In this document: piece by piece, positions 1 to 42,770 of the stretch
How positions within the stretch are numbered: position 1 is the stretch's first letter
Layout: every line of letters starts with the position of its first letter
Assembly (NCBI GenBank): GCA_903844665.1
Contig: CAIMUS010000020.1
Coordinates: 1-42,770 of the forward strand
From: an uncultured Pseudomonadota bacterium
GTDB lineage: Bacteria; Pseudomonadota; Gammaproteobacteria; Competibacterales; Competibacteraceae
DNA length: 42,770 bases
Reading direction: 5' to 3'
Notes under the pieces: model-generated
The model's database searches: none
What the model saw: only the letters and a program-made list of their open reading frames with translations
What the model was told of the DNA's origin: nothing
Program-made: the position numbers and the translations under genes

Positions 1-142
1 GCGGCAGCCCGTGGTGCAAACCACCGTCTTTAGACGTCGCGTCTTCAGGCGGCGGTTCAATCCGCCTGCGAAGCGTTTCAGGCGGGGGTTTATCCCCCCG
101 CCAGCCAACCCACCGTCTTTAGACGGTGAGTAGTTGAGTTCA
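1..142 (+). mobile_element. Hairpin-rich segment resembling the right end of an IS200/IS605-family element
   Basis: The segment holds consecutive hairpins: a GGCGG/CCGCC stem around 51-67, a GGCGGGGG/CCCCCCGCC stem around 80-102, and ACCGTCTTTAGACGGT at 112-127, repeated imperfectly at about 23-34. It ends in TTGAGTTCAA near 134-143. IS200/IS605 elements carrying tnpB often end in such hairpins, followed by a TTCAA-like terminus, and the omega RNA of TnpB lies there. No transposase or TnpB coding is visible because the window starts here. The segment interrupts the 3' end of a DUF433 gene, which supports insertion. The family assignment rests on shape only. Confidence 0.35.
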
Positions 143-387
143 AAGGCGCCAGGACTTATTGAGAAGTTACAACAATCATACTGAACCAGTACCAGGTTTT
201 GCGCGGCGAATTCCAGTGCCTGGCTAACATCTTCATCGTCCAGTTCCGGATATTCAGCTTTGAGTTCGTCCCGATTCGGATATAAAGCAACCGCTTCTAC
301 TACCCGCCGCACTGTCAACCGCATACCACGGATACAGGGTTGGCCATTCATGATTTCAGGATGGGCGGTAATTCGATCAAATCTCAT
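143..387 (-). pseudogene. DUF433 family protein (antitoxin-like), 3' end displaced
   Basis: Reading the minus strand from ATG at 387 gives MRFDRITAHPEIMNGQPCIRG, followed by a helical stretch ending ...DVSQALEFAAQNL near residue 65. This is the usual DUF433 layout: a short N-terminal strand, a G-x-PCIRG turn, then a winged-helix-like region; members are about 75-80 residues. Many DUF433 proteins are antitoxins paired with PIN-like (DUF5615) toxins; no such partner is visible here. After about residue 70 the frame stays open to the window edge but runs into the hairpin-rich segment at 1-142, so the native C-terminus appears to be replaced. An in-frame extended protein cannot be excluded because the stop lies outside the window. 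Confidence 0.6.
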
Positions 388-430
388 ACTCGACTTTGGC
401 ATTCATGTCCCCTTGGCAAGGCAAGTAATA

Positions 431-984
431 TCAGTGAATTAGGTGGGCTTGTAAAATTGAAAAAACTTCTTCAAGCGCCAGAACCTCCAGAGGTTCTTCA
501 ACTCTTGCCCATTGTAACGCTTCCAGTTCCAACGCCGACAGTGGTTTACCGTTATGAATGAAACCAGCCAGCGTCACGGGTGGTTGCGCTTGCAGATAGC
601 CTTGATGCAGTCGATACAGGCGGTCAAGACTCAGGGGAGCATTTTCGTGTTCCAGACCCGCTCCACCACGGGCTGTCCGTCGCTACGCCGGCAGGACACG
701 TGGTCAGGTAATATATTGAATCGATAATCGGCAAGTCGTTCCACAACGGGTAAAATAGGTAAGCTGGCTGTATACAGTGTTCGCAGGCGCGCCGCCAGTT
801 CTGTAGCCGCCAGAGCCGCTGGAGTCAGTAGGAAGACGAACACGATCGACTGGTGTATTGCCGGCTCGTCGGCCAGGTTATCATCCACATAAATATCTGG
901 ACGGTGAGAAAAAGCGTCCTTAAGGACTTGAAAATAATCTACTCCATCCGGCGCGTGGAGGACTTTAATGTACGTTGCAAACAT
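431..984 (-). pseudogene. Frameshifted gene of unknown function, possibly TIR-like
   Basis: From ATG at 984 (MFATYIKVLHAPDGVDYF) the frame reads well to about 690, then stops at 631. A second frame, offset by two, continues from about 680 with GLEHENAPLSLDRLYRLHQG and runs to a stop at 431. The two pieces together give about 180 residues, so a frameshift near 665-690 is likely. The first half alternates predicted strands and helices, including HQSIVFVFLLTPAALAATEL and LPILPVVERL. This is faintly reminiscent of TIR-type domains (S-x-x-V-x-V-LSP...), but I would not assign it. It is divergent from the large plus-strand cluster, with only 44 bases between start codons. A sequencing error could also explain the shift. 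Confidence 0.5.
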
Positions 985-1004
985 AGTGAATAACACTCTA
1001 TTAT
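975..1004 (+). promoter_or_regulatory. Candidate sigma-70 promoter of the plus-strand cluster
   Basis: TTGCAA at 975-980 and TATTAT at 999-1004 are separated by 18 bases. This predicts a start near 1011, just ahead of the ATG at 1029 (AAGG at about 1018-1021 may be the ribosome site). The elements overlap the start of the divergent broken gene. This is motif matching only. Confidence 0.45.
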
Positions 1005-1028
1005 CTTTCAAGCATCCAAGGTTATCCA

Positions 1029-1757
1029 ATGACTGCTGATTACCAGGGACTTATCGATACCCTCCGTGAAAAAAACGGCGTTAGCTCCACTGTCGCAGTG
1101 GGTGATCGCAATTACGTGGTCACCACGACGATCAAAAAAAGCAAATACGGCTGGTACTACGAAACCACCACCATTCCCAATGATAGAAAAACAACGGTAC
1201 TGGAAGATGGCCGCTGGCAGGCTCCAGTTTATGATTCCGAAGAAAAATGGTCTGCCTTTTTACAGGAAGCCGCCAAAAAACATCTTGATAAATGCGCCCG
1301 TATTGCCGGCGATAGCGAAGCCGGTACGGCTGGCAGGAAAAGCCTGTTAATCGCTGCTGCACTTGCAGGGATTGCCCTTGTTGCCGGAGTGGCCTATTTT
1401 TACTTCAACTATCCAGGTCAGGTCGATAAACCTGCACAGCCGGCGACTTCGGTCCGTACAGAGGAGCCACCTATATCGACCGTGCCGCCGGCGACGACCC
1501 GTTCGAAACCACTGCTGCCGCCGCCGCCGTCCCAAGGCTCGATTTCCCCGCCGGTAACGCCCCAGGTCCCACCGCCGGCACTGGATCCCGGTAAAATAGA
1601 AGCGATTATCACCGCGCCTGCAGCCGGACAGCCGCCACTGTCCGCGCCGCCGGCGAACGCTCGATCCCAGGCCAGTCCGCCGAAAAGTAAAACCAAGGAG
1701 GATAAAGCGAAAGAAGATAAAATCAGGTGTATGCTTTCACCCCGAGATTGTCAATGA
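1029..1757 (+). CDS. Single-pass membrane protein with Pro-rich tail
   Basis: This 242-residue protein is not recognised as a known family. Residues 1-100 form a small soluble domain with many charged and aromatic residues (KYGWYYETTTIP; a V-x-E-D-GRW motif). A hydrophobic helix covers about 105-128 (LLIAAALAGIALVAGVAYFYF). The rest is a Pro/Ala/Thr/Ser-rich linker ending in a Lys/Asp/Glu-rich stretch and two Cys residues (RCMLSPRDC). The basic RK just before the helix suggests a cytoplasmic N-terminal domain and a periplasmic Pro-rich tail, which may span the wall. It is the first gene of the plus-strand cluster, 33 bases ahead of the TAXI protein. The minus-strand protein at 18316-19746 has a similar plan: soluble N-domain, one helix, Pro-rich linker. 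Confidence 0.75.
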   Translation: MTADYQGLIDTLREKNGVSSTVAVGDRNYVVTTTIKKSKYGWYYETTTIPNDRKTTVLEDGRWQAPVYDSEEKWSAFLQEAAKKHLDKCARIAGDSEAGTAGRKSLLIAAALAGIALVAGVAYFYFNYPGQVDKPAQPATSVRTEEPPISTVPPATTRSKPLLPPPPSQGSISPPVTPQVPPPALDPGKIEAIITAPAAGQPPLSAPPANARSQASPPKSKTKEDKAKEDKIRCMLSPRDCQ

Positions 1758-1790
1758 TGGTCGTTCTTTCCCAGGCAGGAGAGTTTTGTT

Positions 1791-2828
1791 ATGAAAACAA
1801 GGTTTATCCACTTGTTATTAGTGCTCAGCGGTTTCTTAACTATTCCTTATGCCACCGCTGAAGAGATCGGTATGGTGACCGGCTCCCCGACCGGAACTTA
1901 TATTAAATTCGGCTATGATATTGCCGATGTGGCCCGCAAAGTCGGCCTGAATATCCAGGTAAAAGAATCCCAGGGTTCCATCGATAATATCGACCGTATG
2001 GACAGCAGCGAAAACGCTGCTTTCGGTATCGTTCAATCCGATGTTTTGGGCTTTTTAGCCCGTTCGGATAAAGCCAATCTGAAAGCGGTCGCCAATAAGC
2101 TGCGCCTTGTTTTTCCTCTCTATCATGAGGAAGTGCACCTGTTCGCCAGAAAAGATATCAACCGCTTCGAGGACCTGGAGGGCAAACGCGTGATACTCGG
2201 TGTCAAAGGCAGTGGCAACTGGTTGACCGCGATGAACCTGTTGCAACTGCTGAACGTCAAGCCCAGCACATACATCGAGGATTTACCTCCTCCCAAGGCG
2301 ATTACCGAAGTGTTGACCGGTAAAGCGGACGCCATGATCTATGTCGCCGGCAAACCTGTCGAGCTGTTTACCAACCTTGATAAGTTGAAATCCGATCCGG
2401 AATACGCTTCCCTGGTGGAGCAGGTTCACTTCGTCAGGCTGGACGATCCCCGTCTGCTGAAAGAGTATCTCCCCGCCGCTATCGCAGCGGGCGACTATGG
2501 CTGGTCCGGTAACGATACACCGACCATCGCCGTCAAAGCCCTGCTGGTCAGCTTCGATTTCTCCGGTAAACAGACGCCCTACTACCGCCAGCGCTGCCAG
2601 GAACTGGCGACGCTCGGTCGGGCTTTGCGGGATAATATCGATACTCTGAAGCAGACCGGCCATCCCAAGTGGCAGGAAGTCAAGCTGGAGGACAACGTCG
2701 GCATCTGGAAGCTGGATGCCTGTTCCCGCCAGTCCGGTAAGATCGAACAGGGCGGCAAGCCGGCGACGAATCGCGATATCAACCGGGAGCTGGAACAAAT
2801 TCTGTCCAAACCGGCGCCCCGCCGCTGA
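1791..2828 (+). CDS. TAXI family TRAP-type solute-binding protein
   Basis: This 345-residue exported protein has a signal peptide at residues 1-23 (basic MKTR, hydrophobic core, cleavage likely after YATA). It then shows the TAXI hallmark start EEIGMVTGSPTGTYIKFGYD, a binding lobe with ESQGSIDNIDRM, AAFGIVQSDVLGF and LEGKRVILGVKGSGNWLTAMN, and a hinge ending near residue 190 (GKADAMIYVAGKP). TAXI proteins are periplasmic receptors that normally deliver small acids to TRAP membrane subunits. No TRAP DctQM-type permease is encoded nearby, so here it may act as a ligand sensor for the membrane system instead. The start is set by AGGAG about 10 bases upstream of the ATG. It is followed by 180 bases containing a palindromic repeat before the tubulin-like gene. 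Confidence 0.88.
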   Translation: MKTRFIHLLLVLSGFLTIPYATAEEIGMVTGSPTGTYIKFGYDIADVARKVGLNIQVKESQGSIDNIDRMDSSENAAFGIVQSDVLGFLARSDKANLKAVANKLRLVFPLYHEEVHLFARKDINRFEDLEGKRVILGVKGSGNWLTAMNLLQLLNVKPSTYIEDLPPPKAITEVLTGKADAMIYVAGKPVELFTNLDKLKSDPEYASLVEQVHFVRLDDPRLLKEYLPAAIAAGDYGWSGNDTPTIAVKALLVSFDFSGKQTPYYRQRCQELATLGRALRDNIDTLKQTGHPKWQEVKLEDNVGIWKLDACSRQSGKIEQGGKPATNRDINRELEQILSKPAPRR

Positions 2829-2870
2829 GCTTTTTTTCAGCCAGGAAAGATCCAGGGGATTACACTTTCA

Positions 2871-2977
2871 GGGTAGTCCTGAAAACTGAGTGATTTGCTT
2901 TGGCGCCGATTATCGCGGCGAGGGCGCCGCTCCCACAGACAGTGTTGCAAGCTATTACTCACATCTCAGGACTACCC
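2871..2977. repeat. Palindromic intergenic element with REP-like core
   Basis: GGGTAGTCCTGA at 2871-2882, continuing to TGAGT, is mirrored by ACTCA...TCAGGACTACCC ending at 2977. This makes imperfect inverted repeats of about 21 bases around a core at 2902-2938. On the minus strand the core reads like a Pseudomonas-type REP (CTGTGGGAGCGGCGCC... then CGCGATAATCGGCGCC). It fills most of the gap between the TAXI gene and the tubulin-like gene. It could attenuate or stabilise the transcript, or simply be a small mobile repeat. Confidence 0.65.
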
Positions 2978-3008
2978 ACTTCAGTATCGAACCACCAGGA
3001 ATTCCATT

Positions 3009-6000
3009 ATGAACGACGACTATCGCACCGGTCAGGGTACTGTCATACCCACCCTCTTTGTCGGCATCGGCGGCGCCGGCTCCCGGATGGTCGACCGTAT
3101 AGCCGGCCGCGCCGCCCGCCTGACCAACTGGGAAAGCCAGCTACGCCCCCTGACCAGCTTCGTTTCCATCGACACCAACGAACTGGATCAGCATAAGTTG
3201 CAGCATATCCCGGCAGGCAACCGGCTGAATATCGCCGCCTTCGACAAAGCGACCGTGATCGAGCATCTGCGGCGCTCCAAGGATGAACAGGCGCTGCAAT
3301 GGCTGGATCGCGGCTACCGGCCCCGGCCCGGCTATAAGCCGGGCGCCGGCCAGATCCGGGTCGAATCCCGCCTGGGTTTCTTCTATCACTCGCCGGATAT
3401 CCGCCAGCGCTTCAAAGAACTGGTGGATAGTAGCCTGCGTCCCGGCATCACCTGGCGGCAGGCCTCGCCCCCCAAGTACAACGTCTATGTATTCTGTACG
3501 CTGGCCGGGGGCACCGGCTCCGGCAGTTTCCTGTCGGTCGCCTATCTGATCGATGCGGTGATCCGGGAGCAGAACTGGCAGCCCCGGATCATCGGCAATC
3601 TGCTGCTATCCACCCTGGTGCTGGACAAGGTCGGTCCCGAACTGCATCCCGATATTCACGCCAACACCTACGCGGCGCTCAAGGAACTGGAACATCTCAC
3701 CAAGCTGGATTACAAGCAGGTCAAGGACGAGGGCCGCACCGAGGAACCGTTCGTCTTTTGCCGCGACCCCAACAGCCGGGAAATTCCCACGGTGAAAGCG
3801 CGCCCCTTTTTCCTCACGTTTATTTTCGACCGTCCGGCCCATCTCGGTCTGCCCGACCCCGAGGCGGCTATCGCCGACGCGGCCTTTTTGCAGATTTTTA
3901 CCCCGCTGATCGATAACCTGGCGGGTGAACTGGATAACTATGAGAAAAAACTGGAGGAGTTCACCCGCTTTCCCGGCGACCTCAGAGACGTGGGACTGGG
4001 TTATACCAAAAACTTCGGCGCATTCGGCGCCGTCGCCCTGGTTCTGCCCGGTGAGGATTTGCTGGAATACTGCATCTTGCGCTTCGCCGCCCAGGCCCTG
4101 CGCCGGCAGATCACCTTCGGCGTCGACCCCGGCGACGCCAACGATGATCGCGCCCGCGCGCTAGCCAAGCTGGCGGTCAACTACTCGGATCCCAAGTTTC
4201 TGCGGATGGCCGACGAAGGCCGCGAACGGGCGATCAATCAGGCGTTTGTCGCTTCCGTCCAGGAACTGGCCCGGCAGGACGCCAATCAGGAATTGACCGA
4301 TGGGTTCTGGTATCAACTGGTGGAGGGCGTGGACGAGGGGCGGCTGACCGGGATGGATCCCCAGGGGCAGCCGATCCGTAACGAATCGCTCGCCCGGCAG
4401 GTGGAGCGTAAACTGGAGGAGGCGCGAGCCCAACTGCTCAACAAGGTGTCTCTCAAGGAACGGGCTTTTGTCTTCCATAAGGAAGGGCTGAATCAATACC
4501 CCGAGCTGGTCAACCGATTGAGTGAGGACATCCGCGCCGCCGGCGCTCTTGTGGGAGAGGGTCTGCAAAATCTGGAAATGGCGGCTGCCGAAGGGGAAGT
4601 GATCACCGCTCTGAAGCTCGATCCCTTAAGCGAGCGCTATCTGGCGATTCGTCTGCTGGATCTCTGTGAGAAGCAGTGGTTGCCGGAAGCCCAGCAGCAA
4701 CTGGACAAAGCCGGCGCCCGCGATATCAACAACTCCAAGGTGCGGGAGCGCCTGGAGCGGGAACTGTTCCAATCCCTGCAAGAGGCGGCCGGCAAGTGGA
4801 GCCTGTTCAACCGCGATCAGGCGTTCCTGGACGCCCGTGACGAGGCGCAGGAGTACTATCGCAGTGTCGCCGCCGGCGCCAGGAAGACCTTCGACGCCCA
4901 GATCAGGCTGCGACAACTGCGCGCCCTGCTCGCTTATTTGCAACGCCGTTCCCGCCAGTATGCCGGCCTGGCCACCCGGATGGAGGTGCTGGTGCAGGAT
5001 CTGGAGCGGGAAGCCGAGCGCCTGCGGCGCGGGGAAACCGCTATCGTGCCGCCCCTGGCGTTACGGGTGGAAGTGTTCGAGACCCTGGATGAGCCACGGC
5101 AGCGCCTGTGGGATCAGGTATACCGGTCGCTGTTTCTGGACGGGGGCCGCTATATCGCCACCTTCGACCGGCAGTCGCTGGCGGAGACCATCGCCCGCGA
5201 GCTGAAGCCGGTCGTCCGCCCCGATGGGGCGGTGGTGGATAAAACCATCGATCAGTCCGTCAACGATTTGCGGCGGGCGCTGTGCGAGCTGGGACGCCAG
5301 CGGCTGCGGCCCACTATTCTGGGCGATGCGGTGAACCGGGGGCTGGATCTGGCCCGGGGGCTGGAACTGGAAGCACAACTGTTATTGGGAGCCGCCAAAC
5401 AACCGGGTGAAGAGGTCACTGCGGCGGAGATCGCCGCCTACCGGGAAAAGAAATTCCGCGCCCTGGCGCAGTTGGCCGGCGTGCTGGCTCGGGTCAACAC
5501 CGCGGAGGCCAAGGCGCTGGACGATGGCGTGGAGGTGAATCGCACCCGCCAGTTGATCCTGGGAAGCACGGGTGATTCCACCGCCGCCGAGCAGTTTCGC
5601 CAGAGCCTGGAAGAGGTGCTGGCGGCGGGCGGCAGACAGGTGAAGGAAGACACCTGGCACGATCCCCGCCTGATCATCGTCCATGACGTGGAAATGCCCA
5701 TTCCGCTCTATTACTTCCCGGCGGTGATCGGCGATATCGAAGAGGCCTATCAGCAACAGGCGATGGATGAACGCCGCAGTTATAACCTGCATACGGATTA
5801 CAACTGGGAGAAAGCGCTGCCCAATCTCAATCCCCGCCGCTCCGAACTGACCGTAGGCTGGTCGCTTACCCTGCTGGCCAAGGGTCTGGTAACCCGGGTC
5901 ATCGCCTTGCAGGACGGGGTATTGATTTGGCGCGTCGATGAGCAGAGCCAGGTCGACGAGTTGGGAAAAAATTTCTCCAGCGCCTTGTATCGCCTGGGCG

Positions 6001-6290
6001 AGATGCACCGGATCGAAGACCTGCAACGGGACATGGAACAACGGATCAAGGGGGCGCAACAGACCCTGCAGCCGGGCGAAGAACAGACCCGCTGCCGTAA
6101 GCTGGTGGAGCAGTTTACCGCCTTGCTGAACCAGATGAACCGCCGTGAGGTACGGGGTGAGATGCGGCGGGAGGATATCCTCGACCGGCCTATCCTGCGC
6201 GTCCTGATCCAGGAGCTGAGCAGGACGGCGGCTCCGGCATCTACCACCACCGCCGGCGGCGGCCTGTACGGCGGTCTGGACCTCGGTTAA
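3009..6290 (+). CDS. Tubulin-like GTPase (Tubulin_2 type), large
   Basis: This 1093-residue protein starts at ATG 3009, chosen because AGGA lies 8 bases upstream and the conserved domain begins at once. Residues about 12-30 (IPTLFVGIGGAGSRMVDRI) give the glycine-rich nucleotide-binding loop. AGGTGSG at 166-172 is the tubulin/FtsZ signature loop. FGAFGAVALVLPGEDL near 340-355 matches the end of the tubulin-like domain. Residues about 400-1090 are mostly charged helix with no hydrophobic segment. Tubulin_2 proteins are large bacterial relatives of tubulin found beside vWA and other NTPase proteins; their polymerisation is not established generally. It is the first of a tight run of six genes (3 bases to the next). 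It probably binds GTP in the cytoplasm and docks on the membrane partners downstream. Confidence 0.85.
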   Translation: MNDDYRTGQGTVIPTLFVGIGGAGSRMVDRIAGRAARLTNWESQLRPLTSFVSIDTNELDQHKLQHIPAGNRLNIAAFDKATVIEHLRRSKDEQALQWLDRGYRPRPGYKPGAGQIRVESRLGFFYHSPDIRQRFKELVDSSLRPGITWRQASPPKYNVYVFCTLAGGTGSGSFLSVAYLIDAVIREQNWQPRIIGNLLLSTLVLDKVGPELHPDIHANTYAALKELEHLTKLDYKQVKDEGRTEEPFVFCRDPNSREIPTVKARPFFLTFIFDRPAHLGLPDPEAAIADAAFLQIFTPLIDNLAGELDNYEKKLEEFTRFPGDLRDVGLGYTKNFGAFGAVALVLPGEDLLEYCILRFAAQALRRQITFGVDPGDANDDRARALAKLAVNYSDPKFLRMADEGRERAINQAFVASVQELARQDANQELTDGFWYQLVEGVDEGRLTGMDPQGQPIRNESLARQVERKLEEARAQLLNKVSLKERAFVFHKEGLNQYPELVNRLSEDIRAAGALVGEGLQNLEMAAAEGEVITALKLDPLSERYLAIRLLDLCEKQWLPEAQQQLDKAGARDINNSKVRERLERELFQSLQEAAGKWSLFNRDQAFLDARDEAQEYYRSVAAGARKTFDAQIRLRQLRALLAYLQRRSRQYAGLATRMEVLVQDLEREAERLRRGETAIVPPLALRVEVFETLDEPRQRLWDQVYRSLFLDGGRYIATFDRQSLAETIARELKPVVRPDGAVVDKTIDQSVNDLRRALCELGRQRLRPTILGDAVNRGLDLARGLELEAQLLLGAAKQPGEEVTAAEIAAYREKKFRALAQLAGVLARVNTAEAKALDDGVEVNRTRQLILGSTGDSTAAEQFRQSLEEVLAAGGRQVKEDTWHDPRLIIVHDVEMPIPLYYFPAVIGDIEEAYQQQAMDERRSYNLHTDYNWEKALPNLNPRRSELTVGWSLTLLAKGLVTRVIALQDGVLIWRVDEQSQVDELGKNFSSALYRLGEMHRIEDLQRDMEQRIKGAQQTLQPGEEQTRCRKLVEQFTALLNQMNRREVRGEMRREDILDRPILRVLIQELSRTAAPASTTTAGGGLYGGLDLG

Positions 6291-6293
6291 GCG

Positions 6294-8789
6294 ATGGCTG
6301 CGACCTCTACCCCGATTCCCGTGCATCGCACCACTCTGCTGGTCGGCTACGGCAACTTCGGCCTGGATGCCTTGCGCCGGTTTCTGGCCAGCACCGCCAC
6401 TCGTGGGGTGCTGGTCTGGGAGGAACCCACCGGCGCCGATAGCAACGAGCGCCGCCTGCGCGATCTGGCGCTGCTATGGGTGCGCGATCCCTTCGAGACC
6501 GGTGGGCCGGGGGCGGACGAGGAAAGCGTACTGGAGGGCAGCCATATCGAACTCATGCGCGACCTTTATCAGCAGATTCAAACGGTCGAGCAGGCGGAAG
6601 CGAAAACCGCTTTCGAGGAGGCGATGGAAGCCGCCGCCCGGGCGCTGCTGGATGCGGCGACCCGCGCCACGCGGCGGGAAAATCTCCCGCTCGGATTGGA
6701 TGTCATCGTGCTGGCGCGGCCCAATGGCCCTGCCGTAATCGGCAGACTGACCCCGTTGCTGGTTGCCGGTCTGGAGCGCCTGCACCAGTACGCCACCCAG
6801 TTGCAGCGCGCGGTGACCGGCGCCGGTGCGTTGAATTTTATCCAGATTCTGGATTTTGCCAACTACTGGCAAGGCTCCGACCAGGGACAACAGATTCGAA
6901 CGGCGGTGCAGGGGGCGGTGGAGCGCTGGCAGCAACGCCGGAGCGACGGCAAGCCCGCATTCGGCCGGATCTATCTGGTCGACGGCCATACCGCCGACGG
7001 TATCCGTGACGACCGTCAGCGGATCGACGAGATCAGCCTGTTTCTGGAGTTTCTGCTGTTCGAGGGCCAGCGCGGGGGCGAATTACAACGGCTTTATCAG
7101 GCGCTGTCTCCCCAGGAACCGCTGGTCGCGACCTTTGGAATCCGCCTGCTGGAGCGCAGCGCCGGCCTGTTGAGCCGCCTGGCGGCGGCCCGGTTCGGGA
7201 TCGACTGGCTGGATTATCTGGCCGGCGACGATACCTTACGGCTGGCGGCGGAACCGGTGGAATTGCGCCGGCAACTGGCCCCTTATCGCGCCGCCGGCTT
7301 GGAGCATCTGGTAAAGGTGGAACCCTTATGGACTGAACTCTATCGACAACTGGAGGTGCTGGCGCAGGAACTCGCCGGCCTGCGGGTGGACGTTCCCGAT
7401 TGGCCGCAACAGGTACAGGTCCGCTATGAACAGGCGGTCAGGCGCCTGGAAAGCGAACTGGCCACCCAGGTCCATGGCGCTATCCAAACGCTGAGCCGGG
7501 AACATCTGGCCGATCTGCCGGCAGCCTTACGCGCGGGCATTGACGCGGCTCTCCACCATGACCGGCAGCCGGCGCCGCTGGGGGCGGTGATTCGCGAGGT
7601 GGAAACCGCGCTGGCGGAGCTCGGTCAGGCGCCGGTCGGAATACCGCCAGCCGCCGCCGGCAGCGCCGCCGCCCTGGCGAAGCTCGCCGCCTTGCACCAG
7701 GACTATCGGCGCTTCCAACGGGAGCAACTGGATTCCAACGGCCTGCCGCAATGGTGGCCTTTATTCGCGCTCGTGCTCAGCCTGGGCTTAAGTCCGGTGG
7801 TCGCGGAAGTCCTCGGCGATCTGCCCAGGCCCGATCCGGCCAGTGCTCATTTTCTGGTCCAGGGCGCTTATACGGTCGCCCAATGGCTGGCCGCTCATCC
7901 TCTGGTCGTGGTAATAACGCTGGGGCTGCTGTTCTGGGGGCTGGGAGCGGGACTGGCCCAGCGCGGCATTCGCGGCCGGCTCCAGCGGGCAAGACGGTTC
8001 TGGAACGAGCCTGAACGCGGTCGGCTGGTCGATCGCTTAAGGGCGCTGTTGCGCCCGGATGGTGAACTCGGCAGACCCCTGAGCGGGTTGCTGGAACGGC
8101 TGCTCCAGGATCTGGCGTTAAGCATCCGCAGCGAGGTCAGCCGGGAACTGGGCCAGGTGCTGCAACGCTTGCAGGAACGCCGTCGTGAACTCACCTGGCT
8201 CAGGGAGCAGTTGCGGGAGTTTCTGAAGCTGCACGGTCTTAATCCGGCAGTACAGAGCGAGGAATGGACCCGTTTGAACCAGGAGAATACCGGCATCCGC
8301 TACGCCGTGGAACAGTACCAGGATTTTCAACGCATGCTGCAAACCAACCCGCCGGGTCCTGAACGCTTTCTGTCTACTCAGGCGGAGAGACGACCGTTTA
8401 CCGGTTGGGATAAGCGCTATAGCGATACTTTTCTCTATCCGCTGCGGTTTATCGATGAACTCAGCCGGCAATACCGGGACCCGTTTTTGGAAGAACTCGC
8501 CAAGCCCGGCATCGGCGCCGAACAGACCGCCCGTTCACAGGAATTCCGCGATTTCCTCAATCGTTATGGAACCTTTGCCCTGGCATTTTCCTGGCAAGCC
8601 CAGGCCGGCGTACCGGTCGACCGGCTCTATTGCCTGTTGCCGCGGCTCTGGTTGGGCTTGCAGGGCAGCCGCAATACGCTGACCGATCTCGGCATTGTCG
8701 ACCAGAATATTCTGGTCGGCGAAGACGTGGCGCGGGCTTATCTGCTGCGCCTGCAGTTAGGGGTGGAAACCGCATGTCTGCTGAGCTGA
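6294..8789 (+). CDS. Membrane-anchored protein with probable diverged tubulin-like domain
   Basis: This 831-residue protein starts 3 bases after the tubulin-like stop. Its N-terminus (HRTTLLVGYGNFGLDALRRF, residues 11-30) lines up by eye with the GTP-binding start of the preceding protein (VGIGGAGSRMVDRI). Later, RIYLVDGHTADG and PLVATFGIRLLERS (about 225-290) occupy the positions of IFDRP and the FGAFG strand. The GGTGSG loop is not found, so nucleotide binding may be lost. Two hydrophobic helices lie at about 484-505 and 535-555, followed by Arg-rich coiled coil to residue 700 and a C-terminal globular part. My reading is a tubulin-like pseudo-partner bound to the inner membrane. That homology is inference; the membrane helices and operon position are seen directly. 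Confidence 0.6.
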   Translation: MAATSTPIPVHRTTLLVGYGNFGLDALRRFLASTATRGVLVWEEPTGADSNERRLRDLALLWVRDPFETGGPGADEESVLEGSHIELMRDLYQQIQTVEQAEAKTAFEEAMEAAARALLDAATRATRRENLPLGLDVIVLARPNGPAVIGRLTPLLVAGLERLHQYATQLQRAVTGAGALNFIQILDFANYWQGSDQGQQIRTAVQGAVERWQQRRSDGKPAFGRIYLVDGHTADGIRDDRQRIDEISLFLEFLLFEGQRGGELQRLYQALSPQEPLVATFGIRLLERSAGLLSRLAAARFGIDWLDYLAGDDTLRLAAEPVELRRQLAPYRAAGLEHLVKVEPLWTELYRQLEVLAQELAGLRVDVPDWPQQVQVRYEQAVRRLESELATQVHGAIQTLSREHLADLPAALRAGIDAALHHDRQPAPLGAVIREVETALAELGQAPVGIPPAAAGSAAALAKLAALHQDYRRFQREQLDSNGLPQWWPLFALVLSLGLSPVVAEVLGDLPRPDPASAHFLVQGAYTVAQWLAAHPLVVVITLGLLFWGLGAGLAQRGIRGRLQRARRFWNEPERGRLVDRLRALLRPDGELGRPLSGLLERLLQDLALSIRSEVSRELGQVLQRLQERRRELTWLREQLREFLKLHGLNPAVQSEEWTRLNQENTGIRYAVEQYQDFQRMLQTNPPGPERFLSTQAERRPFTGWDKRYSDTFLYPLRFIDELSRQYRDPFLEELAKPGIGAEQTARSQEFRDFLNRYGTFALAFSWQAQAGVPVDRLYCLLPRLWLGLQGSRNTLTDLGIVDQNILVGEDVARAYLLRLQLGVETACLLS

Positions 8790-11593
8790 TGCTGCCCTGG
8801 GGCCTGGTCGTGCTGGGCGCTCTGCTGGGCGTGATCATGGACCGTCTGGCCCGCCGGCGCCGCCCGGACGGCGAGCGGGGGGATTACTGGAGCCGGATCG
8901 TTGTCTGGTATCTCTATCCGCTGGCGGGGTTACTCCTGTTATCCCAGGTGCTGACAACCCTGAGCGGGTGGCCGGCCGGCTGGCGCCTTTCTTACTGGAT
9001 CACTTTATTACTGCCCTTCATCGGCTGGGCGCTGGCCCTACTGGCGGGGCTGGCGGTAAAGCCGGCCGGCCGGGAGCAGGCGCGGTGGCTGGCCGGCGGG
9101 GCCGGTTTCGGCAATTCCCGTTACTGGTTGCTGTGGTGCGCCTTACCCTTGGTATTGATCCTGGCGTTCGAGGCGGGTGATCTGGGCGGCGGTGAGAGCG
9201 CCTATCCGGCGGCGGTCTGGAGCACCCTGGCGGTAGTGGCGCTCACCCTGGTCGGCATCGCGTTCAGTGCAGGCCGGGCGCCGCTCGCCGTCCCGGCAGC
9301 GGAGTCCTCCCGGACGGAAGCCGCCGGTCAACTGCAGCCCTGGCCCGAGCTGCTGGCGGCCCACGGCATTCAGGTACAAACCCTGGTCACCTGGCCGGCC
9401 GGCGCGCCGATGCGGGCGGTACGCGGCAGCGCGGCTCAGGGGCTGGCGGACCGGCTGGGTTCGATGGGCGCTCAGGCCATCGCTCCCGAACTGATCGAGG
9501 TGGTCGCGGCGCTGTTGGAACCGGAACAGCAGGGTGACGACTATGGTTCCATCCGGCTGGTGTTTGCGCCCGACGGTTGTGGTCAGGTAGAAGTGGTCGG
9601 CTTGGCGGCGGCGCTGCTGGACCAGCGGATTCATGCCGTAACGCTGGTGGTCACGGCGCGGGGGGCGGCCGGATTGGCCCGGCAACTGCAACGCTGGCTA
9701 CCGGAAGCGGCCCAGCGTGTCGTGGCGCTGGAACGCAACGAAATCCCGGCGGATGCGCTGATCTGGGTAACGGACGCCGAATTTCTCTCGGATCGCCTGT
9801 TGATGCTGCTGAAAAATCCGCAACTGGTGCGCCGCATCGGCTTGGTGGTATGGTGGCAGTTACAGGATTATACGGGCGTCATGGCCGCCAATTTATGGGC
9901 GATTACCCGTCGTCTGCACCGGCTGTTGCGCAGCCAGGGCCGCCACGATGTCCGCACCCTCGCCCTGTTGCGCCGAGTGTCCCATCCCGACGCCCAGATG
10001 GGCAATTTTGTCCGTCGCCTGCTGCCGCATCCCTTACCCCCCCGTGCGGAAACGCATGTCGAGCCACGCCTGCCGCACCCTGTCAGCCTGCATCTGCTGG
10101 AGGCGCAGCCTGCCTCCCTGAACCGTCGCAGCATGCAGGAAAATACGCTGGAGCGACAATACCTGCTGCTGCAGGCCGGCGCCGTTTCGGTGGCGGGAGG
10201 ATGGCCCACTTATCTAGAGCCGCCGGAGTTCATCTCCGCCCCTGAACTGGCGCAATTCCAGCAGGCCGCGGCGGGCGCCATGACCCTGGGGGAGCGGTTA
10301 TGCCTGGATCCCGCTGCCGCCGCCGCCCGGCTGCTGCAAGTCCAGTCGGCCGAACTGCTGGCGTTGCCGGAAATGCTCGGTCAGGGGGGACGCACCACTG
10401 TCGGCGATCTGCCGCATCACGTCGGGATGATGCCGCCGGCCAATCCTTATGTGACTCATCTGTTGGGGATGCTGAAAAAAGGCGGGGGTTTCCCGGCCTC
10501 ACGCCGTCTGGTCTGCGCCGAGGCCTGCCCGGCAATTATCCGGCGGCATCTGTTGCTGGCGTTGAACGAGTTGCCGGACACCCGCCGCGGCCTGTTGCAA
10601 AATGCCCTCTGGGATGAAGGGGTGGTTCGGGAAACCTTGCAGGATCTGGCCAAAGCAGGCCAGTTGACCCGGCGGGAGGTACGCTTCCTGGATGACAGCG
10701 ACCGCCTGATCAGCGAGTGGGAATACCAGAGCCTGAGAATTCCCCCTGGCCAGTACCGCCCTCTGGATACTGTCGGACTCAATCTGCTGGAAATACGCGA
10801 ACGCGCCGGCGATGTCGAGGGTGGCGGGGTGCGTTTGCGGGTGGATCCGGAACGCCTGTCGATCAAGGCGTATCCACGCCGGGTGTTTATGCACCAGGGT
10901 CAGCGTTACCGGATTCGTGACTGGAACTCGCTGCGTGAAGTGACGGAGCGCGGCTGGCTGGAATGCCAGCGGGAAGACCAGTGCAGTACGACCTGGCGTA
11001 TCCATAATGCCTTTGTGTTTTGGATTCGGCCGCTGCCCGGAGAGACAGCGGTCGCCATCGGCAGGCAGGGCAGGCTGACGCGGCTCGCGGTCGACCTGAG
11101 TTATGAAGAAGAAGTCACCGGTGTGATCGAATGGACACCGGATTCCAGCCGGCGCCCCCTGGCCGAGCCACAGCGGAGTTTTTTCAATCCGATCACCCAG
11201 ACGTTCGATACCCATGCGCTGGTATTACGCCTGCTGGAGCCACCGCTGGAGCCGAACGCACTGCCGTCGCTCTGCCAGGCCCTGCGTCATGTGCTGCCTG
11301 TTCATTTGGGGGTGGAGGAAGATGCGCTGGAAGTAGTGACCCTGAGCGGCGAGGATATCGATGGCGAAGAGACTTTCGGAGTGGCTGTCGTCGATCTGTA
11401 CCCCGGTGGCATCGGCCTGATCGATGCCATTCACGATGATAACACCCTGCTGCTACACTTGCTGGAGTGGACCCGCAACTGGCTGGCGGTTTGCCCGGAG
11501 GAGGCTTTGCAAACCCCGGCGGCACAGGCTACCAATCCCGATCAGCCGCCGCAACGGGCGGCGGCGCTTAAGCTGCTTGACCACATTATTTGA
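8774..11593 (+). CDS. Membrane protein with degenerate DUF1998-type helicase fold
   Basis: This 939-residue protein starts at ATG 8774, overlapping the previous gene by 16 bases. Five hydrophobic helices lie at about 8-22, 42-62, 72-95, 117-133 and 147-165. The soluble part then follows the order of DUF1998/MrfA-type superfamily 2 helicases. ALIWVTDAEFLSDRLL (about 330) matches the segment before the DEAH box, and VVWWQLQDYTGVMAANLWAI stands where those enzymes have DEIHTYRG followed by the helix. AYPRRVFMHQGQRYRIRDW (about 699) matches their YPGAVYLHQGETY block, and VAVVDLYPGGIGLIDAI (about 870) matches the DUF1998 end. There is no Walker A GKS/T and the DEAH residues are replaced, so ATPase activity is unlikely. 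The N-terminal membrane domain is unusual for this family. Similarity was judged by eye. Confidence 0.6.
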   Translation: MSAELMLPWGLVVLGALLGVIMDRLARRRRPDGERGDYWSRIVVWYLYPLAGLLLLSQVLTTLSGWPAGWRLSYWITLLLPFIGWALALLAGLAVKPAGREQARWLAGGAGFGNSRYWLLWCALPLVLILAFEAGDLGGGESAYPAAVWSTLAVVALTLVGIAFSAGRAPLAVPAAESSRTEAAGQLQPWPELLAAHGIQVQTLVTWPAGAPMRAVRGSAAQGLADRLGSMGAQAIAPELIEVVAALLEPEQQGDDYGSIRLVFAPDGCGQVEVVGLAAALLDQRIHAVTLVVTARGAAGLARQLQRWLPEAAQRVVALERNEIPADALIWVTDAEFLSDRLLMLLKNPQLVRRIGLVVWWQLQDYTGVMAANLWAITRRLHRLLRSQGRHDVRTLALLRRVSHPDAQMGNFVRRLLPHPLPPRAETHVEPRLPHPVSLHLLEAQPASLNRRSMQENTLERQYLLLQAGAVSVAGGWPTYLEPPEFISAPELAQFQQAAAGAMTLGERLCLDPAAAAARLLQVQSAELLALPEMLGQGGRTTVGDLPHHVGMMPPANPYVTHLLGMLKKGGGFPASRRLVCAEACPAIIRRHLLLALNELPDTRRGLLQNALWDEGVVRETLQDLAKAGQLTRREVRFLDDSDRLISEWEYQSLRIPPGQYRPLDTVGLNLLEIRERAGDVEGGGVRLRVDPERLSIKAYPRRVFMHQGQRYRIRDWNSLREVTERGWLECQREDQCSTTWRIHNAFVFWIRPLPGETAVAIGRQGRLTRLAVDLSYEEEVTGVIEWTPDSSRRPLAEPQRSFFNPITQTFDTHALVLRLLEPPLEPNALPSLCQALRHVLPVHLGVEEDALEVVTLSGEDIDGEETFGVAVVDLYPGGIGLIDAIHDDNTLLLHLLEWTRNWLAVCPEEALQTPAAQATNPDQPPQRAAALKLLDHII

Positions 11594-11618
11594 GTTTTTA
11601 ACCGCCAGGACAGGACTT

Positions 11619-13922
11619 ATGTTCGATAGCAAGGCACGGCAGCAACTTCAGGGTCTGCAATCCACCTTACAAAGCTGGGAGCATTCCGTCCCCACGCGCG
11701 CCCAGGGATTCCACCGTCTGCGCCGCCAGTTGCAACAGGATATCGAGACCGAACTGGCGCGTCGATTTTCCTGGATCGGTGAAGAAACGGCGCTGAGCTG
11801 CAGGCAGCGGTATTCACAACTGGAAAAGCTGGCCGACAGCCTGGCGGCTCTGGTCCGCAAGGCGGAGCAGTTGGAAGACGAGTTAGGACAAGTGCAACAG
11901 GCGTTTCCCGAACAGCGGGAAACGGCCTTATGGTGGCAGGAGCGGTGTGATCAGTGGCGGCAGGAACTGGGACGGCTGACGGCGGCTTGTGAACGTCAGG
12001 CCGATCTGTTTCAGGAAGAAGATACACTGGAACGGATAGAAAACAGTCTGCGTTTGCACGGCGAGGCGCTGCACTGGTTACAGGAGGCTGGAACTATCTT
12101 GCAGACCCTGGGGGCCAGCGCCGACACCGCCACTCTGGAAGCCGAGTTGCCCGAACTGCGCCAGACGCTGGAAACGGCCGGCCCTTCCCAGGACATGATC
12201 CAGCGGCTCAAAGCGCTCTGCCAGCCCCTGCAGGCCAAGGCCAGACAGCCCACCCCGCCGGAATTGCAGAATCTGTCTATGTTGCTGGCCGATATCCGGG
12301 GCTGGGTCCGGGAATTGAACACACCCGCCGACCGGATGGGCACGTTGGAACAACGGCACCGGCAACTGGCCGTGGAATGGCGTCGGCGCGATCAGGCGGA
12401 GTTACGGGACGTGTTGCAAGAAGCCGGAGAGTTACGCGAACAACTCACCGACCAGGCCCGCGCGTTACGCGAGCGCAAGCGGCGAGGATTCGAGGAATTG
12501 CTGGACGATCTGGTTCATGCCTGCGGTCCCCAGCCGGAAATCCAGCAGCGCCTGGAGGCCCTGAAGCAACGCACGGTAGACCGCTATCAACTGCATCGGG
12601 ACTGGCTGGCCAAGTTCGAAGAAGCCGACGAGTTTTTCAAAGCCATTGCCGATAACCAGGCGCTGGCGCTGGAGAAGCACCTGCGGGAGCGTCGCGAGGA
12701 GCTGGCGACGGGTCTGCGTAAACTGCAAGATCTGCCGCTGGCCGACGAGCTCCGGCAACAGGCGGAACAGTTGGAGCGTGAGGTCGATGAGCTTGCCCCT
12801 CTGCAAGAGGCCCAGGACGTGTTGCGGGCACTGCGCCAAAGCAACGATTTCAAACACCGTCTTAATGAACTCAGCCGACAGGCCGACCAGGATCTGGCCG
12901 ATCTGTCTGCGGCGCAGCAGAGCCTGCGTTCAGCCAACGCCGGCTTGCAACAGGAAGCCGCCGGGATCGGGATCGATATCGAGGATCTCGCCCAGGCTAT
13001 CGAAGCGCTGGATGAAGGCGCCAGCAACCGGACACTGGAACAGGCCCGGGCGTTGGCGCGGCAATTGGAAGCGCAATTGACCGAGGGTCGGCAGCGATTT
13101 CTGGAGCGCTGCCGGACGGTTATGGCTGAACGGCTGGCGGATATAGATAACATCCGTGATGTCTTGCAGCAGGCGGGTTTTGCCGATACCGCCCCGGCAG
13201 TGGCATTGCCGGAGGTTGCCGCGCTCGCCGATCCGCAGCAGGCCGTCCAACGGGTCACCCTGCTGAACCAGGAATACAACCGCCTGGAACAGCGGCTGGA
13301 ACAGGCCTTGACCGAAGGCGAGGAACAACGTGGCCACAGGCGGGCGCAATTGACGGGACTGGGTCTGGAAGCGCTGGATCCGGGCGACCGTGAGGAAGCG
13401 AAGGCTCTGCTCGCCCGGTTGCAGGCAGGTTCCTGGCTGGCAAAGCCCGACCGGCTGGAACGCCTGCGGGAGCTTGCCGGGCTGCTGGCGGCATGCGAGT
13501 CTTTGCTGGAGCGCCTGTCGGCGGAACAGCAGGATTTACAGGAACAGATCGACGCGCTGAAACAACGGCTGAGTGAGTTCAATCGGGACCGGTTGAGAAC
13601 CTTCTGCCCGGAGGAATTGATCGACCGAGTAACGGATCTGGTCTATGGCATTCCCGCTCGACCCCAACGTATGCATATCCAGCAATTGAATTCAGCCAAA
13701 ACGCTATTGGCCCGGATCGAAACCCAGGCCCGCCGGCTGGCGGCGCAAACCGTGGACAGGCAGGTGAGGGAGCTGCGCAAGCGCTTGTATAGTCATCCCG
13801 ATCCGCGGAATGCGGCGGCGCTTCTCGACGGGATCGCCGCCCTGCAAGACGAAGAATCTGTACCGGTCAACTTGCGCGAGCAACTGCGGAAAGTCGTGGC
13901 GCAATCAGGCAGGAGAAGCTAA
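11619..13922 (+). CDS. Long coiled-coil protein
   Basis: This 767-residue protein starts at ATG 11619, preceded by CAGGA; longer upstream frames overlap the membrane protein and are not used. Almost the whole length is Leu/Gln/Glu/Arg/Ala-rich heptad sequence with few glycines or prolines, such as LEQRHRQLAVEWRRRDQ and LREQLTDQARALRERK. There is no signal peptide, membrane helix or nucleotide motif. A short, less helical patch (FCPEELIDRVTDLVYGIP) lies near 665-685. It is likely a cytoplasmic rod or scaffold joining the tubulin-like and GTPase components. The next gene begins one base after its stop. No family is recognised. Confidence 0.75.
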   Translation: MFDSKARQQLQGLQSTLQSWEHSVPTRAQGFHRLRRQLQQDIETELARRFSWIGEETALSCRQRYSQLEKLADSLAALVRKAEQLEDELGQVQQAFPEQRETALWWQERCDQWRQELGRLTAACERQADLFQEEDTLERIENSLRLHGEALHWLQEAGTILQTLGASADTATLEAELPELRQTLETAGPSQDMIQRLKALCQPLQAKARQPTPPELQNLSMLLADIRGWVRELNTPADRMGTLEQRHRQLAVEWRRRDQAELRDVLQEAGELREQLTDQARALRERKRRGFEELLDDLVHACGPQPEIQQRLEALKQRTVDRYQLHRDWLAKFEEADEFFKAIADNQALALEKHLRERREELATGLRKLQDLPLADELRQQAEQLEREVDELAPLQEAQDVLRALRQSNDFKHRLNELSRQADQDLADLSAAQQSLRSANAGLQQEAAGIGIDIEDLAQAIEALDEGASNRTLEQARALARQLEAQLTEGRQRFLERCRTVMAERLADIDNIRDVLQQAGFADTAPAVALPEVAALADPQQAVQRVTLLNQEYNRLEQRLEQALTEGEEQRGHRRAQLTGLGLEALDPGDREEAKALLARLQAGSWLAKPDRLERLRELAGLLAACESLLERLSAEQQDLQEQIDALKQRLSEFNRDRLRTFCPEELIDRVTDLVYGIPARPQRMHIQQLNSAKTLLARIETQARRLAAQTVDRQVRELRKRLYSHPDPRNAAALLDGIAALQDEESVPVNLREQLRKVVAQSGRRS

Positions 13923-13923
13923 G

Positions 13924-15600
13924 GTGGCTGCGCATAATCCCTGGCAATGGCCGGCGTTGAGCGGCGCCGAACCACCACAGCAATTGCAGTATGAGCGGGG
14001 CATCTGGGGCAAGGTGCATGGCGCTTCCTCGGACTTTCGCCGGATCGCCGCCACCGCCAAATTCGCTTTGCAACATCCCCGCCTGGAACGTGAGTTATTA
14101 CTGGGCAGTGAAGACCTGCCACAAAAGACCCAGTGCTGGCTGAGCGTGGGCAATACTCATTATGCCGTCGCCTGTTATCCCAGCCGGGCCGTCGATAAGA
14201 CGGGGCGTTCGGGTTTCCTGGAGAAGCAGATCATCGAATGGCGCCACCCCCCGGAGATTCCCGCGGCATTGGGTGCTTTACTGCTCCTGCCCGAAATCGC
14301 CCGTTATACCGATGTCATCTGGTGGGATAGCCGCAACCGGGCCGACTGGCAGGAAGCGGATTTCGCTCTCGCTCTCGGCGATTCAACTTGTCCGCCGCTG
14401 TCGGTCGGTGGCCTCGAGCTGCTGGTGCAACGCAGTATCGAGGCTTTGTTGAATGCGGTATCCCCTGAGGCATTAAGCCAGTTTTATGCAGCCGTCCTGG
14501 CCGGTCAGCGCGCCGTTGCCCTGCCAGGACTGACACAGCCTCTGCCCCCCGAAGCCCTGGGTGCGTTGCTGCTCCCCCTGGATCGCACCACGGCTGATCG
14601 ATTCTGTTTTATTAACTGGCTGCCCTCCCGCCATGCCGAGGGTGAGGATCTGCGCCAGCGCTGGGATGCGATATTGGGTGGCGCTGCGCCGGGTCTTGCC
14701 TTGGAGTCGCCCGCTCCGACCGCTTCCCAACGGCAGCAGGCCGAGCGGATGGCGCTGGCGTTAAGCCGGCAGGCTCCGGACAGCCTGCTTGAAAAGAGGG
14801 TGGCGGATGCTGTCGGGGATTCTTCGGCGGTGTCCGGAGGCCAGCCGATCCAACTGGCGATCTGGGGACCGTCGGCGGCTGGCAAAACCGTGCTGCTGGC
14901 GCAGCTCTATCTGGAAATCTATGCGGAAAGAGGCGATTGGGATATCTATCCCACCCAGAAATCGCTGGAGTTTATCGAACGTATGCAGGAATGGCGCGTT
15001 AACAATCTTTTCCCACCGGCGACGCCGGTAGGTCAAAAGGATCAGATCATCTATCAGTTTGTCAACCACCGGACCCATGCCAAAGCCGCTTTGCTGGTGG
15101 AGGACAGGGCTGGCAAGGATTATGAATCGCAGGAAGAAGAAAGCCGGCAGCGGCTGAATACCGCCGAAGGTCTGGTAATACTGGTCGATCCGTTCCGGGA
15201 ACAGCGCAGTCTGTATGTGGAACTGTCGCGCCTGCTCAATCGAATGCATGTGGACAGACAGGAGCCGGAGCAGAAAGATCGGCGGCCTATTGCGGTATGT
15301 ATTTCCAAGGCCGACTTTTTAATCGAATCGCCTGCCGATTATCGCCGCGCCTGCGAAGAACCGGATGCTTTCGTAAGGGAAAACGACCGCTGGAGTCTGG
15401 CGCCGTTGCTTGACCGCTTTTGCGCCAACTATCGGTTGTTCCCGGTATCCGCCGTGGGCGTCCAGTTGCACTATGGCGTTATCGAGGCCATCGCGTTTTA
15501 TGATGAAAATCTAAAACTGCGCATCGGCTCCAAAGGCAAGCCCTTCAACCTGATGGCGCCCTTCACCTGGTTGATCGACCAATTGACGGCAAACCGATGA
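13924..15600 (+). CDS. GTPase with N-terminal GTPase-associated domain
   Basis: This 558-residue protein starts at GTG 13924, chosen because AGGAG lies just upstream and the gene then abuts the coiled-coil stop. Residues 1-290 form a domain (YERGIWGKVHGASSDF, YPSRAVDKTGRSGFLEKQ) shared with the next gene and resembling the N-terminal part of GTPase-associated protein (GAP1) families. From about 305 a TRAFAC-like GTPase follows: P-loop GPSAAGKT at 315-322, DRAG at 394-397 as the G3 aspartate-glycine, SKAD at 461-464 as a G4 variant of NKxD, and SAVG as G5. No membrane helix is present. It overlaps the following gene by 4 bases (ATGA). It likely acts as a switch controlling the assembly. Confidence 0.78.
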   Translation: MAAHNPWQWPALSGAEPPQQLQYERGIWGKVHGASSDFRRIAATAKFALQHPRLERELLLGSEDLPQKTQCWLSVGNTHYAVACYPSRAVDKTGRSGFLEKQIIEWRHPPEIPAALGALLLLPEIARYTDVIWWDSRNRADWQEADFALALGDSTCPPLSVGGLELLVQRSIEALLNAVSPEALSQFYAAVLAGQRAVALPGLTQPLPPEALGALLLPLDRTTADRFCFINWLPSRHAEGEDLRQRWDAILGGAAPGLALESPAPTASQRQQAERMALALSRQAPDSLLEKRVADAVGDSSAVSGGQPIQLAIWGPSAAGKTVLLAQLYLEIYAERGDWDIYPTQKSLEFIERMQEWRVNNLFPPATPVGQKDQIIYQFVNHRTHAKAALLVEDRAGKDYESQEEESRQRLNTAEGLVILVDPFREQRSLYVELSRLLNRMHVDRQEPEQKDRRPIAVCISKADFLIESPADYRRACEEPDAFVRENDRWSLAPLLDRFCANYRLFPVSAVGVQLHYGVIEAIAFYDENLKLRIGSKGKPFNLMAPFTWLIDQLTANR

Positions 15601-17123
15601 TTGCTTCTCTGACCTGGCCGGCCCTGCAGCCTGCGCCGCAGCCGCTGCCATCCCAACTCGACTATGCGCGTGGAGTATGGGGCAAGGTGCACGGCGCCAG
15701 TTCCGATTTCCGTTGGATCGCGTACAGCGACGGCTTTAATCGCTATGGTAACGGGTTGGAACGGGAGCTGAATCTGGGGGCCGAAGACAACCCCTGCAAG
15801 GCGTTTTTCTGGCGTCCCCTGTCCAGGAATACCCAACCTGTCGGCTACTATGCCGTGGTCGGCTATCCGAGCCGGGCGGCGGATGCCGCCGGGCGCCAGG
15901 GGTTCCTGGAAAAGCAGGTGCTGGAATGGCCTTGTTCAGCCGATCTGCCGGCCGCGCTGGGCGCCTTGCTGCTGCTGCCTGCCACGGCGCCATGGACAGA
16001 CGATATCTGGTGGAGTCGCTACCGCGAGCAACCCTGGTCGCAACCCGAATTTGCGCTGCCGATTGCAGCGGCTGAATGTATGCCCGTGACCTGTTCCGAA
16101 GCGCTGCTTGCAGACATCATCGAGCGGGGACTGCAGGCATTGACGGCTGTCGATCCGGAGACACTGCGAGAGTGCTATGCACGGTTGCTGGCCGGACAGC
16201 GCCCTGCCTGTCTGCATGGATTATCTCAACCGCTGGCGCCGGAAGCGCTGGCGGCGCTGTTGCTGCCTCTGCCTCGCCCGGTAGCGGACAGCCTGTCTCT
16301 GGCCGGTTGGATTCCTGCTCATCGCTATTCCCTGGAAGAACTGGGTAAGCGTTGGGATCTGCTCGTCTTGCCTAAAGCGATAGCGATGCCGGCGTTATCA
16401 TCGAAGGCCGAGCGGCAACTGGAGGCTGCCGGGCGGATGGTGGAGGCGCTTTGGGAACGAAAGCCCGGATTGTTGGCGGCAACGCCGGCGGTGACCACAG
16501 CGGTGGACACTGTCCGTGAACCGCAAACTTTCGTCGAAAAGGCGGTAACGGCGAATCCACTGAGTGATCCCGCTCGACCGATTCTGCCAGGAGCACTGCT
16601 GACGCTGACCGAACCGGGCCCGAATGCGCCGTCGTTTATTCACGAGTTATATGAATTTGCCAGAGCGGTAGACCGACGCTGGCTGGATCCGACCAGTCTG
16701 GAAGCCAATTATCCTCAGGGCTTGAGCCCGTTGCCGATACAGTCGTCTGAAGCCAACTTGCTCTGTCGCTGGGTACGGGAAGTGGAATCGCAGCGCCCAT
16801 TTTATGCCGATAAGGCGCAGTGGCAGGTGAAGGTCGATCTACTGCGCGCGCTGGCGTTGATTCTGGTACCCGACCCTGACACGCCGGCGCAGGTCGGTTT
16901 GCCGCAAAGCGGCCGGATACCGGCCTTGTTGTACGCCGTCTTGTTGAGAGAACCCGGCACACGGGACGCGCTGGTCGCTTTGGGAACAGACGGCTTGAGT
17001 GAGATCATCCGGCAGAGTCTCGACTGCCGGATGATCCAAGGGATGCGATCGTGGCTGTCCGCTTGGCGGCGGCAGACTTCCGAGGAGTTGATCCGCAAGA
17101 TTATCGACGCTGTGTTGGACTAA
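15597..17123 (+). CDS. GTPase-associated domain protein, paralogue of the preceding N-domain
   Basis: This 508-residue protein starts inside the stop of the GTPase gene. Residues 15-290 repeat the upstream protein's N-domain: LDYARGVWGKVHGASSDFRW, YPSRAADAAGRQGFLEKQVL, LPAALGALLLLP and the EALAALLLPL block are near-identical in order and spacing. The GTPase half is absent. In its place are a short linker and an all-helical domain of about 170 residues (FIHELYEFARAVDRRWLDP to the end). The pair looks like a tandem duplication with loss or gain of the GTPase. It may be a regulatory subunit or adaptor of the GTPase. It is the last gene of the plus-strand cluster; only 31 bases separate its stop from the convergent vWA gene, with no clear terminator. 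Confidence 0.7.
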   Translation: MIASLTWPALQPAPQPLPSQLDYARGVWGKVHGASSDFRWIAYSDGFNRYGNGLERELNLGAEDNPCKAFFWRPLSRNTQPVGYYAVVGYPSRAADAAGRQGFLEKQVLEWPCSADLPAALGALLLLPATAPWTDDIWWSRYREQPWSQPEFALPIAAAECMPVTCSEALLADIIERGLQALTAVDPETLRECYARLLAGQRPACLHGLSQPLAPEALAALLLPLPRPVADSLSLAGWIPAHRYSLEELGKRWDLLVLPKAIAMPALSSKAERQLEAAGRMVEALWERKPGLLAATPAVTTAVDTVREPQTFVEKAVTANPLSDPARPILPGALLTLTEPGPNAPSFIHELYEFARAVDRRWLDPTSLEANYPQGLSPLPIQSSEANLLCRWVREVESQRPFYADKAQWQVKVDLLRALALILVPDPDTPAQVGLPQSGRIPALLYAVLLREPGTRDALVALGTDGLSEIIRQSLDCRMIQGMRSWLSAWRRQTSEELIRKIIDAVLD

Positions 17124-17154
17124 CAGCCTATCATTGCGTACCCTACTCTCATCA

Positions 17155-18273
17155 TTAGCCCGGCCTGCTGACTATCTCTACTAACTCTCCATAGGTTCCA
17201 CCGCGTCCAATATAACCCGAAAGATGCCAGAACGCTTCTGCTTCAACCAATCCATCGAACTGCGAAGCGACAAACGCCAGTTCGGGTAGTGAAGCTAAAC
17301 AGGCATACTGCTCCTGGGCATATTTTTGGAATTCACGTTGTGGCTCGATCAGACTATCCAGGAAATCAGGGTCTTGATCGTGATAGACAGTCAATAACTC
17401 CACGCCGCGTCGATGCAAACGGAGGGCCTGCGTATCCACGTCATTTTCCCGAATACAGGCATCTCCTCCTTTGGATACCGGCTGCAGGATAGAATACCCC
17501 GGTGAATCACCACTTATCAACACCAGCTTACGTGTGTCCGGACTCCAGTAAAGTTCATTGCAGGCGGCCAAGGCGTCGGCGAGCGCATCGACAAAATCCC
17601 CTCCCGATGTGGCTGGAATAGAAAGCAGTTGACTCTTAACCTGTTGCAGCGTTAAGGCTCGCAGCAGCCGATTCTCCGGCTCCACAGGGTAGAGCCGATA
17701 GCGCGGCTGCAAATCCGGGGCAGTAACATTGGGAATCGGCTGATCCCCGAAAGCCAGTACGACGATTCGGCAATCCTTGCAATACTGGCTCAGCGTCTCG
17801 ATAAAGCGACATAACTTTTCTACCTGCGCCGTCCAGTGTTCTTTGTCCGTAAGCAATAGAGAGGAAGTGAAAGTCCCCTGCTGACCACGGGAAAAAATTC
17901 GACTCGTGCCATCGATAACGATGGCCAGTTCGACGCTTTCTTTAGAACCATTCAGATAGATCGGCCGGTCGAGCGGCGGCAGCGAAGGAGATTCCGGCAG
18001 TAGAATAGTAGTGCGTCCTGGGCATTGAACCTGAAGACTACCGTTTCCATCCAATTCGACTTTCACCTGTACGCATTCACCTCCTTGAGCCGGTATCTCC
18101 GCACGGAATTTGACTGCTCCGTCTGCCTTAAGCAGCACATGGATATGGGAAGCGCCCGGCAAATTGCGTAATTCGACAGCACAGCGGGAACCACCAGCCC
18201 CTTGTAAAGGCAGTTGATGATTTTTAAGCTCGCCTCCGTTTGACAGGAAAGCGATAAGATCGATTGTGTCCAT
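17155..18273 (-). CDS. vWA-like domain protein with altered MIDAS
   Basis: This 372-residue protein ends the minus-strand cluster. Residues 1-100 form a beta-rich N-domain. A von Willebrand A-like fold starts at about 113 with VELAIVIDGTSR (D121), continues through CRIVVLAFGDQPIP and SGGDFVDALADALAACNELYW, and reaches KLVLISGDSPGYS near 260. A standard metal site would be D-x-S-x-S; here it is D-G-T-S-R, so metal binding is weakened or changed. The last 100 residues are helical. Proteins of this fold usually mediate metal-dependent protein-protein contacts and often accompany MoxR, Ter or tubulin-like proteins. It lies 42 bases after the gene before it. Confidence 0.72.
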   Translation of the reverse strand: MDTIDLIAFLSNGGELKNHQLPLQGAGGSRCAVELRNLPGASHIHVLLKADGAVKFRAEIPAQGGECVQVKVELDGNGSLQVQCPGRTTILLPESPSLPPLDRPIYLNGSKESVELAIVIDGTSRIFSRGQQGTFTSSLLLTDKEHWTAQVEKLCRFIETLSQYCKDCRIVVLAFGDQPIPNVTAPDLQPRYRLYPVEPENRLLRALTLQQVKSQLLSIPATSGGDFVDALADALAACNELYWSPDTRKLVLISGDSPGYSILQPVSKGGDACIRENDVDTQALRLHRRGVELLTVYHDQDPDFLDSLIEPQREFQKYAQEQYACLASLPELAFVASQFDGLVEAEAFWHLSGYIGRGGTYGELVEIVSRPG

Positions 18274-18315
18274 ATTTATTACTGTTCCTGTTTTAATGTA
18301 TGAATTAAAACTGTT

Positions 18316-19746
18316 TTATCCTGGCTGATTTTGGATGGCAGAGAGCTTTTCCAGCTCACTTTTAAGTTTAACAATCCCTGGAAGGGCATTATCTATTTTT
18401 AAGTTTGTACAAGGCTCGGCTTTGAAAATAGTCCCTGATTGGTTAAAAAAACTCTTCTTGATAGATATTTTGAGTTCGGGTTTATCTTCTATTTCTTGAA
18501 TCTGGCATATTAGAAAAGCTAGCATATCTCTAATTTGACTATCAGGTTTGATAATGTTATTATTACCTGAATCAAGTACTTTCTCATAAACTTTTTTTGT
18601 TGCTGTTATAGCATCTACGTTCTCAAGAAACTTAGTATCATCTTGAGTTGCTACAATCGGAAGCTTGATCATACCCCATAAAAATTCTTTCTTTTTGAAA
18701 AGCTCGCTTTTATCTAAATTATTCAAATTTTGAATTTTACCAAAATGGGTATCCCATAATTTACTTAGATTGGGAATTTTATGTTGCTGGCTTTCTGTAG
18801 ATAAAAACGTCAGTAATCCATTAATTGCACCCGACAAATCTTCAGCCGGTGGATTAGATGGTGGCTCTGTTACAGGGACTGTTATTGGAGGTGGAGTGAC
18901 CGAAACAACAGGAGGCACAGAAGGTTTGCTACTTTTTAGCGACTCCACAGATGCTTTTAAAGTATTAATGCCTGTTAATAAGTTCGCATTATTATTTACC
19001 AAATTTTTATAACCATAAACGCCCGCTGCTAAAATACCTGCCAATATCAAAGCAGTTAGAGCAGACAGGATCATAGCGGTAGAAATCAACTTGTTACGAG
19101 GAGGTGGTTCATTATCTTGCTTGGAAATTTCTGCATCGTTAGATGCTACTGCCACAGGCACAAGTTTCTCATTGGCCTTCTCTTCCAACTTCTCCTCAAG
19201 ATGGGCCACCCTCAAATCCAATCCCGGTTGCCGCAGTAAATTCAGCATTATCGGCTCGAAATCGGCAGGAAACCAAGTGGAATAATTTTCGCGGAAAGAC
19301 TTAAAATGCGTTTCTGCATCTTCATCGACTGGCAGGATAATGTGAGAACCTTGGGGTAGTTGTAGAGATAATCCTGCACCGTCGAATGGCCGTTCAGCAA
19401 GTCGATAGCCAGGTTGAAGATAAAAAACGTGTCGTGGTGGCGACCAAGCTTCGGTTGTAGTAGCAGTGACACCCTGTATTTTAATTTCTAACTGCTCACT
19501 TTCATCCTTTACCTCGACCACCAAGCCACCATCACTTTGTCCGATCGATTCGATAACTTTCAACTTATAAGCTCGAAAAGACTCTATCTCGTTGAACTTT
19601 TGATCGGAGAGAAGCTCAGGTTCCTGGCAGGATGATCTCGAGTAAATTAACAGCGAGTAAACACTACCAGGTAACTCGACTGTCAACCGACAAGTCATCC
19701 CTCGATCTTGCTCAAAATTACGAAAGAAAGTTATGATTTCGTTCAT
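18316..19746 (-). CDS. Single-pass membrane protein, AT-rich gene
   Basis: This 476-residue protein has no recognised family. Residues 1-180 look like a beta-rich soluble domain. A charged helix (LEEKLEEKANEK) precedes a hydrophobic segment at about 221-245 (ISTAMILSALTALILAGILAAGVYGY). A Pro-rich linker follows (VTPPPITVPVTEPPSNPP), then a helical C-terminal domain rich in Lys/Asn/Ile. The plan of N-domain, helix and Pro linker repeats that of the protein at 1029-1757. The gene is visibly poorer in G+C than the plus-strand cluster. Its start overlaps the stop of the upstream 1197-residue gene by 4 bases, so the two are translationally coupled. Confidence 0.72.
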   Translation of the reverse strand: MNEIITFFRNFEQDRGMTCRLTVELPGSVYSLLIYSRSSCQEPELLSDQKFNEIESFRAYKLKVIESIGQSDGGLVVEVKDESEQLEIKIQGVTATTTEAWSPPRHVFYLQPGYRLAERPFDGAGLSLQLPQGSHIILPVDEDAETHFKSFRENYSTWFPADFEPIMLNLLRQPGLDLRVAHLEEKLEEKANEKLVPVAVASNDAEISKQDNEPPPRNKLISTAMILSALTALILAGILAAGVYGYKNLVNNNANLLTGINTLKASVESLKSSKPSVPPVVSVTPPPITVPVTEPPSNPPAEDLSGAINGLLTFLSTESQQHKIPNLSKLWDTHFGKIQNLNNLDKSELFKKKEFLWGMIKLPIVATQDDTKFLENVDAITATKKVYEKVLDSGNNNIIKPDSQIRDMLAFLICQIQEIEDKPELKISIKKSFFNQSGTIFKAEPCTNLKIDNALPGIVKLKSELEKLSAIQNQPG

Positions 19747-22700
19747 CTTCTCTCAATCTCATATTCCGAGTGCAGCAGACTGGCCATAAACTTTTCGCCC
19801 TCAAGTCGAAATCGCTCGGCTAATGTCTGTTGCTGCTGTTTATTCAAATACTTTCTTGCATAGTTGCAGATTTCGACAAGCGCTATAGTTATACGATCCT
19901 CTACACTGCGCATGTTTTGCTGGCGTCGGCAATTTCGTAAACTGTACAATAATGCTTGCCACCAAATCGAATTGCTCCGATATGCACCCGCAATTCGAAT
20001 GATATGTTGAGCTGTTTCAGCCAATCGGCCATTTCCGAACAAACTGGCTGCCAGATCGAAGGCTGGTAAGTAAGGCTGTGGATAGGACACATGTCTTAAC
20101 AACTTAGGGTTCTTACGTGCTGCTGTTTCAAAACAACACCAATATTGCCATCTTGCTATTTCCGATAGATTTTTGATATCGTAAATTATTCTGGCAAGAT
20201 AGCATAGTGGATGCTCCACTACAACCTGTCTTTCAATAGATTGAGTTTGGCGGAAATTGGCATTCAAATCATCCGTTACATTGCCAATGGTTGTCCAACA
20301 GCTATTATCAGAATCATTCTGACGAAGCGCCTTTAATGCCTTGTACGGTAATTTTTCTTTCCATACCTCATTACAGACCCCAGGGCAAAGGAATTCAGCG
20401 AGTTTATTGTAGTCATTGATTGCCAGTAAGCGGGCCAAATCTTTTCTGATCGTCGATGGCGAAGACGGAGGAGACAGCTTGGGATCGATACGCTGATCAA
20501 GCTGAATAAGAAAATCCTGATTGATTTTTTTCAGTATATTACCATCAAACCACTCTGCCAACCTGGACAGGAATCCCTGATTTTTCCATAGATCAGGTTT
20601 GTCAGCAGCCTGCAGCGCCGCCATGGGGTTTTCACGCAAGCTCGCCGCAACACTGTATATTCTAGCTTGCAGCGCTTTGGACTGACGATGGCCGGCGTAA
20701 TTATACAGATAGAGCGACTGTTCTAAGGTAAGCACTGGTAATTGAACTTGAGGAGTAGGCATTAGCAACCAGAGCATGGCATCCGCAGGGAAAGAAAACT
20801 GCCTGCCTACAAGATGTGATTGTTGGTAAGCTAATCTAATATTATTGATAATATTTTCGGAAGAACTGTTAACACTAACAGCTTCAACCAACTCCGCCAG
20901 CGCGCCAAAATCATTCGCCAGCCTGCAAAGACCAACAACCTGATCGGCTTCGAATGGCTTGATCCATGGCCAGAGTGAAGGACCGTGCGAATCTTCTCCG
21001 CCGCGTAACTGCTGTATCTCCAAATCTGACAACCAGGGTTGCAGATCATCGAGCACCTGTTTCCACGTCTCCAGAGTCACTTCCGGAGCATTGCTATCCT
21101 GCCACAGCGGACAGCGCAACCAGGCAAGCGCCGCTGTACGGCACTCCGATGGCGTTAATTCACTCTCAGCCTGGCGCCGCCAGCCAAACCAGGCGCCCCA
21201 TTGAATCAGAGCACGGGTAGTTCCCGCGCTGTCCCGCCGCATCCTGGCGATAACCGTTGCATAGACCTGCTGTATCTGCTCTTTATCCAGGCGCTGACCC
21301 GCCGCGCGCAATAATCTGAGGAGCGCGGCTGTGTTCAATCTCTCCCGCACCACGGCGGAACTTAACAACTGCCCGGCAACCTCATCCGCCCACGGCAATG
21401 CCGGCTCACCGTTCGGCAGCACCAGCGAAGCCGGCGCCAGGCAATGCCAGTGCTGTTCGTCCAGGGCGATCCCGACCAGATGCGCATGGGTTTTGGGACT
21501 GTCCAGTCTGTCCAGATTTTGCCGCAGGCGCTGCATCAGGGAATTGTCGGGGGCGATGGCGCCGCTCTGCGGATCGGCAGGCGCCAGCAGATCCGCCAGC
21601 CGGATATAGATTTCCCAATGCTCCAGAAAATCGAGCGTCTGCCCCAATTGCTGGATCGACCGGGCCAGATCGTCCGGTATGGATCCACGCTCGCGCAACC
21701 GGTCCAGAACCCGCTTCGAGGTCTTGCCCCAGCACGGCCAGTCCTGCGGGTTCTTCACCAGATAGCGTGCTGCATCGAGCAGCGTCTCTGCATCGACCGT
21801 ATTGATATGGATATGCGCCCAGGTCGGGTCGAGTTGCCCGGCTTTGGTCGCCGCCGCGAGAATCCTGCAATTGTCCGGATCTGCCGCCAGTTCCGCCAAT
21901 AACCCGCTTTCCTGCGACCTTCGCCCCAGTACTCCGGCTTTTAACTCTGCTTCCAGCAAACCATGCAAGGGAGTGAAAGCCTTCAATCGGGCCAGCGAGA
22001 CAGGCGCGGTTCGCTCCGCCGCCGCCGACGAGGAGAGCAGGGATGGGGCCTGCGCCAGCAACTGCAACAGCCGGCTCAGCTTAAGCGGGTCATCGGCCTT
22101 CCACCAGACAGGCAGCCATTCATCCAGCGTCAGGCCGAGACGGCCCAGGGCTTCGATGACGGCGTTTTGCAATACCTGCTCGCCCGCTGTCAGTTCGTCA
22201 GGGTGTTGCAGTACCCATTCGCACAGCGTCTGCCGGGGAAACAGGCGCCAGTCCTGCTCATCGAGCAACTGATTCCAGGGTAGATCGGCCGCATTTTGCG
22301 CCTGTGCCCGCAGATAGTGGTGAAATAAATAATCACGATCCGCCTCGGCGCCCGCCAGCGCCAGCGCCAGGTTATAGCTGATCTGCACTGAACGGACGTC
22401 GTTACCCACCGGCAGACCGGCGGTATGCCGCGGTCCGAAGCGCGCGCTGAATAACAACAGCCCGCGTGGCGCCTTCAGGGCGCCTTCCATAACCGCCTGG
22501 GCGTATGTCGCCGCTCTCTGCTCCAGCGGCTGACCGGCCTTGACTTCGCCCTGGCGGTCGAGCAGGGTGGCGTGGCGTTGCGCGCCCAGCGCCTCGCCGG
22601 CGATTTCATCCGGCACCGCGATCAGGTTGGCGTGCAGGTGTCGCGCAAACCGCTCCGGCTGGCGCGTATACAGGCGGATGGCGCAACGGTATTTCAAATC

Positions 22701-23336
22701 GGCCGGCAAGGCGGCCCGGGCGAAGGAAACCAGCGTAGGGAACGGTTCGCCCGCCGTAAACTCGCGCACCGGCACGGCGACCAGCAGCGGATACCCCTGC
22801 TCCAGAGCTTGCAGCAGATGACCGAGAAAGCGCTCGGCGACAGGCGCTTCTGGTTGCAGCCGGGCCAGCCACTGGGCAGGCAGGGCGGCTGGCCGGAGGG
22901 TCTCCAGTTGTGCCGCGGATGTGCCGATGGTTCGAGGTGTATCGAACCCGTTGGAGCAGCCCAGGTAAGCACCCGGATCGAAGTCCTCCCGACAATCGGC
23001 CAGTCGCCAGGCGCGGGCATGACTGAAGTAAGCGGCCCTGCGATCGTAGGCGCCCGCCGACATCAGGCGGACCACGAACAGCCAGTCCCGATAACAAAAA
23101 CACGACCAGGCTTCCAGTTGATCCTTGAGACGCTGGTGGTCGGCCGAATCCGAATCCAGGCTCGACCAGGGGCGAATGGCCTGTAATAACTCACCATCTC
23201 GAGCCAGCTCCGGCGCTGTTCCTTCCAGATATTGTTCGCCATGAGCGATAGGGCTGTCCGGCCCCTCGCCGATACCGGCTTTAGCCTGCCCACGATAAGC
23301 GGAAAGCACTAGAGTCGCCGTGGATTGCATCGGCAT
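19743..23336 (-). CDS. Large GTPase-associated (GAP1-like) protein
   Basis: This 1197-residue cytoplasmic protein starts at ATG 23336, 4 bases after the preceding GTPase stop. The first 300 residues (VLSAYRGQAKAGIG, YFSHARAWRLAD, YLGCSNGF, CAIRLYTRQPERFARHLHAN) resemble the N-terminal domain of GAP1-type proteins, which accompany double-GTPase systems. The remainder is helical-repeat sequence of the kind used as a scaffold. No catalytic motif is seen. Codon and base composition change within the gene: the part coding the first 800 residues is GC-rich, while the 3' part (about 19743-20950) is AT-rich, suggesting the C-terminal section was exchanged or acquired separately. Partnership with the GTPase is inferred from adjacency and family. 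Confidence 0.65.
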   Translation of the reverse strand: MPMQSTATLVLSAYRGQAKAGIGEGPDSPIAHGEQYLEGTAPELARDGELLQAIRPWSSLDSDSADHQRLKDQLEAWSCFCYRDWLFVVRLMSAGAYDRRAAYFSHARAWRLADCREDFDPGAYLGCSNGFDTPRTIGTSAAQLETLRPAALPAQWLARLQPEAPVAERFLGHLLQALEQGYPLLVAVPVREFTAGEPFPTLVSFARAALPADLKYRCAIRLYTRQPERFARHLHANLIAVPDEIAGEALGAQRHATLLDRQGEVKAGQPLEQRAATYAQAVMEGALKAPRGLLLFSARFGPRHTAGLPVGNDVRSVQISYNLALALAGAEADRDYLFHHYLRAQAQNAADLPWNQLLDEQDWRLFPRQTLCEWVLQHPDELTAGEQVLQNAVIEALGRLGLTLDEWLPVWWKADDPLKLSRLLQLLAQAPSLLSSSAAAERTAPVSLARLKAFTPLHGLLEAELKAGVLGRRSQESGLLAELAADPDNCRILAAATKAGQLDPTWAHIHINTVDAETLLDAARYLVKNPQDWPCWGKTSKRVLDRLRERGSIPDDLARSIQQLGQTLDFLEHWEIYIRLADLLAPADPQSGAIAPDNSLMQRLRQNLDRLDSPKTHAHLVGIALDEQHWHCLAPASLVLPNGEPALPWADEVAGQLLSSAVVRERLNTAALLRLLRAAGQRLDKEQIQQVYATVIARMRRDSAGTTRALIQWGAWFGWRRQAESELTPSECRTAALAWLRCPLWQDSNAPEVTLETWKQVLDDLQPWLSDLEIQQLRGGEDSHGPSLWPWIKPFEADQVVGLCRLANDFGALAELVEAVSVNSSSENIINNIRLAYQQSHLVGRQFSFPADAMLWLLMPTPQVQLPVLTLEQSLYLYNYAGHRQSKALQARIYSVAASLRENPMAALQAADKPDLWKNQGFLSRLAEWFDGNILKKINQDFLIQLDQRIDPKLSPPSSPSTIRKDLARLLAINDYNKLAEFLCPGVCNEVWKEKLPYKALKALRQNDSDNSCWTTIGNVTDDLNANFRQTQSIERQVVVEHPLCYLARIIYDIKNLSEIARWQYWCCFETAARKNPKLLRHVSYPQPYLPAFDLAASLFGNGRLAETAQHIIRIAGAYRSNSIWWQALLYSLRNCRRQQNMRSVEDRITIALVEICNYARKYLNKQQQQTLAERFRLEGEKFMASLLHSEYEIERR

Positions 23337-23340
23337 TTTC

Positions 23341-24756
23341 CTACATTAAGGCGTTTTCCCGTTCGCAGAGGGCGACCAGCAAGGGCAACTCTACATGAAT
23401 CGGGACCGGTGGCTGCAACCGTATCCGGGTATCCGGGTCCGGATACTGTTTCTCGATGCTATCCAGTCGGTTGCCCTCGATGGCGCTCAGCGGAATCAGC
23501 CAGGGCCTGCCGCCGTTAAAATCCAGTTTGTTGGGAATTCCACTGACAAGGGGATCGTGGCTGTTATCGAACTCGACACGCAGGGCTGCCGAGATCTTGC
23601 GGGCATTCGCCAGATAGAGCGCGATGCCGCGACCACTGCGCAGGCGCGGCAGATAACGCTTCGGCGCATCCATATAGGGCGTAATCCAACGGTCGCGCAA
23701 GGTATTGAGCGCGCTACGCCGGTCATCGGCCATGGTCAGCGCCAGAATACTGCGGACCGGATGGGTACAGTGATGACGATCCCGCAACTGTCGGTAATTC
23801 ATGATTACCTGCTCGAAACCTTTCAGGATGGCGTCGCGTGACTGCCAGTCCGTATCGGACAACTCCGCGTTCGGGAATACCGCCCATAGCGGCAGACAAA
23901 ACACGATGATCCGGGCATCCAGATAACCCGCCTGCCATAACTCTCGTTGCTGTTGCTGGACATTAACCCGTTCGAAGAATCCTTCTCCGGAACCGTCGAA
24001 AAATTCCACATCCAATTCCGAGCGTCCCCGGCCCAACAGACCGGTCCGGTAGGGCAGACGCAACCGGTACCAGCGCTGCGTATCGACCTTGGTTTGGTCC
24101 AGGCGAATCCAGGCCGAGTATTTCTTAACGAAATCCAGGAGATTGGCTTCTGTTGCCGTGTCCTGGCGGGTGGGGGCGGTGAACAGCCGGATACTGCCCC
24201 GGTCCAGATAGTAAGCCAGAGAACCGGCCTGCTGATTGGCATAGGTGCGATATACCATCGCCTGGAACAGATAGCTTTTGCCTACGCCCTTGCCGCCGAT
24301 GATACCCAGTTTCTGTACGCCCGCCTGCTCGAAAGGCAGACCGTCAACCTCGGATCCCGCTGGCATCATGGCGGATTCAGCCAGGGTGACAGCCGGCGCC
24401 GGCTTAGGAGTGGCCGTCACCGGAGAAGGCTCAGGGGTGTTGAACAGGGTAGGTTGCGGTAGTGGCGAATCCACTCCAGGAGATTGTGGTTGCGCCGGGG
24501 ACGACGGGCCGGGCGAAGACGTAAAGTCGACGAACTTGAATTCGGACAGCGATCCCTCCCCGGATTTCCCGTCCGATATTTTCGCGGGTTGTTCGGTGGC
24601 GGCGATAATCTCAGCCGCCGCCATGGAGTAATCGGTAGCGCTATCACCGGCGACAGCAGGAGCAGCCTGCTGGTTTTCGGCGGATAACCCGACTCTGTCG
24701 GCGGTGGCGTCCACAGCGGTTAACCCGGATGAGGGAGTTATCTTATACGAGTCCAT
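23341..24756 (-). CDS. P-loop GTPase with long disordered N-terminus
   Basis: This 471-residue protein has a Pro/Ser/Ala-rich, probably disordered tail at residues 1-145. The GTPase core starts at VQKLGIIGGKGVGKSYLFQ (P-loop GGKGVGKS at 154-161). LDVEFFDGSGEGFFERV supplies the G3 D-x-x-G, ILALTMADDRRS the G4 position (TMAD rather than NKxD), and IPLSAIEGN the G5 loop. The core is interrupted by extra helices (YLDARIIVFCLPLWAVFPN). It is distinct from the GTPase at 13924-15600, so the locus has two different GTPases, as in double-GTPase systems. The gene sits 24 bases after the membrane protein gene and 4 bases before the GAP1-like gene. No membrane segment is present. Confidence 0.75.
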   Translation of the reverse strand: MDSYKITPSSGLTAVDATADRVGLSAENQQAAPAVAGDSATDYSMAAAEIIAATEQPAKISDGKSGEGSLSEFKFVDFTSSPGPSSPAQPQSPGVDSPLPQPTLFNTPEPSPVTATPKPAPAVTLAESAMMPAGSEVDGLPFEQAGVQKLGIIGGKGVGKSYLFQAMVYRTYANQQAGSLAYYLDRGSIRLFTAPTRQDTATEANLLDFVKKYSAWIRLDQTKVDTQRWYRLRLPYRTGLLGRGRSELDVEFFDGSGEGFFERVNVQQQQRELWQAGYLDARIIVFCLPLWAVFPNAELSDTDWQSRDAILKGFEQVIMNYRQLRDRHHCTHPVRSILALTMADDRRSALNTLRDRWITPYMDAPKRYLPRLRSGRGIALYLANARKISAALRVEFDNSHDPLVSGIPNKLDFNGGRPWLIPLSAIEGNRLDSIEKQYPDPDTRIRLQPPVPIHVELPLLVALCERENALM

Positions 24757-24780
24757 AACGGTATTCCTTAATGGTATTCC

Positions 24781-26592
24781 TTAACGATGAATGACAATTT
24801 TGACGTATTGTTGCCCTTCGGCAAATTTTTTCAGATCCACTCCTTCCGGTTCCACCGGCGGGGAGCGCCTTTTAAAAACTTCTTTATTGCCTATCGATGA
24901 TCGCGCCTTCTCCAGGGCGCCTTTCACCTCTTCTTTAAAGGCATCCTCCGCTTTATCCGGCGGCACTGGAAAGAAAAAGTAAAGCCGGTCCGGCTTGTCG
25001 GCGCGTGTCAGGCGTCTTCCTTCGTAGATCAGGCGCAGTTCGACCCATAATGTGGTCTGCTCGGGTGTCGGGCCCGGCGCATAAGCGCGGCAGCGCAGAC
25101 TGAATTTATGTTTTTCCTTATCCATATTATCGTTATCGACACGCTCGCAATTCGAAGCCTGTTTTGCATAAAACAACCTGTCCGCCTCCTCTTGGCCAAG
25201 CTCGAGCAGCCCGGCGAGATTGGCCGCTGCGAGATTGCCAATCACCGGCATTGCCAATACCTCGGCTAGAGACGGTTTACCCGGCTCAGCCGGTTGTTCC
25301 GGTTCCATAAAATCGACCAGCCAATGCTCAGCCCAGCTATTTTTCATGTTTTCTAAACGTTTCTGCCACTGTTGCTGTCGTTGCCGGTAATCATCCCGCA
25401 GTGACGCCAGCGCCGGCTTATCCACCACGTCCCCCAGTTCCCTGAACAAATGGCTTAGATGTCGATAGTAACCGACGACCCGCTGGCTGGCGGCGGCAAA
25501 TTCGGGATTAGGCGGCCAAGGGCCGTCATCTCCACGGCCACCATCATATACCACCGGTGACTGGTCAAGCTTGGGAGTGTTTTCCGGGGCAAGGCCGTCA
25601 GCCACCGCATCCACCAGTTGGCTATACGCTTGCTTCGCGGTCTGCACCTTGCCCAGTGTTACGGCGATAGGAAGCAATTCCTGAAAATCGCGGAAATTTA
25701 CCACGCCCAACGAGTCCAATTTTTGTTTCGCACCGACCGTGTCGGTGGACCCGCTGTCGCGGATCTGCTGCACCAGCCTGCCGGACAATCCGCTGGCTGT
25801 CGTATCCAGCAAGTCGCCCGCCGCCCGATCGATATCCACTTCCTGATTCAGCGACTTGGCGGTGTCCCACAAAGGCTGACTCCTCACCACATCATCGACC
25901 AGAGCTTGAAGACCAGTCCGGTATCTGCTTTCGGAGCAACCTCGGGCGGTCGCGCTGCATTTTTGCAACTCTCTGGTTTGCCGCCTTAGATTTTCGACTC
26001 TTTCCTGCAGCCATATTTTCTGATTTTCGACAGTCGCCCTGCCCATGGAGTACGTGACGGGTAAAATCACCAGCAGCACGAATAGCAGGCTTATGGGAGC
26101 GACCCGTTGAACCCAGGGGCTGTCCGGATGGAGGCGCCACAGACGTGGAGTCAGAGTCAGCGTGGCGGCCAGGCAAGCGACCGCCATGGCATGCAGCAAC
26201 GACACCAAGCCCGGCCGCACACCGCTGTACAGACCAATCGCCACCCCGGTCGTCAGCAGAGCCAGAAACAACGCCCAAAGGCGCGGCCAGATATGGCCCG
26301 GCCGCCGCCGGCAAATGACTACGATAGTCCACGCCAGCAGCGCAGTTAAAGTGGCGATGATGATCGGGCAGACAGTCGAATCTGCGCATAGATTCCCAAG
26401 CTCTAATCTAAACAGCGTTCGCAGTTGCGCATTACGCTGCAGAAAGACAAGGGCAACGATGAATATGCATAGGGAAGCGGCTGACAGCAAGGCCGCCGGC
26501 AGCGCCCATGTGCCTATGCTAAAAAATCCTTCGCTTTGGAGCGGTTCTGGTAATTTCTGTAGGGTTTCGCAATGACCACTGGCGCCATTCAT
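24781..26592 (-). CDS. Multi-pass membrane protein with periplasmic or cytoplasmic helical domain
   Basis: This 603-residue protein is the first gene of the minus-strand cluster (ATG at 26592). Five hydrophobic segments fill the first 200 residues (ALPAALLSAASLCIFIVALV; IIIATLTALLAWTIVVI; LWALFLALLTTGVAIGLY; MAVACLAATLTLT; ISLLFVLLVILPVTYSM). After that come about 250 residues of charged helix with a Cys pair (KCSATARGC), a Trp-rich segment (QQWQKRLENMKNSWAEHWLV), and a C-terminal beta-rich domain with TTLWVELRLIYEGRRL and QQYVKIVIHR. No known family is recognised. Together with 6294-8789 and 8774-11593 it gives the system three polytopic or membrane-anchored large proteins. A mobile element-like repeat lies 32 bases upstream of the start. 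Confidence 0.7.
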   Translation of the reverse strand: MNGASGHCETLQKLPEPLQSEGFFSIGTWALPAALLSAASLCIFIVALVFLQRNAQLRTLFRLELGNLCADSTVCPIIIATLTALLAWTIVVICRRRPGHIWPRLWALFLALLTTGVAIGLYSGVRPGLVSLLHAMAVACLAATLTLTPRLWRLHPDSPWVQRVAPISLLFVLLVILPVTYSMGRATVENQKIWLQERVENLRRQTRELQKCSATARGCSESRYRTGLQALVDDVVRSQPLWDTAKSLNQEVDIDRAAGDLLDTTASGLSGRLVQQIRDSGSTDTVGAKQKLDSLGVVNFRDFQELLPIAVTLGKVQTAKQAYSQLVDAVADGLAPENTPKLDQSPVVYDGGRGDDGPWPPNPEFAAASQRVVGYYRHLSHLFRELGDVVDKPALASLRDDYRQRQQQWQKRLENMKNSWAEHWLVDFMEPEQPAEPGKPSLAEVLAMPVIGNLAAANLAGLLELGQEEADRLFYAKQASNCERVDNDNMDKEKHKFSLRCRAYAPGPTPEQTTLWVELRLIYEGRRLTRADKPDRLYFFFPVPPDKAEDAFKEEVKGALEKARSSIGNKEVFKRRSPPVEPEGVDLKKFAEGQQYVKIVIHR

Positions 26593-26623
26593 AAATTTAG
26601 AGCGTAACTACCTACCCTCAAAT

Positions 26624-26763
26624 GGGTATCCACTTAAGCCGGGACACCTTAGCCAGTCGTAGGGTGGGCAGCTTGTCTGCCCACGCGGGTTGTCTGGGTA
26701 GAAGCTAAGGTGGGCAGACAAGCTGCCCACCCCACCTATCTGTCCCACCCTAAGTGGGTAGCC
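26624..26763 (+). repeat. MITE-like element, copy A
   Basis: This 140-bp element starts GGGTATCCACTTAAGCCGGG and ends with the complement of GGCTACCCACTTA. That gives terminal inverted repeats of the type GGSTAYCCACTTA plus GGGACA. The centre is a long hairpin (GGTGGGCAGCTTGTCTGCCC and its complement). A second copy lies inverted at 29619-29763, and two more elements with the same ends lie at 29770 and 30042. There is no coding capacity. No target duplication is obvious. Confidence 0.75.
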
Positions 26764-26793
26764 CCTTTCAGTTACCTAAACCCTTGATTTATT

Positions 26794-26869
26794 TGGTGGG
26801 CCGTGCACGATTCGAACGTGCGACCAGCGGATTAAAAGTCCGATGCTCTACCAACTGAGCTAACGGCCC
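26794..26869 (-). tRNA. tRNA-Lys (anticodon TTT)
   Basis: The minus strand gives a 76-base cloverleaf with acceptor GGGCCGT pairing ACGGCCC, D-arm GCTCAGTTGGTAGAGC, anticodon loop CTTTTAA (TTT), T-loop TTCGAAT and an encoded CCA end. All stems pair. It lies just upstream (in genome order) of the tandem array. No phage or island integrase is seen next to it. Confidence 0.97.
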
Positions 26870-26967
26870 GAAACAGAGATAATATACTACAGCAATTGAC
26901 TGGGATCGAAAATAGCTTTATCTCCAGACAGCAGGGCGGTAGTGCTCTAAAAGTGTTGCTTGGTTGT

Positions 26968-27044
26968 CGCCTCACGCCTCACGCCTCACGCCTCACGCCT
27001 CACGCCTCACGCCTCACGCCTCACGCCTCACGCCTCACGCCTCA
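26968..27044 (+). repeat. Tandem repeat, 11 copies of a 7-bp unit (CGCCTCA)
   Basis: Eleven perfect CGCCTCA units run without interruption, ending in TGGG. The array is 111 bases upstream of the MoxR start codon. Perfect identity suggests active slippage. It is not coding in any supported gene. Confidence 0.97.
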
Positions 27045-27154
27045 TGGGTGGCTCCGCCGGCAGGAAACCATATTCCTGCTGCGCAGCGGGAACTCTCTGG
27101 TTTAGAATGAGTACAGATACCAAGCATTTACATTTTTCCTAGAGAGATTACTGC

Positions 27155-28009
27155 ATGTCGAACGCACGTTTTACCGGGACCGATACCTATGTCGCCACCG
27201 CTGATCTGATGCTGGCGGTCAACGCCGCCATCACCCTGGAGCGTCCCCTGCTGGTCAAGGGCGAGCCCGGCACCGGCAAGACCCAGTTGGCCGAGGAAGT
27301 CGCCCGCGCCCTGGATCGGCCCTTGCTTCGCTGGCATATCAAATCCACCACCAAGGCGCAGCAGGGCCTGTATGAATACGACGCGGTTTCCCGCTTGCGG
27401 GATTCGCAACTGGGAGAAGCCCGCGTTCATGACATCGGTAACTATATCGTCAAGGGTAAGCTGTGGGAAGCCTTCGACTCCGAGGTGCAACCGGTGCTGC
27501 TGATCGACGAGATCGACAAGGCCGATATCGAGTTTCCCAACGACCTGCTGCTGGAACTCGACAAAATGGAGTTCTTTATCTACGAGACCCGGCAGACGAT
27601 CGTGGCCAGGCGCCGGCCCATCATCTTGATCACCAGCAATAACGAAAAGGAACTGCCGGATGCCTTCCTGCGCCGCTGCTTCTTCCATTACATCCGCTTC
27701 CCGGAGCGCGACACCATGGAAGAGATCGTCAATGTGCATTTCCCGGACCTGAAGAAACGCCTGCTCAACGAAGCCTTGCAGATGTTCTTCGAGATCCGCG
27801 AGGTGCCGGGGCTGAAGAAACGGCCGTCCACCTCGGAATTGCTGGACTGGATCAAACTGCTGGTGGCCGAGGATATCCCGCCGGAAGCCTTGCGTAGCAA
27901 CGATCAGCGCAAGATTATCCCGCCGCTGCACGGCGCCCTGCTCAAGAACGAGCAGGATGTACATTTGTTCGAACGCTTGCTGTTCATGAATCGCCGCCAA
28001 GGGCGCTGA
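27155..28009 (+). CDS. MoxR-family AAA+ ATPase
   Basis: This 284-residue protein has Walker A GEPGTGKT at residues 36-43, Walker B VLLIDEIDKAD near 114-124, sensor 1 in ILITSNNEKELPDAF and an arginine-finger region RRCFFHYIRFP. This is the compact MoxR layout. MoxR ATPases act as chaperones that remodel or activate partner complexes together with a vWA protein, as in CoxD/CoxE or CbbQ/CbbO pairs. The vWA partner starts one base after its stop, so the two are surely co-expressed. Its substrate cannot be told from the neighbours. The start is ATG 27155, with AGAGAG upstream. Confidence 0.92.
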   Translation: MSNARFTGTDTYVATADLMLAVNAAITLERPLLVKGEPGTGKTQLAEEVARALDRPLLRWHIKSTTKAQQGLYEYDAVSRLRDSQLGEARVHDIGNYIVKGKLWEAFDSEVQPVLLIDEIDKADIEFPNDLLLELDKMEFFIYETRQTIVARRRPIILITSNNEKELPDAFLRRCFFHYIRFPERDTMEEIVNVHFPDLKKRLLNEALQMFFEIREVPGLKKRPSTSELLDWIKLLVAEDIPPEALRSNDQRKIIPPLHGALLKNEQDVHLFERLLFMNRRQGR

Positions 28010-28010
28010 G

Positions 28011-29198
28011 ATGCTGATCGATTTTTTTCATAAGCTGCGCGAGGCCAAAGTTCCGGTTTCGCTCACCGAATATCTGACCCTGCTCAGGGCCATGGAGGCC
28101 CAGTTGGCGGGCTACAGCATCGATAATTTTTACTATCTGGCGCGAGCCACCCTGGTCAAGGACGAGCGCCATTACGACCGTTTCGATCGGGTGTTCGGCG
28201 TCTATTTCAAGGGCATGGAGGAACTGTTCGACAAAGTCGTTGGTGAAATTCCGGAAGAATGGCTGCGCCAGCAACTGGAACTGGAACTGAGCGAGGAGGA
28301 AAAGCGCCTGGTCCAATCCCTGGGCGGTTGGGAGAAGTTGATGGAAACCTTGCGCCAACGGCTGGAGGAACAGAAGGAACGGCATCAGGGGGGCAATAAA
28401 TGGATCGGCACCGGCGGCCGCTCACCCTTCGGCGCCTATGGCTACAATCCGGAGGGCATCCGCATCGGTCAGGACCGCTCCCGCCACCGGCGGGCGGTCA
28501 AGGTATGGGACCAGCGCGAGTTCCGCAATCTGGACGATACCCTGGAACTCGGCACCCGCAACATCAAGCTGGCGCTGCGGCGGCTGCGCAAGTTCGCCCG
28601 CCAGGGCGCCGCCGAAGAACTGGATCTTGACGACACCATCCGCTGCACCGCCCGTAAGGCGGGTCTGCTGGACCTCAAAATGGTGCCGGAGCGGCATAAC
28701 ACCGTCAAAGTCCTGCTGTTTTTGGACATCGGCGGCTCCATGGACGATCACGTGCGGAGTTGCGAGGAACTGTTCTCCGCCGCCAAGAGTGAATTCAAAC
28801 ACCTGGAATATTTCTACTTCCACAATTTCCTGTACGAAGGGGTGTGGAAGGACAATTACCGCCGCCACACCGAGCGTCTCGGCACGGTGGAGGTCATTCG
28901 CACTTTCGGGCATGATTACCGGCTGATCTTCGTGGGAGACGCCACCATGAGTCCCTATGAGATTGCTTATGCCGGCGGTAGCGTGGAACACTATAACGAG
29001 GAAGCCGGCACGGTGTGGATGGGCCGGTTGCTGGAAGCCTATCCTCATGCCATCTGGCTGAATCCTCAGCCGGAATCGTATTGGGAATACACACCGTCTA
29101 TCCAGATGGTGCGAGAACTCATGGGCAACCGGATGTACCCGCTGACGCTGGAAGGTCTGGACCGGGGCATTCGGGCCTTGCAAAAGCAAAATCACTGA
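28011..29198 (+). CDS. vWA domain protein, CoxE-like, partner of MoxR
   Basis: This 395-residue protein has an N-terminal helical region (IDFFHKLREAKVPVSLTEYL) typical of CoxE-like proteins. A linker rich in Gly/Arg follows around 130-170 (GTGGRSPFGAYGYNPEG). A C-terminal von Willebrand A domain carries a metal site DIGGSM starting at D239, followed by CEELFSAAKSEFKHLEYFYF and FVGDATMSPYEI. The D-x-G-x-S form is usual for this family. It works with the MoxR ATPase, presumably presenting substrates to it. Start one base downstream of the MoxR stop; the phasin-like gene follows after 13 bases. Confidence 0.9.
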   Translation: MLIDFFHKLREAKVPVSLTEYLTLLRAMEAQLAGYSIDNFYYLARATLVKDERHYDRFDRVFGVYFKGMEELFDKVVGEIPEEWLRQQLELELSEEEKRLVQSLGGWEKLMETLRQRLEEQKERHQGGNKWIGTGGRSPFGAYGYNPEGIRIGQDRSRHRRAVKVWDQREFRNLDDTLELGTRNIKLALRRLRKFARQGAAEELDLDDTIRCTARKAGLLDLKMVPERHNTVKVLLFLDIGGSMDDHVRSCEELFSAAKSEFKHLEYFYFHNFLYEGVWKDNYRRHTERLGTVEVIRTFGHDYRLIFVGDATMSPYEIAYAGGSVEHYNEEAGTVWMGRLLEAYPHAIWLNPQPESYWEYTPSIQMVRELMGNRMYPLTLEGLDRGIRALQKQNH

Positions 29199-29211
29199 AT
29201 AGGGGGAAGTT

Positions 29212-29589
29212 ATGGCAAAAACACCGAATCGCCTGAACAACAGCGACGATCTGCTCGATCAGGTGTTGGACGTGATACAGAAACTCCGGCTGGCCGGCCT
29301 GGGGGCTGTCTCGACCGTACAGCGCGTCGGCGGCCAATGGCTGGACACCTTAATCGAAGAAGGTAAGAAACTCGAGGCTCGTTTTAATCCCATGGCATCC
29401 AGAACCTCCGCCACCGCACCGCCGAAAAAAGCGCTCACCCCGCAGCAGATGGAACAACTGGAAGAGATTTTTCAGGAGCGGGTCGCCCGCGCGCTGCAAC
29501 GTTTGCAAATACCGACACGGCGGGATTTGGAGAAGTTACACCGCAAAATGGACGCTCTGGACGAGACGCTCAAGGCGCTTGGCAAATAA
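29212..29589 (+). CDS. Phasin-like (PHA granule-associated) protein
   Basis: This 125-residue, mostly helical protein has an amphipathic N-terminal region (LLDQVLDVIQKLRLAGLGAVSTVQ), a Gly-x-x-W-LDTLIEEGKKLE segment, an Ala/Pro linker and a C-terminal coiled coil with IPTRRDLEKLHRKMDALDETL. This order matches PhaF/PhaI-type phasins, which coat polyhydroxyalkanoate granules. The C-terminal heptads are the oligomerisation part. GGGGAAG lies 7 bases before the ATG. It may share the MoxR/vWA transcript. No PHA synthase is in the window, so a role in granules is from family knowledge only. Confidence 0.8.
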   Translation: MAKTPNRLNNSDDLLDQVLDVIQKLRLAGLGAVSTVQRVGGQWLDTLIEEGKKLEARFNPMASRTSATAPPKKALTPQQMEQLEEIFQERVARALQRLQIPTRRDLEKLHRKMDALDETLKALGK

Positions 29590-29618
29590 AGTGGCCGGAT
29601 CACCGCTTCGAGGCTACT

Positions 29619-29763
29619 GGCTACCCACTTAAGGCGGGACAGGTAGGTAGGTAGGGTGGGCAGCTTGTCTGCCCCACCTTGGCTTTTACCCAGACAACCT
29701 GCGTGGGCAGGCAAGCTGCCCACCCTACAACTGGCCAAGGTGTCCCGGCTTAAGTGGATACCC
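29619..29763 (-). repeat. MITE-like element, copy B (inverted relative to A)
   Basis: This 145-bp copy is the reverse complement of the element at 26624-26763, including the central hairpin, with a few differences and one extra GGTA unit near 29650. Its left end is GGCTACCCACTTAAGGCGGG and its right end is the complement of GGGTATCCACTTAAGCCGGG. Confidence 0.75.
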
Positions 29764-29769
29764 GAAAGT

Positions 29770-29953
29770 GGCTACCCACTTAAGGCGGGACAATCCGACT
29801 CTGGGAGCGCCGGCGTCCTCGCCGGCCTCAGGGCATCGGCGCCAGTCAACAGCCGGCAAAATGCCGGCGCTCCCAGGGAAACCCCGTAGGGGCGGTTCGC
29901 GAACCACCCCTACGGGCTCAGCCTGTAAAGCGTTCCGGCTTAGGTAGATACCC
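29770..29953 (+). repeat. MITE-like element, copy C (different core)
   Basis: This 184-bp element has the same end types (GGCTACCCACTTAAGGCGGG at the left; complement of GGGTATCTACCTAAGCCGG at the right). The core is unrelated: a palindrome CTGGGAGCGCCGGC ... GCCGGCGCTCCCAG at 29811-29878, then a GTAGGGGCGG/CCACCCCTAC palindrome at 29887-29914. Only 6 bases separate it from copy B. Confidence 0.7.
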
Positions 29954-30041
29954 AGAGGTAAAATTCAATTTTATTTTATCTTGTGTATTGATAAGGTTTG
30001 CATTATTCTTGCTTATCCATAAATTCCACTTTTTCAGATTA

Positions 30042-30134
30042 GGCTACCCACTTAAGGCGGGACAATCCGACCCTGGGAGCGCTGGCGTCCTCGCCGGCCT
30101 CAGGGCATTCGACGCCAGTCAACAGCCGGCAAAA
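30042..30134 (+). repeat. MITE-like element, copy D, truncated
   Basis: About 90 bases are nearly identical to the left half of copy C (from GGCTACCCACTTAAGGCGGG to CAACAGCCGGCAAAA). The match stops where the IS66-type coding remnant begins, so either the element was cut by the insertion or both were joined by deletion. Confidence 0.7.
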
Positions 30135-31045
30135 AAAACTGAGTTTCCGCCAGATGACATGCGCGCGTAACGCCTGTTCGGCGGTATTATTAGTCGGTTC
30201 GACCCCGGGCGTATCGACAAACGTCCACAGCGCCACTTTCAGGTCCAACAGGTTTTGGCAGGTGTGGGCGGTCGCTGGATGATCACCGTGGGCACCTTCC
30301 TCCAAGGCCAACTCCACCAACTCACGTAACCCGCCCATCAAGGCCTTAAACACCTCGGCGGGTAGTTGCCCCTCACGGTACCGATGCCAGATCGTGAACA
30401 ACCAATGCCCATAGGTTAGGAGTTCCTGACCGATCTCCCCGGCCCGTCCAGGCCGTTCCGCGATCCGCTGAAAGTCCCGCAGGAGATGAGCCCAACACAG
30501 CTGCCGATGGCTCGGGTCCACCCACTGATACACCCTATAGCGGTCGCTACCCAAAATCCCGCCAAACCGGGGACCTAATAAGGCTTGGGCCGCGGCCCGA
30601 TTCCGCTGCGCTGAGATCCGAAACACACTCAGCGAATGACTGACGGCCACCCAGAGCCACTGTCTGACCGTCCCTTGGCGATGGCTCGTTTCATCCGCAT
30701 TCACCACCGCCGCCTGCTGCACGGCTTGCCGGGCGGTCTCCACCACCGCCGCGACGGCCTCGCTGACTTGAGCTTGGCCGTACGACACCGTGCCTAAGCC
30801 GATGTCCAGATGGAACACGTCGTGGAACAGTCGTTGAATCTGGCGGACACTCAAATGATAGTCCCCCGCCAACAGGCCGATCAACGACACCACCCCAGGA
30901 CCAAATTGGCCCCGTGGTACGCCGGCGGGAAGCTCACCGATGACTCGTTGCCCACAGCACGTGCAGACCCCGGCGTAACACTGATATTCCGTCACCACCG
31001 GCCGAATGGGCGGTAGTTCAAACACCTGATGCCGCTCACACGAGT
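30135..31045 (-). mobile_element. IS66-family transposase remnant, truncated at both ends
   Basis: The minus-strand frame encodes the central and C-terminal part of an IS66 transposase. It runs from ERHQVFELPPIRPVVTEY and a zinc-finger-like CTCCGQRVIGELP, through VNADETSHRQGTVRQWLW (catalytic D and E context), LGSDRYRVYQWV and RQLCWAHLLRDFQRIAER, to VEPTNNTAEQALRAHVIWRK. In complete IS66 transposases about 40-50 more residues follow and over 100 precede. The frame only continues by chance into repeat D on one side and antisense to a host gene on the other. No IS66 inverted repeats or helper genes are seen. It is certainly not mobile on its own. Confidence 0.85.
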
Positions 31046-31460
31046 GCTCTGCTACCTGCACCTGGACACGCTCACCACCGCGCCGTCGTTCGACCCGCCC
31101 CAGCCCCTCACCGATCTCGGCGCGATCGTGCGCTTCACCGTGGCCGCGCGTTGCGGGGCGGAAACCGGCCCGGAGACCTCCCTGCGCTTCTTCATCGACA
31201 CACGCCTCGGCTGCCCGGCGGTTGCCGACCCGGCGGTGGAGCCGGACGCCGCCGGTCTGCGCCTGCACTGGCAGCCGGTCGAGGGCGCCGGGCACTACGA
31301 AGTGCTGGCCTACGCCGCCGGCGACGGCCGCCTGCTCGGACGCGGCGAGACACGGGAGCCGCTGTTCACGCTGCCCGGTTCCGGCGACGGATCCGCCGTG
31401 GCAGCGATCCGTCCCCGTTGCCGGGACGGCTACGGGCCGTTCGCCTTCGCGGCTTATTGA
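31046..31460 (+). pseudogene. C-terminal fragment of a host protein, possibly with a fibronectin-like domain
   Basis: From the IS66 junction onward the plus strand is open in one GC-rich frame ending at 31460 (...GYGPFAFAAY, stop). The text reads YLHLDTLTTAPSFDPPQPLT, then LRFFIDTRLGCPAV, then LHWQPVEGAGHYEVLAYAAG, which looks like a fibronectin type III style beta-sandwich. There is no natural start: the preceding sequence is transposase on the other strand. I read it as the 3' end of a larger gene cut by the IS66 event. The antisense frame is the fortuitous N-terminal extension of the transposase. Confidence 0.55.
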
Positions 31461-31601
31461 GCCCGGTAGCGCCGCGCTCGCTTTCGCTCTGCTTTTGCCC
31501 GACCTGAAATCTTAAGCCAGTCCGTGTAGGGCGGAACCCCCTGCACGGTTTCGCCCTGCGCGAGCTATACTTATAAATTGTCAACCTCAGAGTAACCCGC
31601 C

Positions 31602-32315
31602 ATGTCTGCCGAAGTCACCCTTGAAGAAGTCTGGAAGTTGTTCCGGGAAACAGAACAAAGATTCCGGGAAACCGACGAAAAATTCCGGGAAACCGACGAA
31701 AAATTCCGGGAAACCGACGAAAAATTCCGGGAAACAGAACAAAGGTTCCGGGAAACTGACGAAAGGTTCCGGGAAACTGACGGAAAATTCCGCGAAACTG
31801 GTGAAAGGTTCCGGCAAACCGACGGAAAATTCTGGGATACGAATCTTACACTTGACGAGTTGAAAGCGATTGTTGCGCGCACCACCCGCAGTGTGGATGA
31901 CCTGACCGGTAAGTGGGGCAAGTTTGTCGAAGGCATGGTGGCGCCCGCCTGCAAAACGCTGTTTGCTGATCGCAACATCCCGGTTCACAAAGTGCTCCAG
32001 CGGATCCAGACCGAATACGAGGGCCGCCACATGGAAATCGATATCCTGGTGGTGAACGCGGGCTATGTGGTGCTGGTCGAGGTCAAAAGCACCCTTAAAG
32101 TCGATGACGTGCGTGACCATCTGGAGCGACTGGGTCAGTTTCGGGAATTTTTCCCGGAATATGCCGATAGGCAGATACTGGGCGCGGTGGCCGGGATCGT
32201 TATCGAAGAGCAGGCCGACCGGTTTGCCTATCGGGAAGGACTGTTCGTGATCGGTCAGGTCGACGATACGGTGCGGATTCTGAATGACCCGCAATTTCAG
32301 CCGAAAACCTGGTAG
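31602..32315 (+). CDS. Heptad-repeat protein with PD-(D/E)XK-type nuclease fold
   Basis: This 237-residue protein starts MSAEVTLEEVWKLF, then carries nine 7-residue repeats of the type FRETDEK (residues about 14-76) forecasting a coiled coil. It continues with TLDELKAIVARTTRSVDDLTG. The C-terminal domain has EGRHMEIDILVVNAGYVVLV followed by EVKSTLK: the D...E-x-K arrangement of the PD-(D/E)XK superfamily, as in DUF3782-type proteins common in cyanobacteria and sulfur bacteria. Biochemical activity of the family is not established. The repeat number is probably variable between strains. Confidence 0.8.
   Translation: MSAEVTLEEVWKLFRETEQRFRETDEKFRETDEKFRETDEKFRETEQRFRETDERFRETDGKFRETGERFRQTDGKFWDTNLTLDELKAIVARTTRSVDDLTGKWGKFVEGMVAPACKTLFADRNIPVHKVLQRIQTEYEGRHMEIDILVVNAGYVVLVEVKSTLKVDDVRDHLERLGQFREFFPEYADRQILGAVAGIVIEEQADRFAYREGLFVIGQVDDTVRILNDPQFQPKTW
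31641..31829 (+). repeat. Nine 21-bp tandem repeats inside the coding sequence
   Basis: Nine consecutive 21-base units begin TTCCGGGAAAC; each encodes one heptad (FRETEQR, FRETDEK x3, FRETEQR, FRETDER, FRETDGK, FRETGER, FRQTDGK). Units 2-4 are identical or nearly so at DNA level, a sign of recent expansion. Confidence 0.95.
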
Positions 32316-32447
32316 GGCAGAAAAAGGAACACGAGCAAAAACGGGACAAAAACGGAGACAAAAACGGGGCCAGAGAACACTAAAGCCAGCGTACCCTACT
32401 ACTACTTTGGCCTATGCGGCATGGCGGTAAAATTCATGAGAACAACT

Positions 32448-32699
32448 ATGTCAAGTGTAATCAGTATCGACCTGCCAGAAAATGTGCTCCTGGCTACCGG
32501 TCAATCCAAAGAAGAGTTTGTCAGAGAGGCGAAATTTCTGCTCGCCTTGAAGTTATTCGAGTTAGGAAGATTATCCTCCGGTCAGGCAGCGGAACTATGC
32601 GATATGCAACGTATCGACTTCCTGCTACTGCTCGGCAAGATGGGCATCGCCATTGCCGATTTGGATGAAGCCGAGATGGAGCGGGAATTCGCTGAATGA
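32448..32699 (+). CDS. UPF0175 family protein (antitoxin-like)
   Basis: This 83-residue protein starts at ATG 32448 and reads MSSVISIDLPENVLLATGQS, with KEEFVREAKFLLALKLFELG, RLSSGQAAELCDMQRIDFLL and a final ADLDEAEMEREFAE. UPF0175 proteins are small helix-turn-helix-like antitoxins normally followed by a DUF3368 PIN-like toxin. That toxin is present only as a scar (32696-32804), overlapping this stop by the usual ATGA. An upstream ATG at 32421 would add nine residues; the later one fits the family length better. Confidence 0.8.
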   Translation: MSSVISIDLPENVLLATGQSKEEFVREAKFLLALKLFELGRLSSGQAAELCDMQRIDFLLLLGKMGIAIADLDEAEMEREFAE

Positions 32700-32804
32700 A
32701 TAATGGCGTGATCGTCTGCAATGCGGGACCGCGCTGAAGGTTATTTTCTATCAAGGCGATTGATGGAACGGGCTTGTCAGGAAGCTGGAGAAACAATCGA
32801 ATAA
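32696..32804 (+). pseudogene. DUF3368 toxin with large internal deletion
   Basis: ATG at 32696 reads MNNGVIVCNAGP, matching the first strand and catalytic region of DUF3368 PIN-like toxins, then meets a stop after one more codon. In another frame the next bases read EGYFLSRRLMERACQEAGE and stop at 32804, which is the usual family C-terminus. About 150 residues would be expected; the middle is gone, leaving both ends fused at about 32735. The toxin is dead while the antitoxin stays intact. Confidence 0.7.
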
Positions 32805-33118
32805 AAATTAGCCCGATAGGTCAGGCACAGGACGTGCCCGCCATGCACCGCGCCGAACCAGGGAAATGTTGGGCAACGCTGGCGCTTTTGCCCGACCTAC
32901 GTCGCTGATGATGTCACGATAGCGGCGTAGCTTGGTTGAAACGGAGCTTGCGAAGCGCAATCCAGGTTTTTGCATCATTTCGGCCATAGCAATCTACAGA
33001 AGAGCCAGCTTGCCAAAATTGATAGCGATGTAAAGGAGGGTTCTGGTCGAAACGATGATCGTGGCCCCATAGTGCGATACCATTCAGCATGAGCGATTGG
33101 CAACAGAGAGGTGACCGT
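32805..33118. other. Intergenic stretch with a dispersed palindromic repeat
   Basis: No gene is supported. Around 32940-32965 it contains GGAGCTTGCGAAGCGC followed by AATCCAGG, whose reverse complement recurs at about 39514-39538 in a similar context (ATGGCC nearby, CTACGCC after). This looks like one member of a dispersed chromosomal repeat family. Confidence 0.5.
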
Positions 33119-33370
33119 ATGGAAGTCACAGTAGATAAATTCGGCCGTATCGTTGTACCCAAAGATCTGCGCGATAGCCTTGGAATAGCGCCCGGCATGC
33201 GGCTTAAGATTGAACAAATCGGCGGGGAAATTCTTCTGCGCCTGCCTGCTGAAGCGTCGAACTTGCGGGATGAGGGCGGCATATTGGTTTACTGCGGTCG
33301 GCTTACCGGTGATGCGGAAGAGACTATCCAGCAGGTGCGTGAACAGAGGCGCCGCCAGATTACCGGATGA
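33119..33370 (+). CDS. AbrB/MazE-type antitoxin
   Basis: This 83-residue protein starts MEVTVDKFGRIVVPKDLRDS, the swapped-hairpin AbrB DNA-binding motif, followed by LGIAPGMRLKIEQIGGEILL. The C-terminal tail (GRLTGDAEETIQQVREQRRR) would neutralise the toxin. ATG at 33119 is preceded by GAGAGGTGACC; an in-frame ATG at 33089 is possible but adds a non-conserved stretch. It overlaps the PIN toxin start by 4 bases, so the pair is translationally coupled. Such antitoxins normally repress their own promoter. Confidence 0.88.
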   Translation: MEVTVDKFGRIVVPKDLRDSLGIAPGMRLKIEQIGGEILLRLPAEASNLRDEGGILVYCGRLTGDAEETIQQVREQRRRQITG

Positions 33371-33816
33371 AGCTCTTTTTCGATACTTCGGTATTGGTGG
33401 CCGCAATGGTCGCCAATCATCCCAAGCATGACTTGGCGCTTCCCTGGCTGCAACGCGCCCAGGGTAAAGCTCCCTTTTACTTGGCCGCACATACCCTGGC
33501 AGAACTGTATGCGGTCTTAACGACCCTGCCGATTAAGCCTCGACTATCTCCTGAAACGGCAAAGCTTTTGATTGAGCAGAATATCCTTGCCCTGGGGCAG
33601 CCTGTGTCATCGGATGTTGCAGAGTACCTTGCAGTGGTATTACGGATGGCCGATCTAGGCATTGTGGGCGGCGCCGTCTATGACGGCCTTATCGTTGAAG
33701 CGGCACGCAAAGTAGGCGCCAACCGCCTTTTGACTTTCAATATTCGTGATTTCTCAAGGGTTTGGCCTGAAGGAAAGGAGATTATTACCGATCCGGGTTC
33801 GACCAGACCTGGCTGA
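33367..33816 (+). CDS. VapC-type PIN domain toxin
   Basis: This 149-residue PIN protein begins MKLFFDTSVLVAAMVANHPK (first catalytic Asp at residue 6). It has AHTLAELYAVLTTLP with the conserved Glu near 46, GGAVYDGLIVEAARKVGANR with Asp near 105, and LLTFNIRDFSRVWP with the last Asp. All acidic positions are present, so it should be an active RNase. It is coupled to the AbrB-type antitoxin by a 4-base overlap. AbrB/PIN pairs of this kind are classed as VapBC-like type II modules. Confidence 0.9.
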   Translation: MKLFFDTSVLVAAMVANHPKHDLALPWLQRAQGKAPFYLAAHTLAELYAVLTTLPIKPRLSPETAKLLIEQNILALGQPVSSDVAEYLAVVLRMADLGIVGGAVYDGLIVEAARKVGANRLLTFNIRDFSRVWPEGKEIITDPGSTRPG

Positions 33817-33845
33817 CGGTAATCAGGGTAAGCACTGCGTATCGT

Positions 33846-35054
33846 TTATTTGCGTTCCACGACCAAGCGCCCGATCCGGCGTCCGAGTTCCAGCCCGGCG
33901 TCGTTGTCGCTGCGAAAGTGGATGCCCCCGTACAGCCGCGACATAGCCGCCTCCGCGGCGGCGGCTTGCAGCGGCCCGGCCGCCGCCGGGAAGAAGGCGG
34001 CCAGCACCTCCGCCGCCGCCCCCGAAAGAGTAGCGTGAGTGGACACGTAGCTTGGGAAGGGCGGGGTAAGGATGAGGGGGAGCCATGCCGGGTCGAAACG
34101 CTCGCGGATGGCGGTCACGGGACGCTGGGTCCAGTGGGTGAATTTGGCCCGCCAGGAGGCGACCGCGGCATCGGCCATCGCCATGTTCAACACGGCCAGC
34201 ACCTGGGCGGTTCGTAGCGTGTCCAGATCACCCGCCTCGATCAGGTTCCGCGCTTTCAGGTTCCACACCCCCGCCGGCGTCACCGAACCCCGGTCGAGAT
34301 TCCAGTCCTCGGCGAGGCGCTTCTGCTCGGCGGTCAACGCCAGTGAGACCGCCAGCACCTCTTCCGCTTCCCGCCAATAGGCCGGGGTGTTATAGGCCAC
34401 CGGGGGCGGAGGCTGAACCTCACCGCCATCCTTCAGCACCCAGGTCGCCCAGGAGGCCGCCAGCGGTTCGAGTGGATCGTAGGCGTACAACGGCGGCGCG
34501 GCGCGCCAGCGGCCAGGGGCTGGCGCGGGCCGCTCGCGGGGGTCCCAGACAAGATCGCTATGGTCACGCAGGGCGTGCGCGATGGCGCGCTCCGCTGCCC
34601 GTTGGCCTGCCCGCCGGGCGTCCCCGAGCGTTTCCCGGCTGGCCCCCGGCGCGGCGGCGGCGCCCGCATAAATCGCCCACGCCATGGCCTCAAAGCGTCC
34701 CGGCGTCTCCAGCGGGAAGAGGTAATCGAGCACGACGCCCGCCGCGGTAGCCGCCGCGATAGCCTGCGCCTGTTCGGCGCCATCCTTTGCCGCCGCGACC
34801 GCGTCGTATATCGCCACGTGCAGCACCGCGAGCGCCCGGGCGACGCGCAAAGGATTGCGGCGGTACTTGACGCAGAGTTCCAGGGCACGGTCGTTCCAGA
34901 GAGTCACAGCCGCCGCGCGGTTTGGCGATAGGAGGCGGTCCGTCGGAGACCCGGAAGCGTTCGAGACAGGATCCGCGCGTTCGGCGAAGATGCCGCTCGA
35001 TGACAGCAAGAGAACGACCACCAGCGTTAACCACTGCAAGGTGTTTCTGGGCAT
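33846..35054 (-). CDS. Vanadium-dependent haloperoxidase / PAP2-like exported protein
   Basis: This 402-residue protein starts at ATG 35054, which gives a signal peptide (MPRNTLQWLTLVVVLLLSSS, cleavage near IFA); longer starts at 35102 or 35153 would bury it. The C-terminal half holds the vanadate/phosphate pocket: FTHWTQRPVTAIRE (Arg), FPSYVSTHATLSGAAAEVLA (S-T-H-A) and YGGIHFRSDNDAGLELGRRI (His and Arg). These three motifs define the haloperoxidase-PAP2 superfamily. It may be a periplasmic haloperoxidase or a phosphatase; the motifs alone do not decide. It reads away from the metZ promoter region. GC content is high. Confidence 0.85.
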   Translation of the reverse strand: MPRNTLQWLTLVVVLLLSSSGIFAERADPVSNASGSPTDRLLSPNRAAAVTLWNDRALELCVKYRRNPLRVARALAVLHVAIYDAVAAAKDGAEQAQAIAAATAAGVVLDYLFPLETPGRFEAMAWAIYAGAAAAPGASRETLGDARRAGQRAAERAIAHALRDHSDLVWDPRERPAPAPGRWRAAPPLYAYDPLEPLAASWATWVLKDGGEVQPPPPVAYNTPAYWREAEEVLAVSLALTAEQKRLAEDWNLDRGSVTPAGVWNLKARNLIEAGDLDTLRTAQVLAVLNMAMADAAVASWRAKFTHWTQRPVTAIRERFDPAWLPLILTPPFPSYVSTHATLSGAAAEVLAAFFPAAAGPLQAAAAEAAMSRLYGGIHFRSDNDAGLELGRRIGRLVVERK

Positions 35055-35226
35055 GAAGAATATTCCGTGCGTCGGCGTAACGGTTGTGACGGAATCCGGC
35101 ATCAGCAATCGTAGAGTACGCACTGCGTACCTGGCATGGATTTGGTTCGCCATGCGTACCCTACTCTTCTACTCTTCTACTCTTCTACAACTATCTCAAA
35201 TACCAAGGTCGTTGGCAGCCGCGATG

Positions 35227-35293
35227 TCGGGTTAAGGCGCGCCAGCCCTTCCTACCATCTCCCACCGCTTGGTGGTCGGCGCGCCTAACCCGA
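35227..35293. repeat. Inverted repeat TCGGGTTAAGGCGCGCC
   Basis: TCGGGTTAAGGCGCGCC at 35227-35243 is mirrored, with one base missing, by GGCGCGCCTAACCCGA at 35278-35293, with a 34-base loop. It can form a strong stem. It has the look of a chromosomal interspersed palindrome rather than a terminator, since no T-tract follows. Confidence 0.7.
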
Positions 35294-35360
35294 CCTACGG
35301 GGACTTTCACGGGTATCATATCTGGACAGAGGGCGGCAGAGTACTGAATCCCATCCTTAG

Positions 35361-35494
35361 CTTACCACCTATCAGTTTGCTTCCAATCCTGGGATCACAG
35401 CATTTCAGCCGATTCCATATATTTGTAAATCAAATACTTAATGTCGCTTACTGAAGCGTTGACTCTGCGATTTCTTAAACTGACAGGTGGTGAG
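35361..35494 (+). repeat. MITE-like 134-bp element
   Basis: The ends CTTACCACCTATCAGTTT (35361-35378) and AAACTGACAGGTGGTGAG (35477-35494) are inverted repeats matching at 16 of 18 positions. The right half (35428-35494) recurs at 40125-40191 with 8 differences in 67 bases. There is no coding capacity. Confidence 0.65.
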
Positions 35495-35511
35495 GGAACA
35501 GACTATAGGCT

Positions 35512-35540
35512 TTGACAACGCACCCAAATTAACCTAAGCT
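35512..35540 (+). promoter_or_regulatory. Promoter of the SAM-II/metZ leader
   Basis: A perfect TTGACA (35512-35517) is followed after 17 bases by TAAGCT (35535-35540). The predicted start, about 35546-35548, coincides with the first base of the riboswitch, which strongly supports it. Confidence 0.75.
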
Positions 35541-35545
35541 TCCCA

Positions 35546-35602
35546 GCGCGCCGATTTGATCTCTCAGCTTGCAGGCGCCTAATAAATATTGCTAAAGCGG
35601 GG
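35546..35602 (+). promoter_or_regulatory. SAM-II (SAM-alpha) riboswitch
   Basis: The aptamer follows the SAM-II pattern part by part. P1 GCGCC (35548-35552) pairs with GGCGC (35574-35578), its loop begins GATTTGAT and ends CTTGCA, and the 3' single strand is CTAATAAATATTGCTAAAGC followed by GGGG. The known SAM-II has GAUUUAAC...UUGCA, then AUAAAUGUAGCUAAA and GGG. The pseudoknot partners (GATTT in the loop, TAAA segments at the 3' end) are preserved. It sits ahead of metZ, a target that fits S-adenosylmethionine feedback. Here the ligand-bound form appears coupled to a terminator rather than to ribosome-site masking. Confidence 0.92.
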
Positions 35603-35613
35603 TAGGATGACGA

Positions 35614-35648
35614 CCTGCCTTTAGCCTGAGCTAAACGCGGGTTTTTTT
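35614..35648 (+). terminator. Conditional intrinsic terminator of the metZ leader
   Basis: CCTGCCTTTAGC (35614-35625) pairs with GCTAAACGCGGG (35630-35641), with one C-C mismatch and one G-T pair, around a CTGA loop; seven T follow (35642-35648). The 5' arm (CTTTAGC at 35619-35625) can instead pair with GCTAAAG at 35591-35597, which lies in the riboswitch pseudoknot strand. The two stems are mutually exclusive. Confidence 0.88.
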
Positions 35649-35745
35649 ATGCCCGGCGGCAGGGGCGGTCTTGCTACTCCTCAGAAGCAGCCGACTGGAC
35701 CGATGGCGCCCTCAAGCGGCGCCGTCTTAATATGAGGTACGTGGC

Positions 35746-36936
35746 ATGCAGAGTGATGATTTTGAACTGGGTTTTGCCAGTCTGGCGGTACGGGCCGGTC
35801 AGGTCCGTACCTTCGAAGGTGAACACGCCGAAGCGATCTTCCCGACCTCGAGTTTCGTGTTCCAGAATGCCGCCCAGGCGGCGGCCCGGTTTGCCGAACA
35901 GGAACCGGGCAACATCTATTCCCGTTTCACCAACCCCACGGTGCGCACCTTTCAGGACAGGTTGGCGGCCCTGGAAGGCGGCGCGGCCTGCATCGCCATG
36001 TCTTCCGGCATGGCGGCTATTCTGGCCACCTGCCTGAGCCTGCTGAAAAGCGGCGACCATATCGTTTCCGCCAGCAGCATCTTCGGCAGCACTGTCTCCC
36101 TGTTCAATAACTACCTGGCCAAGTTCGGGATCGGCACCACCTACGTGCCGTTGACAGACTATACCGCCTGGGCGGCAGCCATCCGGCCACAGACCCGCCT
36201 GTTATATCTGGAGACACCCTCCAACCCCCTGACCGAACTGGCGGATATTCGGGCCTTGGCCGAACTCGCCCACGCTCACGACTGCCTGCTGGTGGTGGAC
36301 AATTGTTTCTGTACCCCGGCCTTGCAGCAGCCCCTTAAACTGGGAGCGGATCTGGTGATTCATTCCGCCACCAAGTATCTGGACGGGCAGGGCCGTTGCG
36401 TGGGTGGGGCCGTCGTCGGCGACGCCCAACGGGTGGGAAAGGACGTCTTCGCCTTTTTACGCACCGCCGGCCCCACCATGAGCCCGTTCAACGCCTGGGT
36501 ATTCCTCAAGGGGTTGGAAACGCTGCAGTTGCGGATGCGCGCCCATAGCGCCAATGCCCTGCAAATCGCCCGCTGGCTGGAGGAACAAGCGGCGGTTGAA
36601 CGGGTCTACTATCCGGGTTTGCCCTCTCACCCTCAGCACGAGCTCGCCGCCTCGCAACAATCCGGTTATGGCGGCATTATCTCGTTCGAGGTCAAGGGTG
36701 GACGGGAGGCCGCCTGGCAGCTCATCGACGCCACCCGATTGATTTCCATCACCGCCAACCTGGGCGATACCAAGACCACGATCACTCATCCGGCCACCAC
36801 CACCCATGGCCGGCTGACGCCACAGGAGCGGGCCGCGGCCGGCATCCGCGACAGCCTGATCCGGATTTCGGTCGGTCTGGAAGAGGTGGCGGATATCCAG
36901 GCGGATCTGGCGCGGGGGTTACGGCAGCTTGCCTGA
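35746..36936 (+). CDS. metZ: O-succinylhomoserine sulfhydrylase
   Basis: This 396-residue, PLP-dependent Cys/Met metabolism enzyme shows YSRFTNPTVRTFQDRLAALE, the SSGMAAILA loop, ETPSNPLTELADI, VVDNCFCTPALQQPL and the PLP lysine K210 in HSATKYLDGQGR. The C-terminal SLGDTKTTITHPATTTH equivalent reads NLGDTKTTITHPATTTHGRL. Length and motifs match MetZ, which condenses O-succinylhomoserine with sulfide to give homocysteine; the acyl preference (succinyl versus acetyl) is inferred from resemblance. It is a soluble cytoplasmic tetramer in known relatives. It is controlled by the SAM-II leader, about 100 bases downstream of the terminator. A HAD hydrolase gene follows after 59 bases. Confidence 0.93.
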   Translation: MQSDDFELGFASLAVRAGQVRTFEGEHAEAIFPTSSFVFQNAAQAAARFAEQEPGNIYSRFTNPTVRTFQDRLAALEGGAACIAMSSGMAAILATCLSLLKSGDHIVSASSIFGSTVSLFNNYLAKFGIGTTYVPLTDYTAWAAAIRPQTRLLYLETPSNPLTELADIRALAELAHAHDCLLVVDNCFCTPALQQPLKLGADLVIHSATKYLDGQGRCVGGAVVGDAQRVGKDVFAFLRTAGPTMSPFNAWVFLKGLETLQLRMRAHSANALQIARWLEEQAAVERVYYPGLPSHPQHELAASQQSGYGGIISFEVKGGREAAWQLIDATRLISITANLGDTKTTITHPATTTHGRLTPQERAAAGIRDSLIRISVGLEEVADIQADLARGLRQLA

Positions 36937-36995
36937 TTGTTGAACATTTTTACTCAATTCGCCCGGCAGACGCCGGGCATGATCCCCTACCCTAT

Positions 36996-37766
36996 ATGGC
37001 TGCCCGTCATCGCTCTGACAACCCGGCGATCTGCGCGATCACCTTCGATCTGGACGATACCCTGTGGGATATCTGGCCCATCATCGCCCGGGCCGAAGAG
37101 CGCCTGCACGATTGGCTTAAGGACCATTACCCCAAGGTTCCCGAGCGCTTTTCCTCGCTGGAGTTGCGGCAGTTATGCGCGGATATCGCCCTGCAACAGC
37201 CGGAATTGGCCCACGATCGCACCATGACGCGGAAAGAGGCTTTGCGGTTGGCGGCCGGACGGGCGGGCTACAGCGAGTTCCATGTCGATGCGGCTTTCGA
37301 GGTGTTCATTACCGCCCGCAACGAAGTGGTGTTTTTCGAGGAAGTGCTGGTGGTACTGGAGCGTCTGAGCCGACGCTACAGCCTGGGCGCTCTCTCCAAC
37401 GGGAACGCCGATGTTGGCCGCATCGGTCTGGATCGCTTTTTCGCCTTCGCCATCAATGCCGTCGATGTCGGCGCCGCCAAGCCGGAACCCGCCATGTTCG
37501 AGGCCGCCTGCCGTTATCTTAAGCTGTCACCCGGGCGGATAGTCCATGTCGGCGATGATCCGGAGCACGATGTGCTGGGCGCGGCGCGGGCCGGTCTGCG
37601 CACGGTCTGGGTCAATCGCCAGGGTAGAGATTGGCCTGGGGGGGAACGGGCCGATGCCGAGATCAAGACGCTGGCGGAACTGGAGGCGATAGTGGAGCGC
37701 TGGAATAGTTCAACGCCGCCACCACGACGCCCGACCGGCGAACCGCAAGAGCGCCTGGGCGACTGA
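36996..37766 (+). CDS. HAD family hydrolase
   Basis: This 256-residue protein begins MAARHRSDNPAICAITFDLD. The HAD nucleophile motif is FDLDDTLWD (D18, D20). Motif II is in LGALSNGNADV, the motif III Lys in VGAAKPEPAMFEAACRYL, and the motif IV acid pair in VHVGDDPEHDVLGAARAGL. A helical cap lies between residues 25 and 105, as in YjjG/haloacid dehalogenase-type phosphatases. The substrate cannot be told. It probably shares the metZ transcript. The C-terminus beyond residue 235 is a short Pro/Arg-rich tail. Confidence 0.88.
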   Translation: MAARHRSDNPAICAITFDLDDTLWDIWPIIARAEERLHDWLKDHYPKVPERFSSLELRQLCADIALQQPELAHDRTMTRKEALRLAAGRAGYSEFHVDAAFEVFITARNEVVFFEEVLVVLERLSRRYSLGALSNGNADVGRIGLDRFFAFAINAVDVGAAKPEPAMFEAACRYLKLSPGRIVHVGDDPEHDVLGAARAGLRTVWVNRQGRDWPGGERADAEIKTLAELEAIVERWNSSTPPPRRPTGEPQERLGD

Positions 37767-37790
37767 GGGATGGGCGGCGTTGAAAAAAGG

Positions 37791-37985
37791 TCAACGACTG
37801 CTTAATTGATACAGCTTGGCCAGGCAGGCTATCACCAGCAAGCCGATCCCGGCGGTGAAAATGGTCATGTTCTCGTATCCCATAAGGTAATGAGCACCGC
37901 CAAGCCGGGCGATGCCGGCAACCACGAATAACAGCAGACCCAGCAGGGTGACGATGTTGCCGATAAGACCCAGGAAATTGGCCAC
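37791..37985 (-). CDS. Small two-helix membrane protein
   Basis: This 64-residue protein starts at GTG 37985, with GGAG 7 bases ahead. Two hydrophobic helices (LGLIGNIVTLLGLLLFVVAGIA and NMTIFTAGIGLLVIACLAKL) are joined by RLGGAHYLMGYE. It faces the HAD gene tail to tail, 24 bases apart. No family is recognised; it resembles many small conserved inner-membrane proteins. Confidence 0.65.
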   Translation of the reverse strand: MANFLGLIGNIVTLLGLLLFVVAGIARLGGAHYLMGYENMTIFTAGIGLLVIACLAKLYQLSSR

Positions 37986-38288
37986 GTTGATCTCCGCAAA
38001 TAATGTGGTTCAGGGCGGACAGTCCATGACGGACTGTCGATCGTACTACAAGACAGATGATTAAGAATATCACACCTGGGCAGGCCCAAGAACACTGGTC
38101 GGGCTGGTGTACCTCGACCTATCGACTGTAGCCAATCCGTATCTCCAGCAGGTACGCTCGGAGCAAGGCAGAGATGGATCTTAGCGGCAAGTCCAGGATC
38201 GACCAACCGCACCTCACCGCGCCGGGGTGCTCTCACCCTTGCGCCTCACCCCGGTCGAACTCTTGAAAGCACTGAGCTGCCGCAACCA
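37986..38288. other. Intergenic region, no gene supported
   Basis: A compact hairpin GACAGTCC-ATGAC-GGACTGTC lies near 38018-38038, upstream of the small membrane protein gene. The rest shows no coding pattern, promoter pair or long repeat that I would defend. A CCGGGGTG / CACCCCGG pair near 38222-38254 could form the stem of a terminator-like structure for the neighbouring flavoprotein gene, but no T-tract follows. Confidence 0.5.
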
Positions 38289-39404
38289 TTAAAAATACAA
38301 ATCCACCCCATCGACAAACCAATCGTATTGCATCTCGATAGCCTCTTTAATCGCAAATGCCGGCAGCCCGGTAATGATGTTGTACTTGAATAGCATCCAG
38401 CCGATGCCGTCCAATGGTCCCAAGCTAACGAAATAACCCAGTTCGTCATAGCTATAAATATACGGCAGACGCCCCTGCTGCAAGCGCTTGATGTTGGCCG
38501 CCACCTGCTTGCCCTTGCGAACCGCCGCCTGGGCGGTCAGGGAATTCAGGCCGCTACAATCGAAATTCGAGCAATCGCCGGCGGTGAAAATACGGGGTAG
38601 CGGATAATGACCGACAATCACCCTCCCATAGCGGTCCGCCCGTAATAACTGGGGCTGAGGATCGACCCCTGGAAACAGCAAAGTGAGATCCGATGGCAGC
38701 GTAAAGGATTCACCGGTTCGGGTATTTTCCAGCTTGATACTGCCGCCGTGCTGACCGCGATAGCGGGTATAGGGCAAATGCTCGATGCCGGCGCTTTTCA
38801 ACCGCCCGGCGATATAGTCATGAAAGCCCACTGGCAATTTTGACAGTATCCGCCCGCCTCTCTGGATTAAACGCAATTGGCGATCGATACTGTGGCTTTT
38901 CAATAAATCATCGAGCTCGAACAAGAACTGTAACCCGGTGGCGCCGGCGCCGACGACGGTAATATGACGTTCTTTATTTTCCGTTCGTGCCAGAAAATTC
39001 TGAATAATCTCCTGCCCTTCCCGCCGACAGAAATCATCCCGCTGGTAGACTTGCTTGCCGCCGGGCGCCAAGTGGGGTTTGGCTCCCGTGGCAATGACGA
39101 GATACTCGAATGCCAGTTCACCTTTTGGCAGAGGAATCGTCCTGTTCCATTCCCATGATTCCAGATTGTCAGCGCTAATCGGGAGCGCCAACCGATGGTG
39201 AGTAAACCCGTACTTTTTCGCCAATACCGCGAAGGGTATGCAGAAATCGCTTAAGGGACGCTTTAGAGTCTGATGCAGATGGGTGAGCTTAATGTGATGC
39301 TCACGCGGATCGATGAGATGAATCTCCACCTCCGGCAGACTGCGTCGCAAGGCGATGAGCGTGGCCAGCCCCGCATAGCCGCCGCCGGCCACGATCACCC
39401 GCAT
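38289..39404 (-). CDS. NDH-2-like NAD(P)H/FAD oxidoreductase
   Basis: This 371-residue flavoprotein starts MRVIVAGGGYAGLATLIALR, the FAD-binding Rossmann motif (GGGYAG at 7-12). It has a second nucleotide motif HITVVGAGATGLQFLFEL near 150-165, the FAD-contacting FTAGDCSNFD near 280, and AAVRKGKQVAANIKR. Relatives are type II NADH dehydrogenases and sulfide:quinone reductases, which pass electrons to quinone at the membrane surface. The redox cysteines of SQR are not placed as expected, so NDH-2-like is the safer call. GGGGG lies upstream of the ATG. Confidence 0.85.
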   Translation of the reverse strand: MRVIVAGGGYAGLATLIALRRSLPEVEIHLIDPREHHIKLTHLHQTLKRPLSDFCIPFAVLAKKYGFTHHRLALPISADNLESWEWNRTIPLPKGELAFEYLVIATGAKPHLAPGGKQVYQRDDFCRREGQEIIQNFLARTENKERHITVVGAGATGLQFLFELDDLLKSHSIDRQLRLIQRGGRILSKLPVGFHDYIAGRLKSAGIEHLPYTRYRGQHGGSIKLENTRTGESFTLPSDLTLLFPGVDPQPQLLRADRYGRVIVGHYPLPRIFTAGDCSNFDCSGLNSLTAQAAVRKGKQVAANIKRLQQGRLPYIYSYDELGYFVSLGPLDGIGWMLFKYNIITGLPAFAIKEAIEMQYDWFVDGVDLYF

Positions 39405-39654
39405 GTCGCTGGCCCCCGCTTACAGCAGCCTGAGCACTTCATCTCGGTCCAGCGGGCAGTGGCTTGAATGAGCCAGGGCGTAGTATGAAAAAACGTGATC
39501 ATGGCCGGAGGAACCTGGATTGCGCTTCGCAAGCTCCACTCCATCCAGGCTACGCCGGCTACGCCGGCTGCCCAACTGCGGATGCAGGATCAGCCGGCAA
39601 CCGGGGTGGTGGAATGGCGGCTGGCGAAAGTGCAACGGAAAGTCGCCGAGGGGA
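39405..39654. other. Intergenic region with a dispersed palindromic repeat
   Basis: GGATTGCGCTTCGCAAGCTC at about 39516-39535 is followed by CATCCAGG and CTACGCCGG repeats. It is the inverted counterpart of the sequence near 32940-32965. Open frames here are short and lack family features. Confidence 0.5.
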
Positions 39655-39840
39655 TCAAGTCATGGAGACCGGTTCCCTCTTTCTCAAGCTTGCTTTTGGC
39701 TGGTGACGTACCAGGCGATTTTTATAGCCTTGTTGCATTTGCAGAATATGCTCGTAGAATTTATCGCTGTTATTATCATATTCTGCTTCGATGTTTCGAC
39801 GAATTTGACGGATTTCTCTAATGATAGGATCATCAAACAT
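39655..39840 (-). CDS. Small VapB-like protein paired with PIN remnant
   Basis: This 61-residue protein starts at ATG 39840, with GGAGG eight bases upstream inside the preceding gene. It reads MFDDPIIREIRQIRRNIEAE, then YDNNSDKFYEHILQMQQGYK and NRLVRHQPK. Proteins like this regularly follow PIN genes of the group seen next door and act as the antitoxin. The final residues (KREPVSMT) may be an extension caused by a changed 3' end. It starts 2 bases after the stop of the upstream frame. Confidence 0.6.
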   Translation of the reverse strand: MFDDPIIREIRQIRRNIEAEYDNNSDKFYEHILQMQQGYKNRLVRHQPKASLRKREPVSMT

Positions 39841-39842
39841 GA

Positions 39843-40241
39843 TTAAACCTCCATCAATTCTTCCGGGGTACAGATAATGGGAGTACGTATCCCAAAAGTT
39901 GCATTGATTTCTTCGACGAGCATTCTCACTCTGCCGCTTACGATGTGTGTACAATTCCATGATACCAGATAGTCCAGAAAAGAAGCAAGTTGCTCAAGCC
40001 GTAATCGTGCGGCTTCCGAATCACCTTTTGCCGCTTCCTCCAACACAATAGCCGATATGAATGCTTCACATTTCGGTAACGCAATATCCCACCAGTCACG
40101 GGTGATTTGCTGGTGTGCCGCGATAATCAAGTACTTAGTGTCATTTTCTGAAGGGTTGACTCTGCGATTTCCTAAACTGACAGGTGGTAAGTCTGGTAAT
40201 CCTTTAAAGTATTTCCAGAATTGGGGCGTAGTTCTATGCAT
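39843..40241 (-). pseudogene. Composite ORF: RelE-like start fused to a gutted PIN toxin
   Basis: The frame is open for 132 codons but joins three pieces. Residues 1-18 (MHRTTPQFWKYFKGLPDL) are the start of a RelE/HigB-like toxin. Residues about 19-40 are translated from the 67-bp repeat at 40125-40191. The rest is a PIN protein that begins at LIIAAHQQITRDWWDIALPK, lacking the first strand with its catalytic Asp. It also jumps from LEQLASFL to DYLVSWNCTHI, skipping the central helix with the other acids (normally TDALHIALA-like). The end, PIICTPEELMEV, is normal. Both toxins should be inactive. The fusion may be expressed, because its cognate small antitoxin genes flank it closely on both sides. 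Confidence 0.7.
40125..40191 (+). repeat. 67-bp repeat, half copy of the 35361-35494 element
   Basis: It aligns base for base, without gaps, to 35428-35494 (59 of 67 identical). It sits exactly at the junction between the RelE-like and PIN pieces of the composite frame. Confidence 0.8.
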
Positions 40242-40448
40242 TTAAAGTTCCTGCAAATTCCCTTTTGCTTTTTCAACAAGAGCCTCTTTGATAAGAAAGT
40301 CTAATTTTCCTGCCTTTGAATCCACCTCAATTTGTTTGTCCCATTCTTCCCAATCTCTCTCTAAGAACCACTGTTTCAATCGGGCATAGTTCTCTAGGGA
40401 AAGAGATTCAATTGCAACTTGAATTTTCTCTACTTGCGTCATATTCAT
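40242..40448 (-). CDS. RelB-like antitoxin
   Basis: This 68-residue protein reads MNMTQVEKIQVAIESLSLEN, then LKQWFLERDWEEWDKQIEVD and SKAGKLDFLIKEALVEKAKG. The pattern W-D-x-QIE-D-x-KAGKLD is common to small antitoxins that precede RelE/HigB-like toxins. The toxin start follows at once (40241) but is cut after 18 residues. The antitoxin itself looks complete. Confidence 0.75.
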   Translation of the reverse strand: MNMTQVEKIQVAIESLSLENYARLKQWFLERDWEEWDKQIEVDSKAGKLDFLIKEALVEKAKGNLQEL

Positions 40449-40469
40449 CTCCGACTGCGTTCTCGGCAG

Positions 40470-40539
40470 CTTAATATCGGAATTTAGCGGACTACAAAAA
40501 CGCAGCTTTTAGCGGTTCGCTGGAATGACTTTGTTAGGC
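40470..40539 (-). repeat. Probable attC remnant
   Basis: GTTAGGC at 40533-40539 matches the outer core of the other sites and overlaps the stop of the upstream gene. AGCGGTTCGCTGG lies inside. The partner core near 40470 is not recognisable, so the site is degenerate or truncated. It marks the low-coordinate end of the cassette array. Confidence 0.4.
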
Positions 40540-41016
40540 AGTTTCATGAGCCTCGTTTGTTTCAATGCGCTTGACAATTGCATCAACCTCGTCCACGAAA
40601 CGCTTGTGGTATATATTTACTCTCTTAAGTCTGTGCCACAGGGATCTATTTTTCTCTGGTGTCATGACGATTTCCGTTTGTTTTATCCACGCTTCCGCCA
40701 TGTTTTCATTGATAACGCCATGATCTCGCAAGAGAAAGAAAACTTCTAAAATATGAAAGAGCTTTAGCGTATGAAAGTACTGACTGACACCGTGCTCAAG
40801 AAAAACCTCTCTAAAATATCTTGAACTTTCGTAGCGCTCTGCTAGGCTCTCATTTTGTATAAGATCAGATCGCCAGTCGAATAGCATTTGAAGAGCAGTT
40901 TGATATTGTGCTGTTCGAGCTGTTTTAATAAATACACGGATCTGCCAAACCAAGACAATTAAGGTCAGCAACATTACTACAGCCTGGGTCAAGTAAATCA
41001 GTTCGGCAGTACTCAC
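40534..41016 (-). CDS. Cassette-borne membrane-anchored protein
   Basis: This 160-residue protein starts MSTAELIYLTQAVVMLLTLI. It has one N-terminal helix (residues 5-27) and a cytoplasmic, highly charged helical domain (YQTALQMLFDWRSDLIQNES, FREVFLEHGVSQYFHTLKLF, RVNIYHKRFVDEVDAI). It resembles the DUF4760-like single-helix proteins often found as lone cargo, though I do not assign it firmly. The gene lies between the attC at 41050-41110 and the remnant at 40533. Its AT-rich composition differs from the chromosome. Confidence 0.65.
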   Translation of the reverse strand: MSTAELIYLTQAVVMLLTLIVLVWQIRVFIKTARTAQYQTALQMLFDWRSDLIQNESLAERYESSRYFREVFLEHGVSQYFHTLKLFHILEVFFLLRDHGVINENMAEAWIKQTEIVMTPEKNRSLWHRLKRVNIYHKRFVDEVDAIVKRIETNEAHETA

Positions 41017-41049
41017 AAGGTCTCCTATGCTGTTGTTTGAATTGCATGC

Positions 41050-41110
41050 GCCTAACGATGAAGCTCAGCCGCGCCGCGTCAGCGGCGTCGGCTGAAGCGT
41101 TTTGTTAGGT
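41050..41110 (-). repeat. Integron attC site
   Basis: On the minus strand it runs ACCTAAC ... CAGCCGAC ... GCGGCTGAG ... GTTAGGC, with a GCCGC stem in the centre. These are the outer and inner core boxes of an attC. The orientation agrees with minus-strand cassettes. Confidence 0.9.
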
Positions 41111-41117
41111 CAAGTCG

Positions 41118-41342
41118 CTATGTCATGCTAACCACTTCAACGCTGATCTGCCTTTTCACATCATGTTTTACAGCAAGATAGCGGTCAATATTGTCAAGGG
41201 TAGTGGCATGAAAGTATCGCTCTCCGCATTCTTTGCATACTTCCGCCTCCACGTTTTCAACAATGTAGAGTCGGCTCTGCAACCAATGCTGGCGTTTAAC
41301 CTTCTTTTTTCGAGTTTCACCACCACAGAATTCACAAATCAT
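41118..41342 (-). CDS. YgiT-type zinc finger antitoxin
   Basis: This 74-residue protein starts MICEFCGGETRKKKVKRQHW and has two CxxC pairs (CEFCGG; CKECGERYFHA) binding one zinc, as in the N-terminal domain of MqsA/YgiT. The C-terminal part is short (LDNIDRYLAVKHDVKRQISV). It lacks a helix-turn-helix domain, so it may not bind DNA alone. It overlaps the upstream DUF4258 toxin by 4 bases, in the toxin-first order usual for this type. Confidence 0.85.
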   Translation of the reverse strand: MICEFCGGETRKKKVKRQHWLQSRLYIVENVEAEVCKECGERYFHATTLDNIDRYLAVKHDVKRQISVEVVSMT

Positions 41343-41626
41343 AAGTTCTCCAGTAAAGCGTATACTGTGATTATGATGAGATTAGTGTCTTCTCTGAACC
41401 TACAAATTACGTGAATCAACCTTCCATCTTTAGCTGGCCCTTGGATGCGATACCTTATACCTCGAATATCCTCCGATAATTTTTTCTCAATTCGCCCCTT
41501 AAGTATGGCATTTTCGACATCATCACGCCTCAACTCGTCATCGAGCATTTCTTCTTCCGCATGAGACGAAAGGTAATAAGCACGATCGATAATTTTCTGT
41601 CTAATTCTCTGGATTCTTGCCATCAA
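41339..41626 (-). CDS. DUF4258 protein, probable toxin
   Basis: This 95-residue protein starts MMARIQRIRQKIIDRAYYLS, then SHAEEEMLDDELRRDDVENA, RIEKKLSEDIRGIRYRIQGP and RLIHVICRFREDTNLIIITV. DUF4258 is a RelE-like small fold with conserved H-A-E-E-x-M and a final strand. In many genomes it is encoded with a YgiT-type zinc finger, as here. It is a cassette gene between attC sites at 41640 and 41050. The next start lies within its stop. Confidence 0.85.
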   Translation of the reverse strand: MMARIQRIRQKIIDRAYYLSSHAEEEMLDDELRRDDVENAILKGRIEKKLSEDIRGIRYRIQGPAKDGRLIHVICRFREDTNLIIITVYALLENL

Positions 41627-41639
41627 AAGCCATCATTTG

Positions 41640-41700
41640 ACCTAACGCTTCAAGCTCAGCGACGCGCTACGCGCGTCGGCTTAGGGCTATCGGAACAAAA
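41640..41700 (-). repeat. Integron attC site, one end degenerate
   Basis: ACCTAAC at 41640-41646, AGCTCAGC and GTCGGCTTAGG with a GCGCG stem fit an attC. The right outer core (GTTAGG expected near 41695) reads CTATCGGAAC and is decayed. Confidence 0.7.
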
Positions 41701-41767
41701 CGAGTCTGACCCTTTTTTCCTTCCTTTTTCCTTTTCCTTTTTCCTTTTTCGTGGCCCCTTTTTCGAA

Positions 41768-42121
41768 TTATTCCAACTCCCGGTAAATGCATTGGGTACC
41801 ATTCTGCTCCTTCTGGATCTCCAGCATCAGTCGCTGCAACGAGGGACGAATATAGGTTTTGTAATACTGTAGTGCCGCGTCTTCCGTTGGAAATATGTCG
41901 GGGGCACACCATTCTTCGGGCTCACCTTCACAAGAAATATTATCCCACGTATGGACGATCACCATGAAGCCGCTTCCTGTTAGATTAGAACGCACACCTC
42001 CTTTCATCCGAAGACCCGGTGTTAAACCCTCCAGTAGCGACCGCTTATTACGACCGCAACATTGCTTGTATTTCCGCCCTGAGCCACAAGGACACAAAGC
42101 ATTTCTATTGATCTTGCTCAT
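41768..42121 (-). CDS. SEC-C motif protein
   Basis: This 117-residue protein starts at ATG 42121 (GGAAG upstream) and reads MSKINRNALCPCGSGRKYKQ, then CCGRNKRSLLEGL. CPCGSGRKYKQCC is the SEC-C zinc-binding motif found at the end of SecA and in many small proteins. The rest (VHTWDNISCEGEPEEWCAPD, YYKTYIRPSLQRLM) is unassigned. SEC-C proteins are common as lone integron cargo; function is unknown. An upstream in-frame start at 42163 would reach toward the attC and is less likely. Confidence 0.8.
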   Translation of the reverse strand: MSKINRNALCPCGSGRKYKQCCGRNKRSLLEGLTPGLRMKGGVRSNLTGSGFMVIVHTWDNISCEGEPEEWCAPDIFPTEDAALQYYKTYIRPSLQRLMLEIQKEQNGTQCIYRELE

Positions 42122-42185
42122 GTTTATGACTTCCGATTCTCCTTTTCTCATGCTCTGAATCAATCATAGGACTTCTCACAGTGCG

Positions 42186-42247
42186 GCCTAACGCCTCAAG
42201 CTCAGCCGCCGCGCGGTAGCGCGGTCGGCTGGAGCGTTCAGTTAGGG
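42186..42247 (-). repeat. Integron attC site
   Basis: GCCTAAC at 42186-42192 and GTTAGGG at 42241-42247 are the outer cores. CTCAGCCGCC and GGTCGGCTGGAG are the inner cores around a CGCGC stem. It sits upstream of the SEC-C cassette in the minus-strand reading direction. Confidence 0.88.
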
Positions 42248-42411
42248 CGAACGTGGTTTCCAGAAACTCACCGTTTCCGAACCACCGCCCTATCTTGAAA
42301 CAGCACACAACGGGTTCACGTTGCTACCGGCCGGGCCGCTCTTATCGCACCCCACGTGCCGGTTCTTACCACCCCAGACACTCGGTCGGGATGGAGAGAA
42401 AAATCCATTCG
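42248..42411 (-). other. Short cassette without a clear gene
   Basis: About 164 bases lie between two attC sites. The only start-to-stop frame on the coding side is 30 codons (42408 to 42316, MDFSLHPDRVSG...), with no family features. The sequence is rich in GC stems. It may be a non-coding cassette carrying a promoter or small RNA, or a decayed gene. Confidence 0.5.
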
Positions 42412-42471
42412 CCCTAACGATCTAAGCTCAGCCGCCGGCGTAGCGCGGTCGGCTGGAGCGCTTTGTTAGGC
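42412..42471 (-). repeat. Integron attC site
   Basis: CCCTAAC at 42412-42418 and GTTAGGC at 42465-42471 flank CTCAGCCG and GGTCGGCTGGAG with a GC-rich stem. It is close in sequence to the attC at 42186-42247, suggesting one cassette pool. Confidence 0.88.
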
Positions 42472-42479
42472 GAGCCCTA

Positions 42480-42692
42480 TTAAAGCGACTTGCGAAACTG
42501 TTCTACCGTCAGCCCCGCATCTTTGACGATCCCACCCATCGTAAACGCCTTGATCGGGTTGTGCCGCGGTATGGTGACAAACCGCTCTCCATTGCTCATG
42601 ACAATATGCTTACCTTGTCTGATAATCTGAAAACCTGCTTTTTCCAAAGCACGAACTGCATCGAGATGATTAACCCCCGGAATTTTCGCCAC
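42480..42692 (-). CDS. hicA: HicA-type mRNA interferase toxin
   Basis: This 70-residue protein starts at GTG 42692, with GGG-TAG 5 bases upstream, and reads MAKIPGVNHLDAVRALEKAG. It continues with FQIIRQGKHIVMSNGERFVT, IPRHNPIKAFTMGGIVKDAG and LTVEQFRKSL. This is the HicA/YcfA double-stranded RNA-binding fold: G-x-x-I-x-R-Q-x-KH with the catalytic His, and IPRHN-P. Its length is typical. It is 2 bases from the stop of an upstream frame that likely codes its partner. Confidence 0.9.
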   Translation of the reverse strand: MAKIPGVNHLDAVRALEKAGFQIIRQGKHIVMSNGERFVTIPRHNPIKAFTMGGIVKDAGLTVEQFRKSL

Positions 42693-42694
42693 GG

Positions 42695-42770
42695 CTACCC
42701 TATGATCTCGACTTCACGGGTTTCATACTCACAGTTTACCTCAGCCACCGCGGCAAGATATTCGTGGATA
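42695..42770 (-). CDS. C-terminus of a protein encoded just upstream of hicA (partial)
   Basis: Reading in from the window edge, the minus strand gives ...IHEYLAAVAEVNCEYETREV then EIIG and a stop at 42695, 2 bases before the hicA start. A gene in this position is normally the HicB antitoxin or another small cassette partner. The 24 visible residues are too few to assign a family. Confidence 0.5.
   Translation of the reverse strand, partial: IHEYLAAVAEVNCEYETREVEIIG

Follow-up and report, generated by a model that had tools for sequence, protein, structure and literature searches.

Inspection of a 42,770-nt stretch of DNA (GCA_903844665.1, contig CAIMUS010000020.1, positions 1 to 42,770 of the forward strand; the whole stretch is referred to here as the window) revealed two adjacent genes, A and B, whose products begin with a common N-terminal domain (N-domain) and continue into different C-terminal halves. 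Gene A starts with a GTG codon, with AGGAGAAGCTAAG just upstream, and its stop codon is overlapped by the ATG start codon of gene B (ATGA). A is preceded, in the same orientation, by genes for a tubulin/FtsZ-like protein, an 831-aa protein, an MZB protein and a coiled-coil protein. The products of a convergent operon are a vWA-like protein and a protein with a single TM segment, together with a 1197-aa protein, a second P-loop NTPase and a multi-TM protein (Table 1).

Table 1. Genes and domains of the A/B locus, in window coordinates; membrane and coiled-coil labels were read off the sequence without a topology program, and TagF-like denotes a predicted fold.
Feature	Coordinates	Strand	Description or support
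Tubulin/FtsZ-like protein (Tubulin_2)	3009..6290	+	Coiled-coil-like C-terminal region; PF13809, E=4.3e-43
831-aa membrane protein	6294..8789	+	Tubulin-like N-terminal glycine motif (suggestive only); 48% in L061
Multi-TM protein	8768..11593	+	C-terminal MZB domain; 49% in L012
Coiled-coil protein	11586..13922	+	30% in L012
Gene A	13924..15600	+	TagF-like N-domain fused to DO-GTPase2 domain; 558 aa
TagF-like N-domain of A	13945..14690 (approximate boundaries)	+	49% identity to B; fold search on family member
DO-GTPase2 match in A	14854..15327	+	P-loop GPSAAGKT, DRAG, SKAD
Gene B	15597..17123	+	TagF-like N-domain and putative helical tail; 508 aa
vWA-like protein (label assigned by eye)	17155..18273	-	45% in L012, 37% in L024
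Single-TM protein	18316..19746	-	Homologues in L012 and L024
1197-aa protein in GAP1 position	19743..23336	-	42% in G782, 40% in G954
Second P-loop NTPase, probably GTPase	23341..24756	-	53% in L060
Multi-TM 603-aa protein, first gene of convergent operon	24781..26592	-	Position only

A and B are tandem paralogues of which one has the GTPase and the other lacks it, as originally predicted, and the pair is also kept in a second phylum (locus L012, below). Local alignment of A with B scored 586, compared with a maximum of 78 among 200 shuffles, and BLASTP aligned the N-domains with 138 of 290 residues identical (48%, E=8e-46). The similarity is not confined to the three sequence blocks quoted in the original prediction, as the alignment score with these blocks masked is 369 and identity outside them is 44% (105/238), well clear of the background level that would speak against a common domain. 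The alignment spans the predicted 290 residues, but similarity fades past approximately residue 250, and the folded domain is probably nearer 230-250 residues since confidence in an AlphaFold model of the N-domain of L012 B collapses beyond residue 226.

The C-terminal half of A matches the DO-GTPase2 profile (PF19993) at 37.8 bits (cut-off, 27 bits), bearing out the claim that one copy runs on into a GTPase. L012 A matches the DO-GTPase profile at 45.9 bits, above the cut-off, and a standalone GTPase at a third locus (L024) scores just below it (26.4 bits). GxxxxGKT, DRxG and SKAD are retained in all three GTPase orthologues; a candidate for the conserved Walker B glutamate is seen in the window (VEDRAG) and in L012 (LEDRPG), the corresponding sequence in L024 being IVDRAG. 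The C-terminal half of B harbors no P-loop and has no match in Pfam or any other library searched, in keeping with a copy that continues into something other than a GTPase; the helical character ascribed to it is provisional, being seen in a low-confidence AlphaFold model of whole B (pLDDT 50) in which this half is all-helical. Comparison of the B tail with GASH gave no significant score, and a GASH assignment was dropped.

The gene order of the window is repeated on contig fragments of an Acidobacteriota metagenome-assembled genome (G782), where L061 carries tubulin-831-MZB, L012 carries MZB-coiled coil-A-B plus the convergent vWA-like and TM genes, and L060 carries the second GTPase followed by the 1197-aa gene. 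Orthologues of the tubulin are 67% identical in a further genome (G954) and 59% identical in G782. The window thus holds a multi-gene system that is conserved across two phyla and co-occurs with tubulin. The 603-aa protein has no orthologue in the related loci, and its assignment to the system rests on position. Several labels are tentative or were not adopted. The glycine motif of the 831-aa protein is suggestive of a second tubulin, but hhalign to tubulin was not significant; the vWA-like label derives from a sequence pattern read by eye (LAIVIDGTSR...GGDFVDALADAL), HMM and PDB sequence searches returning no match; and for the 1197-aa protein, Pfam gave no match and hhalign to two GAP1s was not significant. 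Unusually, the MZB (MrfA Zn-binding) domain of the 8768-11593 product belongs to a multi-TM protein in which no helicase domain was matched. Tubulin loci in G000:C130, G003, G597 and G661 lack an A or B homologue and were discarded as relatives of the system. The first of these (L013; 16700-19801 and 15091-16677) represents a second, different Tubulin_2 in the genome of the window, adjoining a protein with a zinc-ribbon-like N-terminus and with no A/B homologue nearby. The same genome also encodes a second DO-GTPase2-type GTPase (L039, G000:C49, 9598-10617), located downstream of a radical-SAM-like gene, with no GAP1-like neighbor seen.

Searching the genome_contigs collection yielded one A-B locus, L012, in which the two genes stand in the same order as in the window, with an identical ATGA overlap. 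The GTPase halves of the two loci are 47.7% identical and the B tails 44.6%, and the A and B tails are mutually dissimilar. Because each C-terminal half is orthologous across loci and unlike that of its neighbor, the two genes were distinct before the lineages split or exchanged the locus. The A-B pair is therefore, on the sequence comparison, in all probability ancient, and a recent tandem duplication is ruled out by the separate orthologues of the A and B C-terminal halves in another phylum. A sample of 297 genomes from the phylum of L012 added one further genome, G954 (locus L024), with a B of 36.8% identity over 470 residues. The L024 GTPase has no N-domain, as it starts directly with the P-loop domain and its frame is interrupted by stop codons further upstream (the contig starts 278 bases ahead of the gene), and B carries the sole N-domain detected in that genome. 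With the G954 GTPase standing alone and the domain found only on B, the N-domain appears not to be obligatory for the GTPase; B is here the constant partner, and the N-domain of A is either dispensable or a later fusion. Minus-strand ORFs between the L024 GTPase and B (1061-1861) look on visual inspection like a small DUF433/DUF5615 toxin-antitoxin pair, and occupy the site where the genes of L012 and the window overlap; given this insert, loss of the N-domain in G954 is as possible as its ancestral absence. No A/B homologue was found among 58 other relatives, and a sample of 399 genomes from the phylum of the window yielded, besides the window itself, one partial borderline match (E=7.2e-4, 19.5 bits) that was left out of the homologue set.

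The original prediction proposed a tree of the N-domains. In the resulting five-sequence tree, run without bootstrap, the topology that joins A with A and B with B is marginally the best (p-AU 0.59), but grouping by genome is equally not rejected (0.52); the crossed topology is rejected (0.033). Informative sites among four sequences divide as nine for A-A|B-B, four for grouping by genome and two for the third split. The N-domain trees thus fit both one old duplication and homogenization within genomes. It is conceivable, though we consider it doubtful, that the similarity of A and B within a genome reflects gene conversion or independent fusions rather than one preserved old duplication: N-domain identity between A and B inside the window (48.9%) exceeds that between the two A proteins (43.7%), yet the closest N-domain pair is window B with L012 B (52.2%), the A-A|B-B topology is marginally favored, and the C-terminal halves of A and B are clearly orthologous across loci.

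The N-domain matches no Pfam family, and a PDB sequence search was also blank. A relationship to TagF was raised as a one-line possibility from a motif pattern before any structure was predicted. TagF is a post-translational repressor of type VI secretion that acts by partner binding, and the P. aeruginosa protein homodimerizes (PMC5995506). The invariant N-domain residues GK, DF and S..DxxGR are counterparts of an exposed surface loop of TagF, in which GK and SDR are required for binding of TagF to Fha (PMC5995506). The motif GK-(5-7)-DF-(30-80)-S-(1-4)-DxxGR occurs in 5/5 N-domains, in 8/10 TagFs and in none of 200,000 shuffles, which shows rarity and not prediction since the pattern was composed after viewing both families; within the loci it is confined to A/B-type and TagF ORFs. 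Structure prediction then supports a TagF-like longin/DENN-type fold. Foldseek searches with two AlphaFold models, that of whole B and that of the L012 B N-domain (pLDDT 72, pTM 0.75), both returned Acinetobacter baylyi TagF (9t0n) as the top PDB match, with E=1.1e-4 and 6.5e-5, respectively, and probability 1.0, although the two models have family members in common and are not independent evidence. In neither search did any other match fall below 0.001; the TM-scores, computed on predicted models, are in the range of 0.3-0.4 (0.40/0.37) at 11% identity. The next PDB matches (E >= 0.02) are DENND1B, FLCN-FNIP2, DENND10, VAMP7 and Lst4 longin/DENN, interspersed with PAS and fluorescent-protein folds. 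The longin/DENN regulators among them (DENND1B, FLCN/FNIP2, Lst4) act beside small GTPases, but they are eukaryotic, match the N-domain models weakly (E of 0.02 or worse) and have no sequence similarity to the N-domain.

We refer to the N-domain as TagF-like and not as a TagF because the profile score is not significant, the DW and FPL elements are missing and no type VI genes were found nearby. The TagF_N profile (PF09867) matches none of window A, window B, L012 A and L012 B, and when the N-domain was compared with ten TagF sequences by hhalign, the score was not significant (E=0.22). The N-domain resembles TagF/ImpM (9t0n, 6iz8, 2QNU) in predicted fold and in the GK, DF and S..DxxGR loop residues, but in alignments with TagFs it lacks the DW motif, whose conserved residues TagF needs to bind Fha, and the FPL segment. 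No type VI secretion family was found among the main window ORFs scanned; a canonical TagF is encoded elsewhere in the same genome (G000:C158:10039).

The locus represents a variant form of the known "tubulin plus GTPase" systems of the FtsZ-like/DO-GTPase kind (Makarova & Koonin 2010; Kaur 2020). FtsZl1 systems that include vWA and GTPase genes have been put forward as candidates for membrane remodeling (PMC2875224). The window has in common with them a tubulin/FtsZ-like protein with a coiled coil, presumably FtsZl1 itself given the PF13809 match, an associated, clustered, predicted P-loop GTPase, several membrane proteins and possibly a vWA-like protein; it differs in its two TagF-like domains, one of them fused to the GTPase, and no OmpA or kinase gene was found in it. 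The available part of the FtsZl1 description makes no mention of a TagF-like component. DO-GTPase/GAP1 systems with tubulin have been described as conflict systems (Kaur et al. 2020, PMC7159879), and the DO-GTPase/GAP1-N2 type shares with the window DO-GTPase2, two GTPases, a tubulin-like protein, a large partner protein and TM components. In the window, however, the ORFs scanned gave no match to GAP1-N, GASH, FNIII or a zinc ribbon, and the GTPase bears an N-terminal TagF-like domain instead. This likeness invites the alternative that the N-domain is a divergent GAP1-N, making A and B fusions of the known DO-GTPase/GAP1 type. The system type, DO-GTPase2 and the tubulin agree with that account, in which GAP1 is at times fused to a GTPase (PMC7159879), and the strand patterns of the N-domain and GAP1-N are loosely similar by eye. 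Nevertheless, the GAP1 profiles do not match the N-domain, hhalign against two GAP1 proteins was not significant, and the fold search favors TagF; we therefore rejected the assignment and consider it improbable, while noting that GAP1-N and TagF might be of one common fold.

The original prediction suggested that one of the copies had turned into a regulator dedicated to its neighbor. Such regulation, or heterodimerization, is plausible by analogy, because TagF, the nearest fold, represses by partner binding and homodimerizes (PMC5995506). The A-B order and ATGA overlap kept in a second phylum would suit proteins that are made together. At about an even chance, we propose that A and B form a co-translated switch module, built on TagF-like N-domains, within a membrane-associated system of eleven genes that joins a tubulin/FtsZ-like protein with GTPases; for this module we infer a heterodimer, a direction of regulation and a biological output. 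A would be a DO-GTPase with its own TagF-like domain and B an adaptor in which a TagF-like domain is joined to a helical tail; their TagF-like domains would pair, or bind a common partner, via the conserved GK/DF/S..DxxGR face, and the pairing would link the nucleotide state of A, in concert with the second GTPase, to how the tubulin, coiled-coil and membrane components assemble. The system might thereby be kept inactive, much as type VI secretion is by TagF. The main competing explanation, which we regard as somewhat unlikely, is that the N-domains are independent docking modules for one third component (the tubulin, the coiled-coil protein or the 1197-aa protein) with no regulation between A and B. 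TagF itself works through a third protein, Fha (PMC5995506), the system has many further conserved subunits, and the G954 GTPase is kept without an N-domain, all of which would fit docking; the strict A-B adjacency and ATGA overlap in two phyla are better suited to a stoichiometric pair, as in the switch module that we favor.

In the open-access literature searched, TagF combined with longin or a GTPase in this arrangement is not described. Our results place a predicted TagF-like fold outside type VI secretion, directly fused to a GTPase, and suggest that domains of the TagF type also govern GTPase switches beyond that secretion system. This provides a testable idea for the TagF-like fold, namely that it senses or sets a GTPase switch. 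More speculatively, and in our estimation unlikely, TagF may belong to a wider bacterial class of longin/DENN-type GTPase-switch regulators, in which DO-GTPase-fused and free copies constitute a heterodimeric switch on a tubulin-based membrane machine; were this true, the TagF of type VI secretion would derive from a GTPase regulator. The module as defined here (a GTPase with the domain, the domain with a helical tail, or a GTPase alone) offers a handle on poorly understood tubulin/GTPase systems, for which roles in membrane remodeling or in limiting infection have been predicted.

Few genomes carry the system: it occurs in one of 37 examined in the family of the window and in 2 of the 297 that sample the phylum of the Acidobacteriota locus. 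No A/B match came from the plasmids, phages and viral contigs searched, and a mobile or phage origin was rejected. At one edge of the system lie a tRNA-Lys (26794-26869) and an IS66 transposase (30039-31295), which, together with the absence of the system from 36 genomes of the same family, suggests an accessory island. Past the convergent operon and the tRNA-Lys, a MoxR-like AAA ATPase (AAA_5, 8e-11) is followed by a CoxE-type vWA protein (PF05762, 7e-8) at 27155-29198, possibly an unrelated CoxD/CoxE pair. Lastly, an NMT1-like periplasmic binding protein is encoded directly upstream of the tubulin gene (1791-2828), and a homologue of 34% identity is found near a tubulin gene in L014.
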